64,000 nucleotides of DNA, from contig NZ_FNZR01000002.1 of assembly GCF_900109365.1 (NCBI RefSeq), forward strand, positions 744,001-808,000, in the 5' to 3' direction. Under the pieces are notes generated by a model that made no database searches, was not told the DNA's origin, and was given only the letters and a program-made list of their open reading frames with translations. Positions within the stretch are counted from its first letter, which is position 1. The number at the start of each line of letters is the position of its first letter. Both the position numbers and the translations under genes were made by a program. Positions 1 through 64,000 of the stretch are shown piece after piece. The stretch comes from Parapedobacter koreensis. Its GTDB lineage: Bacteria; Bacteroidota; Bacteroidia; Sphingobacteriales; Sphingobacteriaceae.

Positions 1-1
1 T

Positions 2-556
2 ACAGGGCTTGTATATTCATTTCCCTGGGTATCAAAAGGCCTGTACTGGGTTGCTTCCGGGGGAAAAACCAAATCCGAATGGATACCGGTGGCATCGGAT
101 ACTACAAAAATGGACAATATCCCGCTTGCTGCAGCGCTGGACACCATATGGAATCGGATAAAACCGGTGGGCAAGAACTGGGAATTGTATATGAACATCC
201 CCAGGGAAAAAGCGGACACCTACTTTATTCGGTTCAGTCCCATTAGCAGGTTATACGCACAAGACATCTATTACTACGACCGCTATACATTGAAGGAAGT
301 ACCCGGTGGAGGGATCTATAGCCAGACAAGATACGCCACGGCCAGCTTCGCAGACTTTGGTGACCGCATGAACAGTGAAATTCACACAGGTTCCATAGGC
401 GGTTATCCCACAAAAATCCTCGCTTTCTTCGGCTCCCTCATCTGCGCCTCCCTCCCCGTCACCGGCTTCATCGTCTGGTACCAGCGCAAGTGGGGGAAGA
501 AAAAGCGGCAACGGAATCAGCGGCAGCCCTCTGCCTCGCGCTTGGAAAACCCTTAG
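2..556 (+). CDS. PepSY-associated membrane protein, C-terminal part (5' end outside window)
   Basis: The reading frame is open from base 2 and the start lies off the left edge. The visible part aligns along its length with the C-terminal third of the PepSY protein at 6297-7457: both share a GLVFSFPW-like (here GLVYSFPW) segment, a KILAF.(S)L.CASLP.TGF transmembrane segment near the end and a WGKKK basic tail. PepSY-TM proteins of this kind sit in the inner membrane next to siderophore receptors and are thought to help reduce or release imported iron. It probably closes another iron-uptake unit left of the window. The family call is firm; the role is inferred from the paralogue's neighbours. 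Confidence 0.85.
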   Translation, partial: TGLVYSFPWVSKGLYWVASGGKTKSEWIPVASDTTKMDNIPLAAALDTIWNRIKPVGKNWELYMNIPREKADTYFIRFSPISRLYAQDIYYYDRYTLKEVPGGGIYSQTRYATASFADFGDRMNSEIHTGSIGGYPTKILAFFGSLICASLPVTGFIVWYQRKWGKKKRQRNQRQPSASRLENP

Positions 557-557
557 T

Positions 558-626
558 ATTGTTTATTATGCTAAACAATTTATGCTATTTTTGTTTACTA
601 TGGTAAACATATAATTAGTATATTTG
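558..626 (+). promoter_or_regulatory. Two palindromes plus -7 element upstream of the AAA ATPase gene
   Basis: Two perfect inverted repeats of related sequence lie in tandem: ATTGTTTA-N6-TAAACAAT at 558-579 and TGTTTAC-TATG-GTAAACA at 592-609. Their arms share the core TGTTTA/TAAACA. A TATATTTG at 619-626 matches the Bacteroidota -7 consensus TAnnTTTG, 20 nt before the ATG at 646. The arrangement looks like paired operator sites overlapping the -33 region. No candidate binding protein is encoded beside it. Confidence 0.5.
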
Positions 627-645
627 TATATCACAATAAACAAAT

Positions 646-1836
646 ATGGAAAAGCTAACGGAAAAATTCCGGCAAAAAATCGCCTATACATCGCTGGATT
701 TTATGCGGGGGAATATCCAAGCCATCAACTGGAACGCGCGCTTGATCGGCATAAAAGGGCCCAGGGGTGTGGGAAAAACTACGTTGATGCTCCAATATAT
801 CAAATCACACCTGCGCGATCGGCTTGATGAAGTACTCTACGTGAGTTTGGATGACCTGTGGTTCAGCAACAACCGGTTGGCCGATCTCGTGGACAACTTT
901 GTAAAACGGGGTGGAAAGCATCTGTTTCTGGATGAAGTACATAAATATGCCAACTGGTCGCAGGAACTAAAAAACAGTTACGACGATTACCCAAACCTAC
1001 AGATCATCTTTACCGGCTCTTCGCTGCTGGAAATACTAAATGCACGTGCGGACCTCAGCCGACGTGCTGTGGTCTACGCCATGCAAGGCTTATCGTTCCG
1101 CGAATACCTGGCCATCGAATGGGGCTACACCACCCCTGAAATCAAGCTACCAAATCTCCTTGAACACCATTCCGAAATCGCCGAAAAGATTTTACAGGAC
1201 GTCAAACCCCTTAAATATTTCTCGGCGTACCTGCAGCACGGATACTATCCCTATTACCGAGAGGAAATCGATCTGTATGCGCAACGGGTAGAGGAAGTCA
1301 TCAACATGATGCTGGAAATCGAGTTGCCCTTGTTGCGGAAAGTCGACTTGGCCTACGTGCCGAAAATCAAGCAATTACTCCTTATCATCGCCGAATCAGC
1401 TCCTTTTATCCCCAATGTCAGCAAAATAAGCGAAAAGATAGGCATCAACCGGGCCACGTTGCTTTCCTATTTGCACTACCTGCAAGAAGTGGGACTCAGT
1501 CGTAACCTTTTCCGCGCTGCCGGAGGCATTAGCCGGTTGCAAAAGCCGGATAAGATTTTCCTGGAAAACACGAACCTGGCCTATATTCTCGGGCAGCCCA
1601 ACGTGGGCAACGTCCGCGAAACGTTCTTTGCAAACCAATTGTCTTATCATCACCAAGTGCTGTTTCCCACAAAAGGGGATTTCCTGATTGACGGCCAATA
1701 TGTCTTCGAGGTGGGTGGAAAAGATAAGTCCACCGCCCAGTTAAAGGAAGTGGATGCAGGCTACATCGCCGCAGATGATATTGAATACGGGTACGGATCT
1801 AAAATCCCCCTGTGGCTATTCGGCTTTTTATATTGA
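646..1836 (+). CDS. AAA family ATPase with DUF4143-type C-terminus
   Basis: 396 residues. An N-terminal P-loop domain carries Walker A GPRGVGKTT (residues 38-46) and Walker B HLFLDEVHKY (D96/E97), followed by an FTGSS sensor-like motif. The C-terminal half matches the DUF4143 arrangement: a winged-helix-like stretch near residues 255-285, then a nuclease-fold-like end (FLIDGQYVFEVGGKDK). These AAA_14/DUF4143 proteins are very common in Bacteroidota and archaea; their substrate is unknown. It stands alone between two iron-uptake units, in AT-richer DNA behind two palindromes, which suggests an acquired, self-contained gene. Confidence 0.9.
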   Translation: MEKLTEKFRQKIAYTSLDFMRGNIQAINWNARLIGIKGPRGVGKTTLMLQYIKSHLRDRLDEVLYVSLDDLWFSNNRLADLVDNFVKRGGKHLFLDEVHKYANWSQELKNSYDDYPNLQIIFTGSSLLEILNARADLSRRAVVYAMQGLSFREYLAIEWGYTTPEIKLPNLLEHHSEIAEKILQDVKPLKYFSAYLQHGYYPYYREEIDLYAQRVEEVINMMLEIELPLLRKVDLAYVPKIKQLLLIIAESAPFIPNVSKISEKIGINRATLLSYLHYLQEVGLSRNLFRAAGGISRLQKPDKIFLENTNLAYILGQPNVGNVRETFFANQLSYHHQVLFPTKGDFLIDGQYVFEVGGKDKSTAQLKEVDAGYIAADDIEYGYGSKIPLWLFGFLY

Positions 1837-1904
1837 TGGCGAGACACCGGAGAAGCAATGGATAGCAGTTGCTCCTCGCATCTGGCACAATATTGCAAAA
1901 ATAC

Positions 1905-1935
1905 TTTTGAATCATTCTAAATAAATTTAATTTTG
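1905..1935 (+). promoter_or_regulatory. Promoter of the ECF sigma factor gene
   Basis: TTTTG at 1905-1909, an 18-bp spacer, and TAATTTTG at 1928-1935 match the Bacteroidota -33/-7 consensus. Transcription should begin near 1941. That leaves either a leaderless start at 1943 or a short leader to the ATG at 1967. Confidence 0.6.
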
Positions 1936-1966
1936 CGGGACAATGTCACGTCCCGAAGATCATAAT

Positions 1967-2479
1967 ATGCAACATTCAACCCCTAAGGGCATTGGTGCCG
2001 GGGAGTTCGAACAGTTGTACCGGGCCCATTGGAAGGAGGTCTTCGCGGTCTGCTACCGGTATGTCCGCGACGCGGATTTGGCGGCAGACCTTACCCAGCA
2101 TGTATTTGAGCTGGCGTGGCAGAAGCGTGACATGCTTATTCCCGAAACCGGTATCGGCAAATACCTTTGCCGGGCTGCTAAGTTGGAAGCACAATCATAC
2201 TGCCGCCATACGGCCAATAGAAAGCAGTTGCTGGAAACACACGCGTGCACACTTCCAGGCACTACCAACAATACGGAAGAAGCTATTTTCTTCCATGAAC
2301 TGACAACCACCATTACAACACTGGTATCCGACCTACCGGTCAAAAGCCGGGAAATATACTACCTCCACGAAAACGGACTGGACAAAAGGGGCATCGCCGC
2401 CTCGATGGCGATATCCGAAAAGAATGTCGAGTATCACTTGTACAAAGCCCTAAACTATCTCCGGGAAAAAATCAAATAA
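1967..2479 (+). CDS. ECF RNA polymerase sigma factor, FecI-like
   Basis: About 170 residues, usual for a Bacteroidota sigma-70 ECF factor. Region 2 (FEQLYRAHWKEVFAVCYRYV, then DLAADLTQHVFELAWQKR) and region 4 (L-KSREIYYLHENGLDKRGIAASM-ISEKNVEYHL) are both present. An upstream in-frame ATG at 1943 would add 8 residues, but the -7 element ends at 1935, so 1967 is preferred. It is followed by a FecR anti-sigma factor and an STN-domain receptor, the standard cell-surface signalling order. By analogy with Fec, a loaded receptor signals through FecR to release this factor onto the receptor gene. Confidence 0.93.
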   Translation: MQHSTPKGIGAGEFEQLYRAHWKEVFAVCYRYVRDADLAADLTQHVFELAWQKRDMLIPETGIGKYLCRAAKLEAQSYCRHTANRKQLLETHACTLPGTTNNTEEAIFFHELTTTITTLVSDLPVKSREIYYLHENGLDKRGIAASMAISEKNVEYHLYKALNYLREKIK

Positions 2480-2571
2480 GTTAAAAAAATCCATCTCCGG
2501 TTGAGGAAAATGCCCGACTTAGGACGTGATAGTATTAACGGACGCATAAAAAGCCGTTAGCGATATCGTGC

Positions 2572-3543
2572 ATGGAAATCACGCAGGAGTTATTAGACAA
2601 GTATTACCTCGGCCAGTGCAGCCCCACGGAGAAAGAAGCCGTAGAACGATGGCTGGCCGACGAAGATGAGACAGGAGCGCCTGTGCCACCGCATCCCGAT
2701 ACGCAGTATCTCGAAGATCGCGGCTGGGCATCCTTCGAAGCAAGGCACCCCGAGGTTAGGCATACCGCCCAAGGGCATACGTGGTCGATACGGCGGCTCA
2801 TTGCCGTTGCAGCGTGTCTATTGCTTGCCGGTACGCTTTTCTTTTACCTTTATCCCCACCTGCGTCAGGAGCCTCACATGACCAACTACCATTCCTACTC
2901 CGTCGCCCCGGGAAAGAAAGCCACGCTTACGTTGGCCGATGGCACCCGCATCTACCTCAACAGTGGGAGCACCGTGCGCTATCCCGAGCGGTTCGACGAT
3001 AGCATACGCCTCATCACGTTTTCCGGCGAGGCTTTTTTTGAAGTAGCGAAAAACGCGGCCCAGCCATTTGTCATTGAGACACAGCAGAGTGTCACCCGGG
3101 TATTAGGTACGGCATTCAACCTCCGCGAATATGAAGGGGATCGCACCACTACCGTGGTGGTCGCCGAAGGGCGGGTCAGCTTTTCGGCGAAACAGGACCG
3201 CAACCAGCAGCTTATGCTCACGGCAAATGAGCTCGGTCGGCTGAAAGATGGCAACGTCCTGAAACAACAAGCGGTAGCAGCCGAATACCACACTGCTTGG
3301 AAGGAAAACAAGCTGGTATTTGATGATATGCCCTTGGAAGACATCGCCCGCACGCTCACTCGCTGGTACGGCGTGGAGGTAACCATCGTTTCGCATGCCT
3401 TAGCGCAGCAACGCTATACCGGCGAATTTGACCATCCTTCGCTTCAGAGCGTCTTAAAAAGCCTGGCGTTTGCCATCCGGTTCGAATACCAAACCGATGG
3501 CCGGCACGTGACCATTACACCTTCAACAACCCTTACTCCTTAA
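2572..3543 (+). CDS. FecR family anti-sigma factor (FecR + DUF4974)
   Basis: 323 residues. A cytoplasmic N-terminal helix region (1-70) would bind the sigma factor. One membrane segment spans about 76-94 (LIAVAACLLLAGTLFFYLYP). A periplasmic FecR domain follows at about 105-215 (GKKATLTLADGTRIYLNSGS, FEVAKN.AQPFVI, VLGTAFNLREY), then a DUF4974 domain at about 252-320 (LVFDDMPLEDIARTLTRWYGVEV). This is the standard Bacteroidota FecR layout. It lies 92 bp after the sigma gene and 139 bp before the receptor and is expected to transmit the receptor's STN signal. Confidence 0.95.
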   Translation: MEITQELLDKYYLGQCSPTEKEAVERWLADEDETGAPVPPHPDTQYLEDRGWASFEARHPEVRHTAQGHTWSIRRLIAVAACLLLAGTLFFYLYPHLRQEPHMTNYHSYSVAPGKKATLTLADGTRIYLNSGSTVRYPERFDDSIRLITFSGEAFFEVAKNAAQPFVIETQQSVTRVLGTAFNLREYEGDRTTTVVVAEGRVSFSAKQDRNQQLMLTANELGRLKDGNVLKQQAVAAEYHTAWKENKLVFDDMPLEDIARTLTRWYGVEVTIVSHALAQQRYTGEFDHPSLQSVLKSLAFAIRFEYQTDGRHVTITPSTTLTP

Positions 3544-3600
3544 CTACATACGAAATGACGAACGATCAATATCCTCCATGACCATTCAATAAGAAATGAA

Positions 3601-3634
3601 GCCCGGCACCCCATCGCCAAACGTTGTACCGGGC
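3601..3634 (+). other. Hairpin between fecR-like and receptor genes
   Basis: GCCCGG at 3601-3606 pairs with CCGGGC at 3629-3634, with two further pairs after one mismatch, across a loop of about 16 nt. There is no U-run, so it may be an mRNA processing or attenuation hairpin in the 139-bp gap rather than a terminator. Confidence 0.35.
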
Positions 3635-3682
3635 AAGCAGTAATCAATAACGTGAATTATTAATCATACCATCAACAAAAAT

Positions 3683-6292
3683 ATGCAAACGGTAATAAGT
3701 TACCAGAAAAATATCTCCGCTTTCTTACTAATCATCGCCATCTTCCTGAGTACCTTTTTTGTCAACACCGTGTGGGCGCAGGAAAACGTCCTCACGAAGC
3801 CCATCACGTTGCAACTTACGAACGTGACGCTGGCTGAGGCACTTTCGGCCGTGGGCAAGGAAGCCGGTGCCCCCATCTCCTATTCGAGCAGCCAGTTTGA
3901 TACCCAGCGAAGGGTGTCCATTGCTGCCAGCGGCACCCCGTTGAGTGAAGTCCTTGCCGAATTGTTGGGCAAGGATTTCAACAAGCTGCTTGTAGAAGGC
4001 AACCGGATTACGATACAAGCTTCATCGGGCAAAGGCAAAGTCACCGGTACGGTACAAACCGCCGATGGCAAACCGGCCGCGTACGTGACCGTCGGAATCC
4101 AGGGGTACCGAAATACGCGCACAGACGAGCAAGGGCACTTCTCGCTGGAAGGGGTTGAAGCGGGTGCCCACCAATTAAACGCAAGCGCCGTAGGGTACAG
4201 CACGGCCACGCAGGAAATAACCGTCGCTCCTGATCAAACTGCGGATATTACCTTTACGCTCCAGCAAACGGGCCAGCTTTCGGAGGTCATCGTGACCGCG
4301 AGCCGGGTACAGGAAAGCATTGACGAGGTACCCTCTTCGGTGACGATACTTAATGCCGCCCAGATTGAACAGCAGGCTAACATCAACAACTCCATCAGTG
4401 AGATCCTGGGCTTCACGGTGCCCGGCCTCGGACCATCGACCAATAAGGCGACCAACTCGGGCCAGACACTCCGCGGCCGCAGTGTGCTGGTGCTGATTGA
4501 CGGCATCCCGCAGTCTACCCCATTGATGAACGGCTCGCGCGATATCCGTTCAATCGATCCGGCCATCATCGAACGGGTGGAAATCATCAAAGGAGCTACA
4601 TCCATCTATGGCAATGGATCAGGCGGCGGTATCATCAACTACATCACCAAAAAACCGGACGGCGATAAGAAGATCAGCGGCCAGACCACCTTGGGCACGA
4701 ACGGCCAGCCCGGGCACCTCGCCAATACCATGGGATACCGCATTTCGCAGGTGCTGCATGGTACCATTGACCAATTTTCTTACGTCGCCGGAGGTTCCTA
4801 CAATTACAACGGCGTATTCAAAGATGCCGAGGGCAATGTGCTGGCGCAGGACGATGGCCTGAGCCAAACGTATTCCTACAACATCTTTGCAAAGGCGGCG
4901 TACCAATTCAATGCATCAAGCAACCTGACACTCTCCTACAGTACCTTCCACAGCTTGCAGGAGACCGATTATATCAATCAGAGCGGTGTATACGGTGAGC
5001 GACCCTCCATCGGAATAAAGGGCGAGTATCCAGGCGATCCGGCCGGCACGCCGCAGAATCACAATGCGTTTCTGACCTACCGGAATGAGGCCCTGCCGCT
5101 GAATACATTTTTAGAACTTACGGGCTACTACCAACGGTTTCTCTCGACCAACCGCTATGTGGAGCGGGCCAACGGCTGGTATGGCCCCGGCCAGACCCAA
5201 ATCAGTTCCAAAAAGAAAGGGGTACGGCTGAATCTCAGCACCCCCTGGGGCAACGGCATTGTCAAAGGTAATGTGGTCTACGGCGTCGATCTGCTGGGCG
5301 ACGTGACCAGCCAACCGCTATTGGACGGCCGGATCTATATCCCCAACATGGACATGACCAACTTCGCCCCGTATGCACAATTGAAAGCAGACATTGCCGA
5401 ATACCTCATCTTCAAAGGGGGCATCCGCTACGAAAATGCCACGGTGAAAATAGCCGATTTCAATACGCTTGCCACCGGCCCCAATGGAGAAGGCAGCATC
5501 CCGGTCACGGGAGCAACCCTTTCGTACAACGCGACGATATTCAACGCTGGTCTTCGCTATACCAAGTTCGATGCATTCAACCCGTTTGTAAGCTTTTCCC
5601 AAGGGTTTGGCCTCAACGAACTGGGCCGTATCGTACGGAGTGCTGAAGAAAGCACGCTGACACAACTGCAAACCGACCCGATCATCACCAATAACTATGA
5701 GGTAGGCGTGAGTAGCCGATTCAGCCTGCTCCACCTCACGGCGGCCTATTACATCAGCACCTCCAAGTTAGGAGCCAATCTTGTTGATCGCGGTGATGGC
5801 TATATGGTACCGCAGCGGGCACCCGAGCGGGTGTACGGCTATGAATTGACGGCAGATGCGTACCTGCTCCCCAACCTGACGGTGGGTGCTACCTATGCCT
5901 ACGTGGAGGGAAAAGCCGAACTGGAAAACGGCACCAAGCAATACCTCACCGGATCGCGCATCGCACCTCCTAAAGCCACCGCCTATGTATATTATGCCCC
6001 GGTAGATCGATTGAATCTGCAACTGTTTTGGGTATACACAGGCGACCGCGATCGCTTCAATCCGTTGGACAATGGCACGTACCGCTCCTCGGAGGGTCCT
6101 ACGAAAGCTGTCAACTTGTTTAACCTGAATGCTTCCTATCGCTTTAGCCAAGCGCTGCGGGCGAGCTTGGGCGTGGAAAACTTGTTCAATAATGCATACT
6201 TCCCCTACTATAGCCAGTATAGCGCATTGAATGAACAATATTATATGGGCAATGGTGCCAAGACGAGTTTGAGCATCAGTTATTCGTTTTAA
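3683..6292 (+). CDS. TonB-dependent siderophore receptor with STN signalling domain
   Basis: 869 residues. After a signal peptide (about 1-35) comes an STN domain (about 40-110: ITLQLTNVTLAEALSAVGKE), which contacts FecR. Next are a carboxypeptidase-regulatory-like domain (about 117-195), a TonB plug (about 205-320, with VIVTASRVQESIDEVPSSVT and VEIIKGATSIYGNGSGGGIINYITKKP) and an outer-membrane barrel ending in a C-terminal aromatic (SYSF). This is a transducer-type receptor for a ferric chelate. The FecI/FecR pair upstream and the PepSY protein 4 bp downstream support iron-siderophore uptake; the exact ligand cannot be read. Confidence 0.95.
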   Translation: MQTVISYQKNISAFLLIIAIFLSTFFVNTVWAQENVLTKPITLQLTNVTLAEALSAVGKEAGAPISYSSSQFDTQRRVSIAASGTPLSEVLAELLGKDFNKLLVEGNRITIQASSGKGKVTGTVQTADGKPAAYVTVGIQGYRNTRTDEQGHFSLEGVEAGAHQLNASAVGYSTATQEITVAPDQTADITFTLQQTGQLSEVIVTASRVQESIDEVPSSVTILNAAQIEQQANINNSISEILGFTVPGLGPSTNKATNSGQTLRGRSVLVLIDGIPQSTPLMNGSRDIRSIDPAIIERVEIIKGATSIYGNGSGGGIINYITKKPDGDKKISGQTTLGTNGQPGHLANTMGYRISQVLHGTIDQFSYVAGGSYNYNGVFKDAEGNVLAQDDGLSQTYSYNIFAKAAYQFNASSNLTLSYSTFHSLQETDYINQSGVYGERPSIGIKGEYPGDPAGTPQNHNAFLTYRNEALPLNTFLELTGYYQRFLSTNRYVERANGWYGPGQTQISSKKKGVRLNLSTPWGNGIVKGNVVYGVDLLGDVTSQPLLDGRIYIPNMDMTNFAPYAQLKADIAEYLIFKGGIRYENATVKIADFNTLATGPNGEGSIPVTGATLSYNATIFNAGLRYTKFDAFNPFVSFSQGFGLNELGRIVRSAEESTLTQLQTDPIITNNYEVGVSSRFSLLHLTAAYYISTSKLGANLVDRGDGYMVPQRAPERVYGYELTADAYLLPNLTVGATYAYVEGKAELENGTKQYLTGSRIAPPKATAYVYYAPVDRLNLQLFWVYTGDRDRFNPLDNGTYRSSEGPTKAVNLFNLNASYRFSQALRASLGVENLFNNAYFPYYSQYSALNEQYYMGNGAKTSLSISYSF

Positions 6293-6296
6293 TCGA

Positions 6297-7457
6297 ATGC
6301 GTAGGTTGAGTAAACTAAACGGCTGGCTACACCTGTGGCTCGGTTTGATTACCGGCTTGGTGGTCTTTATCGTGAGCATCACGGGTTGTATCTACGTCTT
6401 TACCGACGAGCTTAAGGCGGCCTTCTATCCAGATCGGCTATTCGTGGAGCCGGCAGATCAACCTGTGCAACCGCTATCGACCATGCTGGCCAACGCGAAG
6501 CAAGCCCTGGGTTCCGAGTACCGGATCAGCCGGTTTGACATTCATCTGGCGGCAAACCGTACCTGGATTTTCCGCGCGCTGGAAACTAACCCCGATGGCA
6601 TTGGCCATTGGGGTTATTACCGTTATTACTACCGGGTATACGTCAATCCGTATACGGCAGCGGTCGTGCATGTGGAAGATGCACGCACCGAATTTTTCCA
6701 GCTGATACTGGACGCCCATATGCGCCTGCTGCTCGGGCAAAAAATCGGTCACCCCATTGTTAGCTATTCCGTACTGATTTTTGTATTCATGCTTATCAGT
6801 GGCCTTATCTTATGGTGGCCAAAAAAGTGGACAAAAAAAGCTCTTCTGCAAAGCGTCAAAATCAAGTGGCGGGCCACCTTCAAGCGGGTCAATTATGACA
6901 CGCATAATGTACTGGGATTTTACACGCTGGTACCCGCATTGGTACTGGCCATTACCGGACTGGTGTTTTCCTTTCCATGGGTGGATCACTCCCTCTATTT
7001 CCTATTCAGCGGGGGGCAGCAGAAAGCGGAGCGCAGTATCCCGCAGTCGGCCACCCAATTGGCGGCCACATTGCTGCCCTTGGATCGTGCGTTATCGGAT
7101 GTGCTGCAAAAACATCCTTCTGCCGATATGGTTTCCATCCGCTTCAACGACAATCCCACCACACCCTATGACTTCCAGATCCGGAAGGAAAAAAGCCGTA
7201 CCTACCATTTCGAATGGTCATATTATGACCGCACGAATGCAACCTTGCTGTATACCTATGGTACCGATGATCTCAATACCGCGGAGAAAGTACGCGCCAT
7301 GAACTTCGATCTGCATGTGGGCTCTTTCATGGGTATGCCCGGCAAGATCCTTGCTTTCTTAGCTTCATTGGTGTGTGCCTCCCTCCCCATCACCGGCTTC
7401 CTCATCTGGTACAACCGCAAGTGGGGGAAGAAGAAGAAAAGGCGGAACTTGGTTTAA
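6297..7457 (+). CDS. PepSY domain-containing membrane protein, ferric-siderophore reductase-like
   Basis: 386 residues. The order is an N-terminal membrane helix (about 10-35, WLHLWLGLITGLVVFIVSITG), a periplasmic PepSY-like region, helices near 145-175 and 205-225, a second periplasmic region, and a last helix near 345-370 before a KKKKRRN tail. It starts 4 bp after the receptor stop, so it is almost certainly co-transcribed. Proteins with this architecture are linked to reductive iron release from siderophores. It converges with the LacI-type gene, the two stop codons overlapping at 7454-7457. Confidence 0.9.
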   Translation: MRRLSKLNGWLHLWLGLITGLVVFIVSITGCIYVFTDELKAAFYPDRLFVEPADQPVQPLSTMLANAKQALGSEYRISRFDIHLAANRTWIFRALETNPDGIGHWGYYRYYYRVYVNPYTAAVVHVEDARTEFFQLILDAHMRLLLGQKIGHPIVSYSVLIFVFMLISGLILWWPKKWTKKALLQSVKIKWRATFKRVNYDTHNVLGFYTLVPALVLAITGLVFSFPWVDHSLYFLFSGGQQKAERSIPQSATQLAATLLPLDRALSDVLQKHPSADMVSIRFNDNPTTPYDFQIRKEKSRTYHFEWSYYDRTNATLLYTYGTDDLNTAEKVRAMNFDLHVGSFMGMPGKILAFLASLVCASLPITGFLIWYNRKWGKKKKRRNLV

Positions 7458-8476
7458 ACTTCCCGCGAAGAACTCTCCCTAATCAGCAGCTTGGGTTCCA
7501 GGACGATTTTCTCGGGTTTGTGCTTATAATAATCGCCCTTTTCGAGCAGCTTAAGGAATAGCCGGGCGACTTCCTCCCCCATTTCCACGGTGCATTGGTC
7601 TACCGTGGATATCGTTGGGCTCACCAAGCTGGTAAATGCTTCATTGGCGAAGCCCACCACACCTATATCTGTGGGTATGCGCTTGCCGCTTGCTTTCAAT
7701 TCCTGCACGACACCCATCGCCGTAAAGTCCTCCAGTGTGAATATGGCATCGAAATCGATGCCACCCGCCAGCAAATCGCGGACACATTGGCGGCCAAATT
7801 CTATGGAAAAATCTCCCTTGATAATCAGGTTTTCATCGACGGGAAGCCCGTACTGCTTGAGTGCATCAAGGTATCCCCGCAAGCGCTCGTTGAAAATATT
7901 GATATTCCGGTATTGGCTGATGTGTACAATCCGGCGGTAGCCTGCCCGGATGAGGTGCTCCGTTGCGATAAATCCCCCCCGGTAATCATCGATGGTCACC
8001 GAGGGCACATCGAGGCCCTGCGGCACGCGGTCAAAAAAGGCCAACGGGATATTCCGCTCCTTGATTTCGCCGTAGCTTCCGTCATCTTCGGTTTCCAGGG
8101 AAATGGAAGCAATAATGCCATCCACACGCGAACGCAAAAAGGTCTCAATGCCCCTGGCTTCCTGCTTGATGGATTCCTGTGATTGAAAGAGCAGGATGGT
8201 ATATCCATTTTCATTCATTATCCCTTCTATGCCATGGACGACGGAGCTGAAAAAGCTCACATCCAGGCGGGGTACCAGCACACCGATAATTTTGGTCTTG
8301 CCCGAGCGCAAGGATGAGGCTACCCGATTGGGCCGGTAGCCCAGCCTATCGGCGGTTTCCCGTACCGCCTGCTTCGTGGCGGCACTGATGGCTGGATGAT
8401 CATTGAGCGCACGGGCTACCGTGGAAAAGGTTATGTTAAGTTCCTTTGCAATATCTAAAATGGTAACTCTCTTCAA
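7454..8476 (-). CDS. LacI family transcriptional regulator, probable xylose regulator
   Basis: 340 residues from a TTG start (8476-8474). An N-terminal helix-turn-helix (KRVTILDIAKELNITFSTVARALNDHPAIS, quoted in part) and hinge (ASSLRSGKTKIIGVLVP) precede a periplasmic-binding-protein-like sensor domain. The frame stays open to 8587, but the -7 element at 8518-8525 puts transcription start near 8512 and no in-frame ATG lies between there and the HTH, so TTG is the best start. It is divergent from xylB-xylA and a LacI-type palindrome sits in their promoter. It is therefore inferred to repress xylose catabolism until an inducer binds. Confidence 0.9.
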   Translation of the reverse strand: MKRVTILDIAKELNITFSTVARALNDHPAISAATKQAVRETADRLGYRPNRVASSLRSGKTKIIGVLVPRLDVSFFSSVVHGIEGIMNENGYTILLFQSQESIKQEARGIETFLRSRVDGIIASISLETEDDGSYGEIKERNIPLAFFDRVPQGLDVPSVTIDDYRGGFIATEHLIRAGYRRIVHISQYRNINIFNERLRGYLDALKQYGLPVDENLIIKGDFSIEFGRQCVRDLLAGGIDFDAIFTLEDFTAMGVVQELKASGKRIPTDIGVVGFANEAFTSLVSPTISTVDQCTVEMGEEVARLFLKLLEKGDYYKHKPEKIVLEPKLLIRESSSREV

Positions 8477-8517
8477 GCTTGAAAGGATTAAATGGCTAAT
8501 GAATTTCTCGTAATAAA

Positions 8518-8525
8518 CAAAAGTA
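8518..8525 (-). promoter_or_regulatory. -7 element of the LacI-type regulator gene
   Basis: Read on the minus strand this is TACTTTTG, an exact TAnnTTTG match 42 nt upstream of the proposed TTG start. No good -33 TTTG is visible at the expected distance. Confidence 0.45.
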
Positions 8526-8533
8526 ACGATAGA

Positions 8534-8565
8534 TTTTGGAAATATGAAGGAATATCCTACCTTTA
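8534..8565 (+). promoter_or_regulatory. Promoter of xylB-xylA
   Basis: TTTTG at 8534-8538, exactly 19 bp, then TACCTTTA at 8558-8565, one base off the -7 consensus TAnnTTTG. Transcription would start about 8570-8573, inside the adjoining palindrome and about 36 nt before the xylB ATG at 8609. Confidence 0.65.
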
Positions 8566-8580
8566 TGCCAACGTTAGCAT
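8565..8580 (+). promoter_or_regulatory. LacI-type operator palindrome at the xylB start site
   Basis: ATGCCAACGTTAGCAT is a 16-bp palindrome with one mismatched pair and a central CG, the usual LacI/GalR operator form. It abuts the last base of the -7 element and covers the expected transcription start, so a bound repressor would block initiation or clearance. Confidence 0.6.
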
Positions 8581-8608
8581 TATCCATGAAACCTATTTTA
8601 GTTTGGCC

Positions 8609-10117
8609 ATGTTATTATTAGGCATTGATATCGGCACCTCATCCATCAAAGTCTCGGTGGTAGATGCCCACACACAGACCAGCATCGCGTCTGCCCGCTA
8701 TCCGGACGACCATGAAAACCACATCCTCTCCGTCATTCCCGGGTGGGCGGAGCAATCGCCCGACATGTGGTGGGAACAAGTATCCCTGGCCATCAAAAAA
8801 CTCACAGCCAATGCCACTTTCGATACGAAAGACATCGCTGCCATTGGCATTGCCTACCAGATGCACGGTTTGGTGGTGGTAGACAAAGCCGGCCATGCGC
8901 TGCGCAATTCCATCATCTGGTGTGACAGCCGTGCGGTGGAAATCGGTGACGCGGCGTTCGCCAAAATAGGCCCCCAACATACCCTCGCACACTTGCTCAA
9001 CTCCCCCGGCAACTTTACGGCTTCAAAATGGGCCTGGGTGAAAGCGAACGAGCCGGACACATACGCTAAAGCCCACAAAATCATGTTGCCCGGCGACTAC
9101 ATTGCCCTGAAACTGACGGGCGAAGCTACCACCAGCATATCCGCGCTTTCCGAAGGTGTCTTTTGGGATTTCCAATCCAATGCCATTTCCACGGACATCC
9201 TCCAATACTTCGGGTTTGACGAGTCAATCTTCCCGGTCATCACCCCCCTATTCGGCGAGCATGGCACATTGCGGAAGGACGTGGCGGCGCAACTTGGCCT
9301 CAGCCCCGGCATCCCGGTATCGTACAAGGCTGGCGACCAGCCCAACAATGCATTATCCCTCAATGTACTACAGCCCGGGGAAGTAGCCGCCACGGCAGGC
9401 ACTTCGGGGGTTATTTACGCCGTAAGCGACCAGCTGGTTTATGACCATGCATCCCGGGTCAATACCTTTGCCCACGTCAACTATACACCGGAGGTGCCCC
9501 GGACAGGCGTATTGCTCTGCATAAACGGCACGGGAATCCTCAACCGCTGGGTGAAGGAGCACTTCGGGCATGGGCTCGACTACCAGCAGATGAATGCACT
9601 GGGCAAAGCGGTAAATCCCGGCAGCAATGGCCTGAAAATCCTGCCGTTCGGCAATGGAGCCGAGCGCATTCTCCACAATAAGATTCTCGGCGCACGGTTT
9701 ATCGATCTCGACTTCAATGCCCATGGGCGGTCGCAGGTCTTCCGTGCTTCACAAGAGGGCATCGCCTACGCTTTCCGCTACGGATTGGACATCATCCGCG
9801 AAAACGGCATGAATCCGGCAATCATCCGTGCAGGACGGGCCAATATGTTCCTCAGTGAGCTGTTTACCGAGATTTTTGTGGACATCACCCGCGTGCCAGT
9901 AGAACTGTATGAAAACGACGGTAGCGTGGGAGCTGCCCTGGGAGCAGGCATCGGCTCAGGCATCTTTGCATCGGCGGAAGAAGCGTTCAGCAAATTGAAA
10001 GCCATCAAGACTGTGGAACCACAGGTTTCGCTCCACTATGAAGAATTTTACCAAGAGTGGAAGCAGCTACTGGATGACCAATTAACAAAAGAACTAAAGT
10101 CCCCAAACCATCATTAA
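8609..10117 (+). CDS. xylB: Xylulokinase
   Basis: 502 residues, a normal length for FGGY-family xylulokinase. It catalyses ATP-dependent phosphorylation of D-xylulose to xylulose 5-phosphate. It begins with the ATPase-fold motif LLGIDIGTSSIK; AYQMHGLVVVD, IWCDSRAVE, LPGDYIALKLTGE, YKAGDQPNNALSLNVL and GGIG/AALGAG-type C-terminal motifs follow. An upstream ATG at 8492 would start before the promoter, so 8609 is chosen. It lies 37 bp before xylA and is divergent from the LacI-type gene. Confidence 0.95.
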   Translation: MLLLGIDIGTSSIKVSVVDAHTQTSIASARYPDDHENHILSVIPGWAEQSPDMWWEQVSLAIKKLTANATFDTKDIAAIGIAYQMHGLVVVDKAGHALRNSIIWCDSRAVEIGDAAFAKIGPQHTLAHLLNSPGNFTASKWAWVKANEPDTYAKAHKIMLPGDYIALKLTGEATTSISALSEGVFWDFQSNAISTDILQYFGFDESIFPVITPLFGEHGTLRKDVAAQLGLSPGIPVSYKAGDQPNNALSLNVLQPGEVAATAGTSGVIYAVSDQLVYDHASRVNTFAHVNYTPEVPRTGVLLCINGTGILNRWVKEHFGHGLDYQQMNALGKAVNPGSNGLKILPFGNGAERILHNKILGARFIDLDFNAHGRSQVFRASQEGIAYAFRYGLDIIRENGMNPAIIRAGRANMFLSELFTEIFVDITRVPVELYENDGSVGAALGAGIGSGIFASAEEAFSKLKAIKTVEPQVSLHYEEFYQEWKQLLDDQLTKELKSPNHH

Positions 10118-10154
10118 CGAACAAATAAATTAACAGCTTTTAATAAAAAACAAT

Positions 10155-11486
10155 ATGTCAAACGTACTTATCGGCGAAAAAGAATATTTCAAAGGCATCG
10201 GCAAAATCCAATACGAGGGCCTGGAATCAGACAATCCATTGGCCTACCGTTGGTATGATGCCAGCAAGGTCATTGCCGGCAAAACCATGGAAGAGCACCT
10301 GCGGTTTGCTGTGGCATACTGGCACTCGTTCAATGGCAATGGCGGCGACCCATTCGGTGGCCCTACGCTGTTTTTTCCCTGGGATGAAAGCAACGACGTT
10401 ATCCAACGTGCAAAGGACAAGATGGATGCCGCCTTTGAGTTTATCACCAAAATCGGCATGCCGTATTATTGTTTCCACGATGTGGACGTGGTGGACTATG
10501 GCAATGACGTGGCTGAAAACGAAAGCAGGCTGCAAACCTTGGTCGCCTATGCGAAAGAAAAACAAGCAGCTACCGGTGTAAAACTACTGTGGGGCACGGC
10601 CAACCTGTTTTCGCATAAACGCTACATGAACGGCGCAGCGACCAACCCGGATTTTGCGGTGCTGGCGCATGCCAGCGCACAAATTAAAGCGGCATTGGAT
10701 GCGACCATTGCCCTTGGTGGCGAAAATTACGTATTCTGGGGTGGTCGCGAAGGGTATATGACCTTGCTCAACACGCATATGAAACGCGAGCAGGAACACC
10801 TTGCACGCGTACTCCATCTTGCCAAGGACTATGCCCGCAGCCAAGGATTCAAGGGCACATTTTTCATTGAGCCCAAGCCTTGTGAGCCCACCAAGCACCA
10901 GTACGATTATGATGCGGCTACGGTGATCAGCTTCCTGCGGCAGTACGACTTGCTCGGCGATTTTAAGCTCAACCTGGAGGTAAACCACGCCACACTGGCC
11001 GGCCATACATTCCAGCACGAGTTGCAAGTGGCGGCTGATGCCGGGCTGCTCGGATCGATGGATGCCAACCGGGGTGATTATCAGAACGGATGGGATACCG
11101 ACCAGTTTCCAAACAACATCAACGAGCTTACGGAATGCATGCTTATCATCCTGGAAGCAGGTGGCTTTGCTGGCGGCGGCATCAATTTTGACGCCAAGAT
11201 ACGCCGCAATTCCACAGATAGGGCTGACTTGTTTTATGCCCATATCGGTGGTGCAGACACATTTGCCCGTGCGCTCATCGCGGCAGATAACATCCTCCAA
11301 AAATCCGATTACCTGAAATTACGGGCCGATCGCTACGCTTCCTATGATTCCGGAAAAGGCAAGGACTTCGAAGACGGCAAGCTGACCCTCACCAATCTCC
11401 GCGATATCGCGGCAGCATCCGGCGAGCCCGAAACCATCAGCGGCAAACAGGAGTTTTACGAGAACTTGGTCAACAGGTTTATTTAG
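10155..11486 (+). CDS. xylA: Xylose isomerase
   Basis: 443 residues, the length of class II xylose isomerases. It interconverts D-xylose and D-xylulose using two divalent metals. Signature stretches include [28 protein letters not shown] (catalytic His and Asp), [30 protein letters not shown] and [17 protein letters not shown], which carry the metal-binding Glu/Asp/His residues. It is the second gene of the xyl operon. No xylose transporter is in the window. Confidence 0.97.
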
Positions 11487-11492
11487 TGGTCG

Positions 11493-11545
11493 GGGCAATG
11501 ATGGGTGGTCGGTGGCGTTTTGCCATCCATCACCCATCATCGCCC
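11493..11545. terminator. Long hairpin between convergent xylA and FAD oxidoreductase genes
   Basis: A 15-bp arm (11493-11507) pairs with 11531-11545 with a single mismatch, and the loop holds a smaller TGGC/GCCA stem. It starts 6 nt after the xylA stop and overlaps the stop of the opposite gene. This suits a bidirectional terminator, although no clear T-run follows. Confidence 0.5.
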
Positions 11546-12742
11546 AAACCCAAATATCCGTTCCCGTTCGTCCTTGATACCCATCAATTTGTTTTTAATC
11601 ACTTGAGCGGCAATCATGCTGAATGTGATTCCATTGCCGCCGTATCCCAGGGCAAAGAACATCCGTTTCTTGCCAGGCCACGGCCCAATAAATGGCAGCC
11701 CATCACGCGTGGAACTAAAGGTACCGCACCAAGCCATGTCTACAGTGAATGGGATTTCCGGATAAATCCGCCTGAACTGCCGTTCGAGCCGCTTTATTTT
11801 CCAGCGCAGCAACCGATCCCGCCGTTCCGCATTTTTAAACGCAACATCTTCCCCGCCAATCATCATGCGGTTGTCCGACGTCGTGCGCATGTAGAAATAA
11901 GGGTGGGCAGTTTCCCATATAAGGCTACGTTCGGGCCACAATTGGGATGCTTCGACAGGTTGGGAGACCAACGCATAGGTAGAATTCAGATCCATGACCT
12001 GCCTGGGCAAAAATCTCCCGGCTTCAAAGCCTGCCGCGATAACGACATACTTGCACCGGATAGCCTTCCCATCCCCGGTCAACAACGTATACCCGCCTTT
12101 TTTTTCCTCATAGGCTACAATGTCCGTATGGGAAAAAAGCGGCAAATCATGTTGCTTGATATGGTGCCTCAGCAATCCCGTAGCCGCTTGGTAACAATCC
12201 ATCTGTGCAGCTTCCCTATTTTTTAATGCCCCCGGACCTTCAATGCGATGGTTTGCCAATAACGCATCGGCATCCAAAAATTCCACGGGCAAGCCGTGTT
12301 TTATGCGCACCTCGTATTCCCGCTCCAACAATCCCAGTCCACGCCTGTTGCTTGCCAGGTAAACACTGGACACCCGTTTGAAGTCTGGATTGACCCTTAT
12401 GGCATGAAATACCTCCTCAATGTCCGTGATGGATTGCAAGCTGGCATGGTAAGCCTTCACCGCTGTCTTCTCCCCCACTTTATCCATCATTTCGCACAGT
12501 GGCACATCGATTTCGTACTGAAGCTGGGATGTGCTGGCAGCCGTACTCCCGGTGGCAATGGTACGCTTATCGAATACCGCACAGGGGATACCTGCCATAC
12601 ACAGTTCATGCGCTACCAGCGAACCGGTAATACCCGACCCGATAATGGCCACATCGATGACAAAATCATCCCTCAGCGGATGGAAATAATCAAACAGCTC
12701 GTTCTTGACAATCCAGTAAGCAAGCCCAGAATGCAGGTCCAT
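11537..12742 (-). CDS. FAD-dependent oxidoreductase, DAO family
   Basis: 401 residues. A Rossmann FAD-binding motif near the N-terminus (DVAIIGSGITGSLVAHEL) precedes ASTSQLQYEIDVPL. The C-terminus carries the flavin-contacting end typical of D-amino-acid-oxidase/glycine-oxidase-like enzymes (CGTFSSTRDGLPFIGPWP, FALGYGGNGITFS). The substrate amine is not predictable; the family includes gamma-glutamylputrescine and glycine oxidases. It is a single gene, convergent with xylA. Confidence 0.85.
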   Translation of the reverse strand: MDLHSGLAYWIVKNELFDYFHPLRDDFVIDVAIIGSGITGSLVAHELCMAGIPCAVFDKRTIATGSTAASTSQLQYEIDVPLCEMMDKVGEKTAVKAYHASLQSITDIEEVFHAIRVNPDFKRVSSVYLASNRRGLGLLEREYEVRIKHGLPVEFLDADALLANHRIEGPGALKNREAAQMDCYQAATGLLRHHIKQHDLPLFSHTDIVAYEEKKGGYTLLTGDGKAIRCKYVVIAAGFEAGRFLPRQVMDLNSTYALVSQPVEASQLWPERSLIWETAHPYFYMRTTSDNRMMIGGEDVAFKNAERRDRLLRWKIKRLERQFRRIYPEIPFTVDMAWCGTFSSTRDGLPFIGPWPGKKRMFFALGYGGNGITFSMIAAQVIKNKLMGIKDERERIFGFGR

Positions 12743-12849
12743 ATTGTATATTTCTCAATAAACAATGCAAGACATGGATTGTTTCGCCTGGCAAGGGTCG
12801 CAACGATATCGTATATTTACCCCACAAACTCATCAACAGGACATTGTGC

Positions 12850-13419
12850 ATGCCTTTCCAAGGAAATCTGTTTGAGCGCCTCTCAGCCGCAGCGGCAAAA
12901 GTCAAAACGCCAGCATTAGTGGCCCTGGCCGAGGATGCTACCCTCCCAATAGCATTATTGCATGACATATGCTATGACCAAAAGCATGGCACCGTCGCGT
13001 TCAGGGCCGCATGGGTACTGGAGCATATCGCGACCCATTATCCTGATCGGTTCATGCCCATTTTTGACGCATTCCTATCCCGGCTACCCGAACAACGAAA
13101 TGTAAGCTGCCAACGCCATTTTACCAAAATAGTCATGTGCATCACGCATCCAAAAGCGCCTAAGCCCTACCAAAATGCCTTTGCCACCATTGATCACGAG
13201 CAGTTGGTGGAAATCCTGTTCAGCTGGCTTATCGCGCCCCGCGCACCGGTAGCCGTACAGGTCAATTGCATAGCAGCCCTATTCAATATGTGTGATGAAA
13301 TTAAATGGTTAGCAGCTGAGCTGAAACAACAGACTGCATTTCTCCTGAAAGATGGCTCGGCGGCAATGCAAAGCCGCGGCAAAAAAATAATGGCCAAGTT
13401 GGCTCGATCAAAGTTTTAG
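12850..13419 (+). CDS. HEAT-like helical hypothetical protein
   Basis: About 189 residues from the ATG at 12850. It is nearly all helical with HEAT-like phrases (FRAAWVLEHIATHYPDRF, PVAVQVNCIAALFNMC). Similar small proteins in Bacteroidota are often labelled 'adenylosuccinate lyase' by annotation transfer, but no lyase motif (SSxMPxKxNxxxxE type) is present. The 3' end overlaps the opposing gene by 12 bp. Function unknown. Confidence 0.75.
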   Translation: MPFQGNLFERLSAAAAKVKTPALVALAEDATLPIALLHDICYDQKHGTVAFRAAWVLEHIATHYPDRFMPIFDAFLSRLPEQRNVSCQRHFTKIVMCITHPKAPKPYQNAFATIDHEQLVEILFSWLIAPRAPVAVQVNCIAALFNMCDEIKWLAAELKQQTAFLLKDGSAAMQSRGKKIMAKLARSKF

Positions 13420-14100
13420 CTTGATGCCCACGGAAAACATCCCGTAGCTGTCCCGTTGTTCGCCGAAACCATCCATTCCTTTATCGGCAGCGAAGTTCAG
13501 TTGGCCATTGACATTGATGTACCACATAAATGAATCCATCAAGTAAGGCGCCATCCTGTTTAACGGCAGATCAACACCGATATCGGTGTGGTAGATGTAC
13601 CCAAAAAACGAGCCGTTGGTATAGGTTCGCACGGCCTCGCTCCTCGTAAAGTTGAACATCCCACCGAACCCAGCGCCTAAATAAACCGTATTGATTGCCT
13701 TTTGCAGGTACGTTTTCCGGTACATTATCCGCCGGTCATGATCATCCTGCATATACATGAGTGGATGAAAACGGACGTTCAATAGCCCCGTAAAAAACAA
13801 CAACGTAACCGGATAAGAGTCGATATTATCATACTGATCGCCGCTTCGCAGTGCGCCTTCCTGGGCTTCGAGGCTAATGCTGATCCCATGGCGCAAGAAA
13901 TAATCTCCCCTTAAGAAGATTCCAGCTCCCAAGGCTTTTCCCTGGAGATCACCGGATATCATGGCAGGACCGCCACCGAAAGATAGCGCATATCTGAAAT
14001 AAGGCACCGGTGACTCATCCCCGAACTGAGCCTTGGCGGGTGCTATACAGACAAGAAAACAACAGGTAAAGAAAAAAAGTGTAATTCCAGGTAGTTTCAT
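13408..14100 (-). CDS. Secreted, probably outer-membrane beta-barrel protein
   Basis: 230 residues. A clear signal peptide (MKLPGITLFFFTCCFLVC...APAKAQ) is followed by alternating hydrophobic strands and glycine-aromatic turns (YALSFGGGPAMISGD, NTVYLGAGFGGMFNF), ending in a barrel-like last strand (MFSVGIKLKL). This fits a small 8-stranded Bacteroidota outer-membrane protein. There is no specific family assignment and the neighbours give no clue to its role. Confidence 0.75.
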   Translation of the reverse strand: MKLPGITLFFFTCCFLVCIAPAKAQFGDESPVPYFRYALSFGGGPAMISGDLQGKALGAGIFLRGDYFLRHGISISLEAQEGALRSGDQYDNIDSYPVTLLFFTGLLNVRFHPLMYMQDDHDRRIMYRKTYLQKAINTVYLGAGFGGMFNFTRSEAVRTYTNGSFFGYIYHTDIGVDLPLNRMAPYLMDSFMWYINVNGQLNFAADKGMDGFGEQRDSYGMFSVGIKLKL

Positions 14101-14173
14101 AGCGTAGTAAAGGAATTTTTTGGGTTTATGTGACTAAAAGTGTGCCTCTTTTCATACGTTTGTGTTTTTTTAT

Positions 14174-15214
14174 TCAAAAAAGTGTATTTCCTTTCGTATA
14201 ATTCACCCTTCCCAGGTGTTTATACGCAATTTCTGTACATTCCCGACCTCGGGATGTGCGCATTAAATATCCTTCTTGGATCAGAAAAGGCTCATAAACC
14301 TCCTCGATGGTTCCTTCATCTTCTCCCACCGCCGTGGCAATGGTTTTGAGGCCTACCGGTCCGCCTTTGAATTTATCGATGATGGTCATCAGGATACGGT
14401 TGTCCATCTCATCCAAGCCATGCTCATCCACATTGAGTGCATTGAGCGCATATTTCGCAATGGGTGTATCGATTTCCCCATTGCCTTTTACCTGTGCAAA
14501 ATCACGCGTGCGCCGGAGTAACGCATTCGCTATCCGAGGCGTTCCACGGCTCCTGCGGGCGATTTCGTATGCCCCTTCATCGGTAATCGGCGTACGGAGG
14601 ATACTGGCCGACCGGAGTACGATGGTCGTCAGCAATTTGGCATCATAGTACTCCAACCGGGCGTTGATGCCAAACCTTGCCCGCAGCGGTGCCGTAAGCA
14701 GTCCCGAACGCGTGGTAGCACCCACTAACGTAAATGGATTGAGTGTAATCTGCACGGAGCGTGCATTGGGGCCGGTTTCGAGCATGATATCTATCCGGAA
14801 ATCCTCCATGGCCGAATAGAGGTACTCCTCTACCAGCGGGCTTAAGCGATGTATTTCATCAATGAAGAGGATATCGCCCTCTTCCAGGTTGGTCAATAGG
14901 CCCGCCAAATCGCCCGGCTTATCCAATACCGGGCCTGAAGTGATTTTAATGCCCGCCCCCATCTCATTGGCGATGATGTGCGACAGTGTAGTCTTTCCTA
15001 ATCCCGGAGGTCCATGAAGCAATACATGATCAAGTGCTTCCCGACGTAGCTTGGCGGCTTGTACGAATACCTTCAGGTTTTCCAATATCTTTTTCTGGCC
15101 CGTAAAATCTTCAAAGGCCTGTGGGCGCAACACTTTTTCAAGCTCGCGCTCAACATTCGATAACCTTTCCGCATTCGGATCCAAATGTTCGTTCATTTTC
15201 TTTGCTTTAGCCAC
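14174..15214 (-). CDS. ruvB: Holliday junction branch-migration helicase RuvB
   Basis: 346 residues, normal RuvB length. It shows Walker [10 protein letters not shown] (from residue 68), Walker [10 protein letters not shown], the [18 protein letters not shown] sensor/arginine-finger stretch and a C-terminal winged helix ([25 protein letters not shown]). RuvB drives branch migration with RuvA during recombinational repair. The gene starts 27 bp after the GT2 gene stop on the same strand, so the two are likely co-transcribed. ruvA and ruvC are not adjacent. Confidence 0.98.
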
Positions 15215-15241
15215 ACGGGCCGTCAGAAATCAATCTTCAAC

Positions 15242-15997
15242 CTAAGCCTTATTGCTTCCGACTTCAGACTTCCGGCTATACCCCCTAAACCAACTGCTCA
15301 CCTTCATCTGGATGACACCAAAAAAAGCTTCACGGAAGATCCGTGTACTCATTTTGGAAACCCCTTCGGTACGGTCGGTAAAAATAATCGGTACTTCTAC
15401 CACATTAAAGCCATACTTGATGGCTGTGAATTTCATTTCAATCTGGAAGGCATAACCTACGAACTTAATCCGATCGAGTGGGATGGTCTCAAGCACTTCC
15501 CGCCGGTAGCATACAAACCCAGCCGTCGCATCGCGTATGGATATTCCGGTTATCAGCCGTACATAACCCGAAGCAAAATAAGACATCAGCACCCTGCTCA
15601 TCGGCCAATTCACCACATTGACCCCTTTGATATACCGCGATCCGATAGCCATGTCGGCACCGGATACACACGCTTCACGAAGCCGGGGCAGATCCTCGGG
15701 ATTGTGCGAAAAGTCGGCATCCATCTCAAAAATATACGTATACGCCCTGACAATACACCACCGGAAACCATGGATATAAGCGGTGCCTAATCCCGCCTTG
15801 CCTGCCCGCTCCTCTAAAAACAGCCGCCCGGGAAATTCCGCCTGCAGGCGTTTCACAATCGCCCCTGTTCCATCCGGCGAACCATCATCCACTACTAAGA
15901 TATGAAAATCTCCGGCAAGCGAAAACACGTTGCGGACGAGCTTTTCGATATTCTCTTTTTCGTTGTATGTAGGAACAATGACTACGCTATCTGACAC
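15242..15997 (-). CDS. Polyprenol monophosphomannose synthase-like GT2 glycosyltransferase
   Basis: 251 residues, the size of DPM1-type enzymes. It has an N-terminal nucleotide-binding stretch (VVIVPTYNEKENIEKLV), a catalytic DxD region (FEMDADFSHNPEDLP) and RDATAGFVCYRREVLE. The C-terminal RTEGVSKMS is typical of dolichol/polyprenol-phosphate mannose synthases, which transfer mannose from GDP-mannose to a lipid phosphate at the cytoplasmic membrane. There is no C-terminal membrane domain. It sits upstream of ruvB on the same strand. Confidence 0.92.
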   Translation of the reverse strand: MSDSVVIVPTYNEKENIEKLVRNVFSLAGDFHILVVDDGSPDGTGAIVKRLQAEFPGRLFLEERAGKAGLGTAYIHGFRWCIVRAYTYIFEMDADFSHNPEDLPRLREACVSGADMAIGSRYIKGVNVVNWPMSRVLMSYFASGYVRLITGISIRDATAGFVCYRREVLETIPLDRIKFVGYAFQIEMKFTAIKYGFNVVEVPIIFTDRTEGVSKMSTRIFREAFFGVIQMKVSSWFRGYSRKSEVGSNKA

Positions 15998-16062
15998 TAT
16001 CGACTATAATTTGGCGATAAAGGTAACGATTATCAGCAAAAGGTTGAATACAAAAATGCCGT

Positions 16063-17655
16063 TTAACGGATACCGTGCATCATCCGTTTCAGCAACGGTG
16101 AAAAGAGCACCAGTATCAGTCCCGCCAACCCCGGAATCACAGCAAAAATCAAGAAAAACGTCGACAGTGAATACGCTTCGCTGATGCGGTCGATCAAGCT
16201 TCCCGACATACCGGCCAGCCAATTGGCCACAGCCGTACAGCCAAACCAAAGGCCGAAAATAAAGCCAGCCAAGCTTTTAGGCGACAGCTTGCTCATGTAA
16301 GACAGCCCCACCGGCGAGATGCACAACTCGCCCGATGTATGGAAAAAGTATGCCAGCACCAACCACACCATACTCACCTGAGCTGTGGCTGCACCTTGGG
16401 GAATATGCCGGCTGCCATACGCAAGTGCCGCAAAACCGATACCTAAAAGGACTAATCCAATGGAAAATTTCACCGGTCCACTCGGATTAAACACCTTTTC
16501 CCATATCCTACTGAAAGGAGTGGCAAGCGTAATAATAAAAAATGAATTGAGGATTTGGAACCAGGATGCCGCCACCTCTGTTTCCACCGCATAGAATTCA
16601 CGCTGTACTTTCCAGATACCCAGGCACCAGATCACGGCAAAGCTCAATGCCGTAAATACTATCGATATGGGATACTCCGAAAACACCTTTTTCGCCAAGG
16701 AAAAAAGCACCAGTGTCACAATAAGCAGGGGGAAAATCGTCAGGATAGCATCGATCCACTTGAACGTCAATGCAGCGTTGCCTTCCAGGACACGCTGGGT
16801 ATAGTCCCTTGCAAAAATACTCATGGAACCGCCAGCCTGCTCAAATGCCATCCAAAAGAAAATGCTCGACAAGCAAAGGACGATGATGACAATCAGCCGA
16901 TCGCGGACCACATGCTTCGGTGCCTTATCCGCCGCTGGCTCAACAACAGTCCCGGCTGTCTCTTCGATATCAGGCGTGTCCTTTTGCCGATTGCCCAACA
17001 AGCCAAAAATCCGCTGCGCGTAATAAAACTGCAACATGCCGAAAAACATAAAGATACCCGCCAAACCAAATCCATAATGCCAGCCGATCTTCTCGCCGAT
17101 GTATCCGCAGAGCAACATGCCGAGGAATGCCCCGGCATTGATGCCCATGTAAAAAATCGTATAAGCTGAATCTTTCTTTGCACTGTTATCCGGGTAGAGC
17201 TGCCCCACAATGGAGGAAATATTCGGCTTGAACAAGCCATTGCCCAAAATGATCAGCAACAAGCCTAAATAGAAAAAGTTGGAACCAACGCCTTCCAATG
17301 CCATGGAAGCATGGCCAAGCGTCATGAAAACCGCTCCGATGATGACCGCCTTTCGGTATCCCGTCAGTCTATCAGCAATAAACCCGCCAATCAATGGCGT
17401 CAAATAGACCAATCCCGTATACCACGCATAAAGCTCCATGGCACCCTCCCTTGACCATGCCCAACCCCCTTCGGCAAGTTCGGAGATTAAAAAAAGGGTC
17501 AGCAGCGCACGCATGCCGTAGTAGCTGAATCGTTCCCACATCTCGGTGAAAAACAATACAAACAGGCCTACCGGATGCCCGAACACCATCTTCGTATTCA
17601 CACCATTCTTAATGAGGTGATTGTTCAATTGTTCATCTTGCTGTAATTGTTGCAT
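16063..17655 (-). CDS. POT/PTR2 family proton-coupled di-/tripeptide transporter
   Basis: 530 residues with about 12-14 membrane helices. PTR2 signatures are visible: WERFSYYGMRALLTLFL near the N-terminus, GGFIADRLTGYRKAVIIGA, then GNGLFKPNISSIVGQLY, and FHTSGELCISPVGLSYMSKL in the second half. The family imports small peptides with protons. It ends 65 bp before the GT2 gene and is read in the same direction. Confidence 0.95.
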   Translation of the reverse strand: MQQLQQDEQLNNHLIKNGVNTKMVFGHPVGLFVLFFTEMWERFSYYGMRALLTLFLISELAEGGWAWSREGAMELYAWYTGLVYLTPLIGGFIADRLTGYRKAVIIGAVFMTLGHASMALEGVGSNFFYLGLLLIILGNGLFKPNISSIVGQLYPDNSAKKDSAYTIFYMGINAGAFLGMLLCGYIGEKIGWHYGFGLAGIFMFFGMLQFYYAQRIFGLLGNRQKDTPDIEETAGTVVEPAADKAPKHVVRDRLIVIIVLCLSSIFFWMAFEQAGGSMSIFARDYTQRVLEGNAALTFKWIDAILTIFPLLIVTLVLFSLAKKVFSEYPISIVFTALSFAVIWCLGIWKVQREFYAVETEVAASWFQILNSFFIITLATPFSRIWEKVFNPSGPVKFSIGLVLLGIGFAALAYGSRHIPQGAATAQVSMVWLVLAYFFHTSGELCISPVGLSYMSKLSPKSLAGFIFGLWFGCTAVANWLAGMSGSLIDRISEAYSLSTFFLIFAVIPGLAGLILVLFSPLLKRMMHGIR

Positions 17656-17766
17656 AATGCGATATTAGGTATTACCAAACGCCTTATTTTATCGGCATGG
17701 ACTGCAAATAAAACAAAGTTTTTGCGATTTATATGGAATTTAAAGAAAAAATATTGGAAATGCCTA

Positions 17767-18675
17767 TCAAGGTTGCTGTCCGGAAAAGCCACTTTTGGGA
17801 TGATTTTTGAGGTTTTTGGGGTCGTTATACCCATCGTCGGAAGGGCTCGGCGGATTCATCAACGGGACATCCGAAATGAGTCTGAGCCTTCCACCACCTA
17901 ACTGCCATGCATCGTAGGACATATCAGGCCCATAGTGCTCATACTGTCCCTCATAGGGTGTGTCTGCGGGTGCCAGGTGATCCAAAATAATGTGGTTCGC
18001 AGCGCTGTCGTAATCCATATACATGCTGGCCTGCCTGCTATAGCGGTAAATCATCCGTGTGTTTTGCTGGGTATCCGCACCATTAAAAACCGCCTTACCC
18101 AACCGTGCACCGCTGCCCGTCAGCTGGAGCACGTCGATGACTTTCTGTGTCATGCCGGGGTTATACCCTTTCCACCCCAGCAAAATATAGTCGCCATCAA
18201 GCGGAATCATCCGGTAGTATTGCGCCCCATACCAATTGTCCGTCGCGGTGACGGCCCGCTCGGGATCTTGGATTTCATACGTTTTATCCAGCAAGGGGTA
18301 TAACTTAAGGCTGCCATCCGGCGTATTCAACTGGATAGTGCCATAATATAAATAAGACCCGTCGTTGAGCTGGATATGCCAGGAGAATATCCTGAATTTG
18401 CCATCCGGCGCTGCAAGTATAGACACCATGTTGAGGGAATCAAACGGAAAGGAATACGAATGCGGAACCTTCAACGCGGCGACCAACGTTTTGACAAAGG
18501 TAAAATTAGCGTCCAGCCGATCGGGTTCGCTGGGTTCATTGTACATGATGTACCCCAATTTTACCAAGCTATCTTGCAATGCCGTGATTTCACTGCGGTT
18601 ATCGGATTGGCACCACGCTCGAACGCCAAAAAAAAACAACCCGACCATTAAAAAGAAAAATCGTTTCATCAGCAC
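17767..18675 (-). CDS. Secreted hypothetical protein
   Basis: 302 residues with a signal peptide (MLMKRFFFLMVGLFFFGVRAWCQS). The mature part is beta-rich and describes no known catalytic motif; phrases such as FRIFSWHIQLNDGSYLYYGTIQ and GDYILLGWKGYNPGMTQKVIDVL recur in Bacteroidota hypothetical proteins. It starts 18 bp after the thiolase stop and is probably co-transcribed with it, but a functional link is not evident. Confidence 0.75.
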   Translation of the reverse strand: MLMKRFFFLMVGLFFFGVRAWCQSDNRSEITALQDSLVKLGYIMYNEPSEPDRLDANFTFVKTLVAALKVPHSYSFPFDSLNMVSILAAPDGKFRIFSWHIQLNDGSYLYYGTIQLNTPDGSLKLYPLLDKTYEIQDPERAVTATDNWYGAQYYRMIPLDGDYILLGWKGYNPGMTQKVIDVLQLTGSGARLGKAVFNGADTQQNTRMIYRYSRQASMYMDYDSAANHIILDHLAPADTPYEGQYEHYGPDMSYDAWQLGGGRLRLISDVPLMNPPSPSDDGYNDPKNLKNHPKSGFSGQQP

Positions 18676-18693
18676 GTCACCTTTTCGTAAACC

Positions 18694-19875
18694 CTAAGAT
18701 TCCATTCGCTCCACGACCAAGGCACTGGCACCACCACCGCCATTGCAGATGCCGGCGACACCAATACGGCCATCATTTTGGGCCAACACGGAAAGCAGTG
18801 TCACCACAATCCGTGCACCCGAAGCACCCAGCGGATGGCCAAGTGCCACGGCACCACCATTGACATTGACCCTATCGGTAGATAAGCCAAGTTCCCGGTT
18901 GTTGGCGATGGAAACCACGGAAAACGCCTCATTGATTTCATAGAAATCAACATCAGCGGCACCGATGCCCGCATGCTGCAATGCCCGGGGAATGGCCTTG
19001 GAGGGCGCTGTGGTAAACCATTCCGGTGCCTGTTGGGCATCCGCATACCCCCGTATGCGGGCCAATGGCCGCAAGTTGAGTTCGCTGAGCTTCGCCTCGC
19101 TGACCAATACCAGCGCCGCCGCCCCATCGTTGAGTGTAGAAGCATTGGCAGCGGTCACGGTACCCTCCTTTTTAAATACGGGTTTTAACAACGGCATTTT
19201 ATCAAACACCGCCGTGTGTATTTCCTCGTCTTCGGCCACCAGCACCACCTCCCCTTTCCGGCCGGGAACCTCGATCGGGATGATTTCGTCTTTAAATTTA
19301 CCCGCCGCCTGCGCTGCCTGTGCCCGCTTATAGGATTCAATAGCATACGCGTCTTGCTCTTCCCTGCTGATACGGCATGTTGAGGCGCATAGCTCTGCTG
19401 CCAACCCCATATGGAAATCATTGTATACATCCCAAAGTCCATCCTTGACCAGGCCGTCCGTCAGCTGCCCGTGCCCCAGCCTGTAACCTGTCCGTGCCTT
19501 ATCCAAGTAATACGGCACGTTACTCATGCTTTCCATGCCTCCAGCCACCACGATATCGTTGAAGCCCAATGCAATACTCTGCGCAGCCAGCATAATGGAT
19601 TTGGCTCCCGATGCACAGACTTTGTTTACCGTAGTAGCGGGTATATCGGGCAGTCCAGCAGCCTTGGCAGCCTGCGTAGCAGGAGCCTGCCCCAAACCGG
19701 CTGATAAGACGTTGCCGATATAAGCCTCTTGGATATGTGCCACGGAAAGCCCGGCATGCTGTACCGCCGCCTTGATGGCAGCGCCCCCCAATTGCGTGGC
19801 CGACAACGCGGATAACCCGCCACCAAAGCTGCCAATAGGTGTTCGCACCGCCGAAACAATATAGACATCCTGCAT
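18694..19875 (-). CDS. Acetyl-CoA C-acetyltransferase (thiolase)
   Basis: 393 residues. The acyl-accepting cysteine lies in TTVNKVCASGAKSIM (C87), the His in NGGAVALGHPLGASGARI and the second catalytic Cys in GICNGGGGASALVVE, a complete type II thiolase set. It either condenses two acetyl-CoA to acetoacetyl-CoA or runs the thiolytic reverse. No other fatty-acid or ketone-body gene is nearby, so biosynthetic versus degradative use is open. Confidence 0.95.
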   Translation of the reverse strand: MQDVYIVSAVRTPIGSFGGGLSALSATQLGGAAIKAAVQHAGLSVAHIQEAYIGNVLSAGLGQAPATQAAKAAGLPDIPATTVNKVCASGAKSIMLAAQSIALGFNDIVVAGGMESMSNVPYYLDKARTGYRLGHGQLTDGLVKDGLWDVYNDFHMGLAAELCASTCRISREEQDAYAIESYKRAQAAQAAGKFKDEIIPIEVPGRKGEVVLVAEDEEIHTAVFDKMPLLKPVFKKEGTVTAANASTLNDGAAALVLVSEAKLSELNLRPLARIRGYADAQQAPEWFTTAPSKAIPRALQHAGIGAADVDFYEINEAFSVVSIANNRELGLSTDRVNVNGGAVALGHPLGASGARIVVTLLSVLAQNDGRIGVAGICNGGGGASALVVERMES

Positions 19876-19970
19876 AACAATATCGGATTATAGGCGCTAA
19901 GTTACGAAATACGATGGAAACCTCAGCCAAACATCAAAATCCGGGAGTTAAAATAAACTTACAAAAAATG

Positions 19971-19998
19971 TTAGATTCATCTAAATTTCGTATTTTTG
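19971..19998 (+). promoter_or_regulatory. DtxR/MntR-like palindrome overlapping the metal-transporter promoter
   Basis: TTAGATTCATCTAA (19971-19984) is a perfect 6+6 palindrome with a 2-bp centre, extended by matching AA/TT pairs two bases further out. It resembles DtxR/MntR boxes (TTAGG-N-CCTAA type). It occupies the spacer upstream of TATTTTTG at 19991-19998, an exact -7 element, so a bound repressor would block polymerase. The likely binder is the DtxR-like domain fused to the permease three genes downstream, or a free homologue elsewhere. Confidence 0.55.
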
Positions 19999-20006
19999 CG
20001 TTCAGC

Positions 20007-20924
20007 ATGAGGAAAGTATATTTCGTTTTTGTTGCGCTATGGGGCATATCGGTATGCTCATCCTGCCAGCACCGAACAGGTGCGGATACAGGCCACGCAA
20101 CCCCCTATATACTGGCGACCACCGGCATGATTGCTGACATGCTCCAGCATATCGCGGGGGATTCGGCCGTTGTAGAAGCATTGATGCATCCCGGCGTAGA
20201 TCCGCATCTTTATAAAGCAAGCCAGGGCGACCTGCGCAAGCTGTTGGATGCCGACTTTATCTTTTACAATGGGTTGCACCTGGAAGGGAAGCTGGCCAGT
20301 ATCCTCAACAAGCAGAAACGCGTGAAACCGGTGGTAGCCGTGGGTGAAGGTTTAGCAGACCTGATCATGATCAATGCGGACACGTATGACCCGCATATCT
20401 GGTTTGATGTATCGCTTTGGAAAGCGGCTACCGCCCACGCTGCAAAGGAATTGGCACAACTTGATAGCAGCAATGCCACCTATTACCATGCCAATGCCCT
20501 TGCTTATATGGCTCAGCTGGACACACTGGATGCATGGGTGCATGCACAGCTAAACACCATCCCTCCCCGCCAACGGGTGCTGATCACCGCCCATGATGCA
20601 TTCAGCTACTTCGGCCGCGCCTATGGCGTGGAAGTAAGGGGATTGCAAGGCATTTCCACGCTTTCAGAATTTGGCTTGCAGGATGTATCGGCATTGGTAG
20701 ACTACATTGTTGACCGCCAGATACCTGCGGTGTTTGTAGAAAGCTCAGTGTCCGACCGCTCGTTGAAAGCCGTTTTGGCCGGTGTGCAACAACGCGGAGG
20801 TGCCGTACACATCGGCGGCAGCCTGTTTTCGGATGCCATGGGTACCCCGGGTACACCTGAGGGCACGTATATCGGCATGGTCCAGTATAATGTAAATACG
20901 ATTGTGGCGGCTTTGAGCAAATAG
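20007..20924 (+). CDS. Metal ABC transporter substrate-binding lipoprotein (TroA/MntA/ZnuA family)
   Basis: About 305 residues from the ATG at 20007, which begins a lipoprotein signal (MRKVYFVFVALWGISVCSSC). The longer frame from 19914 would start upstream of the -7 element. Cluster A-I metal ligand regions are visible: GVDPHLYKAS, YDPHIWFDV, LITAHDAFSYFGRAYG and VFVESSVSD. The His-rich loop common in zinc binders is absent, which with the MntR-like partner favours manganese (or iron) over zinc. It is the first gene of a four-gene operon. Confidence 0.9.
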   Translation: MRKVYFVFVALWGISVCSSCQHRTGADTGHATPYILATTGMIADMLQHIAGDSAVVEALMHPGVDPHLYKASQGDLRKLLDADFIFYNGLHLEGKLASILNKQKRVKPVVAVGEGLADLIMINADTYDPHIWFDVSLWKAATAHAAKELAQLDSSNATYYHANALAYMAQLDTLDAWVHAQLNTIPPRQRVLITAHDAFSYFGRAYGVEVRGLQGISTLSEFGLQDVSALVDYIVDRQIPAVFVESSVSDRSLKAVLAGVQQRGGAVHIGGSLFSDAMGTPGTPEGTYIGMVQYNVNTIVAALSK

Positions 20925-20933
20925 AACAAGCAT

Positions 20934-21722
20934 ATGATTGTACATACACAACAACCCGTACTTGAAGTACACGATCTCACGGTAAGCTATTCGCGCAAAC
21001 CTGTGCTGTGGGGCGTAGACTTCACGCTGCCTACCGGCTGCATAGCAGGCATCGTAGGCCCCAATGGTGCCGGTAAATCCACGTTGCTTAAGAGCATCAT
21101 GGGTCTGATTCCCCTTTCAAGTGGGTACGTCAAGCTGTTTGACCGCCCCTTGGAGGAAGTACGGCACCGCGTGAGCTACGTGCCGCAACGCGAATCGGTC
21201 GACTGGGATTTTCCGGTCTCGGTCTTGGATGTGGTACTCATGGGCCGCTATGGCAAGGTGGGGCTTTTTCGCAATACCGGTACGCGTGACAGCGCGATTG
21301 CGCTTGATTGCCTGGACAAGGTGGGCATGTCGGCATTTGCCAAGCGCCAGATTTCGCAACTGTCCGGCGGCCAGCAGCAACGTGTCTTCCTTGCGCGGGC
21401 ATTGGCCCAGGAGGCCGACATCTATTTCATGGACGAGCCCTTTGCTGGCGTAGATGCCGCTACGGAGCAAGCCATTATCAAGCTACTGCGCGAAATGGCT
21501 TCCGCCAATAAGACCATTGTGGTGGTGCACCATGACCTGCAATCCGTCCGTGCCTATTTCGACTGGCTGATTCTGCTCAACATGCACTTGGTTGCAGCAG
21601 GGCCAACCGATCAGGTCTTTACCGAAGAAATGATGCAGCAAGCCTATGGTGGCAGGCTCAGCCTGTTGTCACAGGTGGGTGATGTCATGGAAAAACGTGC
21701 CTTCCCCAGCAGGGAGCATTAA
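20934..21722 (+). CDS. Metal ABC transporter ATP-binding protein
   Basis: 262 residues. Walker A GPNGAGKST, Q-loop PQRESVDWDFPVSV, signature LSGGQQQR, Walker B IYFMDEPFAGVD and the switch His (VVHHDLQSV) are all present, with the PVSVLDVVLMGRYG phrase typical of MntB/TroB/ZnuC ATPases. It begins 9 bp after the binding-protein stop and 14 bp before the first permease, and energises metal import. Confidence 0.95.
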   Translation: MIVHTQQPVLEVHDLTVSYSRKPVLWGVDFTLPTGCIAGIVGPNGAGKSTLLKSIMGLIPLSSGYVKLFDRPLEEVRHRVSYVPQRESVDWDFPVSVLDVVLMGRYGKVGLFRNTGTRDSAIALDCLDKVGMSAFAKRQISQLSGGQQQRVFLARALAQEADIYFMDEPFAGVDAATEQAIIKLLREMASANKTIVVVHHDLQSVRAYFDWLILLNMHLVAAGPTDQVFTEEMMQQAYGGRLSLLSQVGDVMEKRAFPSREH

Positions 21723-21736
21723 GCCGGGAGGAAACC

Positions 21737-23023
21737 ATGCAGAATTTAATCGATTTCATTTCGTTTTCGGATCCCAATGTACGCTATGTCGTACTCGGCA
21801 ATGTGCTGCTCGCCGCCAGTGCGGCCATGGTAGGTGCCTTTATCCTGCTTCAGAAAAAAGCGCTGGTGGGCGATGCGGTATCCCATGCAGTTTTGCCTGG
21901 TGTTTGCGCCGCATTCCTGTTTTCCGGCAGTAAAAATACAGCGCTCATGCTGATCGGAGCCTTCGTCTCGGGCTGGCTGGCCTTGATTACCATCGACTAC
22001 ATCGCTGCCAAGTCCAAAATCAAAAAGGATGCTGCCATCGGTTTGGTATTATCGGTATTCTTCGGTACGGGCATGGTGATGATGACCTACATCCAGCAAT
22101 CGGGCAATGCTGCACAAAGCGGGCTTGACCACTTCATCTTTGGCAACGCCGCCACCCTTGTGGGCGCAGACTTGGTGGTTTTCAGCATCCTTGCCGCGGT
22201 ATTGCTCCTTGCGGTGGGCGTATTCTTTAAAGCGTTTGCGTTGGTCGCTTTCGACAAGCCTTATGCCGAAGCACTGGGCTATCCCGTGCGTAGGCTTGAC
22301 CTGTTGCTTACCAGCCTTACCGTATTAGCGGTAGTCACGGGCATTACAGCCGTAGGCGTCGTGCTGATGGCGGCCATGCTGGTCACGCCTGCCGCGGCTG
22401 CGCGCTATTGGACAGACAATATCCGGCGTATGGTGGGCATCGCCGTAGCCTTCGGGGTATTCGCGGGCCTATCCGGTGCTTACATTTCGTATGTCGCCCC
22501 CGCCATGCCTACCGGTCCATGGATGGTGGTGGTCTCATCCGCCATTGCCTTCTTTTCGTTCTTCTTCGCGCCCCGGAAAGGAATCGTACCACGGATGTAC
22601 ATGCAGCGCAAAAACCAGCGGGTGATTGTGGAAGAAAACACACTAAAAATGTTTTACCACCTTGGTGAACGGAATAGCCATTTTGACGGCATGAGAAGCC
22701 TGGATGAATTGGCCAGCACCCGGGAAGTCAACAAGGCCTTGCTGAAAACGGCCTTGCGGCGACTGGTCGCAAAGGGGTTATTGGCCTCGCGGGACGGCCA
22801 ATGGGCGCTGACGGATGCGGGACACCAAAAAGCCATGCGGGTAGTCCGGTTACACCGCCTGTGGGAATTGTACCTGACAAAATATATGGATATTGCTTCC
22901 GATCATGTGCATGATGATGCCGAAACCATCGAACACATCCTCACCCCTGAATTGGAGCGTGAGCTTGAACATCAGTTGGGATATCCCGATAAGGATCCGC
23001 ACGATACGGAGATTCCGAAATAG
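21737..23023 (+). CDS. Metal ABC transporter permease fused to a DtxR/MntR-type regulator domain
   Basis: 428 residues against about 280-300 for the permease alone. Residues 1-285 form a TroC/ZnuB-type permease (GDAVSHAVLPGVCAAFLFSG, MLVTPAAAARYWTD). From about 295 the chain becomes a winged helix (TLKMFYHLGERN ... LLKTALRRLVAKGLLASRD.QWALTDAG) and then a DtxR metal-binding/dimerisation domain. Residues matching MntR ligands are kept: H373, E377, E396, E399 and H400 (DDAETIEHIL), ending GYPDKDPHDTEIP. A metal sensor is thus physically attached to the importer. It may bind DNA at the membrane, gate transport, or both. Confidence 0.93.
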   Translation: MQNLIDFISFSDPNVRYVVLGNVLLAASAAMVGAFILLQKKALVGDAVSHAVLPGVCAAFLFSGSKNTALMLIGAFVSGWLALITIDYIAAKSKIKKDAAIGLVLSVFFGTGMVMMTYIQQSGNAAQSGLDHFIFGNAATLVGADLVVFSILAAVLLLAVGVFFKAFALVAFDKPYAEALGYPVRRLDLLLTSLTVLAVVTGITAVGVVLMAAMLVTPAAAARYWTDNIRRMVGIAVAFGVFAGLSGAYISYVAPAMPTGPWMVVVSSAIAFFSFFFAPRKGIVPRMYMQRKNQRVIVEENTLKMFYHLGERNSHFDGMRSLDELASTREVNKALLKTALRRLVAKGLLASRDGQWALTDAGHQKAMRVVRLHRLWELYLTKYMDIASDHVHDDAETIEHILTPELERELEHQLGYPDKDPHDTEIPK

Positions 23024-23065
23024 CCGTAAGTTATAAGTCGGCAGGCAGCTTTAAATAGAAAGAAA

Positions 23066-23944
23066 ATGATAGCGTTTTGGATTATACTCACCGGAGCATT
23101 GGTAGCCATCACTTGTGGGCTGCTGGGATGTTTTTTGATTCTCCGTAAGATGAGCATGGTGGGCGATGCCATCAGCCATGCCGTATTGCCGGGCATTGTC
23201 ATTGCTTTTTTGCTCAGCGGAAGCCGCGAGACACTGCCCATGTTGCTGGGTGCCGGAGCCACGGGCATGCTGGCTACTTTTCTCATCGAGTATTTCCACC
23301 GGCGGGCCAACCTGCAGACCGATGCCGCTATCGGCGTTACGTTTACCTTTCTTTTTGCCGTAGGCATCATCCTCATCAGCGTCTTTGCCGGAAAAGTAGA
23401 CCTTGACCAAGATTGTGTATTATACGGCGAAATCGCCTATGTCCCTATCGACCTGTGGGTGATGGATGGCGGCATTATCTTAGGACCCCGTCCGGTATAC
23501 ATCCTATCTGCCATGCTGCTCGTCGTCATTTTGTTTATCAAAGTGGGCTACAAAGAGCTCAAGCTGACATCGTTTGACCCTGCCTTTGCATCGGCATTGG
23601 GCATCTCCACCGCCCTCTGGCATTACTTGCTCATGGCTGCTGTATCATTGACGACCGTTAGCTCTTTCGAGTCTGTCGGAGCCATACTGGTCATTGCGTT
23701 CCTCATCGGCCCGCCAGCCACTGCTTACCTGCTGACCCACGACTTGAAACACATGCTCGCCATCACAGCCGTGCTGGGTATTTTCATCGCTTTTGCAGGC
23801 TATTGGATGGCCTACTGGCTGAATGCGTCCATTGCTGGTTGCATGGCTGTGGTCACGGGCATATGCTTTGCCTCCGTGTTTGTCGCCCAGCGCATTGCCA
23901 AAAGGAAAAGCAGCCCAGCCATGCCGGGAGAGGCTATCGGCTAG
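23066..23944 (+). CDS. Metal ABC transporter permease (second subunit)
   Basis: 292 residues with about eight to nine membrane helices and the ABC-3 family phrases LRKMSMVGDAISHAVLPGIV, GAILVIAFLIGPPATAYLLT. It pairs with the fused permease upstream (42-bp gap), as TroC/TroD or MntC/MntD do. It has no regulator extension. The gene ends 12 bp before a convergent VOC gene. Confidence 0.95.
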   Translation: MIAFWIILTGALVAITCGLLGCFLILRKMSMVGDAISHAVLPGIVIAFLLSGSRETLPMLLGAGATGMLATFLIEYFHRRANLQTDAAIGVTFTFLFAVGIILISVFAGKVDLDQDCVLYGEIAYVPIDLWVMDGGIILGPRPVYILSAMLLVVILFIKVGYKELKLTSFDPAFASALGISTALWHYLLMAAVSLTTVSSFESVGAILVIAFLIGPPATAYLLTHDLKHMLAITAVLGIFIAFAGYWMAYWLNASIAGCMAVVTGICFASVFVAQRIAKRKSSPAMPGEAIG

Positions 23945-23955
23945 GCGCTATCATC

Positions 23956-24378
23956 TTATTGCGCTTGCGTAGGAAAATTGATCATCCAGTGCACGCCAAA
24001 TTTATCCGCAAAGGAACCAAAGTAATCGCCCCAAAACATATCTTCCATGGGCATTTCGACGTTTCCATCGGCAGAAAGCCCATTAAACAACCTATCGGCT
24101 TCCTCCCTGCTATCCGGCGTGATGGAAATGTAGTTGTTGTTGCCTACATGCAAGACATGCCCCGCAGAGGGCAGGCAATCCGATGCCATCAGGTGCTGGC
24201 CGTCGCCAATGGGAATGGCAACATGCATGGCGCGCTGTTTCTCGTTTTCCGGCAATTCCTCCCCACCGGGTGCATCGCCCATACGCTGGACAAACAGTTC
24301 TCCGCCAAAAATCGATTGATAAAACCGGAACGCCTCTTCCGCATTGCCATCAAAATTCAAATAGGGATTGAGTTTCAT
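23956..24378 (-). CDS. VOC family protein, PhnB-like
   Basis: 140 residues from MKLNPYLNFDG; the frame is open further upstream but that stretch lies ahead of the -7 element at 24410-24417. It shows the PhnB/3-dmu-9_3-mt pattern (YLNFDGNAEEAFRFYQSIFGGEL, FWGDYFGSFADKFGVHWMINF). These dimeric beta-alpha folds are often annotated glyoxalase-like; the metal ligands and substrate are uncertain. Confidence 0.92.
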   Translation of the reverse strand: MKLNPYLNFDGNAEEAFRFYQSIFGGELFVQRMGDAPGGEELPENEKQRAMHVAIPIGDGQHLMASDCLPSAGHVLHVGNNNYISITPDSREEADRLFNGLSADGNVEMPMEDMFWGDYFGSFADKFGVHWMINFPTQAQ

Positions 24379-24409
24379 AATTATTTGTTTGTTGTGTCGT
24401 TTATGCCTA

Positions 24410-24417
24410 CAAAGATA
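24410..24417 (-). promoter_or_regulatory. -7 element of the VOC gene
   Basis: Minus strand TATCTTTG, an exact TAnnTTTG match, 31 nt ahead of the ATG at 24378. No convincing -33 TTTG. Confidence 0.45.
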
Positions 24418-24499
24418 GCCTACATCACTATCAACCGTGGTGGGGGAATGCGCCAACCGTAAGGGGCGATCGTGACAAAAAACAGAAATTTGAAAAACA

Positions 24500-24531
24500 T
24501 TTTGCGGAATACGGATTAATAGATACATTTG
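24500..24531 (+). promoter_or_regulatory. Promoter of tRNA-Leu
   Basis: TTTTG at 24500-24504, exactly 19 bp, TACATTTG at 24524-24531: a full match to the Bacteroidota consensus. A perfect 6-bp hairpin TCCCCG-AAA-CGGGGA (24534-24548) begins the 5' leader before the tRNA. Confidence 0.75.
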
Positions 24532-24565
24532 CATCCCCGAAACGGGGAATCGTACTTTACAATAA

Positions 24566-24647
24566 GCCCAGGTGGCGGAATAGGTAGACGCGCTGGTCTC
24601 AAACACCAGTGGGGCGACCCATGCCGGTTCGATCCCGGCCCTGGGTA
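24566..24647 (+). tRNA. tRNA-Leu (CAA anticodon)
   Basis: 82 nt. The acceptor stem GCCCAGG/CCTGGGT has one G-U end pair. The anticodon loop CTCAAAC gives CAA, reading UUG. A class II variable arm follows, then a T-arm with TTCGATC in its loop; the discriminator is A and CCA is not encoded. Its own promoter lies upstream and a strong terminator begins 4 nt after it. Confidence 0.95.
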
Positions 24648-24650
24648 CGG

Positions 24651-24683
24651 AACCCTCTTTACAGCATGTAAGGAGGGTTTTTT
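24651..24683 (+). terminator. Intrinsic terminator of tRNA-Leu
   Basis: A 12-bp stem (24651-24662 with 24668-24679, one T-G pair) and a 5-nt loop are followed by a T-run to 24683. Confidence 0.85.
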
Positions 24684-24864
24684 CGTTTTCTGGCTATTGC
24701 AACATGGGGGTATGGCTCATATTGCTTGTATCAATTAAGCTTTTCGAACGCACCGCGATGCAAATGTCCAATGCTGTCCATTTGGAAAAGGCCCACATGT
24801 GGAATAAGATGATAGATAAGCGCTCCTATCCTGAGAAGCAGGATTTATACGGCGGGATACTGGG

Positions 24865-25071
24865 TTATTCAGTAACGTCTTGTTCAGGCAAGGTTTTTAA
24901 CAGTTCCTTGGCAGGAACCTCTTTAATTTCCCCATCAATTTTCACCACGAGGTTTTCATCCTTGGCTGCCGCTTCTTCAGCGAGTTTGCGCAATGCTTTT
25001 TGAACACCAAAAAGAATTTTGTCAGTGAACGAATTTTTGTCTGGAAACAATGAAGCATCAATGTTGTTCAT
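24865..25071 (-). CDS. Small hypothetical protein downstream of zeta-toxin-like ATPase
   Basis: 68 residues from the ATG at 25071 (MNNIDASLFPDKNSFTDKIL), acidic and helical with a KVDGE/VKIDGEIKEVPA turn. Its start overlaps the end of the decayed ATPase frame on the same strand, the usual place for the small partner of Bacteroidota zeta-like ATPases. It is intact although the ATPase is not. Whether it acts as an antitoxin is unproven. Confidence 0.6.
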   Translation of the reverse strand: MNNIDASLFPDKNSFTDKILFGVQKALRKLAEEAAAKDENLVVKIDGEIKEVPAKELLKTLPEQDVTE

Positions 25072-25581
25072 CACACTGCCTTTTTATAACATCCCAAAGT
25101 TCGTCATTAAATACCATTTCTCCAAATTCGTCCCGCTTTGCGACCGACTGAGGAACAAGTTTCATATTGTCCAAAATCAACCATTTATCACATATTGGGT
25201 ATATAAATGTATCAAATTATGTACCCCCCTAAAATACCTTCGTATCACAACATTGTCGGAGATGTGATGCCCTCCTTTAGCTACACGTTTGGCAACACGT
25301 TTTATCGCCTGTTCGGGAGAATCCAGCCAGAAATAAAGTAAGACAACCTTATATCCGCAAGCCTTTGCCCGCTTGATTAACGACACGTAACTACGGGTTG
25401 CTAACGTAGTTTCAAAGCAAAATCGGCTTGTTCATCCAACAGCTCACGGATACGAGCAAGCATAATCCGGCCAGCTTCCAGCGCCACGCTTTCGGGATTG
25501 AAAGGAGAAAGGCAATATGGTATAACTGGCGGTGGTCTTTCCCGCCCCGTTGCAGCCCGCTATGATGTAAAGATAGTGCAT
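25058..25581 (-). pseudogene. Zeta-toxin-like ATPase, multiply broken
   Basis: Pieces of one protein can be followed through three frames on the minus strand. From the ATG at 25581 comes HYLYIIAGCNGAGKTTAS with a Walker A. Then there is an internal deletion and shift. A middle piece (SLIKRAKACGYKVVLLYFWL, VAKGGHHI...RRYFRGVHNL) is preceded by a one-base loss in what should read F-A-F-E-T-T-L-A-T-R. A second one-base loss at about 25200 shifts the tail, which reads PICDKWLILDNMK...ELWDVIKRQCDEQ up to TGA at 25058-25060. Intact relatives are about 190-200 residues. The protein cannot be made as it stands. Confidence 0.8.
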
Positions 25582-25604
25582 TTCAAGCCCCTAAAGCCGA
25601 AATT

Positions 25605-25665
25605 CGCCTTCCCATAGAAACCACCCCCATCGGTAGCTTTTTGGAGATGTATCCCTTTATTTGAG
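25605..25665 (-). pseudogene. Scrap of a HigA-like antitoxin N-terminus
   Basis: The minus strand reads GIHLQKATDGGGFYGK, close to GYLQKATDGGGFHALS in the intact antitoxin at 28607-28993. At DNA level 25617-25658 aligns with 28901-28938 with a small indel. It lies between the LytTR gene and the broken ATPase and has neither its own start nor an HTH. Confidence 0.5.
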
Positions 25666-25684
25666 TATTTAATGAACCTTTAGT

Positions 25685-26782
25685 TTATCGGTCAAGCCAT
25701 TTTTTAAATTCTGAAACTTTATTTTTGCTGATGATAATCGGCTCAGGACATTGGGGTCGGGTGGCTATACGTAATTGATTCCGTCCATATATCCATATAC
25801 TTTCAATCGCATTGACGTTGACAATATATTGGCGGTTGGCTCTGTAGAAGATTTCAGTATCCAATTCCTTCATCAAATCATCCAAGCTGCTGTTTATGGT
25901 ATAGGTATTGCCCTGAAAAGTGATGACAGAAACGCCATTATCATTCAAAACAATATAAACGATCTCATCGGTATCAATCGTTATGATTTCATCCTTCTGG
26001 TAGGTCATGAGCCGTTTCCGCGTGTTTTCTTTTTTCGGGATCGGACTATTTTCGGTATGCTGCTGCTTAAGTTCCAATTGCCTGTTGAGCATGCTTAAGC
26101 TGTTGATTTCCTCATTTAAACCAGAGATTTTCACATCCATTTCCGTTTCATACTTGCGGTATATCATCCATATCAGCCAAAAGCTACTACCAGTAATGAC
26201 AAGGATCAACCCTATCGTGCCCACTAAAAACCGTTGGTACAAGTTATCCAACTGCAATTGCAGAGCGTTGATATTAGTATGGCTTGCCAGCATCCAGTCC
26301 GTACCTTTTACGGGATAAACACTTACAATTTCGGAACTGCGGTTAGCCTGTTCAGGAAAATTTCTCACACCCGATGCCAGCAGGCCGCTTTTGAGTATAT
26401 CCTGAAAACTTTGTGTGCTGCCGGAGCCTGAAAAGCTGGAATTTCCGGCTTCTATCTTCCGGCCTATCAACGATGGATCAGGATGGCACAGTTCTATTCC
26501 ATCGGTGTTGTACATGCAGACAAATTCGCTTTGTACATCCGTGTTCTGAATACTTTGTTGCAAATTATCAATGACGTCAACGGAAGAAATGCCGGCCTGG
26601 AGCTGTTGTTCCAGCAACGTACCCAATTCCCGTATTTCCCGCTGGCCTGATTGTGCTTTCTGTGCTAACAGTGCTTCACGGGCGCTAACATAGTAATACC
26701 TTAACGATCCCAAGGCAGTCACCAACGTGACCAACGCAATGGCGGAGAAGGTGAGTATATAAAGCTTTGTTTTTTTCATCAT
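25685..26782 (-). CDS. Membrane-bound Cache-LytTR transcriptional regulator
   Basis: 365 residues. Helix 1 (about 7-28) and helix 2 (about 188-212, FLVGTIGLILVITGSSFWLIWMI) enclose a periplasmic Cache-like sensor (VCMYNTDGIELCHPDPSLIGR, VYPVKGTDWMLASHTN). A coiled stretch then leads to a C-terminal LytTR DNA-binding domain (DEIVYIVLNDNGVSVITF ... FYRANRQYIVNVNAIESI). It is a one-component regulator that senses outside the cytoplasm. It is divergent from the P460/heme pair across 180 bp, so those genes are the obvious candidate targets. Confidence 0.88.
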   Translation of the reverse strand: MMKKTKLYILTFSAIALVTLVTALGSLRYYYVSAREALLAQKAQSGQREIRELGTLLEQQLQAGISSVDVIDNLQQSIQNTDVQSEFVCMYNTDGIELCHPDPSLIGRKIEAGNSSFSGSGSTQSFQDILKSGLLASGVRNFPEQANRSSEIVSVYPVKGTDWMLASHTNINALQLQLDNLYQRFLVGTIGLILVITGSSFWLIWMIYRKYETEMDVKISGLNEEINSLSMLNRQLELKQQHTENSPIPKKENTRKRLMTYQKDEIITIDTDEIVYIVLNDNGVSVITFQGNTYTINSSLDDLMKELDTEIFYRANRQYIVNVNAIESIWIYGRNQLRIATRPQCPEPIIISKNKVSEFKKWLDR

Positions 26783-26929
26783 TGAAACCGATAGCGCTAA
26801 ATTAGTTTTTTATACCCATCCCGCATATAGCTGATGCGTTTTCATTCCGCTTTAAAGCTAATTATTCCCTTTTACTTGCCATTTTCTCCCACTGACCAAT
26901 TCGTTGTTTTATAACCATTTCATTAGCAA

Positions 26930-26937
26930 TAGTTTTG
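26930..26937 (+). promoter_or_regulatory. -7 element of the P460/heme operon
   Basis: TAGTTTTG, an exact TAnnTTTG match, 26 nt before the ATG at 26963. A TTTT run ends 19 bp upstream where TTTG is expected. Confidence 0.45.
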
Positions 26938-26962
26938 TCCTGATAAATGATTATTGAAAACA

Positions 26963-27934
26963 ATGAAAAAGGCAAGTATAATACTGATTTTAGTTACCAT
27001 TTGTATCGGATTATTGCAATTCATCGGGCCGGAAGAGCCGGAATATCAGCCCGTCAATGATCTAACCGGAATACCGCAGGAAGTAAATGCCATTATCCGG
27101 AGTTCCTGTTTCGATTGCCATTCAACACAAACCGAATTAAGGTGGTATGACAAACTGACGCCTGCCAACTACATCGTATCCAATCACATTGCAAAAGGCC
27201 GTGAGGCGCTGGATTTTTCAACATGGGATTCCTTAGCACCTGCAGATCAAAATACAAAACTGTACTATTCACTCAACAAGATCTTACAAGGAGAAATGCC
27301 ACTGTTTTCTTATACAGCCATCCATCCCAATGCGAAGCTTTCAACGGATGATATAATGACATTAAAAAACTTCCTGATTACCCGAACGCCACGAAAACCA
27401 ATTGACAGCATACAAATCCATGAATCCAATCAACAGTTTTCCGATTTTGTCGACGGAAAAATGGCTTTATCAAAACAATCGGTTCAACCTGCACCCAACG
27501 GTATTGATTATATACCCGATTACCGCAATTGGAAAGTGATCAGCATTTCAGACCGCTTTGACAACGGTACCATGCGCATCATCTATGGAAATGATATCGC
27601 TGTAAAAGCCATACAGAACCACGCGACAAATCCCTGGCCGGATGGAGCCATTTTTGCCAAGACGGCCTGGAAGCAACAGGCCAACGCGGATGGAAGTATC
27701 ACTGCCGGATCGTTTGTACAGGTTGAATTCATGATCAAAGATACCCATAAATATGCGGCGACCAACGATTGGGGTTGGGCAAGATGGCGAGGGACCGATC
27801 TGAAACCTTATGGGGGAAAAGCGCTATTTACTGCGGAATGCATTGCCTGTCATCAGCCCATGAAAAACAACGATTATGTATTTACAAAACCTTTGTATTT
27901 AAAAGATTACCAACAAAAAACCAACAAAAAATGA
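26963..27934 (+). CDS. Heme-binding/cytochrome P460 two-domain protein
   Basis: About 323 residues from the ATG at 26963. An N-terminal anchor (KKASIILILVTICIGLLQFIG) is followed by a haem_bd-type domain with SSCFDCHS and the N-P..H/L-R-W-Y-D pattern (about 30-140). A cytochrome P460 domain then occupies about 165-300 (NWKVISISDRFDNGTMRIIYGNDIA, WPDGAIFAKTAWK). It carries a second CxxCH (ECIACHQPM) near the end, as P460 proteins do. A periplasmic electron-transfer or heme-sensing role is likely. The stop overlaps the next start (ATGA). Confidence 0.88.
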   Translation: MKKASIILILVTICIGLLQFIGPEEPEYQPVNDLTGIPQEVNAIIRSSCFDCHSTQTELRWYDKLTPANYIVSNHIAKGREALDFSTWDSLAPADQNTKLYYSLNKILQGEMPLFSYTAIHPNAKLSTDDIMTLKNFLITRTPRKPIDSIQIHESNQQFSDFVDGKMALSKQSVQPAPNGIDYIPDYRNWKVISISDRFDNGTMRIIYGNDIAVKAIQNHATNPWPDGAIFAKTAWKQQANADGSITAGSFVQVEFMIKDTHKYAATNDWGWARWRGTDLKPYGGKALFTAECIACHQPMKNNDYVFTKPLYLKDYQQKTNKK

Positions 27935-28404
27935 AACGTTCCCTATCTATTTCCGGTTTCATAGCTTTACTTTTAGTTTATGGATGCCATTCGAAAAATG
28001 AATTGGGCTTGAATGAAAAGGCTTCCATTAACAGCTTAGGAGATTTACCTGAAAACCCGTTATTACTGAACGCGATAACCAGTTCAGTGTATCCAAAAGA
28101 TAGTACCCTGGCGGTCCTATATGGCAACGATATTGCTTATCATCATGGCAAAGTAAGCAACGATGGAAACTATCCGATAGGTGCCGTGCTGTATGAGGTA
28201 ACCTGGCAATTACAAGAAGATGAGCAATGGTTTGGGGCAAACATTCCAAAAGTCATTAAATCCATCGAGCGGATTGAAATTTCTAAAGACAATATGCCAC
28301 AGTACACGTTGTTTGAGGGATTTGAACTTAACAATTCAAAACATCCTGACGAAACAACAAGAATTAAATGGATTACGAACCTACGCATGGCTGTGAGTCC
28401 TTAA
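27931..28404 (+). CDS. Truncated P460-like lipoprotein lacking the heme motif
   Basis: 157 residues, beginning with a lipoprotein signal (MKRSLSISGFIALLLVYGC). The body mirrors the upstream P460 domain (LAVLYGNDIAYHHGKV, YPIGAVLYEVTWQLQEDEQWFGANIPK), but there is no C-terminal CxxCH. The ATGA overlap with the upstream gene indicates translational coupling. It could be a partner subunit or a heme-free paralogue. Confidence 0.75.
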   Translation: MKRSLSISGFIALLLVYGCHSKNELGLNEKASINSLGDLPENPLLLNAITSSVYPKDSTLAVLYGNDIAYHHGKVSNDGNYPIGAVLYEVTWQLQEDEQWFGANIPKVIKSIERIEISKDNMPQYTLFEGFELNNSKHPDETTRIKWITNLRMAVSP

Positions 28405-28426
28405 TTCGTTAACAAGATGATATTCA

Positions 28427-28461
28427 ATTCTCGTAAAATTCTTGGCCATTCTCGTAAAATT
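28427..28461 (+). repeat. Two 14-bp direct repeats spaced 21 bp apart
   Basis: ATTCTCGTAAAATT occurs at 28427-28440 and again, identical, at 28448-28461. The 21-bp period is two helical turns, the geometry known for LytTR-type regulators. It lies between two convergent gene ends, so it may be left over from a deleted promoter. The rest of the 202-bp gap shows nothing else clear. Confidence 0.5.
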
Positions 28462-28606
28462 TTTCGGGAATAGAAGGCCCCATGGCTGTTTTACAAACGC
28501 AAGCGGTATTATACGGACAATTGTACCCATAGGTCAGGGCGACTCCAGCAATATTGCTATATTTACTTTCAAATCTGTGCTTCGGTTCTAACGCATAAAA
28601 TGAGTT

Positions 28607-28993
28607 TTACACTTTTTCCAAAATAAAATTCCCGTCAATCCCCAGTTTTTGATGCAATGATTTCAGGAAACCTACATCGGGGTCACGTTTGCCGTTGAGT
28701 ATTTGGGATAATTTCGGTGCGCCGATGCCAAGGATGGATGCAAGCCCCTTTTGGGTAACACCCAATTCTTCCTTTTTGGCTTCCACCACAGCGGCAAGTG
28801 TCAATGGCATGGGCATCAACTTCATATACTCATCTTCATAGCGTTCGGCCAAAAGGCTTAGTTTCTCCAATTCGTCTGCCTCTTGTTGGCTTAGTGCGTG
28901 GAATCCACCGCCATCAGTAGCCTTTTGAAGATATCCCTCAGTCATAGTCATCACTTGGTGATATTGCTTTTCGTTCCGTATCTTATTAATCAT
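28607..28993 (-). CDS. HigA-type antitoxin with XRE helix-turn-helix
   Basis: 128 residues from MINKIRNEKQY (ATG at 28993). The N-terminal part (about 1-60) carries LQKATDGGGFHALSQQEADELEKL. The C-terminal HTH (LGVTQKGLASILGIGAPKLSQILNGKRDPDVGFLKSL, quoted in part) is intact. HigA neutralises the ribosome-dependent RNase HigB and represses the operon. The HigB gene that should precede it survives only as a stump at 29008-29085, so this antitoxin is orphaned. Confidence 0.85.
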   Translation of the reverse strand: MINKIRNEKQYHQVMTMTEGYLQKATDGGGFHALSQQEADELEKLSLLAERYEDEYMKLMPMPLTLAAVVEAKKEELGVTQKGLASILGIGAPKLSQILNGKRDPDVGFLKSLHQKLGIDGNFILEKV

Positions 28994-29007
28994 TACTTTC
29001 CTAATTT

Positions 29008-29085
29008 TTATACCCTCGAACAATCTTTTAACTTGTCGTATTTAGCTTGTGTACCAATAAACCGGATATACACGGTACGCTTGCT
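29008..29085 (-). pseudogene. HigB toxin, C-terminal stump only
   Basis: The minus strand reads KRTVYIRFIGTQAKYDKLKD then ...SRV and TAA at 29008-29010. This is the conserved end of HigB/RelE-type toxins, 14 nt before the HigA start as in higBA operons. An in-frame TAG and unrelated sequence lie upstream, so at least the first three quarters of the toxin are gone. Confidence 0.7.
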
Positions 29086-29400
29086 GTCAATCTACCAGGA
29101 ACACCGCACTAGGCAACCCACTGATCAGACAGCAGTGAAAAGCGAGCAGGGGTACATCTTCCTGAAGGTGGGTCACCGCATTCAGAAAATTACCATCCGA
29201 GACATCCTTCTGATTGAGGGCATGAAAGATTACCTTCGCGTGCATACCGTACATGGAAAGATCATGACCCTTATTAACTTTGCAAAACTGGAGGAATTGC
29301 GGCCATCTCATCATTTTGCCCGCGTGCACCGATCCTTCATGGTAGCTATTGATAAGATTGACCACAATGGAATCCGGCCATACTTCATCGCGCAGTGCTG
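29086..29400 (+). pseudogene. LytTR domain fragment, both ends missing
   Basis: The plus strand reads an open LytTR core: GYIFLKVGHRIQKITIRDILLIEGMKDYLRV (quoted in part), IMTLINFAKLEELRPS, FARVHRSFMVAIDKID. No receiver domain precedes it and the end runs into unrelated codons. The long open frame from 28898 is mostly antisense to HigA, so only this core is accepted as real. It is a piece of a two-component response regulator that landed between the HigB stump and the DUF7010-like gene. Confidence 0.65.
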
Positions 29401-29951
29401 TTCCTACTTTTGCTTAAATAAGAAACATAAATCCAGATTCCCAGCACGAGCAAACAACACACCATAAAAACACCAAGGAGATACATGTTCTCTTCATCCA
29501 AACTTAGTCCCAGCAATAAACCACCCATACTGATGACGCCAGCCATTACAGCAAAACCTTTTTCGTTGTAAAACCAGGCGTAAGGAAAAAAATGAGCCCC
29601 TGTAATGATAACATACGTCATCAAAAAATAGTCGGGCTGTTTAATCAATACAAAAATCAAAAAGGGGAAATAAAAGAGCTGGGCAAAATTCAGCCAAAGT
29701 CCCAGCGGTTGCAACGGGTTATCTCTAATTTTTCAGGTTGTCTTCAATAGCTTAGAAAGGCCCAATGCCAGCGGAAGCATGGCGCTCCCAACGATAAAAG
29801 TGAGGATACTTTTGTCATAACTGGAATAATCGAGGTACCATACCAACGAAATAATTGACCAAACGATTGCGGCAGCCAGTATAAAATCAAGTCCGTTTTT
29901 TGCCTTTGTGGCCAGATCGAGCCGCAAGCGGTTTAGTTGCATTTTATCCAT
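29385..29951 (-). pseudogene. DUF7010-like membrane protein interrupted by an in-frame TGA
   Basis: Two open segments (29951-29736 and 29732-29385) are in the same frame, separated by TGA at 29733-29735 (reads SKLLKTT-stop-KIRDNPLQPLG). Together they give about 188 residues with about six membrane helices, as expected for the family, in which I recall a Trp at the stop position (TGG to TGA is one change). The second half alone has no start. The 3' end overlaps the LytTR scrap. Confidence 0.7.
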
Positions 29952-30120
29952 ATCATTTTCTCAAATTGGCTACAATGCATAAATATAAGCAATAATATCA
30001 CTCCACCATTATTTTCCGAAGGCCAGTCTACCCGTTAACCATTTTTTAAGGAAATATTTAGTGCTGGGCTTTTATTTGCCCCCATAGATTACATATACCA
30101 AGATACTAAAAAACGTATAT

Positions 30121-33100
30121 ATGCTTAATTATCCAAAAAGCCTGCAAAGGCTCTGCTGCCTGTCAGCAACCCTACTACTCACCGTTTGCGCGCATGGGCA
30201 ATCCCGGCAGCAACAACCGATGATATTTGCGCCTACCGAAACGTTGGTAAAAGAAGTCGAAAAACCGTATAGAGACGCCATATGCCTCAACGGGAGCTGG
30301 CAATTCCAGCCGGTCGATCTCCCTATTGGATTCCGGGAAGGCGAAGACGCATCGCCAACATTACCCACTATTGATGAGGCGAAATGGAGTTCGACATTAG
30401 TCAAAATACCATCGCCCTGGAATGTCAACAGTTTTGCCGAAAAAGACCGTGGCGGAGATTTCCGAAGCTACCCAAGTTATCCGGAGGCATGGGAGCAGGT
30501 AAAACTGGGCTGGCTGAAAAAAACATTCCACATTCCGGCATCATGGAAAGGCAAACGGATCCAGCTGCATTTTGAGGCCGTTGCCGGTGACGCACAGATC
30601 ATCGTGAATGGCAAAGAAGTAGGCACGCACTTCGATATTTTCTTGCCTTTCGATATCGACATCACCGATGCCGTGAAACTGGGCCAAGAAAACACCCTGT
30701 ATGTGGGCATCCGCAAAGCATCACTGTTTGACAAAAGGAGCACCAACGGCAGACGCACCTACCAAGCAGGATCCTTCTGGGGCCAGCATATCGCCGGCAT
30801 CTGGCAGGATGTACACGTAGTGGCCTCCCCTGCCGTGTCCATTGCCGATACGTATATAAAACCCTGGCTGGACAAAAACACCCTCGCAGTTGAGGTAACC
30901 TTAACAAACCAGACGTCCCATGCCGTACAGGGCGAGCTCGGGGGAAACGTATACGAATGGCTTCCCACTATCGGGCCGGATGGACTGGCTTCGCCAGCAT
31001 CGCAAACGAAGCTGGCAGAAAAGCCTGCGCTCAGCATCCCACCGATTACGGTCAGCATTCCCGCCCACGGCGAAACCAAGGTGGAGCTAAGCGTCCGCGT
31101 GGCCGATCAGCTCAAGACGTGGTCGCCCGAAGCGCCCAATTTGTACGGAATGGTGCTGCACGTGGCGCACGATAAGCAGCGTATCGACAGCAAATACGAG
31201 CGATTTGGCTGGCGGCAGACCACCATCGAAGGGAGCAAATTTTTACTAAACGGCAAGCCGGTAACCATGAAAGGCGACTCCTGGCATTTTATGGGCATTC
31301 CGCAGATGACCCGACGGTATGCGTGGGCATGGTATAAAGCGCTGAAAGATGCGCACAGCAATGCCGTGCGGTTGCATGCACAGCCCTTCCCCGCGTTTTA
31401 CTTGGATATGGCGGATGAAATGGGCATCTTGGTATTGGATGAAACCGCGGTATGGGCCAGTGACGGCGGGCCAAACTTCGGCGATGAACGGTATTGGAAA
31501 GACTCGGAAAAACACCTCTCGGCCCTTATCCGCCGCGATAGAAACCACCCATCGGTCTTTGGATGGAGTGTTTCCAATGAAGTGATGCCGGTGATCGTCA
31601 ACGTGATGCGCAATCCGCCCGGCCTACGCGACAAACTCATCGCGTACTACGGCGTGTGGGCCGATATCTGCCGGACATTGGATCCCACAAGGCCCTGGAT
31701 TTCGGCCGATGGCGAGGATGACGGGCAGGGAAAATTGCCCATCTATATGATTCATTACGGCGGGGAAGGCGGCATGGATCATGCCCGAAACAGCGGGAAA
31801 CCCTGGGGCGTGGGCGAAGATGGCAACGCCTATTACGGGACACCCCAGCAAGTAGCCGCCACGAATGGCAGCCGGGCCTATGAATCGTTTTTGGGCCGGA
31901 TGGAAGGCGTCGCACGTTCTTCCTACCAGTCGTTGGTCGCACAGCGGCAACGGGACGCTTCCTATCGGAGTGTCTTCAACCTCGCGTGGTACGGCCTGAA
32001 GCCTTTAGCCATCGGATTGAAGGACACCTCCAAAGCCCCGACATTGGACGATGGCATCTATTTTGCCGCATTTCAAGAAGGAACTCCGGGCGTACAGCCC
32101 GAAAGGCTTGGCCCCTATACCACCACCTTCAACCCCGGCTACGACCCCGCGCTGCCACTGTATGAGACCTGGCCGCTCTTTGACGCTATACAAGATGCAG
32201 CAGCCGATCCGCTTGCGCCCTTTGAAATCCCGCTTACGGAAGGCGGTAAGATGCCCTATTCGTTTGCCGTGAAGGGCGGCATCACAGCTGTCGAAGTCAT
32301 AGGCGGCCAGGGCAGTACGCTTGCGGCAGATCTGCTGAATTTAGGGGTGCCCGTACAGCAAGCTAAGGAACGTGAATTGCCGGACGTGCTTTTCATCGAT
32401 GGCAGCCACCCGCCCGAGGCAAGCGCCGCCAAACGCGCCAGCGCCGTACAAGCAAAGGGCGGCACCGTTTGGATATGGGGTGTCTCTCCCGCTGCCTTAC
32501 CACAGCTGGGTGCGCTGCTCCCAGCCCCCGTTGAAGTCACCGACCGGAAGGCCTCATCGTTGCTGATCAGGCACCAAAGCAACCTGACCGACAGCATGGA
32601 ACACGCGGACTGGTATTTTTCAGAGCTCGTCCCCGCTGAAATCGTCCAGCATGGCCTGGGCGGCGAGCTGGTACGGACAAGCACGGTATTGCTGGAGGCC
32701 AATCCTACCGATTGGTTGAAATGGAACAAACAAGGTGAATACGTAAAAACCGCTATGGTATTACGCTCAGAACGTGAGGAAAAACCAGCTGGTGCGGTAC
32801 TGATAGGGCATCGCGTGGGCAATGGGAATCTTTTGGTGACCACGCTACCCGGCCGGATACCGCTCGCCAAAGCGAAGTCCGCCGTAAAAACGTTGCTGTC
32901 CAATGCAGGTATTGCCCTCCAACCAGCTGTGGAAGGAAAACCGCTGACTGCATCGGGAGAAATCGCCAATGTGCTTTACCTCGGCAATTTTCCAGTGAGT
33001 TCGGCATCCAATGGTGCGCAGCATACCCTGCCATTAGCACAGCGTGATGCGTTCAAGCCCGATGCGACGACCGCCGGCAAACAATGGACTGTCGTACCGG

Positions 33101-33486
33101 CCGAAAACGGCTTCCTTGACCTGAAATCTTTGGCTATACCGGATCAGAAAGACCATGCCGTCGCATACCTGAGTTTTTGGGTATCAAGTCCTCGATCGTT
33201 GGCGGACTTACTGGTGGAGCCCAACATGCCACAAGTCAACCTCGAAGTAGCCGCCGATGACGCCGTACAGGCATGGCTGAATGGCGAACAAATCATCGAC
33301 AATATCCGCGTGGGCCCCATCGAAGGCGGGCAAACCTCCGCAGAAGCGATGAAGCTGCGGCAAGGCTGGAACCATATCCTCATCAAAGTGATACAAGAAG
33401 GCGGGGATTGGAAATTCAGCGGCCGGCTGACCAGCAATCAACCTGCATTCCTTGCCGAGCTTGGCGCTGCATTTGAGAAGCCTTAA
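30121..33486 (+). CDS. Glycoside hydrolase family 2 protein (beta-galactosidase/glucuronidase-like)
   Basis: 1121 residues with a signal peptide ending about AHGQ. The layout is GH2 sugar-binding domain (about 40-240, WLKKTFHIPASWKGKRIQLHFEAV), immunoglobulin-like domain (about 245-365) and TIM barrel (about 370-620). The acid/base Glu lies in GWSVSNEVMPV (E487) and a probable nucleophile Glu in GVGEDGNAYYG (E566). A long C-terminal extension (about 700-1121) ends in a carbohydrate-binding-like jelly roll. It probably acts on a beta-linked glycan in the periplasm or at the surface. It opens the locus followed by SusC/SusD. Confidence 0.9.
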   Translation: MLNYPKSLQRLCCLSATLLLTVCAHGQSRQQQPMIFAPTETLVKEVEKPYRDAICLNGSWQFQPVDLPIGFREGEDASPTLPTIDEAKWSSTLVKIPSPWNVNSFAEKDRGGDFRSYPSYPEAWEQVKLGWLKKTFHIPASWKGKRIQLHFEAVAGDAQIIVNGKEVGTHFDIFLPFDIDITDAVKLGQENTLYVGIRKASLFDKRSTNGRRTYQAGSFWGQHIAGIWQDVHVVASPAVSIADTYIKPWLDKNTLAVEVTLTNQTSHAVQGELGGNVYEWLPTIGPDGLASPASQTKLAEKPALSIPPITVSIPAHGETKVELSVRVADQLKTWSPEAPNLYGMVLHVAHDKQRIDSKYERFGWRQTTIEGSKFLLNGKPVTMKGDSWHFMGIPQMTRRYAWAWYKALKDAHSNAVRLHAQPFPAFYLDMADEMGILVLDETAVWASDGGPNFGDERYWKDSEKHLSALIRRDRNHPSVFGWSVSNEVMPVIVNVMRNPPGLRDKLIAYYGVWADICRTLDPTRPWISADGEDDGQGKLPIYMIHYGGEGGMDHARNSGKPWGVGEDGNAYYGTPQQVAATNGSRAYESFLGRMEGVARSSYQSLVAQRQRDASYRSVFNLAWYGLKPLAIGLKDTSKAPTLDDGIYFAAFQEGTPGVQPERLGPYTTTFNPGYDPALPLYETWPLFDAIQDAAADPLAPFEIPLTEGGKMPYSFAVKGGITAVEVIGGQGSTLAADLLNLGVPVQQAKERELPDVLFIDGSHPPEASAAKRASAVQAKGGTVWIWGVSPAALPQLGALLPAPVEVTDRKASSLLIRHQSNLTDSMEHADWYFSELVPAEIVQHGLGGELVRTSTVLLEANPTDWLKWNKQGEYVKTAMVLRSEREEKPAGAVLIGHRVGNGNLLVTTLPGRIPLAKAKSAVKTLLSNAGIALQPAVEGKPLTASGEIANVLYLGNFPVSSASNGAQHTLPLAQRDAFKPDATTAGKQWTVVPAENGFLDLKSLAIPDQKDHAVAYLSFWVSSPRSLADLLVEPNMPQVNLEVAADDAVQAWLNGEQIIDNIRVGPIEGGQTSAEAMKLRQGWNHILIKVIQEGGDWKFSGRLTSNQPAFLAELGAAFEKP

Positions 33487-33506
33487 GCGCAGTTTATACA
33501 TTCGTC

Positions 33507-33565
33507 GATAGCTGCCGTATTCGCCGTGGAAAAATCGCTTTTCCACGGCGAATACGGCAGCTATC
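33507..33565. repeat. 59-nt perfect hairpin between GH2 and susC genes
   Basis: A 27-bp arm (33507-33533) and its exact complement (33539-33565) enclose a 5-nt loop ATCGC. It begins 21 nt after the GH2 stop. No T-run follows, so it is not a standard terminator. The remaining 168 bp to susC are AT-rich and show no clear TAnnTTTG. Confidence 0.85.
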
Positions 33566-33733
33566 CTTGCGTAGGCATGCCGACTACACCCCAAAATATC
33601 ACATTAATTATCAAATAGTTGTAACCAAAACACCCATTCTTTTCCCGTATTAATTCCATTTTAATTTTATTTTAAGGGCTATTTCTTTCTTTGCTCACCT
33701 AATCAATTTTTTCATAGTCCTAGATTAAAAATT

Positions 33734-36700
33734 ATGAGGAGTTTTCTATTACTATTATTGTGCGGCATCTGCTTGCAGTTGTACGCACAGGAGCGAGTCG
33801 TTACCGGGACAGTAACGGATGAAAGCGGCACCCCGCTTGTCGGCGCATCAATCAAAGTAAAAAACGGTGCCGGAGGTACCCGCACCGTTACGGGCGGCAC
33901 GTTTGAGTTGCGGCTATCGAGTGAAAACCCCGTGCTGGTGGTGAGCTACCTCGGATACCTCGCGAAGGAAGTTGCCCTTACAGCAGGAGAAACGGCATTG
34001 ACTGTCGTACTCTCCCCCAATCCGGGGAATTTAGATGAAGTGGTCGTCGTTGCCTACGGCACGCAAAAACGCGCGAATCTAACCAGCGCCGTATCCACCG
34101 TGGTAGCCAAAGACGTCGTCAAAAATTCGAACAACGATGTCACCAATACGTTGACCGGAAGGGCTCCCGGTGTACGAATCACGCAATTGTCCAGCCAGCC
34201 CGGCAGGTTCGACAGCCAGATTGATATCCGCGGTTTCAGCTACACGGATCCCGGTGATTACGGAGGCAACCAGCAAGGCGGCCCATTGTTCATCATTGAT
34301 GGCGTACAGCGCGATAAATCGGGATTTGAACGCCTGGATCCGAATGAAATCGAAAGCGTAAGCGTCCTGAAAGACGCAAGCGCCGCCATCTATGGGGTAA
34401 AAGCTGCAAATGGCGTCATCTTAGTCACCACAAAGCAAGGACGCCAAGGCGACATCCAGGTCAACTACACCGCCCGGTTTGGCAAGCAGTACATCACCAG
34501 GTACCCGGAGCTTTCCAATGCATTTCAGTATGCCACGCTATTCAATGAGCAGCAGATCAACAACATGATTAGCAACCGCCAGCAGCTGACCCCGCCTGAA
34601 TTTACAAACCAGCAGTTGGCCGATTTTGAAAGCGGAGCCGTGCCCAGCACCGATTTTCTGGGTGCCATTCTCTCCAACCAAACCGACCAGCAGCAGCATA
34701 ACCTCACGATGAACGGCGGAACCGAAAAATTGCGTTTCTTCCTTTCTGCCGGTTATTTCGACGAAGGGGGATTATTCGCCTCCGACATTGAGTATGGCAA
34801 AAAATACAATTTCCGCGCAAACCTGGACGGCGAGATCTTGAAAGGATTGACATTTGGGCTGAATCTGGGGTACAACAATGTACTCAGCAAACGGCCGAAT
34901 ATGGATGTGGTCAGCATCATCAGGAATGCCTGGCGCATCAGCCCTACGGAGCCCATGTATTCCAATGGCGAAACCGGCTATTACCGGCAGTTTTTCAACG
35001 CGCCGCATGACCACCCACTCGCATCCATTACCGAGGATGTCAGCGGCTACAACAATACGAATGACAAGGCGCTGACTTCCACTTTCCAGCTGAACTATGC
35101 ACTTCCATTCATCGAGGGGCTGAGTGCCAAGGCATTATTTGCCTATGACAACAGCTATTCCTTCAACCGTTCGTTCAGGAAGCAGTACTACCAATACCAG
35201 TTTGACGAAGGCACCCAGCAGCAACGGACATTTTTGCACAACGGCCCGTCGCAGCTCAATGAATACTTCGGGCAGGGCTATACCAATAACTTACAGGTCT
35301 CACTGAACTATCAAAACCGGTTTGGCAACCACGGCCTTACCGTGCTGGCCTTGTATGATGAAATTTACCGGAAAGGCAACAGCAACAACGCACAAACCCA
35401 ATACGTGGTAGATGCAATCGATCAGCTGGCCGCCGGGGACCGCTCCACGGATGTGGTCGGATCCGGATTCAGTGAAAGCAGCAACAGAAGCTATGTAGGG
35501 CGGGTCAATTACGACTATGCTAGCCGTTACCTGGCCGAATTCGGTTTCCGCTATGACGGGTCATCCTACTTTCCGCCAACCAGCCGATGGGGATTTTTCC
35601 CCTATGGGAATTTCGCTTGGCGCATTTCCGAAGAGTCTTTCCTGAAAGACAACGTGCCGTTTCTTGACAATCTGAAAGTACGGCTGTCCTATGGCAAGCT
35701 CGGGGACGACATCGTTGCAGCGAACACCTTTGCTTACCTGACGGGCTATACCTATCCAAGTACACAGGGAGGTTCAAGAGGGGGCGCTGTATTCGGCTCA
35801 GGATTCGTCAGGGGCGTTGATTTCAAAAATTCGGCCAATCCGGACATCACCTGGTATACCTCCACTACGGCAAACATTGGCCTGGACATCTCCCTATGGA
35901 AAGGCAAACTCACGTTTGAGGGCGATATTTTCAGGCGCGATCGCGACGGATTGCTGGCCTTTGCCATATCCGAAGTGACCGGCACCTACGGTGTCACCCT
36001 CCCGCAGGTCAATCTCAACGAAGATCGCACCCAGGGGTTTGAAGTGGTGCTGGGCCACCGGAGCAAGCTGGGCAACGTAGACTTCGGAGTTTCAGGCAAT
36101 ATCACCTATGCCCGCACCAACTACCGCTACCGGGAGGAGACCCCGGCGGGGAACGAGCTGGACTACTACCGGAATCGAAATGCCGGGCGGTACAACGATA
36201 TTATCTGGGGCTATCAAATCGATGGGCAGTTCCAGAATTTTGAGGAAATCTACGCTGCGCCCATCCATGACGGCGCAGGCAATAGGACACTGCTGCCGGG
36301 GGATCTCAGGTACGTTGATGTCAATGGCGACAACCTCATCGATGGCCGGGACCAAACCGTCATCGGCCGCGGCGGCGGAAAACCCGCCATCTACTTTGGC
36401 ACCAACATTGACCTCAGCTGGAAAAGATTCGATTTTTCGATATTGCTCCAAGGAGCAACGATGTACCGCATCACCTACCAGGACCAACTGTCGCGTCCAT
36501 TTTATTTTGACCGTGCCAACCCCATTTCCGTCTTCTACGATCGCTGGCACAGGGCGGATATCAACGATCCGAACAGCGCGTGGATTCCGGGGAGATTCCC
36601 ATCGACCGGCCAACGTCAAAACTACAAAGATGCGCCAAATACCTTCAACACCTTTGACGCAAGCTACTTACGGATCAAAAGCATCGACCTGGGATACACA

Positions 36701-36889
36701 TTCAACCCCCAGTTGCTAAGCCGTATCAAGGCCAATAGCCTGCGGGTATTTGTAAACGCCTATAACTTATATACGTGGACAGGCCAGGGACTCGACTTTA
36801 TCGACCCCGAATACTCCGGCAATCGGTACTACAGCTACAATTACCCGATCACATTCAATGTCAATATTGGTGCCCAGCTAAGTTTTTAG
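33734..36889 (+). CDS. SusC/RagA family TonB-linked outer-membrane transporter
   Basis: 1051 residues. A signal peptide (about 1-21) is followed by a carboxypeptidase-like domain (VTGTVTDESGTPLVGASIKVKNG), the SusC box (NLDEVVVVAYGTQKRANLTSAVS) and a plug with LKDASAAIYGVKAANGVILVTTKQG. The barrel ends in VNIGAQLSF. There is no STN domain, so signalling via FecR is not expected. With the SusD partner 48 bp downstream it imports a glycan or other oligomer across the outer membrane. Confidence 0.97.
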   Translation: MRSFLLLLLCGICLQLYAQERVVTGTVTDESGTPLVGASIKVKNGAGGTRTVTGGTFELRLSSENPVLVVSYLGYLAKEVALTAGETALTVVLSPNPGNLDEVVVVAYGTQKRANLTSAVSTVVAKDVVKNSNNDVTNTLTGRAPGVRITQLSSQPGRFDSQIDIRGFSYTDPGDYGGNQQGGPLFIIDGVQRDKSGFERLDPNEIESVSVLKDASAAIYGVKAANGVILVTTKQGRQGDIQVNYTARFGKQYITRYPELSNAFQYATLFNEQQINNMISNRQQLTPPEFTNQQLADFESGAVPSTDFLGAILSNQTDQQQHNLTMNGGTEKLRFFLSAGYFDEGGLFASDIEYGKKYNFRANLDGEILKGLTFGLNLGYNNVLSKRPNMDVVSIIRNAWRISPTEPMYSNGETGYYRQFFNAPHDHPLASITEDVSGYNNTNDKALTSTFQLNYALPFIEGLSAKALFAYDNSYSFNRSFRKQYYQYQFDEGTQQQRTFLHNGPSQLNEYFGQGYTNNLQVSLNYQNRFGNHGLTVLALYDEIYRKGNSNNAQTQYVVDAIDQLAAGDRSTDVVGSGFSESSNRSYVGRVNYDYASRYLAEFGFRYDGSSYFPPTSRWGFFPYGNFAWRISEESFLKDNVPFLDNLKVRLSYGKLGDDIVAANTFAYLTGYTYPSTQGGSRGGAVFGSGFVRGVDFKNSANPDITWYTSTTANIGLDISLWKGKLTFEGDIFRRDRDGLLAFAISEVTGTYGVTLPQVNLNEDRTQGFEVVLGHRSKLGNVDFGVSGNITYARTNYRYREETPAGNELDYYRNRNAGRYNDIIWGYQIDGQFQNFEEIYAAPIHDGAGNRTLLPGDLRYVDVNGDNLIDGRDQTVIGRGGGKPAIYFGTNIDLSWKRFDFSILLQGATMYRITYQDQLSRPFYFDRANPISVFYDRWHRADINDPNSAWIPGRFPSTGQRQNYKDAPNTFNTFDASYLRIKSIDLGYTFNPQLLSRIKANSLRVFVNAYNLYTWTGQGLDFIDPEYSGNRYYSYNYPITFNVNIGAQLSF

Positions 36890-36937
36890 CCCCCAGCCAA
36901 ATGACTCATTATTAACGATGCTCATAAGCTATTCCAT

Positions 36938-38725
36938 ATGAAACATGTTATCTATTTTCTACTCATCGCCGTGTCGGTGCTGCAAAGCGCCTGCCGGGAT
37001 AATTTGCTGGACGTCGATCCCGTAACGATGCTCACCAAAGACCAGATATATGCAAGTCCCGAAGGTGTTACCGCCTATTTTGCTTCGCTGTACCGCGATA
37101 TGCCGATTGAAGATTACACCTTCTGCAACGGCCGCTTTGGTGAATTTCCGGCCAACGGCGACTCCTATACCGCCAATTGGACCGAAGAAGCCTTTGCTTA
37201 CGGTACGCGCAATTCGCAATTGAATGCAGAGAACTGGGGCAAGCTTTACAGTGCGATAAGGAATGTAAACACCTTTTTGGAAGAAATCGCAACCGTGACC
37301 AATGTCGATGAGCCCACGAAAGCACGCTACACGGCCGAAGCCCGGTTTGTAAGAGCCTACTACTATTTTGCGCTCGTCAAGTTTTGGGGCGGCGTACCCA
37401 TCCTGACCGGCCCGGCCCTGGATCCCGGGCCCCTGCGCAACCAGCCGAGAAACCTGGAAACCGAGGTGTGGGACTTCATCAAGGAAGATCTGGACTTTGC
37501 CGCGGCAAACCTGCCAGCGGAGAGCCCATACGGCAGGGCAAACAAGTATGTGGCGCTGGGCCTGCTCTCACGGGCCATGCTGCATGCCGGCTCCATCGGT
37601 AAATTCGGAACCGTACAGCTAAACGGTGTCATAGGCGTGGATGCCGCCAAGGCAACCGAATACCTCCAGTCGTCCTATGCTGCGTCCAGGACCATCATAA
37701 CGGACGGGTATTACCACTTATTCAATCAATACCCCACGGATAAGATCCGAAACTTCCAGTATTTATTCTATGAATGCAAGCCCGGCGATCAGAATCCCGA
37801 AGCCATTTTCGCCAAGGGATTCGATTTTGCATCGACACAGTCTACCCACTCGCAGGATCTCATGGTGTTGCCCGACTACATTCGCTCGCCGGACGGCTAC
37901 GCCAACAGGCTGCAACCCACGTTGGATTTCGTCGAGCAATTTGAATACCGTGATGGCACGCCCGGCGCATTGGACATCGGCACCCCCAGCAACTACGTAC
38001 ACCATAGCACGCTCGGCGGCCCGTTTGAAAATAAAGATCCCCGGTTGGCCGCCACGGTAGTCATTCCGGGCACCGAGTTCCGGGGCGAAGTGATCACCGC
38101 ACAGCGTGGCGTCATCTACGGGGGCCAGGAGTACAATGGCAATACCGTCTTGCAGTATTTCGATACCGGCAGCCGCTCTTTCCAGGGCGGCGTGACGCCC
38201 ATTGTCGGCACGGGCAATTCGAGCTCCGGCTCACAAACCTTTTGGCTCAAGAAATGGACCGATCCCGTCATCGAGCGGAACCTTGTCCGGGCGTGGACAT
38301 CGCGGACATCATGGATAGACATCCGCTATGGCGAAATCCTGCTGAACTATGCCGAAGCATCGTTTGAACTGGGGAATGACCCCGCTGAAGCATTGGACGC
38401 GGTAAACCAGATCAGGACACGGGCAGGCATGCCGCTGCACACGTCCATTGACCGGCAAAAAATCCGGCACGAGCGCCGTGTTGAATTATCGTTTGAAAAC
38501 AAAACGTATTGGGATTACGTACGCTGGCGAACGCTGACCACCGAGTTTAACGTCCGGCAGCTCTATGGCTTGGACATCTATTACGATGTAGACGCCGGTG
38601 ATTATGTATTTAAAAAGGTGCCCGTGTATGGCGGCAAGACCTACCAGGACCGGGATTACTATTTCCAGATTCCGGGAAGCGAGCGCGCATTGAATACGGC
38701 ATTGGTAGACAATCCGGGTTATTAA
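36938..38725 (+). CDS. SusD/RagB family nutrient-binding lipoprotein
   Basis: 595 residues with a lipoprotein signal (MKHVIYFLLIAVSVLQSAC). SusD features are present: an N-terminal DVDPVTMLTKDQIYASPEGV, TPR-like helices (ARFVRAYYYFALVKFWGGVPI) and the C-terminal IRYGEILLNYAEASFELG ... IRHERRVELSFENKTYWDYVRW. It forms the lid of the SusC transporter and binds substrate at the cell surface. Confidence 0.97.
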   Translation: MKHVIYFLLIAVSVLQSACRDNLLDVDPVTMLTKDQIYASPEGVTAYFASLYRDMPIEDYTFCNGRFGEFPANGDSYTANWTEEAFAYGTRNSQLNAENWGKLYSAIRNVNTFLEEIATVTNVDEPTKARYTAEARFVRAYYYFALVKFWGGVPILTGPALDPGPLRNQPRNLETEVWDFIKEDLDFAAANLPAESPYGRANKYVALGLLSRAMLHAGSIGKFGTVQLNGVIGVDAAKATEYLQSSYAASRTIITDGYYHLFNQYPTDKIRNFQYLFYECKPGDQNPEAIFAKGFDFASTQSTHSQDLMVLPDYIRSPDGYANRLQPTLDFVEQFEYRDGTPGALDIGTPSNYVHHSTLGGPFENKDPRLAATVVIPGTEFRGEVITAQRGVIYGGQEYNGNTVLQYFDTGSRSFQGGVTPIVGTGNSSSGSQTFWLKKWTDPVIERNLVRAWTSRTSWIDIRYGEILLNYAEASFELGNDPAEALDAVNQIRTRAGMPLHTSIDRQKIRHERRVELSFENKTYWDYVRWRTLTTEFNVRQLYGLDIYYDVDAGDYVFKKVPVYGGKTYQDRDYYFQIPGSERALNTALVDNPGY

Positions 38726-38743
38726 TCATAGCATTGAAATTAT

Positions 38744-39481
38744 ATGAAAACGACATTATTAAAATTGGCGATATTGGCACTCATCGCTGCTGCCGGCTGC
38801 ACGAAATATGATAATTATGCCGCACCCGAAGCCGGCATTTTCGGTAACATCATCGATGCCGAAACCGGGCAGCCCATCGAGACCAAACAACCGGGCGGTG
38901 GTTCCATCCGCCTTTTACAGTGGGATTTGCAAAAATACCCCAGTCCGCAGCCCGTTGATATTTCCATCAAAGCCGATGGCACCTACTCGTCTACCCGTTT
39001 TTTCGCCGATGATTACAAGGCATTCCCCTGGAATGGCCCATTCCGCTACCTGGACGATTCCGTGAATGTAACCCTCTCCGACGGGCGGCTCACAGAGCTC
39101 AACTTCGAGGTACACCCCTATTACCGGGTAGCGGCCACGGTATCAGACAGCACATTCACCTACACCCTTACCAAATCGGCAGCAAACGACTCCAAATTGG
39201 TCGAGGTGATTTTCATGGTCAATGACTATCCGATAGTCAACGAAAACGTTTGTTCTAATGTAGCCGGCCCGGGCACCTATTACCCCAATCTCTGGAAACT
39301 TCCCATCGGGGATGACGTAGCGGACGAAGCCATCATGGACATGCCACAGACGTTTACGATCAACTGGGCAGAGACACGATTGCCAAAAGGAGACTATTAT
39401 TTCCGGGTAGGCGCACGCGCGGCTTCATCACCGTCATCCACCTACAATTACAGCCCTGTGGTAAAAGCCACCGTAAATTAA
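38744..39481 (+). CDS. DUF3823 surface lipoprotein
   Basis: 245 residues, lipoprotein signal ending AAAGC. It matches the DUF3823 pattern (IFGNIIDAETGQPIETKQPGG, IRLLQWD, FADDYKAFPWNGPF) with two Ig-like domains. Such proteins directly follow SusC/SusD in many polysaccharide-utilisation loci and are presumed surface glycan binders. It starts 18 bp after susD. The 260 bp that follow hold no gene. Confidence 0.9.
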   Translation: MKTTLLKLAILALIAAAGCTKYDNYAAPEAGIFGNIIDAETGQPIETKQPGGGSIRLLQWDLQKYPSPQPVDISIKADGTYSSTRFFADDYKAFPWNGPFRYLDDSVNVTLSDGRLTELNFEVHPYYRVAATVSDSTFTYTLTKSAANDSKLVEVIFMVNDYPIVNENVCSNVAGPGTYYPNLWKLPIGDDVADEAIMDMPQTFTINWAETRLPKGDYYFRVGARAASSPSSTYNYSPVVKATVN

Positions 39482-39698
39482 TGTGGAGATAAATGAATAG
39501 TGCTAACATCCTCATAATTGCTGATTTACCTGCACCTTAAGAAAGCAGCTGTGTGGTTTTTGCTGCCGCGAAAACACCGTTCGAAAAACTAAGGAGCATT
39601 CAAGGTTCATTTGGTCCTTCCTTTACGGCCACAATGAACCTTTTACAATTATTGCCGATCTGGCTATCACGAGGTTTCGAGGACACAAAAAATTAGCT

Positions 39699-39706
39699 TA
39701 ATTTTG
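39699..39706 (+). promoter_or_regulatory. -7 element of the Kelch-SARP regulator gene
   Basis: TAATTTTG, an exact TAnnTTTG match, 36 nt before the ATG at 39742. A TTTCG at 39674-39678 lies 20 bp upstream, a weak -33. Confidence 0.5.
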
Positions 39707-39741
39707 TATGGTGTAGGCCTTTTGAGTGACACCCTTAAATT

Positions 39742-42300
39742 ATGATTTGGCAGTTGGTGAGGAACATAATACCCTATTTTGCTTTTTCTTTTTCCCTTAT
39801 CCTAATGTTGGTTAGGCCAGCGGAGTGCAAGGAAATCGACTATGGCTTGTACATCAAAAGTTATCCGGAAATAGATTCCAAAAAAACTTCATTGGTTCTT
39901 AATGCCAACGATCCCATCAGCTTAGGGCGGGAATTGAGGTTGAGCTTTGATATGTTCGTACGAAAGGACAACGCCTTCGGTGTCGTTTTCAGGTTGATCA
40001 CGGATAATGACGACCATATCGATCTCCTGTTTACCGCAGGGCAAAACAACGAGCGCTATCCGATTCTGGTCGTCAACGAGGAAGTCCATCCGGTCTCGCG
40101 GGAGATCGCCTTCGGGAAATGGATCAATGTATCCGTCGGCCTTTCCAAAACCGGCAACCAGGTATCCCTGGTTTTCGATGGCAAGGAACTCTCCGTCCCC
40201 TTCGGGCTTGCCAAAGCTTCCAGTGCACGAATCGCATTCGGGCGCTGTCCATTTGAGTCCTTTGAAATGGCCGATATCGCCTCCGTGAATATCAGGGATG
40301 TCAAACTATTCCGCAATCAGGCATTGGCCTACTATTGGAAACTAAAGGAACATAACGGCGACCGAGCGCTGGACTCCCTGAACCACGCCGAAGCGGTAGC
40401 TACCAATCCCGTCTGGATGCTCGACATGTATGCCACGTGGGAAAAAGTTTATTCCAAAAAGGTGCAGAATAACTCGCTGTTTGCGTTTAACGGCAGCGAT
40501 AAATTCTATATCGTGCAGCCGGACACCAACAAAATACTGGTATTCGATCCGGCACGGCATGCCGAACATGAGCTGGCGGTGCTCCACGGCTGCATGGCTT
40601 CCAACGCCCCGAACCAAATCTATTACGACGCCCTCACGGATGAATTGATCACCTACAATATCGACGAAAACAGGTATTCGACCTTTTCGTTTCATACCCG
40701 ATCATGGTCGTCCGACCAAAAAGGCACCAAAGACCCGGGATACCTAAACAATTCGAGCGTGTTTTCCGCCCGGGATTCAGCGGTATTTTCTTTCGGCGGA
40801 TACGGATATTACAGCTACAACAACGATTTAATCCGGATGTCGCCACATGGCAATGGGTTCGAGACCATCACGCTTTCCAGCATCCCGCCCCGTTATTTTT
40901 CGGCGACGGCCATGATGGGAAACTCCCTATACATCTTTGCCGGGCGGGGCAATCCATCCGGCAGGCAGGAATTGTCTCCGCGGAACTATTACGATCTTTA
41001 TTCGGTCACCATTCCCGGGTATAAAGTCACGAAGCTGTGGGAAGAAACCAGCGTACCCTCCGATTTCCTGCCCGGTGAAAACATGATTGTAGACACCGAA
41101 AACCGTGCGTTTTACGTGCTGACCACCCAGGTAAGCGGCGGCAGGCTCATCCGCATAACGCCGGATAAGCAGGGCTTCGATACGGTCTCTTTCCCGATCG
41201 AAGAAGACCTGGAAGGCTTATACCTCTATACCAACCTTTACTATTCATCAAGCCAAAGCGCGCTCTATGCACTGATATGCAAAAAAAAGAGCCAGACGGA
41301 GACCGAAGTCTCCATTTATTCCATGAATTTTCCGCCCATATCGTTGAGCAGCATACACCAAACAGTACGCAACGGCCAACAGCGTAAATTCAGCCTCAGC
41401 CACTACCTGATGCTCGCAGCAGCGGTCTGCGGCGTGTCCCTCCTCGTATGGCGATATCGGCGGCGCCGCACCCACAAGCCACATGACTTGCGCAGCAGCC
41501 CCCACCCCGCCATCAATACACTACAACAACCTGAGCCCCTGGAAATCGGACTTGCAGATACGCACCATGAGTTTTCAAAAAGCGCCATATGCTTCCTGGG
41601 AGGCTTCGCTGTGATAGACCGCGAGGGCAACGACATATCCGGGCAATTTACTCCGACGCTCAAGTACCTGCTGATCCTACTCATCCTGCATTCCCGAAAA
41701 GACATCAAGGGGCTGGCGGGCAGAAAGATGATTAATTTTCTGTGGCCGGACAAGTCCGAGGAATCCGCCAAGAACAACCGCAATGTATACCTCAGCAAGC
41801 TACGCGCCATCGCCGACCAACTGGGCCAGTTCGAGGTGCAATCCACCAACGAGACCTGGTCTATCAAGCTCAACGACGTGCGGTGTGACTATACGGAAAT
41901 CCTGGATCTTTTCGACCGCCTCAAGTCCGGCAACCCTTCGGACAAAACGGCAATCTACCGACTGCTGGCACTGCTCCAGCGCGGCGAACTGCTGCCTGCC
42001 GTGGAAACAGACTGGATAGACCCCTTTAAGAGCGAATTTTCAAGTACAACTGTGGAACTCCTGACCAAGCTGCTCCATAGCAGCCCCTATGTCGATAATG
42101 ACGACATACGGCTGGCCATTGCAGACATCTTGTTTATCCACGACCCCGTCAACGAAGAGGCACTGCACCTCAAATGCTCCATCTTATTTAATTCAGGCCG
42201 AAAAGGCATCGCCAAACACGTATACGACAATTTCTGCCGGGATTACCAGCAGCTACTGGGGATCGCATTCAGCCATTCGCTGACGGATATCGTAGACTGA
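39742..42300 (+). CDS. Transmembrane Kelch/beta-propeller sensor with cytoplasmic SARP-type DNA-binding domain
   Basis: 852 residues. Signal/anchor (about 1-28), a LamG/concanavalin-like domain (about 35-205), then Kelch-like propeller repeats (about 230-540, e.g. FSFGGYGYYSYNNDLIRM, NSLYIFAGRGNPSG). One membrane helix sits at about 555-572 followed by RYRRRR. Inside, a winged helix (about 625-715, FLGGFAVIDREGNDISGQFTPTLKYLL, LWPDKSEESAKNNRNVYLSKLR; quoted in part) precedes a BTAD-like helical domain. It is a one-piece membrane regulator. Its position after SusC/SusD/DUF3823 suggests control of that locus. Confidence 0.85.
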   Translation: MIWQLVRNIIPYFAFSFSLILMLVRPAECKEIDYGLYIKSYPEIDSKKTSLVLNANDPISLGRELRLSFDMFVRKDNAFGVVFRLITDNDDHIDLLFTAGQNNERYPILVVNEEVHPVSREIAFGKWINVSVGLSKTGNQVSLVFDGKELSVPFGLAKASSARIAFGRCPFESFEMADIASVNIRDVKLFRNQALAYYWKLKEHNGDRALDSLNHAEAVATNPVWMLDMYATWEKVYSKKVQNNSLFAFNGSDKFYIVQPDTNKILVFDPARHAEHELAVLHGCMASNAPNQIYYDALTDELITYNIDENRYSTFSFHTRSWSSDQKGTKDPGYLNNSSVFSARDSAVFSFGGYGYYSYNNDLIRMSPHGNGFETITLSSIPPRYFSATAMMGNSLYIFAGRGNPSGRQELSPRNYYDLYSVTIPGYKVTKLWEETSVPSDFLPGENMIVDTENRAFYVLTTQVSGGRLIRITPDKQGFDTVSFPIEEDLEGLYLYTNLYYSSSQSALYALICKKKSQTETEVSIYSMNFPPISLSSIHQTVRNGQQRKFSLSHYLMLAAAVCGVSLLVWRYRRRRTHKPHDLRSSPHPAINTLQQPEPLEIGLADTHHEFSKSAICFLGGFAVIDREGNDISGQFTPTLKYLLILLILHSRKDIKGLAGRKMINFLWPDKSEESAKNNRNVYLSKLRAIADQLGQFEVQSTNETWSIKLNDVRCDYTEILDLFDRLKSGNPSDKTAIYRLLALLQRGELLPAVETDWIDPFKSEFSSTTVELLTKLLHSSPYVDNDDIRLAIADILFIHDPVNEEALHLKCSILFNSGRKGIAKHVYDNFCRDYQQLLGIAFSHSLTDIVD

Positions 42301-42308
42301 TACGGCTA

Positions 42309-42527
42309 TTACTCTTCGTACAAGAGCGTCGCATGATAGCCCAAGCCACTCAATGCATCTGCAATTACTGAGCCCTTCAGGTTGATTGCTTTTACAACCA
42401 ATAAATTGTAAATGGAATCGAAGTCAAGATCCCATTCCTTGATTTCCGAAAATCGATCAAGGATTGATTTGATACGGCCAAACTCCTTAGGAGAATCGAT
42501 GTTTGTCATAAATTTTAAAGTCTCCAT
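42309..42527 (-). CDS. Small HMA-like protein without the CxxC metal site
   Basis: 72 residues (METLKFMTNIDSPKEFGRIKSI ... WDLDFDSIYNLLVVKAINL, quoted in parts). The strand-helix-strand order and length match Bacteroidota heavy-metal-associated-fold proteins, but the usual CxxC is missing (residues 9-14 read NIDSPK). It is convergent with the regulator gene, 9 bp between stops. Function unknown. The 160 bp upstream shows nothing clear. Confidence 0.6.
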   Translation of the reverse strand: METLKFMTNIDSPKEFGRIKSILDRFSEIKEWDLDFDSIYNLLVVKAINLKGSVIADALSGLGYHATLLYEE

Positions 42528-42687
42528 GGCTTAAAATTTAAGTTTACCCTGTGGTTTATAACTCCTTAATGAGATTCCCGGCCTCGGTTCAGTACCCGCT
42601 CATCCTACCGGGGGTATCAAATATATAAAAAATTTCCAATTAGTCAAAGAAGATTATGCAAAAAATATTACGGCCCGTGCTTACACA

Positions 42688-43257
42688 TCAGCGTCTCCGC
42701 TTCAATGCTTCATGAAGCCCTTTGACGTCGGCCTCCCATGTGGGCAGCAGCAAGACCATAATCGTTTCTTCAATGATGTCCAAGGCGGTAACGGATAGCG
42801 CGATATAGAACAGCCCTAATGAAGGTGAGGGCTGGAAGAATGCAAGCACCAAGAATATCCCCTGAAAGACGGCCGCGACCTTGGCCAGGTAGGTGTGAAA
42901 GCTGGTCGCCTTTCCATACTTGAAAAACGCAAGCGACAGCTGTACCAGAAAAAGCAACAATAGGAGCAGCACTCCCATATACTCCTGTACAATGAATGAC
43001 CAATGCCACACCAAAAGCCCCACGATGGCCATCAAGACCGTCAGGTCATCGGCGATGGAATCCAGCTTTGCCCCCATCACGCTCACCACCCTGTAGCGAC
43101 GGGCAAGGTAGCCATCTATCGCATCGGTAAAGAAGCTCAATGGCAGTAGCCATTTGAACACATCCTGCTGGTCCGTGAGGATGAATAGCAGCAACACCGG
43201 AGCAGCTACCAGGCGATAGTACGTGATGCCATTGACGATGTGATAGGCTTTGCGCAT
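42688..43257 (-). CDS. CDP-alcohol phosphatidyltransferase family protein
   Basis: 189 residues with about five or six membrane helices. The family motif D-x2-DG-x2-AR-x8-G-x3-D-x3-D is complete (DAIDGYLARRYRVVSVMGAK, then LDSIADD). Such enzymes join CDP-diacylglycerol to an alcohol (glycerol phosphate, inositol or other) in the membrane. Which alcohol cannot be read. Confidence 0.92.
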   Translation of the reverse strand: MRKAYHIVNGITYYRLVAAPVLLLFILTDQQDVFKWLLPLSFFTDAIDGYLARRYRVVSVMGAKLDSIADDLTVLMAIVGLLVWHWSFIVQEYMGVLLLLLLFLVQLSLAFFKYGKATSFHTYLAKVAAVFQGIFLVLAFFQPSPSLGLFYIALSVTALDIIEETIMVLLLPTWEADVKGLHEALKRRR

Positions 43258-43301
43258 GTCACACCAAAGGTCGCGAAAATTAGTTGACGAGGCAACTTCG
43301 T

Positions 43302-43820
43302 TTAGTCCTGTTTGCGCTTCAATACGAGCGCGCTGAATAATGCGATGATCAGCCCCAGGGGAAGTACCTCCGCATAGGTAATCAGCACCACCATCACCGG
43401 GCTCTTATACAGCTCTTTGAAGGTAGCCATTTCTTCGGTTTTCGCGGCCAGCTCAGCCGGCGTAGCCCCTTCCGCTTCGGCCGTACGCAAGACATAACCC
43501 GCGTATTTGTCCATAAAATCAGGGATAAACCCGTAATAATAGACCAGCCACACCAAGACGTAGATGGTGGATGCAACCAAGGCGATGAAAAGCCCCGTCT
43601 TGAAAGCCTTGCCAAACGAAATGAACCCACCGAGGTACTTATTGCGGTAGTTTCTTATCCCCACGAAGATAAACGAAAAAGCAACGACCATGGCCGTATA
43701 GCCCATGGTGGTGTTGCCCTTGAAATCTTCCTTGTGGTAGCATAAATAAACGCCGTACACCATCATGGCGGTGATGATCACCCCCGATATCAGTCCGAAT
43801 ACAATTGCTGTTCTTTTCAT
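43302..43820 (-). CDS. DUF4199 domain-containing membrane protein
   Basis: 172 residues from MKRTAIVFGLISGVII with four membrane helices and the DUF4199 phrases GGFISFGKAFKTGLFIALVAS and PLGLIIALFSALVLKRK. The family is restricted to Bacteroidota and of unknown function. It is read after the LuxR-type gene and probably in the same transcript. Confidence 0.88.
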   Translation of the reverse strand: MKRTAIVFGLISGVIITAMMVYGVYLCYHKEDFKGNTTMGYTAMVVAFSFIFVGIRNYRNKYLGGFISFGKAFKTGLFIALVASTIYVLVWLVYYYGFIPDFMDKYAGYVLRTAEAEGATPAELAAKTEEMATFKELYKSPVMVVLITYAEVLPLGLIIALFSALVLKRKQD

Positions 43821-43907
43821 TGTTGAAGGATTAATTGTTTGTTTCGGGTACAAAGATGGCAGGTAAACCTCACTTTCGGGTCATACTTTCGGGTGATTTT
43901 GCAAGCA

Positions 43908-44375
43908 TCACGGGATGATTCCCAGTTTCTTGGCCTTGTCCACGGCCTGTGTGCGGCGTTTGACCTCCATTTTGTCGAACAGCCGTGAAGAATGCGTTTT
44001 GATCGTGTTTAGCGAAACAAACAGGCGCGAAGCGATTTCCTGGTTGCTCAGCCCCTCGGCCATCAGCCCCAGCACTTCCACTTCGCGGCCGCTCAGCCCC
44101 AGGTGCGCCGCCGCCGTTTCATTGAATACGAACGCGCCATTACGGGTGATTTCTTTTTCTACGATTACCGTCTGCACCTTAGGTTTAGCCAGTTTCAATG
44201 CCAGCCAAATCCCCAGTGTGGTAAACGTGATTGCGATAGCGCCCACATAAATTTCGAAGTAGTGGTCAATGATGATAAAACGCAGCTTAAACCATTGCAG
44301 CAGGAACAGCAGCACCGCCAAGGCAATGCCATACAGCAATGGAATCCGATATCTGGTGGGGCGTCTTACGGGCAT
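43908..44375 (-). CDS. Membrane-anchored LuxR-type transcriptional regulator
   Basis: About 155 residues from MPVRRPTRYRIPLL. Two membrane helices (about 10-30 and 40-62) precede a C-terminal LuxR/GerE HTH (LSGREVEVLGLMAEGLSNQEIASRLFVSLNTIKTHSSRLFDKM, quoted for position 105-148). There is no receiver domain. This membrane-LuxR plus DUF4199 pair recurs in Bacteroidota. An upstream start at 44426 would lie in the divergent promoter region. Confidence 0.85.
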   Translation of the reverse strand: MPVRRPTRYRIPLLYGIALAVLLFLLQWFKLRFIIIDHYFEIYVGAIAITFTTLGIWLALKLAKPKVQTVIVEKEITRNGAFVFNETAAAHLGLSGREVEVLGLMAEGLSNQEIASRLFVSLNTIKTHSSRLFDKMEVKRRTQAVDKAKKLGIIP

Positions 44376-44407
44376 GCTTCCTGAAATTACCGGAACAAAC
44401 TTAGCCA

Positions 44408-44428
44408 ACTTGCCCATAAAAGGCAAGT
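44408..44428. promoter_or_regulatory. Inverted repeat between divergent LuxR-type and fructosamine kinase genes
   Basis: ACTTGCC-CATAAAA-GGCAAGT, a perfect 7-bp inverted repeat in the 70-bp divergent gap. It is a candidate operator shared by both genes. Confidence 0.4.
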
Positions 44429-44445
44429 GTTTTGTATCTTAGCCC

Positions 44446-45330
44446 ATGTTTCTGTCCCAGTCACTCTTTCAAGCCTTTGAGACGGCGCTCAACGCAGCAG
44501 CGCCCAATGATTTCCACATCCAGGGGGTGATGCCGGTGTCCGGCGGAGACATCAGCCGTGCCTACCACCTGAAGACCGAATTTGGCCACTACTTTGCCAA
44601 AGTAAATGATACCGCCCACGCCACCCAGCTATTCTTGGCCGAATCGGCAGGACTAACGCTGCTACGAAAGACAGTCGGCATCCATGCCCCGCAGCCGCTC
44701 ATGGTGGGCCAGGCACACGGTGAAGCGTTCATCCTGATGGAATGGATACACGCAGCCAGCAAACATAGCGAAGCCGGGCAGGAGGCATTGGGCCATATGC
44801 TGGCCACGCTGCATCGCCAGCATCACGATACCTTCGGGCTCGACCATGATAATTTTATCGGCCGGCTGCCCCAGTCCAATACGCCTTCGACAGACTGGAC
44901 GGAATTTTTCATCGGCCAGCGCCTGCAAAAGCAGCTGGATATCGCCCGGCAACACTTCGGCGAAGCCGGCTTGCAAGCGCCATTCGACCGGCTGTTTTCC
45001 CGCCTGGGCGAGCTGTACCCACAAGAGCCTCCTGCTTTACTGCATGGCGACCTTTGGAGCGGCAACTACCTTGTGGATACGGCAGATCGTCCGGCATTGA
45101 TTGACCCCGCCATTTACTACGGACACCGCGAGGTCGATATCGCGATGACCAAACTGTTCGGCGGGTTCTCCACCCATTTTTATGCAGCATACAACGAAGC
45201 TTATCCCTTGCAGGCAGGCTGGGAGCAGCGTATGGATCTATGGAACCTCTATCCGCTATTGGTGCATCTCAACCTGTTTGGCGAGTCTTATCTTGGTGCT
45301 ATACAGCGCAGTTTGAAGCAGTATGCTTGA
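44446..45330 (+). CDS. Fructosamine kinase family protein
   Basis: 294 residues, the size of bacterial FN3K-like kinases. Kinase landmarks are FAKVNDTAHATQLFLAESAG (Lys), HGDLWSGNYLV (catalytic loop), LIDPAIYYGHREVDIAMTKLFGGF and the C-terminal RMDLWNLYPLLVHLNLFGESY. These enzymes phosphorylate ketoamines on glycated amines or proteins and trigger deglycation. The last 218 bp are duplicated at 54716-54933. GC content is high here (about 55% in one sampled line) and falls sharply right after the stop. Confidence 0.94.
   Translation: MFLSQSLFQAFETALNAAAPNDFHIQGVMPVSGGDISRAYHLKTEFGHYFAKVNDTAHATQLFLAESAGLTLLRKTVGIHAPQPLMVGQAHGEAFILMEWIHAASKHSEAGQEALGHMLATLHRQHHDTFGLDHDNFIGRLPQSNTPSTDWTEFFIGQRLQKQLDIARQHFGEAGLQAPFDRLFSRLGELYPQEPPALLHGDLWSGNYLVDTADRPALIDPAIYYGHREVDIAMTKLFGGFSTHFYAAYNEAYPLQAGWEQRMDLWNLYPLLVHLNLFGESYLGAIQRSLKQYA
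45113..45330 (+). repeat. Left copy of a 218-bp direct repeat (3' end of fructosamine kinase gene)
   Basis: 45113-45330 and 54716-54933 are the same length and match at 209 of 218 bases by hand alignment, in the same orientation. Similarity starts at TTTACTAC and ends just past the stop codon. The left copy is the functional end of the kinase gene. Confidence 0.9.
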
Positions 45331-45506
45331 GCCCAGCAGTAGAAGTAAAACAAGTGAAAAGCACCCTGTATTGCGCAGGCCAGGCAGCCGTGCTCCCCGA
45401 CGGGACTTCCAGGATGCAGACATGAAAACCCAAATGCAACCGTCATCAAGGCTGTTACGAATGTGTGGAAAGAAGTCAATAATGGGATAGAAAACAAAAA
45501 AATGAC

Positions 45507-45514
45507 TAATTTTA
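45507..45514 (+). promoter_or_regulatory. -7-like element of the Crp/Fnr gene
   Basis: TAATTTTA, one base off TAnnTTTG, 19 nt before the ATG at 45534. The rest of the 203-bp gap after the fructosamine kinase shows no gene. Confidence 0.35.
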
Positions 45515-45533
45515 CATAAAAGACTCCGTACGC

Positions 45534-46115
45534 ATGCAAGAACTACGCGATTATCTCAATCAATATGCTTCTACGTTAATTTCGGATGAAGAGTTTGAGG
45601 TTATCAGGCGCCACTTTACCCCAAAAAAAATAAGGAAAAAGCAATACTTACTACAAGAGGGGGAAATAGGTAAACATATGGCTTTTGTAGTGAAAGGAGC
45701 TATGCGAAAATACTATATAGATGAGAAGGGGACGGAAAATATTGTAGACCTTTATATTGAAAATTGGTGGGCAGGTGACCGTGAAAGTTTTGTCATGTTT
45801 ACGCCCAGTATCTATCATATAGATGCATGGGAAGATTGTGAATTACTGCTCATTTCGAGAGAAGACACCTTAAAATTGTGTAGTCAATGCCGTGCTTTTA
45901 ATGAATTGTTGTTAAAACTTGATGAACGAAATAACATTGCCGCACAAAAAAGAATAACCTCTTCGATTAGCTTTACCGCAGAGAAACGCTATGAAGATTT
46001 CGTTGGCTCCCATCCTTATTTTGTCCAGCGTTTTCCTCAACACATCATCGCCTCATATCTTGGCATTACAAAAGACACACTCAGTCGAGTTCGCAAAAAA
46101 ACACGCCAGAAGTAA
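45534..46115 (+). CDS. Crp/Fnr family transcriptional regulator
   Basis: 193 residues. A cyclic-nucleotide-binding-like barrel (RKKQYLLQEGEIGKHMAFVVKGAMRKYYID, quoted in part, residues about 35-65) is followed by a short helix-turn-helix (FPQHIIASYLGITKDTLSRVRKK) near the C-terminus. There are no FeS cysteines of the FNR type. It is AT-rich and opens the island. The redox and small-molecule genes that follow are its likely targets. Confidence 0.92.
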   Translation: MQELRDYLNQYASTLISDEEFEVIRRHFTPKKIRKKQYLLQEGEIGKHMAFVVKGAMRKYYIDEKGTENIVDLYIENWWAGDRESFVMFTPSIYHIDAWEDCELLLISREDTLKLCSQCRAFNELLLKLDERNNIAAQKRITSSISFTAEKRYEDFVGSHPYFVQRFPQHIIASYLGITKDTLSRVRKKTRQK

Positions 46116-46239
46116 GCGATTATTCCATCTTGTTTTATATTTCATAGACATTTGTCGATGTTTTTTTTCGCCATTTGTCTACGTTTTTTCCTTTGGGTTT
46201 AATGCAATTTTGTTACACAAAGTTAAATCAAACAAAGCA

Positions 46240-46893
46240 ATGGAAAAATCTCCCAAAATCGGTCTTGATGGTCTACTCCGCCCGGAAGACAGCTTCGTCG
46301 TGTTAATTGATCATCAACCCTTTCAGTTCGCAAACCTGAACAGCCACGAGCCCACAACGATTATCAACAACACTGTGGGGCTTGCCAAAGCCACAAAAAT
46401 CTTTCATGTGCCGACCATTCTGACAACGGTTACAGAAGAGCGTGGCGGATACATCCTTAAAGGACTACAAGACGTATTCCCTGAACAAAAACCAATCAAC
46501 AGGACGTTCATCAATACATGGGAAGACCCTAAGGTTACTGATATTGTAAAAGAAAGCGGTCGCAAGCAGTTGATTTTGGCGGGTCTATGGACAGAAATCT
46601 GTGTTGCTATGCCCGCAATCCAGGCTTTGGGCGAAGGATATGAGGTGTTCGTTGTTACAGATGCCTGTGGTGCAGTTAGCGCGGAGGCCCATGATATGGC
46701 TGTCCGCAGAATGGTGCAGGTAGGCATCGTACCAATCACTTGGATAGCCGCGGTTTCAGAATGGCAACGCGACTGGGCCCGTACCGAAACAGCCGCTCAA
46801 TTGGGGCCTCTTTTATTTGAGCACGGCGGAGCAAGCGGCGTTGCTCTAGCTTGGGAGCTGCAGCTGCTGGCAACCCATGCTGAAAAACACTAA
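46240..46893 (+). CDS. YcaC-like isochorismatase-family hydrolase
   Basis: 217 residues from MEKSPKIGLDGLLRPEDSFV. The cysteine-hydrolase fold is recognisable: Asp in VVLIDHQPFQF, active-site Cys in LAGLWTEICVAMPAIQAL, and the YcaC-type middle FVVTDACGAVSAEAHDMAVRRM. YcaC-like proteins lack an agreed substrate. It heads a tight run with the NTF2-like (17-bp gap) and pirin (7-bp gap) genes. Confidence 0.9.
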   Translation: MEKSPKIGLDGLLRPEDSFVVLIDHQPFQFANLNSHEPTTIINNTVGLAKATKIFHVPTILTTVTEERGGYILKGLQDVFPEQKPINRTFINTWEDPKVTDIVKESGRKQLILAGLWTEICVAMPAIQALGEGYEVFVVTDACGAVSAEAHDMAVRRMVQVGIVPITWIAAVSEWQRDWARTETAAQLGPLLFEHGGASGVALAWELQLLATHAEKH

Positions 46894-46910
46894 CTGAAAC
46901 TGACCATAAA

Positions 46911-47276
46911 ATGGCATATATGAATAATGATTTAGCCCTTCTACTCGAAAAAAATTTGGCTCAAGTATGGAGCGAAAGAGATGCTTCCCACAGAATAGAA
47001 TCGATACGAACCATCTACGCGATTAATAGTGGCCTATACCATGTAGGGCATCAAACGACCGGGTATGAGGCTATCAATGACAGCGTAAGTAAGGTGCTGG
47101 CAAATGTCCCTGCCACGTTTTCCTTTTTCAAACTGCAACCAATCGTCATCAACAACGATATCGGACGACTGATATGGGGCATGGGGCCAAATATAGAATC
47201 GATTGTCGCAACGGGGATGGATATCGCATTCTTTGAAGACGGAAAAATAAAATCATTGTATGTATTTCTTGATTAG
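46911..47276 (+). CDS. NTF2/SnoaL-like small protein
   Basis: 121 residues with the cone-shaped NTF2-like pattern (LAQVWSERDASHRIESIRTIYAINSGLYHVGHQTTGYEAI, spanning about 14-53; FFEDGKIKSLYVFLD at the end). Members are small isomerase/cyclase-like or binding proteins; no catalytic residue set stands out. It lies between the YcaC-like and pirin genes. Confidence 0.8.
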   Translation: MAYMNNDLALLLEKNLAQVWSERDASHRIESIRTIYAINSGLYHVGHQTTGYEAINDSVSKVLANVPATFSFFKLQPIVINNDIGRLIWGMGPNIESIVATGMDIAFFEDGKIKSLYVFLD

Positions 47277-47283
47277 CTAAAGG

Positions 47284-48159
47284 ATGAAGAAGAAAACCAG
47301 CTTTTCTACAAAAGGACAACGGGCCGATATAGGCGATCTGACCATCTACCGGATATTGGCGAATAGATATACTGATGCGGTTGGTCCGTTCGTATTTCTG
47401 GACCATATCGCCCCAAAAATGCACGCTGCCCATAAGAATGGAGGAACCGGGGTGCACCCCCATCGCGGCATTGCGACACTCACGTACCTCATTGCAGGAG
47501 AGGCCACCCACTTCGACAGTGCCGGGAACCACGCGACGGTTCACTCCGGCGGCATCCAATGGATGAAAGCCGGAAATGGTATCCTCCACGACGAAACGCT
47601 AAATGCCGATTCGCAAACAGACAGTAGTCAGACGCATGCCTTTCAATTCTGGATTAACCTGCCGGCAAAGAACAAAGTTGAAAAACCAGCATACCTTGCC
47701 ATCCAGAGCAATGAAGTCCCACAAAAATCATTACTAAATGACAGTGGCTGGATAAAAGTAATCGTAGGAAACTATGAAGAACTGAGCTCCCAAATACCCA
47801 ATTATTCGGAGCAGTTTTTATATCATATTCAAGTCGAAGCAGGTAAAAATTTCACCCTTGCCGCTGGCGAGAAAGTCGAAATTGCTGCATTCTTGCCTAC
47901 GCAGGCCGCAATAATCAATGATGCTGAATTTCAGGCAGGAGAGTTTATAGAATTTGACCGGGCGGCTGGTGAGATAACAATTGAAAATAAATTGCAGGAA
48001 GCCACGGACATCCTGTTGTTCGGCGGGGAACCCTATACCGAACCGATTGTGGCCGAAGGTCCGTTCGTGATGAACAGCCGATCTGAGATAGCAGATGCTT
48101 ACCGCGACTTTTATGCTGGGAAATACGGCAAAATCGATGATCAAAAAGGAAAAGTATAA
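47284..48159 (+). CDS. Pirin family protein
   Basis: 291 residues with two cupin domains. The N-terminal metal site is intact: HPHRGIATLTYLIAGEATH, then GGIQWMKAGNGILHDE (His, His, His, Glu). Bacterial pirins include quercetin dioxygenases and redox-sensitive modulators. It starts 7 bp after the NTF2-like gene and is very probably co-transcribed with it and the YcaC-like gene. Confidence 0.95.
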   Translation: MKKKTSFSTKGQRADIGDLTIYRILANRYTDAVGPFVFLDHIAPKMHAAHKNGGTGVHPHRGIATLTYLIAGEATHFDSAGNHATVHSGGIQWMKAGNGILHDETLNADSQTDSSQTHAFQFWINLPAKNKVEKPAYLAIQSNEVPQKSLLNDSGWIKVIVGNYEELSSQIPNYSEQFLYHIQVEAGKNFTLAAGEKVEIAAFLPTQAAIINDAEFQAGEFIEFDRAAGEITIENKLQEATDILLFGGEPYTEPIVAEGPFVMNSRSEIADAYRDFYAGKYGKIDDQKGKV

Positions 48160-48203
48160 GTTCAAATAGCATCAAAACACCTTTAATTTAAATTAACAAC
48201 GGG

Positions 48204-48393
48204 ATGAAAACGAAAAAAAATGGCGCGCAAGCTAGTGCTGCCGCTTACGGAAGAGAAGAGTACATTACGGTGGAAAAAAATGTCAGGCTACACGTGACAG
48301 ATTTAGGCGAAGGAAAACCTGAGCGGCCATGGCCTGTTTTACGAAGAGCTGGAGAAATTCAATGCTGAATTATTGGCCTTTCTGCGAAAGTAG
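48204..48393 (+). pseudogene. Alpha/beta hydrolase remnant with a large internal deletion
   Basis: The first 38 codons read a normal alpha/beta-hydrolase N-terminus (GREEYITVEKNVRLHVTDLG, EGKP). After about 48321 the next frame reads the normal C-terminus (SGHGLFYEELEKFNAELLAF, LRK, stop at 48391-48393), including the conserved catalytic His context SGHG. The roughly 230 residues between, with the nucleophile, are missing and the joint is out of frame. Confidence 0.8.
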
Positions 48394-48435
48394 GGATCCG
48401 AAAAAGCAAGGTTATATCGTTAGCATAAAGACGAA

Positions 48436-48807
48436 ATGGGAAATAAAGAAATCGTATTGAGGGCCATGAATGAATTATTTCATGAAAAAGATAGCGAAGC
48501 GGTCGAACGTTACTGGCATGAAAACTACCAACAACACAACCCATCTATGATCAACGGTCACGAAGGGCTGAGAAACCTATTGCCGTTTCTGGATGCAGAT
48601 TTTAAGTGGCAGCCCGGCGTCATCGTGGAGGAAAATAACATCGTGATCACGCATAGCCTGGTACATGGATGGGGGCCGGTGCCGGTGGTGGTAGTGGATA
48701 TTTTCCGGCTGGAGGATGGAAAAATAGCCGAACATTGGGATGTCGTGCAGGAAGAGGTTCCGGCAGACAAATCAGCAAACGGAAATGCCATGACTTCTTT
48801 TCTGTAA
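48436..48807 (+). CDS. SnoaL-like/ester cyclase-type NTF2 protein
   Basis: 123 residues. SnoaL pattern: FHEKDSEAVERYWHENYQQH, NP, NGHEGLRNLLPFL, DIFRLEDGKIAEHWDVVQEE. Polyketide-cyclase-like proteins of this short type are widespread with unknown substrates. It follows the hydrolase remnant and is read in the same direction as the pirin group. Confidence 0.88.
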   Translation: MGNKEIVLRAMNELFHEKDSEAVERYWHENYQQHNPSMINGHEGLRNLLPFLDADFKWQPGVIVEENNIVITHSLVHGWGPVPVVVVDIFRLEDGKIAEHWDVVQEEVPADKSANGNAMTSFL

Positions 48808-48894
48808 TACCCTTTGAGAAATGAGGCAAACTTATGACTTGCTCTTAAATAAGTTAGGCGAACCGTTAAATATGTATTAAAAAGATCAGGAAAA

Positions 48895-50385
48895 ATGAAA
48901 AAAAGCAAAATCTTTATCCTCCTTCCCTTAATTTTTAGCATTTGTTCCTGTACTAAACAAGAGCCCTTCATGGACTATGTGCTGAGCTGGGACGGACATT
49001 CCGATATATTAGGTGTTGAACTCACTTATTCGGCTGCACAAAAAGACAGTACCGTCTTTATATTCGGAGATCCGAGTTTTGGCGGGCAGAACGATATATT
49101 TACGGTGATCAAAAATATCGGCTGTGTCGAGCCTGAAGTCCTCAATGTAGACGAAGTGGCCAGGCGGATCACAGTATACCATAACGGGGCAAAAGAACAC
49201 AGGCTCACTTATGAAATAGACGGATCGCTTCCCGCTGATAAACCCACGATAAGTTCCCAGATGGAACTGTTCAGGCCTGTTATCACCAAAGGCGTAATGA
49301 CGTTGGTTACTAAGCAGTTTGCCTTGAACATAACCGATGAACGTAATCCTTTGGTATCTTACGTTTGGCGTAGCTATCCCGAAGATGTCAGCTATTTCAA
49401 TTCCGTAAATCCATCCCAGACAGATCCATCGGAAAAACTTTCCGACCACTACGACGACGCAAAAATTAGCCTATTCGTTATGGGCGATAACATTAGCGTG
49501 GAGGAATACAACGTTATGGGCATCCCTTACTATTGCGTGACCACCAAAGAAGACCGGTATAGCAATGACCTGCAAGGGAGTCTCAGCCCTTTTTTTGAAA
49601 GCTATTTCCAGAGCATCCACAGGTTTTGGAACGATACCGATTTTCCGTTCTATTTTTTATCCGTCACGGCACTGCAAAACAACCAAAAAGAAATAGGGGG
49701 AGGTGGTTTTGGGATAAAGAATGGCTTTGTCATGAAGTTGGGTAGAGCATTCGGCATACGGGAGAAGTACGTTACGGCCCACGAAACCGCCCACTCGTGG
49801 ATAGGAATCAAGATCATGTTAGGTGAGGGTAGTTTTGACCATCAATGGTTCGGCGAGGGGTTTAACGATTATACCACCATCATTAATTTGGCCCACAGCA
49901 AAATTTTCTCGGAGGAAGCGTTTATGCATTACCTCAATGAAGAGAATTTGAAAGAACATTACGAGAGTGCGATTAAAGGTGTACACAACGATTCCATTGC
50001 CGCAAATTACTGGACGGATTATGCCAATTACGGCGTTCTTCCGTACCGGCGGGGCCTAATCTATGCTTTCTGCCTCGATAACCATATCCGGTTAGCGTCG
50101 AACGGAAAATTTACCCTCCGGAATATGCTGCTCGACCTGTTCGAGGTTAGAAAGACAAAAACGAAAGATGAGATTTTAACGGTTGATGACTTCATTAACG
50201 TTGGTGCTACTTATTTGGACAAAAAAGAGCTTGCAGGGCAGATAGAACGTTATATGATAGCAGGACAACCCATTGATTTTAACACGGTAAAACTTAGTGA
50301 CGAATTTCAAATCGAAATCACCAACAATATTCCGAAGGTAAGCTTAACAGAAGGTGCTGATTTGTCGAACATATATCAGTGGTAA
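48895..50385 (+). CDS. Gluzincin-like metallopeptidase lipoprotein (M1/M61-like)
   Basis: 496 residues with a lipoprotein signal (MKKSKIFILLPLIFSICSC). A zinc site HETAH (H296-E297, H300) is followed by an EGFNDY motif whose Glu (E321) is the likely third ligand, after 20 intervening residues. In textbook M1 peptidases that spacing is 18. The long N-terminal half is beta-rich, as in M1/M61 enzymes. It is probably a surface or periplasmic peptidase; substrate unknown. AT-rich like its neighbours. Confidence 0.8.
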   Translation: MKKSKIFILLPLIFSICSCTKQEPFMDYVLSWDGHSDILGVELTYSAAQKDSTVFIFGDPSFGGQNDIFTVIKNIGCVEPEVLNVDEVARRITVYHNGAKEHRLTYEIDGSLPADKPTISSQMELFRPVITKGVMTLVTKQFALNITDERNPLVSYVWRSYPEDVSYFNSVNPSQTDPSEKLSDHYDDAKISLFVMGDNISVEEYNVMGIPYYCVTTKEDRYSNDLQGSLSPFFESYFQSIHRFWNDTDFPFYFLSVTALQNNQKEIGGGGFGIKNGFVMKLGRAFGIREKYVTAHETAHSWIGIKIMLGEGSFDHQWFGEGFNDYTTIINLAHSKIFSEEAFMHYLNEENLKEHYESAIKGVHNDSIAANYWTDYANYGVLPYRRGLIYAFCLDNHIRLASNGKFTLRNMLLDLFEVRKTKTKDEILTVDDFINVGATYLDKKELAGQIERYMIAGQPIDFNTVKLSDEFQIEITNNIPKVSLTEGADLSNIYQW

Positions 50386-50422
50386 TAAAAATTAACTAAA
50401 TGATGTTTAAATAGGTTTAAAA

Positions 50423-50743
50423 ATGAAAAGCAACTTAACAGGCAACCGATATATCATGGATGTAGGCGTTTTGAAAACCGAACTCTACTTCGAAACCGAT
50501 GAATCCATGGTGTTTACCATTATAGACGGCGGCTCCTTAACTGAAAACGGCTATTCCGAACACGTGGAAACCACTGTGGCTGAGATTCGTCCACAGGTGT
50601 ATATGATCGCATGGAAAGAACTTTCGGGCGCTACGGTAACGCATGTTGAAGACCATGAGAATGGCATTATTTACAGCAATGCAACCTTGCCCGATGGGAG
50701 CTTTTATACTATGAAGGGCACCATAAAACCCCTTTCACCCTAA
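50423..50743 (+). CDS. MoaF-like small protein
   Basis: 106 residues with a calycin-like strand pattern (MDVGVLKTELYFETDESMVF, YMIAWKELSGATVTHVEDHE, YTMKGTIKPL). It resembles proteins annotated with a MoaF N-terminal domain, lipocalin-fold binders of unknown ligand. It sits 37 bp after the peptidase and 10 bp before the antiporter. Confidence 0.65.
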   Translation: MKSNLTGNRYIMDVGVLKTELYFETDESMVFTIIDGGSLTENGYSEHVETTVAEIRPQVYMIAWKELSGATVTHVEDHENGIIYSNATLPDGSFYTMKGTIKPLSP

Positions 50744-50753
50744 GACACCATCG

Positions 50754-53057
50754 ATGGCACATTTACCCGAACTGATACAAGACATGGCACTGATCCTACT
50801 GGTAGGTGCTTTGGTGACCATTATTTTTAAGCGAATCAAGCAGCCCCTGGTTTTGGGCTATATCATTGCGGGATTTTTGGTCGGCCCACATTTCAGCTAC
50901 CTGCCCACCATTATGGACCACGAAAACATTGATACGTTTGCCGAGATTGGCGTCATCATGCTGCTGTTTAGCCTGGGGTTGGAATTCAGTTTCAAAAAAC
51001 TGGTCAAAGTGGGGGGCGCGGCATCCATCACGGCGGTGGTAGAAATCGTGTTTGTAGGCTTGGGCGGCTACCTAACAGGGTATCTGCTGGGTTGGAACAA
51101 AATGGATAGCCTATTTCTTGCCGGTATGTTGGCCAGTTCGTCGACCACCATCATCCTCAAGGCGTTTGATGAACTGGGATTAAAATCCAAACAATTCGCC
51201 AAAGTGGTTTTCGGGGTGTTGGTCGTCGAAGACATCATCGTCATCCTACTGATGGTGTTGCTCTCTACGGTTGCCGTAACGCAACAATTCGAGGGGTCGG
51301 AAATCCTTTTTACCATACTCAAACTCGGCTTCTTTTTGGTACTGTGGTTTTTGGTGGGGATTTACCTGCTGCCCGCATTCATCAAAAGGACAAAAAAATG
51401 GATGGACGAAGAAACGGTGCTCATCCTTTCGATAGGCCTTTGTTTTGGCATGGTCCTTTTGGCTACGCAGGTCGGGTTTTCAGCTGAATTGGGTGCGTTC
51501 GTCATGGGCTCCCTGATTGCAGAAACCGTATTGGCAGAAAAAATCGAATACCTTACCTTACCGATCAAACAGCTTTTCGGTACCATATTCTTTGTCTCGG
51601 TGGGCATGATGATCGATCCGCAGGCGATGTACACCTATGCTGTTCCGATAATTGCCGTTACCCTGCTGACGCTAACCGGAAAGTTTTTGTTCAGCGCATT
51701 GGGTGCATTGATTTCCGGGCAACCGTTGAAACAAGCTGTGCAAATAGGTTCCAGCATGGCCCAGATCGGCGAATTTGCCTTTATCGTGGCCGCTTTGGGG
51801 TTGTCGCTCGGCGTAATCTCCGAATTCCTGTTCCCGATTGCGGTAGGCGTTTCGGCAATCACCACGTTTACCACACCGTATCTGATTAAATTTTCAGAAC
51901 CGCTGTACAATACCATCGTAAAACTACTTCCTCCAAAATGGGTGGCACGCCTGGACGCCTACACGTCAGAGGCGCAGCAAAACAAAGACAATCCGCTTTG
52001 GAAGAAAATGCTGCGCGAATACAACAGCATACTGGTCATCAACAGCATTATGCTCGTTGCCGTCGCCCTGCTGTTCAAATACACATTCATTCCGTTTTTA
52101 GATGCGCAAATCACAAGTGTGCTCTGGCGGAATATACTGTTGATCAGTGCGGCTACCTTGCTGGCATCGCCTTTCCTCTGGGCTATCCTGATCAAAAAAA
52201 TCACGGTAAAAGAAGGCGGCGGAGCCTTTCACTCGTATTACCTGAATTATTCGGTGGTAGGTATTGCACTCCATGCCATCCGGTTCCTCGTTGGGATATT
52301 CCTGATTGGCTTTTTCATTGACCAGATCGCATCGACCCGGTATGCGTTGATCGTCGCTGTGCCGATTATCGTGGCATTGCTATGGCTTTTCTCTGACAAG
52401 GTTCAGAAAATCCATCAGCGGATAACGGGACAGTTCGTAGCGAACCTCAACGAACGGGAACGGCTGGAATATCTCCAACATAAGGGAACCATTGAATTGC
52501 AGCAAAAAAACGAAGAAGCAAGGAAGCATTTTCAGGAATGGAATGCCTATGTGACGGAACTTGAAGTCGGCGATGCCTTTAGCTTTGCCGGTATGACGTT
52601 GTATGAGCTCGACTGGAAACAGCGATATGGGATAGCTGTCGTGTACATCCGCAGAAATGACAGAACTATACACCTGCCCAACGGAAAACAACGGATATTG
52701 CCGTACGACAAAGTAGGCATATTGGGAACGGAAGAGCAGATTTCCCAATTAAAATTGCTCTTTGACCAAACAGATCTGCAAGAAGACGGCGGAGAAGATA
52801 TTGACGTGCACGATATCCAGCTTACGAAAATACAGGTTACAGCAGCCAACCCCTATTCAGGCAAAACGATAAAGGCCTCTGGCATCCGGAAAGATCTGGG
52901 TAGCTACGTGGCCGGCATCGAGCGGAACGGAAACCGGATTCTCAATCCCAGTTCATCTGAGGCGATCGTTGCCAATGATATCATATGGCTCGTGGGCGAT
53001 ACACGCAAAATAAATGCGTGTTTGAAAACCCATGAAGGAGATTTCCTTAACATATAA
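50754..53057 (+). CDS. CPA2 family monovalent cation:proton antiporter (KefB-like)
   Basis: 767 residues. A 12-13 helix Na+/H+ exchanger domain (about 1-385: VLGYIIAGFLVGPHFSYL, FLAGMLASSSTTIILKAF, SAELGAFVMGSLIAET, GSSMAQIGEFAFIVAALG), extra helices at about 430-550, and a C-terminal TrkA-C/RCK-like regulatory region (about 690-767: NPYSGKTIKASGIRKDLGSYV, NDIIWLVGD). It exports K+ or Na+ in exchange for protons. The stop overlaps the next start (TAATG). Confidence 0.95.
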   Translation: MAHLPELIQDMALILLVGALVTIIFKRIKQPLVLGYIIAGFLVGPHFSYLPTIMDHENIDTFAEIGVIMLLFSLGLEFSFKKLVKVGGAASITAVVEIVFVGLGGYLTGYLLGWNKMDSLFLAGMLASSSTTIILKAFDELGLKSKQFAKVVFGVLVVEDIIVILLMVLLSTVAVTQQFEGSEILFTILKLGFFLVLWFLVGIYLLPAFIKRTKKWMDEETVLILSIGLCFGMVLLATQVGFSAELGAFVMGSLIAETVLAEKIEYLTLPIKQLFGTIFFVSVGMMIDPQAMYTYAVPIIAVTLLTLTGKFLFSALGALISGQPLKQAVQIGSSMAQIGEFAFIVAALGLSLGVISEFLFPIAVGVSAITTFTTPYLIKFSEPLYNTIVKLLPPKWVARLDAYTSEAQQNKDNPLWKKMLREYNSILVINSIMLVAVALLFKYTFIPFLDAQITSVLWRNILLISAATLLASPFLWAILIKKITVKEGGGAFHSYYLNYSVVGIALHAIRFLVGIFLIGFFIDQIASTRYALIVAVPIIVALLWLFSDKVQKIHQRITGQFVANLNERERLEYLQHKGTIELQQKNEEARKHFQEWNAYVTELEVGDAFSFAGMTLYELDWKQRYGIAVVYIRRNDRTIHLPNGKQRILPYDKVGILGTEEQISQLKLLFDQTDLQEDGGEDIDVHDIQLTKIQVTAANPYSGKTIKASGIRKDLGSYVAGIERNGNRILNPSSSEAIVANDIIWLVGDTRKINACLKTHEGDFLNI

Positions 53058-54124
53058 TGGCTATTCAAGCGTTAAAATGGAGTGGCGTCTTAGCAAATAA
53101 AAAAATGGAAATAGGAATTGACAGTTTTGCATCGGCGATGTATGGCAGCCATACACTTAGCAGTGTCGATGCCATGGAACAATTATTGGAACGGATTGTC
53201 CGGGCCGACGCAGCGGGGCTGGCCGTTTACGGTATCGGCGAGCACCACAAGAAGGAGTTTTTGGATTCCGCACCCGCTGTCATCCTTGCCGCAGCCGCAG
53301 CCAAAACGAAAAACATACGCCTCACCAGTGCCGTCACTGTGCTGAGCACCTCCGATCCGGTACGGGTTTACCAGCAATTTGCCACGGTAGACCTGATAGC
53401 CAAGGGGCGGGCAGAGCTCGTCGTGGGCAGAGGTTCGGCAATAGAAGCCTATCCGTTGTTTGGGTTTGACCTGAATGATTACGATGCGCTGTTTGAAGAG
53501 AAATTGGAGCTCCTGTTGAAAATCCGTGAACAGGAATTCGTCACTTGGTCCGGAAAATTCCGGCCGGCGTTGGTAAACCAGCCGGTCTATCCCCGGTCAG
53601 CACAGGCGAAGCTCCCGATTTGGCTTGGTGTTGGCGGTACGCCTGCTTCATTTGTACGGGCCGGGACCCTGGGGCTGCCACTCATGGTTGCAATTATCGG
53701 CGGGGATACGGCGCGCTTTCGCCCATTGGTGGATCTATACCGTGAAGCAGGGCACCGGGCCGGCTTCGCACCGGAGCAATTAACAGTGGGCTTGCATTCG
53801 CCGGGCTACGTAGCCGATAGCAATGAGAAAGCGATTGCAGATTATTATCCGGGGTATGCCGAACTCTGGACCAAGGCGGGCAGGGAACGCGGGTGGCCAC
53901 CGGTAACACGGGCGCAATTCGATGCCGCGGTGGCTCCCAAAGGTGTGCTAGTGGTGGGTGGACCGGAACAGGTGGCCGCAAAATTATTGCGGCATAGCGA
54001 AGCACTGGGTGGTATAGACCGCTTTACCTTTCAAATGGATAATGCAGGGCTGAGCCATGAGCAGCTGTTGCGCTCCATCGAACTCATCGGTGCGGAGGTC
54101 ATCCCGCGGGTTAAAAAGGGATAA
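53057..54124 (+). CDS. LLM-class flavin-dependent oxidoreductase
   Basis: 355 residues if it starts at the TAATG overlap (53057), or about 339 from the ATG at 53105 (MEIGIDSFASAMYG), where family similarity begins. Luciferase-like landmarks: YGIGEHHKKEFLDSAPAVIL, RLTSAVTVLSTSDPVRVYQQ, GRAELVVGRGS, PIWLGVGGTPASFVRAG. It uses FMNH2 to oxidise an unknown substrate. It is translationally coupled to the antiporter gene. Confidence 0.93.
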   Translation: MAIQALKWSGVLANKKMEIGIDSFASAMYGSHTLSSVDAMEQLLERIVRADAAGLAVYGIGEHHKKEFLDSAPAVILAAAAAKTKNIRLTSAVTVLSTSDPVRVYQQFATVDLIAKGRAELVVGRGSAIEAYPLFGFDLNDYDALFEEKLELLLKIREQEFVTWSGKFRPALVNQPVYPRSAQAKLPIWLGVGGTPASFVRAGTLGLPLMVAIIGGDTARFRPLVDLYREAGHRAGFAPEQLTVGLHSPGYVADSNEKAIADYYPGYAELWTKAGRERGWPPVTRAQFDAAVAPKGVLVVGGPEQVAAKLLRHSEALGGIDRFTFQMDNAGLSHEQLLRSIELIGAEVIPRVKKG

Positions 54125-54126
54125 TT

Positions 54127-54507
54127 ATGATTAACGCAAATTTATCATCGGCTTATATTTTTGTGCTATCAGCACTTTTACTGGCCGGCAGCTGCACAAT
54201 CAGCAGTAGGACAAGTGAAGAAAAACCCCGGGGCAACCGTATCGGCTTTTTCGACGAAAACAACATGAACCTCTGCACCTTCAACGAACTCGACGGCAGT
54301 ATTGACGCGTTGGCACATATTGAGGAGTCGACAAGTGGCATGTACCGAAGAACGGTATGGAGCCCCGATGGCAGCCAATTTGCTTTCACCGGAACAGTAG
54401 ATGGTGTAAGAGGTACCTATATCGCCGATGCAGATGGCAGTAACCGCCCCAACCTGACAGAGTTGACACCCTCCTTTTCATTAAACCGACTTCTTATCCG
54501 GCAATAA
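54127..54507 (+). pseudogene. TolB/PD40-type beta-propeller lipoprotein, truncated
   Basis: 126 residues. A lipoprotein signal (FVLSALLLAGSC) is followed by one clear PD40 blade (RRTVWSPDGSQFAFTGTVDG, then YIADADGSNRPNLTELT), after which the frame ends in non-family sequence. Propellers need several blades, so most of the gene is missing. The 208 bp between its stop and the repeat copy hold nothing recognisable, consistent with an island edge. Confidence 0.6.
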
Positions 54508-54715
54508 ACCGAATATGAATTTATTCAAGATTGACATGGTAACGCTGGCAAAGAAACAACTCACGTTTGGTGGGCATAATTTTTTTACTCATCCCTCTAT
54601 CAACCACACTAAAAGATAATCCGACTGCAAAAATATTGCTGAAAAAGCTATAAAACCAACGGGATTAAAACAATCTTTGGTGCATGGGCCGGCGATTTTC
54701 GTACCTTGTGGCATG

Positions 54716-54933
54716 TTTACTACGGGCACCGGGAGGTCGATATCGCGATGACCAAGCTGTTCGGCGGGTTCTCCACCCATTTTTATGCAGCATACAACGA
54801 AACTTATCCCTTGCAGGCAGGCTGGGAGCAGCGTATGGATCTATGGAACCTCTATCCGCTATTGGTACACCTCAACCTGTTTGGCGAGTCTTATCTTGGC
54901 GCTATACAGCGCAGTTTGAAGCAGTATATTTGA
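54716..54933 (+). pseudogene. Right copy of the 218-bp repeat: orphan 3' end of a fructosamine kinase gene
   Basis: It encodes YYGHREVDIAMTKLFGGFST ... LFGESYLGAIQRSLKQYI, the last 72 residues of the kinase, with two amino-acid changes (A to T and final A to I). Seven of the nine base differences from 45113-45330 are outside the last codon, mostly third positions. No kinase N-terminus precedes it. It ends 18 bp before the convergent LytTR gene. Confidence 0.85.
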
Positions 54934-54951
54934 GGCGGCTGGTCGTCGCGC

Positions 54952-55821
54952 CTATTTTCGGTTGCGGTATTCCTCACGCCAGCTATCAAACTGCTTCACC
55001 TTACGCCTACTGATAGCGATTTCTCCAATTTTCCTCACCCGCCCCTGCATATCTATCTTGTCAAAAGGTTCCACCAGCCTCACCAACCTATTGCGGTTGG
55101 GGAGCCTTCTTCCCCCATCTACGATAGCCGACTGGTGAATGATGACATCGGGGGCTATGCGCATAAATTCCGTGGCGTCCAACTGCCTTTCCGCATCGTC
55201 AAGACTTTCTTCCATCACCGGATCAGCATGTTTTACCGTATCCCGTAAGCGGACACGATTCATCTTATGCTTATGGTGATAGCAATAACGGATGTTGGTC
55301 GCCGCTACTTTCCCGTCGAGCGTAAGCAAGTATTCCAAGTACACATTTTTTGGTGTAGCACCCGTGGGCGTAAGCCGCAGCACCCCATGGATAAAGAGCA
55401 CGGCCATGTTTACCAGGAGCATATAGAGCAAAAACACGAGGGCAAACATCACGTCCAGGGAAAACCTGAACATCCCATTTAGCAACCATTCGAATACCAT
55501 CCCTTCAAACAGGTAAGTCAGGGTACCCACCCCTGCTATCCCCAGTGCCACCTGTATCCAAAACCGACGCGAAGTGCTCGTATTGGCCCACGCATAGCCA
55601 TTCAGCTTACCGGTGATGTAGTCTACCAGTGAAACAGCTGCCAGCGAAATCCCAACTATTAAAATAAATAAGCTGAAATAATGCCGGTTTGAAAAGAGCA
55701 ATGGCCACTGCGGCCCCATTCCATTTGCATATAGCAATACAGCACCTACCAATGCAAGGCCCGTCATTACCAAGATGTGTTTCAGTGAGCGAAAAAAAGA
55801 AGTGGTAACGTATTTATGCAT
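54952..55821 (-). CDS. Membrane LytTR-type transcriptional regulator
   Basis: 289 residues. Four membrane helices (about 14-32, 46-66, 86-106, 120-146) are followed by a linker and a C-terminal LytTR domain (MRIAPDVIIHQSAIVDGGRR, VRKIGEIAISRRKVKQF). This Bacteroidota type has no kinase or receiver partner. Just upstream of its start, 55822-56118 (297 bp) is non-coding and may hold its own operator. Confidence 0.85.
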   Translation of the reverse strand: MHKYVTTSFFRSLKHILVMTGLALVGAVLLYANGMGPQWPLLFSNRHYFSLFILIVGISLAAVSLVDYITGKLNGYAWANTSTSRRFWIQVALGIAGVGTLTYLFEGMVFEWLLNGMFRFSLDVMFALVFLLYMLLVNMAVLFIHGVLRLTPTGATPKNVYLEYLLTLDGKVAATNIRYCYHHKHKMNRVRLRDTVKHADPVMEESLDDAERQLDATEFMRIAPDVIIHQSAIVDGGRRLPNRNRLVRLVEPFDKIDMQGRVRKIGEIAISRRKVKQFDSWREEYRNRK

Positions 55822-56118
55822 ATCCGTTCATTTTTTACAAATCCCGGATACGTGTGCAATCCAATCAATGGCTCAGGCACCCGTCGCCGGGCAGGGGGCA
55901 ATCATTCGTTTCATGATCAGTATGTTTCTACTTGCTAAGTTACGAAGTAAAAGGGCGCATGCAGCCACGAAAACCGTAACTTTTTTATGCACTACCGGTA
56001 CCATCCGATACCGTTGTGCACCATTCACTACCGCAAATGTACCACTCGCGGAAATCCGCGCAAAAATCGCTTTGACTTTCATAGCCCCGTTTTTAATTTT
56101 ACATTAAACACGATTGTC
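55822..56118. promoter_or_regulatory. Divergent intergenic region with repeated CACTACCG
   Basis: 297 bp between the LytTR gene and the small membrane-protein gene. CACTACCG occurs at 55990-55997 and 56026-56033, with a further TACCG at 56009-56013 and an inverted CGGTA at 55996-56000. GTACCA occurs at 55998-56003 and 56039-56044. The clustering suggests regulator sites, but no exact TAnnTTTG is seen; TAATTTTA lies about 20 nt before the 56119 start. Confidence 0.3.
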
Positions 56119-56448
56119 ATGAAGCGAATCGCAACCTGTTTGAAAGATATCGTCGTCTGGGCAGCCTGCTGGCTAAAGGAGCACGGCATCAATCCGGCGG
56201 CCCCTTTTGCACTGCTTACTGGCGCAGCAATGGCCATTTTCCTCCCCAAGGGCGAACCCTGTACCTGTGAAGAGCAGCTTGACCCCGAATTTGTAGAAGC
56301 CCTGCAGCAACAGCGGGAAGAAGACTACGAAGCGTTCCTTAAATCGCGTGGCACCACTGCACTTTGTGCAGTCCAGTGGCTGCAATTGAAAGATAAGTTA
56401 GAAAAAAGACAACCCCTGATACAAACACACGCAAATCCTATGCAATGA
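56119..56448 (+). CDS. Small single-pass membrane protein, unknown
   Basis: 109 residues from the ATG at 56119. One hydrophobic segment (about 27-42, PFALLTGAAMAIFLP), then a CTC motif (GEPCTCEEQ) and an acidic helical tail. I do not recognise a family. Its stop overlaps the next start (ATGCAATGA), so it is translationally coupled to the Crp-like gene; the pair likely works together, for example sensor and effector. Confidence 0.65.
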   Translation: MKRIATCLKDIVVWAACWLKEHGINPAAPFALLTGAAMAIFLPKGEPCTCEEQLDPEFVEALQQQREEDYEAFLKSRGTTALCAVQWLQLKDKLEKRQPLIQTHANPMQ

Positions 56449-57095
56449 CAACACACGTACTCCATTATTTCATTGATCAGCTAATCGCCGCTGGAGACGG
56501 CCTTGAATCGTTCAAGCCCGACCTACTGACCCTGCTTATGCCCCTGCTCCACAAGGAACACAGCCAAGCCGCCAGGCAGCTCATGATCAAGGATGATATT
56601 CCACGCAAGCTGTACATCAAATATGCAGGCTTTGCCATGGGTTCACGGGAGAGCCTGCGCAATATGTTTCCGGTGGCTCCCTACCTTTGGCTTGGCCCTG
56701 CGGTGATGGCCGATTGGCGGGCATTGCTCTTAAAAAAGCCCGCCCGGTTTGATATCTCCGTAGAGCAGCATACCGATGTCTATTCATTGCGATTGGCCGA
56801 CGTGAAGTTTATCATCGATCGCTTCCGGCCGGTGAAGGGAGCGATACGAAATTTGGTGAGAAACCAAAATATCTACCTGAACAGTTACGACCGCAACCTC
56901 TACCAGTACGACGCCACGGAAAGGTACCTCCATATGGCCGAAGATTTCGGCGACCGGTTGGACAGTATTGCCAAGAAATACCAAGCAGCACATGTGGGTA
57001 TTGCACCCGAGTCGCTCAGCCGCATCCTCCGCAATTTGGGGCGGGGCGGGCAGTCATCCCTGCGTCACCGGCTGGGCATGCTCTTGGCATTGTAG
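56445..57095 (+). CDS. Degenerate Crp/Fnr-like protein
   Basis: 216 residues. The C-terminus carries a typical Bacteroidota Crp-type end (ERYLHMAEDFGDRLDSIAKK, AAHVGIAPESLSRILRNLGR), including the recognition-helix phrase PESLSRIL. The N-terminal 120 residues keep the length of a cyclic-nucleotide-binding domain but not its glycine-rich barrel motif. It is probably a divergent transcription factor. An ATGA overlap couples it to the small membrane protein. Confidence 0.65.
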   Translation: MTTHVLHYFIDQLIAAGDGLESFKPDLLTLLMPLLHKEHSQAARQLMIKDDIPRKLYIKYAGFAMGSRESLRNMFPVAPYLWLGPAVMADWRALLLKKPARFDISVEQHTDVYSLRLADVKFIIDRFRPVKGAIRNLVRNQNIYLNSYDRNLYQYDATERYLHMAEDFGDRLDSIAKKYQAAHVGIAPESLSRILRNLGRGGQSSLRHRLGMLLAL

Positions 57096-57107
57096 CATGT
57101 TTTTGGA

Positions 57108-57174
57108 TTAACCCCGGTTAACCCTTTCACCTAACCGTGGTCAATACAGCCGCTTCCCAATGTGGTTAATTTTG
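57108..57174 (+). promoter_or_regulatory. Promoter and repeated TTAACC half-sites upstream of the AraC gene
   Basis: The -7 element TAATTTTG is at 57167-57174, 20 nt before the GTG start. TTAACC (57108-57113) and GGTTAA (57116-57121) form an inverted repeat around CC. CTAACC lies at 57131-57136, and another GGTTAA at 57164-57169 runs into the -7 element. The layout suits autoregulation. Confidence 0.45.
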
Positions 57175-57193
57175 CAGGGTAAGCAAAATAGGC

Positions 57194-58219
57194 GTGGCCA
57201 CTGCATTCCATATCGACTTTCCCTTTGAAGTCGCTGAAACCTGTTTTCGGGCCGGCGAACACCCCGCGCTATGCCAGCACGCCATCCCACTGGCCTGTAC
57301 CATCATTTACCGTCGCCTATCGGGATCCGCATTCACCGCCACCCGGCAATACTATATCAACAGCCTGCTTACCATCGATTTGATGGAAACCACCAGTACC
57401 GACACCATCACCTTGTCCATCAGCCCGAAGAAAAAGCCCGTATATGTGCTATCCGTTGTACTGGATGGGCACTTCCATTTTGGATCCCCTACCCGCCATT
57501 GGGAAGCCTCGGCTCCCGGCGCGGCCTATCTGGCCCGTATAAGTGGGCATGCCTATCCCATCCAACTACCCAGCGGCACCGGAAGACTAATCAGCATTGC
57601 CATCCATACCGCGCAGTTGGCCGTCATCGGCGAAGATTTTGCCGAGCTCGCCGCACTCCTGGCAGGCAATCCCCTGATGGATGATTATTATAGCCCGTCC
57701 ATCCAGTCCGACCGCCTATTTATGCGTCGTCTCATCAAGCTTATCAGCCCGCCAAGCATGCAACGGCGCAAAGCGTTCAACCTGCACATCCAGGCCCACC
57801 TCCAAGGTGTATTCTCCGCTTTCAAAGGGCTGCTGAACGGCAAAGGGCAAACGCATTATAATCGCCAAAAGCTCGATACGATTGTGGCCCATATCAGGCA
57901 AGAAACCTCCCGGCACGGCCAGCCGCCGTCGCTGGCATCCGTCATTGATTTTGCCTGCGTATCTCCCGAAAAACTGCAGCAACTATTTAAGGCCGGGCTG
58001 GGCACCGCTCCACAGGATTATCTCCAAGCCTTGAAGATGGATGCCATCAAACAGGCCCTTCTATGCACGGACGAGCCCGTATATGCCCTGGCCGCAACCT
58101 TCGGCTACAGCGATGCGGCCGCACTCAATAAACCCTTCAAAAGGCGATTTGGCCTCAGCCCGCAACAGCTGAGGCAGCAGCGCGGTACTTGTCCATTTCC
58201 CGATCAAAACCCAAAATAA
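57194..58219 (+). CDS. AraC family transcriptional regulator
   Basis: 341 residues from a GTG start (57194), which agrees with the -7 element 20 nt upstream. A long N-terminal ligand-binding region (about 1-220) precedes a C-terminal AraC double HTH (LASVIDFACVSPEKLQQLFKAGLGTAPQDYLQ and ALAATFGYSDAAALNKPFKRRFGLSPQQLRQ, at about 255-285 and 300-330). It lies 52 bp upstream of the MauE-like gene and is the natural candidate regulator of the MauE/DUF6520/SusCD group. Confidence 0.92.
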   Translation: MATAFHIDFPFEVAETCFRAGEHPALCQHAIPLACTIIYRRLSGSAFTATRQYYINSLLTIDLMETTSTDTITLSISPKKKPVYVLSVVLDGHFHFGSPTRHWEASAPGAAYLARISGHAYPIQLPSGTGRLISIAIHTAQLAVIGEDFAELAALLAGNPLMDDYYSPSIQSDRLFMRRLIKLISPPSMQRRKAFNLHIQAHLQGVFSAFKGLLNGKGQTHYNRQKLDTIVAHIRQETSRHGQPPSLASVIDFACVSPEKLQQLFKAGLGTAPQDYLQALKMDAIKQALLCTDEPVYALAATFGYSDAAALNKPFKRRFGLSPQQLRQQRGTCPFPDQNPK

Positions 58220-58259
58220 CTATCGGTATTCTAACAACTAAGGAGGGCCGGGCCCGCCC

Positions 58260-58267
58260 TACCTTTG
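58260..58267 (+). promoter_or_regulatory. -7 element immediately before the MauE-like gene
   Basis: TACCTTTG, an exact TAnnTTTG match, only 4 nt before the ATG at 58272. If used, the mRNA would be essentially leaderless. The preceding GC-rich inverted segment (58242-58260) may be an operator. Confidence 0.35.
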
Positions 58268-58271
58268 GGTC

Positions 58272-58856
58272 ATGATCACTATTAGAAAACATATCGCATT
58301 GCTCCCCATATCCGTAATCCGGCTTTCGCTTGTGGTGTTGTGGCTGCCCGTCGCAGCGGAAAAGCTGTGGGATTTGCAAAAATTCCACGGCACCCTGCTG
58401 CGGCAGCCCTTCCCCGCCTGGTGGGCCGATACCCTGTATTGGCCGCTGCCCTTGCTGGAGCTGGCCTCGGCCGTGCTCATTGCCTGGCCGGATAGTCGCA
58501 GGCGCGTGCATCACGGTATGTGGCTTTCGGCATTGCTCATGCTTGGCTTTACGCTTTTCATTCTCTTCGGTGTACTGGGCTGGTATGAAAAGCGCCCGTG
58601 CGGCTGCGGTTCGGTCATCAGCGGATTGTCGTGGGAGGGGCATCTGTGGTTCAATGCGGCATTCCTGCTGCTTTCCGTCTTTGGCGCCCTGCTCACGCGG
58701 CCGAAGCACCTGGCAGGCCATCCACACCGTAGATACCGCAAAGCGCTCCGGCTTTTCCGCCGCAGGCACATTGCCCGCCAATTATACCGTTGCCGTGCCG
58801 TTGCCATCCGGCTGCGTTTCCCAAGGAAGATGGCCGTATTCCGGCGTAGGGCCTGA
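58272..58856 (+). CDS. MauE/DoxX-like redox-associated membrane protein with Arg-rich tail
   Basis: 194 residues. Four helices (about 12-30, 58-74, 85-105, 122-142), with a CGCGSV motif in the loop between the third and fourth (KRPCGCGSVISGLSWEGHLWFN, quoted in part) as in MauE-type proteins linked to disulfide chemistry. Residues from about 143 on carry some 17 arginines and look unlike the family, so the end may be a frame change or read-through into non-coding DNA. It precedes the DUF6520 gene. Confidence 0.75.
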   Translation: MITIRKHIALLPISVIRLSLVVLWLPVAAEKLWDLQKFHGTLLRQPFPAWWADTLYWPLPLLELASAVLIAWPDSRRRVHHGMWLSALLMLGFTLFILFGVLGWYEKRPCGCGSVISGLSWEGHLWFNAAFLLLSVFGALLTRPKHLAGHPHRRYRKALRLFRRRHIARQLYRCRAVAIRLRFPRKMAVFRRRA

Positions 58857-59026
58857 TGACAAACCCCTACCCTGCCTGCGTCCGTTCCAAGGCGAACGGA
58901 CAGGGCACGTGGCCGGAATCTCCACGTCAGCGGCCGGGCGAGTGTAACGGCTTTTAAAGCCATTAAGTTAAATCAAACCTTTTTTTGGGGTGCTTTTTTT
59001 CCAACTGCGAAAGAAAAGTCCATAAC
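58857..59026. other. Non-coding gap with hairpins before the DUF6520 gene
   Basis: 170 bp. GTCCGTTC-N6-GAACGGAC (58880-58901) is a perfect 8-bp hairpin and GGCTTTTAAAGCC (58949-58961) a small palindrome. No TAnnTTTG match and no gene were found. Confidence 0.4.
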
Positions 59027-59386
59027 ATGGTAAATAAAACCATCACATACTTTAAACAGTATTTTTTCATGCTGGCCTTAGCGGCCACGTTTGTAGGGTT
59101 TTCGGCGTTTAAGGCTGCCAGTCGCCATCAAGCGGAATCGGGTTGGTACACGATAACCGTCGATCCCCTGGATCCGGATAACCAGGAGCATCAACAGATC
59201 GAAGCGTTTGAAGGGACTGCGCCGCCTACCGGTAATTGCAGTACATTGAATAACCAGGATCCCTGTCAAGCGGAACTGGATTTGACTAATTTCAACTCTT
59301 CGACACCTATTGATGAATTAACGGTCGCGGAAGCCATCGCGGCCGGTGCATCTTCTTCCGTACAATACGCGAGAAGGAATCAGTAG
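59027..59386 (+). CDS. DUF6520 family small secreted protein
   Basis: 119 residues from MVNKTITYFKQYF. A hydrophobic signal/anchor (about 11-27, FMLALAATFVGFSAFKAA) is followed by a short mature part with two cysteines (NCSTLNNQDPC). Proteins of this kind occur in Bacteroidota next to SusC/SusD pairs and MauE-like genes. Function unknown; it could be a secreted peptide handled by that machinery. Confidence 0.75.
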   Translation: MVNKTITYFKQYFFMLALAATFVGFSAFKAASRHQAESGWYTITVDPLDPDNQEHQQIEAFEGTAPPTGNCSTLNNQDPCQAELDLTNFNSSTPIDELTVAEAIAAGASSSVQYARRNQ

Positions 59387-59394
59387 GTTTCCAG

Positions 59395-59422
59395 AATCCG
59401 GAGCGCCGAGGCGCTCCGGATT
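59395..59422. terminator. Bidirectional hairpin between DUF6520 and SusD genes
   Basis: A perfect 13-bp inverted repeat (59395-59407 with 59410-59422) with a 2-nt spacer sits exactly between the two convergent stops. Short A/T ends flank it on each side. Confidence 0.75.
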
Positions 59423-59424
59423 TG

Positions 59425-60813
59425 CTATCTCGGGTTCTGTTCCATACCCGATAGCGCGATGACATCATCCGGTATTGGCCACACGTATTTCACGCTGTTG
59501 GGCTCCAGCGTGTAACGCTGGCCATCGATCCATCGTTCGATGGTTTTCGCATGTGAAGGCGTTTGGTTCAGCCTCCGCAAATCCTCCCACCTAAGCCCCC
59601 TGAATGCCAGTTCCCGCCTGCGCTCTTCCAATACAAGGTCCAAGGCTGTTTCAGCATCCGCCGTCCGGTACGGATTGAACCGGCCTTGCGCGAACCGGTG
59701 TTCACGTAACCGGTTCAAGTCGGCCAACGCCTCCTCGTCGCTTCCCTCCCTTGCATGGGCCTCGGCGGAGATCAAAAACAATTCGGGGGTAGCAATGCCT
59801 GCGAAGAAAGCCCCGGCCCCTATGAAAGATCCCCTGAAAAAGATGTTATCTACCGTACCCGTGGCATAAAATAAACTTCGCCGCAGATCTGAAGGCTCGT
59901 AAAGGGCAAGCAAATCATCGGCAACATGCATCCGTGCATCGCCGAACATCGGATAATTCAGTGTCATATTCATAAAAACGACCTCCACATTGGTTTCTCC
60001 ATAATCCGCTGGGAATGGATACGGCAAGGCCGGGTCCAATTCGTTATAGTCCATCAGGTCGCCATGGAGGTCTAATGCCTCCCTTGCAAACAAGCCAGCC
60101 TGTTGATAATCCTGCATGGACAGGCAGACGCGTGCCATCAGGCCATATGCTGCCGCCTTTGAGGGCCTCATTTTTACTTGCGGATAGTCCGGCAGCAAGC
60201 CGGCCGACTCGTTAAGGTCGGAAAGTATCTGTCCATAAGTCTGTTGCACGGTCGCCCGCGTGGACTTCAAGTTTACATCCGGCTCCAATCGCAGCGGTAT
60301 GCCAAGCGCCAGGTCTGCGGTAGCGGCTTCATAGGGTTGGCAAAAGAGCTGCGCCAATTGATAAAAGTTGAGTGCGCGGAAAAACAGTGCCGAACCCTTT
60401 ACGTTGTTCCATGCGCCGCGCTCATTCGCTGCGGGCACCACTCGCGCTATCCCCTCCAGCACCAGATTGGCGTACAAAATACGGGAGTACGCTTTATTCC
60501 AATCATTCCCGGACTCTCCGCTGTAAAAATCATCCATCCAGGTATACGCATTCTTATATTGCAGGCTATTGTTGGTAGTCGGCAAACTGTGCCATGCGTC
60601 CGATTCCAGAAAATACTCATCGGCACCGATAATGTTCAGCGACGATGCCGATTCTATATTCATTTTGGCTGTCGAATTATCCAGAAGTGCCTGATAGTCC
60701 GATATGCTTGACGGCGTGCCAATGCTCACGTCCGATTTGACCTCCAAAAATTCCCTGCCGCATGAAGCGGACAACACGATAAAAACCAGTGACGCTGCGT
60801 TGCTTAATTTCAT
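59425..60813 (-). CDS. RagB/SusD family nutrient-uptake lipoprotein
   Basis: 462 residues with a lipoprotein signal (MKLSNAASLVFIVLSASC). SusD features: FLEVKSDVSIGTPSSISDYQALLDN, KGSALFFRALNFYQLAQLFC, PELFLISAEAHAREGSDEEALADL, ERRRELAFRGLRWEDLRRL. It is shorter than the first SusD and closer to the type paired with putative peptide-type SusC proteins. It starts 18 bp after the SusC stop. Confidence 0.95.
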   Translation of the reverse strand: MKLSNAASLVFIVLSASCGREFLEVKSDVSIGTPSSISDYQALLDNSTAKMNIESASSLNIIGADEYFLESDAWHSLPTTNNSLQYKNAYTWMDDFYSGESGNDWNKAYSRILYANLVLEGIARVVPAANERGAWNNVKGSALFFRALNFYQLAQLFCQPYEAATADLALGIPLRLEPDVNLKSTRATVQQTYGQILSDLNESAGLLPDYPQVKMRPSKAAAYGLMARVCLSMQDYQQAGLFAREALDLHGDLMDYNELDPALPYPFPADYGETNVEVVFMNMTLNYPMFGDARMHVADDLLALYEPSDLRRSLFYATGTVDNIFFRGSFIGAGAFFAGIATPELFLISAEAHAREGSDEEALADLNRLREHRFAQGRFNPYRTADAETALDLVLEERRRELAFRGLRWEDLRRLNQTPSHAKTIERWIDGQRYTLEPNSVKYVWPIPDDVIALSGMEQNPR

Positions 60814-60831
60814 TTTCGTCTATATTAAGAT

Positions 60832-63800
60832 TTAAAAATCAACCTGAACCCCAAAGGCAAATTGCCGGGGTGCCCTGTAAAGCGAATTTGCGTAATCCGG
60901 GTCGATATCCTGTTTATTGGCCCTCCACAGGATTCCCAGGTTGCGGGCATATGCTGATACCCTGACGGCCCTAATCGGCCAGTCCGTTATCAATGCCGCC
61001 GGCAATAGGTAACTAATCCGCGCATCCTGCAGCCGAATGTGGTCGCCCCTCGTTATCAACGCTTCCGAATTCCTGTAAGCATTGCTGGCACCCGAACTGT
61101 TTCCAGCCGTCATTTCGCCATAGCTAATCTTTCTTGGCACATTGGTGGCATTCTCATCCCCCGGGCGCTGCCATCTGTTAAAATAATCCACATGGTACCG
61201 CATGTAATAGTCCCCGTCAGGCTCCATAGAAGGGCGCCGGAAAACATATCCGGACCTCCATGTAATCAACGCCTCCACTTCCAGCCCCTTCCACATCAAT
61301 GTATTTCGCAGTGAACCATAGAATGAAGGCACTGAAACACCCGCTTCCGCTAACATATCCGGCGTGAGGTACTGATTAAAATAGCTAAGGTAATCCTGGG
61401 TCTCCCGGCCGTCGATAAAAACCAACGGCAATCCGTCTGCGGACAGCCCCGACCAAGGGAGGGCATACACCACATCCCGTGGCTTGCCAATCGCTGGAGG
61501 AGCGACAGAACTGAAATAATTGGTCACCCGTACCGCTTCGTTCGTCCGGTAGCCCGTTATTTCATTAAAAACCCAGCTGGCCAGCACAGAAGAGTTCCAC
61601 CTTAATTGGCCTTCGAGGTTACGGCTGCTGATTTGTATATCCCAACCATGGGTTTTTGTATCCGCATAATTTATTTTGTAATTGCCGGTGATACCGGTGG
61701 TCGGATCCATGTAGTCGTCCCCGATAAGGTCATTGCCCCTTTTCGTATAATATTCGATGGAACCGGACACCCTGTCGCGCTTCAGACGCCAGTCAAATGC
61801 GGCATTTACCGTGGAGACCCGTTCCCAACGAAGCGACGGGTTGCCCACGCTGAGGATGGTAGCTGAGGGCAAATTGATAAAGGAGCGGCCGAAGTTTACC
61901 GTTGGATAATGCGTAACCGTCTTGTTCACATTGCCCGCGACACCGTAGGTCGCACGCAGCCGTGCATAGGGCAACCACCCGGCCAAGGGATAAAAGTTTT
62001 CCCGGCTTGCCTCCCAACTGCCACCCAGGGACCATAGCGGCACGCCTTTCTGGTTGGTCTTAACGCCGAAGAGATTGGAGCCATCCCAGCGTATGCTGCC
62101 GCTCACCGTGTACCGCTGGCGGTAGGTATAGCTGGCGTTCCCGAAATATGACAGATCCCGGTTGGTGAACAGGCGGTGGATGTCTGATCCACCCGGGATA
62201 AGGCGCGTGGGTGAGCCTTCGGGAAGTGTGGGATATCGCTGGTTGAAGTTGAGCTGGCTGCTTCCCGTAAGGTATTCGTCGTTATAATTATACAGTACGG
62301 ATGCAGGGAAGGTCTCCGACTGGCTGTGGCGTATCTCAATGCCGCCCAACGCCGCCATGCGGTGGCTATCCCCGAAGCCCCGCTCGAAGTTCAACAGGGC
62401 GCGGCCAAAATGGGAAAACCGTCCGGCGGGGTTACCCACCTGCAATATGCCCCCATGCGGAATAACCAGCGTGCCATCCGGCTGGGTAAACTGGTTGACC
62501 AGATTCCTGACGTAGTAGCTGTCTTTCCGGTGATGGCTTTGAGAACCCGCGTTGGCACGCACGTACTGATAGCTTACCTTCGCCGACAACCCCCGCCATA
62601 TCCGGGTATTCAAATCGCCGTTGATACGCAATTCGTTGCTGAACGTCGTATTGGCGTTTCTCCGCTGTTCATCCAGCGGCCTGTACAACCAGTCCAACAG
62701 TCCGTTGGACGCCGCAGACTCGGCGTAGCGGTAGCGCAGATCCCGCGGAACGGCAAGCGCATTGCCCTGCCCGTCTGCCAACCGCAGGTACGGAGACGGG
62801 CCGATACTGGAAGGGCTCAGGCTTCCGAAGCCGATCCCGTTGTTGCCGCTGCGCTGCCCTACGTAAGCCAGGGTGGTGACCAACTCTGTACCGGAAAACA
62901 GCGAAAACCGATTGCGCATGCTCAGGTTTACCCGCTTGCTGTCGTCGCCGGACAGCTCACCTGACGCGCCGTGGTAACCGGCCGACACATCGTAGCCGTA
63001 GCGCTCGGCCCCACCCGATACATTCAGTGCGTATTGTTGGAAGCCACTGCGCCGGTACAGGTAATCCATCGCCTGTTGCCGCGTGTCGGTCTGGCGCAGT
63101 ACGGCCTCCTGCGCTGCCAGCTCTCCGGCACTTATTCGCCCCTCGTCATAGTCCCTTAGCCATTCCACGTATAAGGGTATTGGCGTGCGGTTGTCAGTGG
63201 CGTAATGCCCAAGGCCATAGCGTTCCTTTTCGATTTCCATTACTGTGGCGCTCGGCAGCCACGCGCGTGAGTAGAGCAGATCGGGCTTGTCCGTGATGTT
63301 GGTGTTCGCATTCAGCGATATATGTACCCTGCCATCCGTTCCGCCCTTTTTAGTGGTGATCACGATTACGCCGTTGCCTGCCCGTGCGCCCCATATGCTC
63401 GCCGCGGCACCGTCCCTTAGCACGGTGATGCTCTCGATGCTGTTCGGGTCGATGTTGTCCAGGCTGCCTTCATACGGGAAATTATCCAGCACGATTAGCG
63501 GTGTCTCGTCGGACTCGATGGTGCTCAGCCCGCGTACGCGGATATCGGCCGCGGCGGTTCCTCCGGGGTTTACAAATTGTACCCCGGGCGCAATTCCCTC
63601 CAGGCGTTGCAGTACATTGGCACCTATTGCTCGGTTAAGCAGCCTGTTGCCTATGTGCACAAAGCTGCCCGTGGCCCGTTCTATGGGCACCTGATAGTAT
63701 CCCGTGCTGATTTGCACTTCCTCCAATTCGTTGGGCACACGCTCCATCTGTATTATCAACGATGGTGTGCCCGCTGCTACGGCCATACGTCTGGCCAAAT

Positions 63801-64000
63801 AGCCCACGTGGCTCACCAGCAACGTATCTGCCCCGTCCACCTGCAGGCTGAACGTACCGTCGTGCCCGGACAGTACGGTTTGCCTTTTGTTTAGCAACAG
63901 CAGGGTTGCTTCAGGCAACGGTTCGTTATCTTCGGCACGTACGACCTTTCCGGTCACGGCCATTTGTGCGCACAATTGGTGCACCAGCAGCATCGCGATG
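60832..64000 (-). CDS. SusC/RagA family TonB-linked transporter (5' end outside window)
   Basis: At least 1053 residues. The frame is open through the right edge: an ATG at 63993 falls in the middle of a hydrophobic signal stretch (LLVHQLCAQ), so the true start lies beyond. After the signal come a carboxypeptidase-like domain ([22 protein letters not shown]), a SusC box ([20 protein letters not shown]), a plug ([28 protein letters not shown]; quoted for the conserved block) and a barrel ending FAFGVQVDF. It forms a transport complex with the SusD at 59425-60813. Whether an STN domain precedes cannot be seen. Confidence 0.96.
   Translation of the reverse strand, partial: [1055 protein letters not shown]

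Follow-up and report, generated by a model that had tools for sequence, protein, structure and literature searches.

The window analysed here is a stretch of 64,000 nt from Parapedobacter koreensis. It contains a complete fructosamine kinase gene whose 3' end is found a second time further downstream, on the same strand. The two copies (45113-45330 and 54716-54933) are identical in 209 of 218 positions when compared base by base. An earlier reading of this DNA from the sequence alone had already given a duplication of this size and orientation with nine differences, and placed the end of the similarity right after the stop codon; our alignment ends a few bases past it. A repeat search of the region 43000-58000 gives one family of direct repeats (219 nt, 96%, same strand). 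The repeat is not due to chance, because its next best ungapped match in the window, on either strand, reaches 86/218. Nor is a misjoin in the assembly a likely cause of the repeat: the two copies share no exact match longer than 64 bases, and the locus is internal to a contig of 821 kb. Four contig ends of the same assembly have about 100 bases of one element in common. When the nearest congener (by which we mean another genome of the genus) is taken as reference, copy 2 extends one base leftward to 54715, a Val codon also present in congener G004, and there are then 10 differences in 219. All features are given in Table 1.

Table 1. Features of the kinase locus, from left to right (positions in the window; G080 belongs to another genus of the family)
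Feature	Position	Strand	Evidence
Fructosamine kinase family gene, complete, 294 aa, native left partner	44446..45330	+	PF03881, 282 bits
Repeat copy 1, 3' end of the complete kinase gene	45113..45330	+	
RidA-family gene piece, internal codons, one-base frameshift, island left edge	45335..45439	+	DNA match 82% over ~105 bp
CRP/FNR-type regulator, cNMP-binding domain	45534..46115	+	PF00027; 82% aa to G080
Isochorismatase-family hydrolase	46240..46893	+	PF00857; 80% aa to G080
Small protein, no Pfam match	46911..47276	+	74% aa to G080
Pirin	47284..48159	+	PF02678, PF05726; 81% aa to G080
Alpha/beta hydrolase gene remnant, internal stretches missing	48164..48393	+	Three pieces match the G080 gene and its upstream bases
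SnoaL-like protein	48436..48807	+	PF12680; 89% aa to G080
M1-peptidase-like protein	48895..50385	+	PF01433 weak, 21.2 bits (cut-off 27.7)
MoaF-like protein	50423..50743	+	PF22036; 91% aa to G080
Cation/proton antiporter	50754..53057	+	PF00999, PF02080; 86% aa to G080
Luciferase-like (LLM) monooxygenase	53057..54124	+	PF00296; 86% aa to G080
PD40-type gene remnant	54127..54625	+	PF07676, 20.7 bits, just below cut-off 20.9
Island right edge	54626..54714	.	Short matches only
Repeat copy 2, orphan kinase-gene 3' end, frame still open	54715..54933	+	
LytTR-like gene	54952..55821	-	LytTR 14.7 bits (cut-off 22.6); 59% aa to G007:C23
Three genes collinear with a G007:C23 block; second weakly Crp-HTH-like, third AraC family	55987..58219	+	

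The DNA enclosed by the repeats measures 9385 bp, the same length as first reported, and looks foreign by composition. The abrupt fall in GC at its start is real: the kinase has 0.56 and the first island gene 0.38. A computation of GC had been proposed as a check, and GC3 agrees: all nine intact island genes (9/9) fall at 0.35-0.59, against 0.645-0.69 for the five left-hand neighbours. On the right side the values are 0.571, 0.667 and 0.63; the first of them, in the LytTR-like gene, is lowish and falls inside the island range, which counts against the capture favoured below. Two broken genes had been placed at 48204-48393 and 54127-54507 and both exist, with matches at 48164-48393 and 54219-54625. 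Both edges of the island carry broken genes: a RidA piece on the left, which starts at most 4 bases from the kinase stop codon (joint at 45331-45335), and the PD40-type remnant on the right, which ends about 90 bases ahead of the far repeat. A search for the origin of 54626-54714 gave only matches of about 41-43 bases (79-83%) in four genomes; the three inspected are unrelated genes. In the letters of the right joint as they stand in this genome, with the donor side ending at 54714, we recognised no diagnostic microhomology. The joints look illegitimate and unlike an att site, since the left one cuts into a broken gene and a second broken gene precedes the right edge.

Comparison of DNA and proteins shows that the island mostly resembles a module of about 16 kb with regulator, isochorismatase, pirin, SnoaL, M1-like, MoaF-like, KefB and luciferase-like genes. 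It is found near-collinear in G080 and shorter in G287 and G311, which belong to other genera of the same family; the identity is 71-81% in nucleotides and the neighbours are different from those found here. Homology with the module begins at 45485. The island has the same genes as G080 in a near-collinear order, but it lacks OsmC, periplasmic-binding, GNAT, a second pirin, YceI, the last RidA and the last isochorismatase; its hydrolase is a remnant and its PD40 remnant lies at the opposite end. Judging by sequence, it is an eroded relative of the G080-type module. The RidA piece matches G080:C1:1699092-1699197, where the gene is PF01042; matches are found in 16 of 300 other genomes of the family, and the RidA reading frame was seen in four inspected loci. 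The name of the alpha/beta hydrolase remnant rests on the Pfam assignment of its G080 counterpart, and two parts of the PD40 remnant (54219-54368 and 54562-54625) match adjacent G080 bases. The M1-peptidase-like protein has 80% amino acid identity to G080 and 67-69% to G287/G311. The antiporter, presumably KefB-type, has a relative on G000:C14 (74% in nucleotides over 1157 bp); the small protein at 46911..47276 we take to be SnoaL-like. Island genes have dN/dS values of 0.04-0.20 against G080, with seven of the nine dS values above 1, near saturation.

As a block the island is absent from all eight other genomes of the genus; six of them match parts of its DNA, over at most 1158 bp (KefB). Relatives that always carry the same genes with host composition, which would have spoken against an island, are not what we see. 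A search of plasmids with 45331-53300 gave 95 records, none of which covers 80% of the query; the 20 listed match the isochorismatase stretch only. With its absence in congeners, its deviant composition and a homologous block in other lineages, the 9.4 kb fit an acquired genomic island.

To the left of the kinase we find a CDP-alcohol phosphatidyltransferase gene common to G004, and LuxR and DUF4199 genes common to G007. The kinase itself has matches in six of the eight congeners, one in each genome; it is missing in the other two, so this border is not strictly core. In all six the conserved gene downstream is ychF, at a spacing of 214-3607 bp. This corrects the sequence-only reading, which expected that deletion of the island and one repeat copy would restore an ancestral kinase/LytTR pair; among the congeners no island-free strain was found in which the kinase runs straight into the LytTR gene. 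We dropped this pair: the LytTR-like gene has a strong match in one of eight congeners (G007, 59% in amino acids), on a contig other than that of the kinase, and a weak one (24%) in one more. It lies 18 bp past the orphan kinase end, and together with the next three genes it is collinear on G007:C23. It opens the next layer, probably an accessory one, and appears to be part of a longer tract: accessory and anti-phage genes over about 51 kb appear to lie between the kinase and ychF here, across one contig join that we infer. The ends of contigs C18 (that of the locus) and C23 have the two halves of gajB, positions 234-593 and 6-228 of one 594-position model. One continuous tract is the more likely arrangement, because the halves and the orientation match; on the same grounds we abandoned the idea that a rearrangement of the chromosome had moved the kinase and ychF apart. 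The contents between these two genes vary among congeners, except that a gene of 884 aa is common to G005 and G006 and a small ORF to G007 and G008. The same borders with different contents in several genomes are those of an insertion hotspot, and a long insert is found in one of seven genomes only, the present one, if the tract is continuous. The 9.4-kb block looks like one layer in a longer stretch of acquired genes.

The differences between the two kinase ends can be polarised with G004 as outgroup: of the 10, five arose in copy 1, four in copy 2 and one is unresolved. Six of the 10 are synonymous. That the rates are equal and many of the changes silent agrees better with two kinases which were functional while diverging. 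The same data bear on a possible event in place, in which foreign DNA served to mend a broken end or a copying error, the 218-bp target was duplicated and all differences came later. Such an event predicts the order observed (full gene, insert, target copy, old downstream DNA), but a non-functional copy should change faster and less silently than copy 2, in which two of the four changes are silent. A likelihood ratio of 6.5-27 (12 settings) favours two working kinases over a decaying duplicate; it is based on few data, ten changes with a single outgroup under our own simple rate model. We consider repair in place doubtful. The divergence of about 4% had been attributed to a tail brought from a relative or to an old event, an alternative which we judge to be right. 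Two diverged copies that look functional would also be accounted for by an early tandem duplication of the kinase, both genes evolving until the module took the place of the spacer between them and of 666 bp at the start of the second one. The joint inside a gene is then explained without a donor already carrying the module; however, each of the six kinase-bearing congeners has one kinase match, and a deletion-insertion is required with its left edge at most about 4 bases from the stop codon of the first kinase. This history is unlikely, though somewhat less so than repair in place.

Islands which insert at the 3' end of a gene and restore it are typical of integrases, and the sequence-only reading had drawn this analogy while noting that no integrase is present. 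The absence stands; the analogy fits poorly. In C18:744001-821084 and C23 we found no match to PF00589 (tyrosine integrase) or PF00239 (resolvase), in a search confined to these two among the recombinase and transposase families and to the sequence on both sides of the contig gap. The whole genome has six and two matches, respectively; C18 carries just one of these, a resolvase at a distance of about 640 kb. An integrase-type island whose integrase has since been lost would agree with the 3'-end site, the direct repeats and the restored gene. Against it, besides the missing matches, are the broken genes at the edges, the single kinase in each congener and the absence of a second kinase end from all six congeners (stretches of 11-20 kb searched), which make the comparison a poor one. 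Moreover, att cores are expected to be shorter and less divergent than 218 bp at 96%. We regard this origin as very improbable.

Our main reading, with a probability of roughly 0.55, is that the island is an eroded stress module of foreign origin, and that homologous recombination at the 3' end of the kinase, rather than a site-specific integrase, brought it in. We favour it because the direct repeat is the end of one gene, with the complete gene on one side and the orphan end on the other, and because the relatives of the module have different neighbours elsewhere and the congeners lack the block. Most likely DNA of a close relative was captured by a single crossover with the kinase end as anchor. 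The kinase end of this relative would be about 96% identical, and its kinase stop codon would already have been joined to the module through the broken RidA gene. The fragment entering the cell would have begun at kinase nt 667, spanned the module and stopped just beyond the PD40 remnant; it may have been circularised by end-joining (54714/54715), or its free end joined illegitimately. A RecA-type single crossover in the approximately 218 bp of shared kinase sequence would then insert it into the resident kinase, so that a complete kinase is followed by the module and then by an orphan kinase end, to which the resident downstream DNA remains attached. Direct repeats of shared sequence do bracket the insert, as single-crossover (Campbell-type) integration requires. 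No strain with an empty site or with the donor arrangement was found; the kinase of the nearest congener is 78% identical in protein. A more speculative idea, which we hold to be rather improbable, is that foreign DNA was captured repeatedly, without an integrase, at the stop codon of the kinase: first the LytTR-like/defence tract and then the stress module would have joined, each at most about 20 bases from this codon, and the gene end would be a homologous anchor that can be renewed by being copied along with a capture.

Literature searches found nothing on genomic islands of Parapedobacter and, judged by title, nothing about such an insertion at a fructosamine kinase. The genes of the island are themselves familiar. 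Its setting is the apparent tract of accessory and anti-phage genes between kinase and ychF, and it represents gene capture without a visible integrase that can be traced at sequence level.

The closest known case is E. coli lacZ, as described in PMC3240628: a plasmid carrying a lacZ end was taken up, and 56 of 60 Lac- clones yielded the PCR product of a duplicated gene end, which was put down to a single crossover with a circle that had lost part of the shared end. There too a duplicated gene end brackets the insert, with 109-950 bp in 14 sequenced clones; here it has 218. That was a laboratory plasmid selection which left lacZ inactive. In the present genome the left copy is a complete gene, the two copies are diverged alleles and the event itself was not witnessed. 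In the variant with an illegitimate end (homology-facilitated illegitimate recombination, with 3-10 bp of microhomology at the illegitimate joint) the same text gives inserts of about 1 kb with deletions of similar size, in contrast to 9.4 kb with a duplication here. Many hotspots without recognizable mobile elements, with frequent recombination at flanking core genes, are reported in PMC5635113. The present locus is similar in its variable content between kinase and ychF, in the recombination that we infer at the flanking gene and in the lack of PF00589/PF00239 matches; it differs in that the long insert is limited to one genome and the flanking kinase is missing in two congeners. T6SS/Rhs arrays, in which homology-facilitated illegitimate recombination leaves orphan 3' ends (PMC5361080), also have one homologous anchor, one illegitimate joint and an orphan gene part downstream of the module; here, however, the orphan end is near-identical to the end of the anchor gene, and there is one such end and no array. 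The type of event is already known; the value of this locus is a readable scar, in which both joints and the homologous anchor are still visible.

The kinase (fructosamine-kinase family, PF03881) is a complete gene; the second copy of the repeat is its end only, with an open frame of 75 codons. The repeat search placed both copies exactly, as a single direct-repeat family with 96% identity, and confirmed the repeat reported in the sequence-only reading. Compared base by base, the copies have 9 differences per 218 bases and their likeness stops a few bases past the stop codon. The next best ungapped match to the 218-base repeat inside the window is 86/218.

Coordinates of the features (G000 is the genome of the window; G080 and G311 belong to other genera of the family; contigs are indicated outside the window)
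Feature	Position	Remark
Weaker direct repeat	413-505 and 7344-7436	93 nt, 82%
Wide spacing left of kinase	24650-42690	about 18 kb
Kinase	44446..45330 (+)	
Direct repeat (search)	45113-45331 and 54716-54934	
RidA-family gene piece	45335-45439	right after kinase stop; 82% to a G080 locus outside the module
Reduced module	45485-54625	
Region of CRP-type regulator	45534-46260	
Hydrolase remnant	48164-48393	worn island part
M1-like gene	48895-50385	
PD40 remnant	54219-54625	worn island part
Right joint	54714/54715	at kinase nt 667
Orphan kinase end	54715..54933 (+)	
LytTR-like gene	54952..55821 (-)	
M1-like homologue	G311:C29:6667-8157	internal stop
Anti-phage tract	G000:C18:806000-821084 + G000:C23:85100-104007	mostly past the window's right end

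The 9.4 kb island between both copies, also recognized in the sequence-only reading, is for most of its length (45485-54625), as judged from protein and DNA matches, a reduced relative of a module of about 16 kb in G080. The order in G080 is: regulator, regulator, isochorismatase, small protein, pirin, PD40 remnant, OsmC, hydrolase, SnoaL, M1-like, MoaF-like, periplasmic-binding protein, GNAT, OsmC, KefB-type, regulator, pirin, LLM, YceI, RidA, isochorismatase (several names are taken from the homologous window gene). DNA identity with the island is 77–81% across the main shared blocks; two further genomes from other genera, G287 and G311, have shorter versions (71–78%). Among 300 other Sphingobacteriaceae genomes the M1-like gene has full-length matches with 68–80% identity in three, one of them with an internal stop, and with 33–42% in four more. 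The G311 contig of its homologue also has genes resembling an IS66 set. Partial island matches, mostly KefB or LLM relatives, are found in six of the eight other genomes of the genus; the island as a block was found in none of these eight. The island has one CRP-type regulator where G080 has two in tandem: the DNA matches of both overlap the single one, which suggests a fusion through recombination between tandem copies.

Third-position GC is 0.35–0.59 in the nine intact island genes, 0.645–0.69 in five genes on the left and 0.571 (LytTR-like), 0.667 and 0.63 in three on the right. The intact genes appear to be kept by selection, because their dN/dS against G080 is 0.04–0.20; dS is above 1 in seven of the nine. 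The M1-like gene has a dS of 0.54, below the 0.96–1.84 of the other eight, so that the module itself may be mosaic. The gene families point to protection against reactive compounds or oxidants and to ion homeostasis.

Both joints look illegitimate. Because the RidA piece aligns with codons inside a full-length gene (PF01042 in G080) at the four loci examined, the left joint reads as the kinase stop joined to the interior of a broken gene. The piece has a one-base frameshift in the island and matches in 16 of the 300 family genomes. The right joint follows about 90 bases whose source was not found by sequence comparison. The genome (5.55 Mb, 27 contigs) has six PF00589 and two PF00239 matches, none of them on the sequenced parts between the kinase and ychF; on C18, the contig whose positions 744001-808000 are the window, there is one resolvase, about 640 kb away. 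For these two families the lack of an integrase noted earlier holds.

The ancestral kinase/LytTR pair proposed from the sequence alone is not sustained: ychF follows the kinase in all six kinase-bearing congeners, at 214, 495, 1409, 2748, 2756 and 3607 bp. A kinase match was not found in the other two, G001 and G003. The interval contents vary, except for an 884-aa gene in G005/G006 and a small ORF in G007/G008. In P. koreensis ychF is on contig C23, followed, as in the congener G004, by an M14-carboxypeptidase-family gene. C23 reaches 18,982 bases upstream of ychF, to an end where gajA is followed by the start of gajB (model positions 6–228); C18 continues for 31,754 bases past the kinase and has the remainder (234–593 of the same model) at its end, on the other strand. 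The C23 end runs into sequence also present at the ends of C6, C9 and C16, as expected for a multi-copy insertion element. The gajB halves, this shared element and an orientation consistent with kinase-then-ychF order indicate that the two genes most probably remain neighbours across a putative contig join, with about 51 kb plus the element between them. This tract holds the island and the LytTR-like block, which is collinear with a region on G007's own contig C23, not next to the G007 kinase. It also has a class II-type Argonaute model with a DpnII-MboI-type nuclease partner, two PDC-S02 candidates, a PDC-S06 candidate, PDC-M64B, Gabija (gajB split beside the element), a zeta-toxin-like protein, an SbcCD-like pair and genes which we take to be SusC/D-like. 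Another insert may lie to the left of the kinase, since genes about 18 kb apart there are about 2 kb apart in G004.

The order is complete gene, insert, orphan gene end and old downstream DNA: a single-crossover integration could leave such a layout. From this observed anatomy we infer a donor, a circle and a crossover. As a sign of age, synonymous divergence between the copies is 0.14, versus 0.64–0.69 to G004, which places five changes on copy 1 and four on copy 2, with one unplaced. In 12 settings of a simple model, two functional alleles are favoured 6.5–27-fold over an in-place duplication; with ten sites and a single outgroup, this is modest evidence.

We consider the event to be of an ordinary kind, island capture by homologous recombination in a variable, integrase-poor spot; the scar it left is unusually easy to read. 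PMC5635113 describes many hotspots without mobile elements, where the flanking core genes often recombine; PMC5361080 proposes homology-facilitated illegitimate recombination to explain orphan parts in Vibrio arrays. In PMC3240628, 60 Lac- E. coli clones had taken up a plasmid carrying a lacZ end; 56 of them gave a duplication product (109–950 bp in 14 sequenced clones), attributed to a single crossover of a circle without part of the shared end; the remaining four resembled homology-facilitated illegitimate recombination. Unlike in those Lac- clones, the left-hand copy is complete in Parapedobacter.
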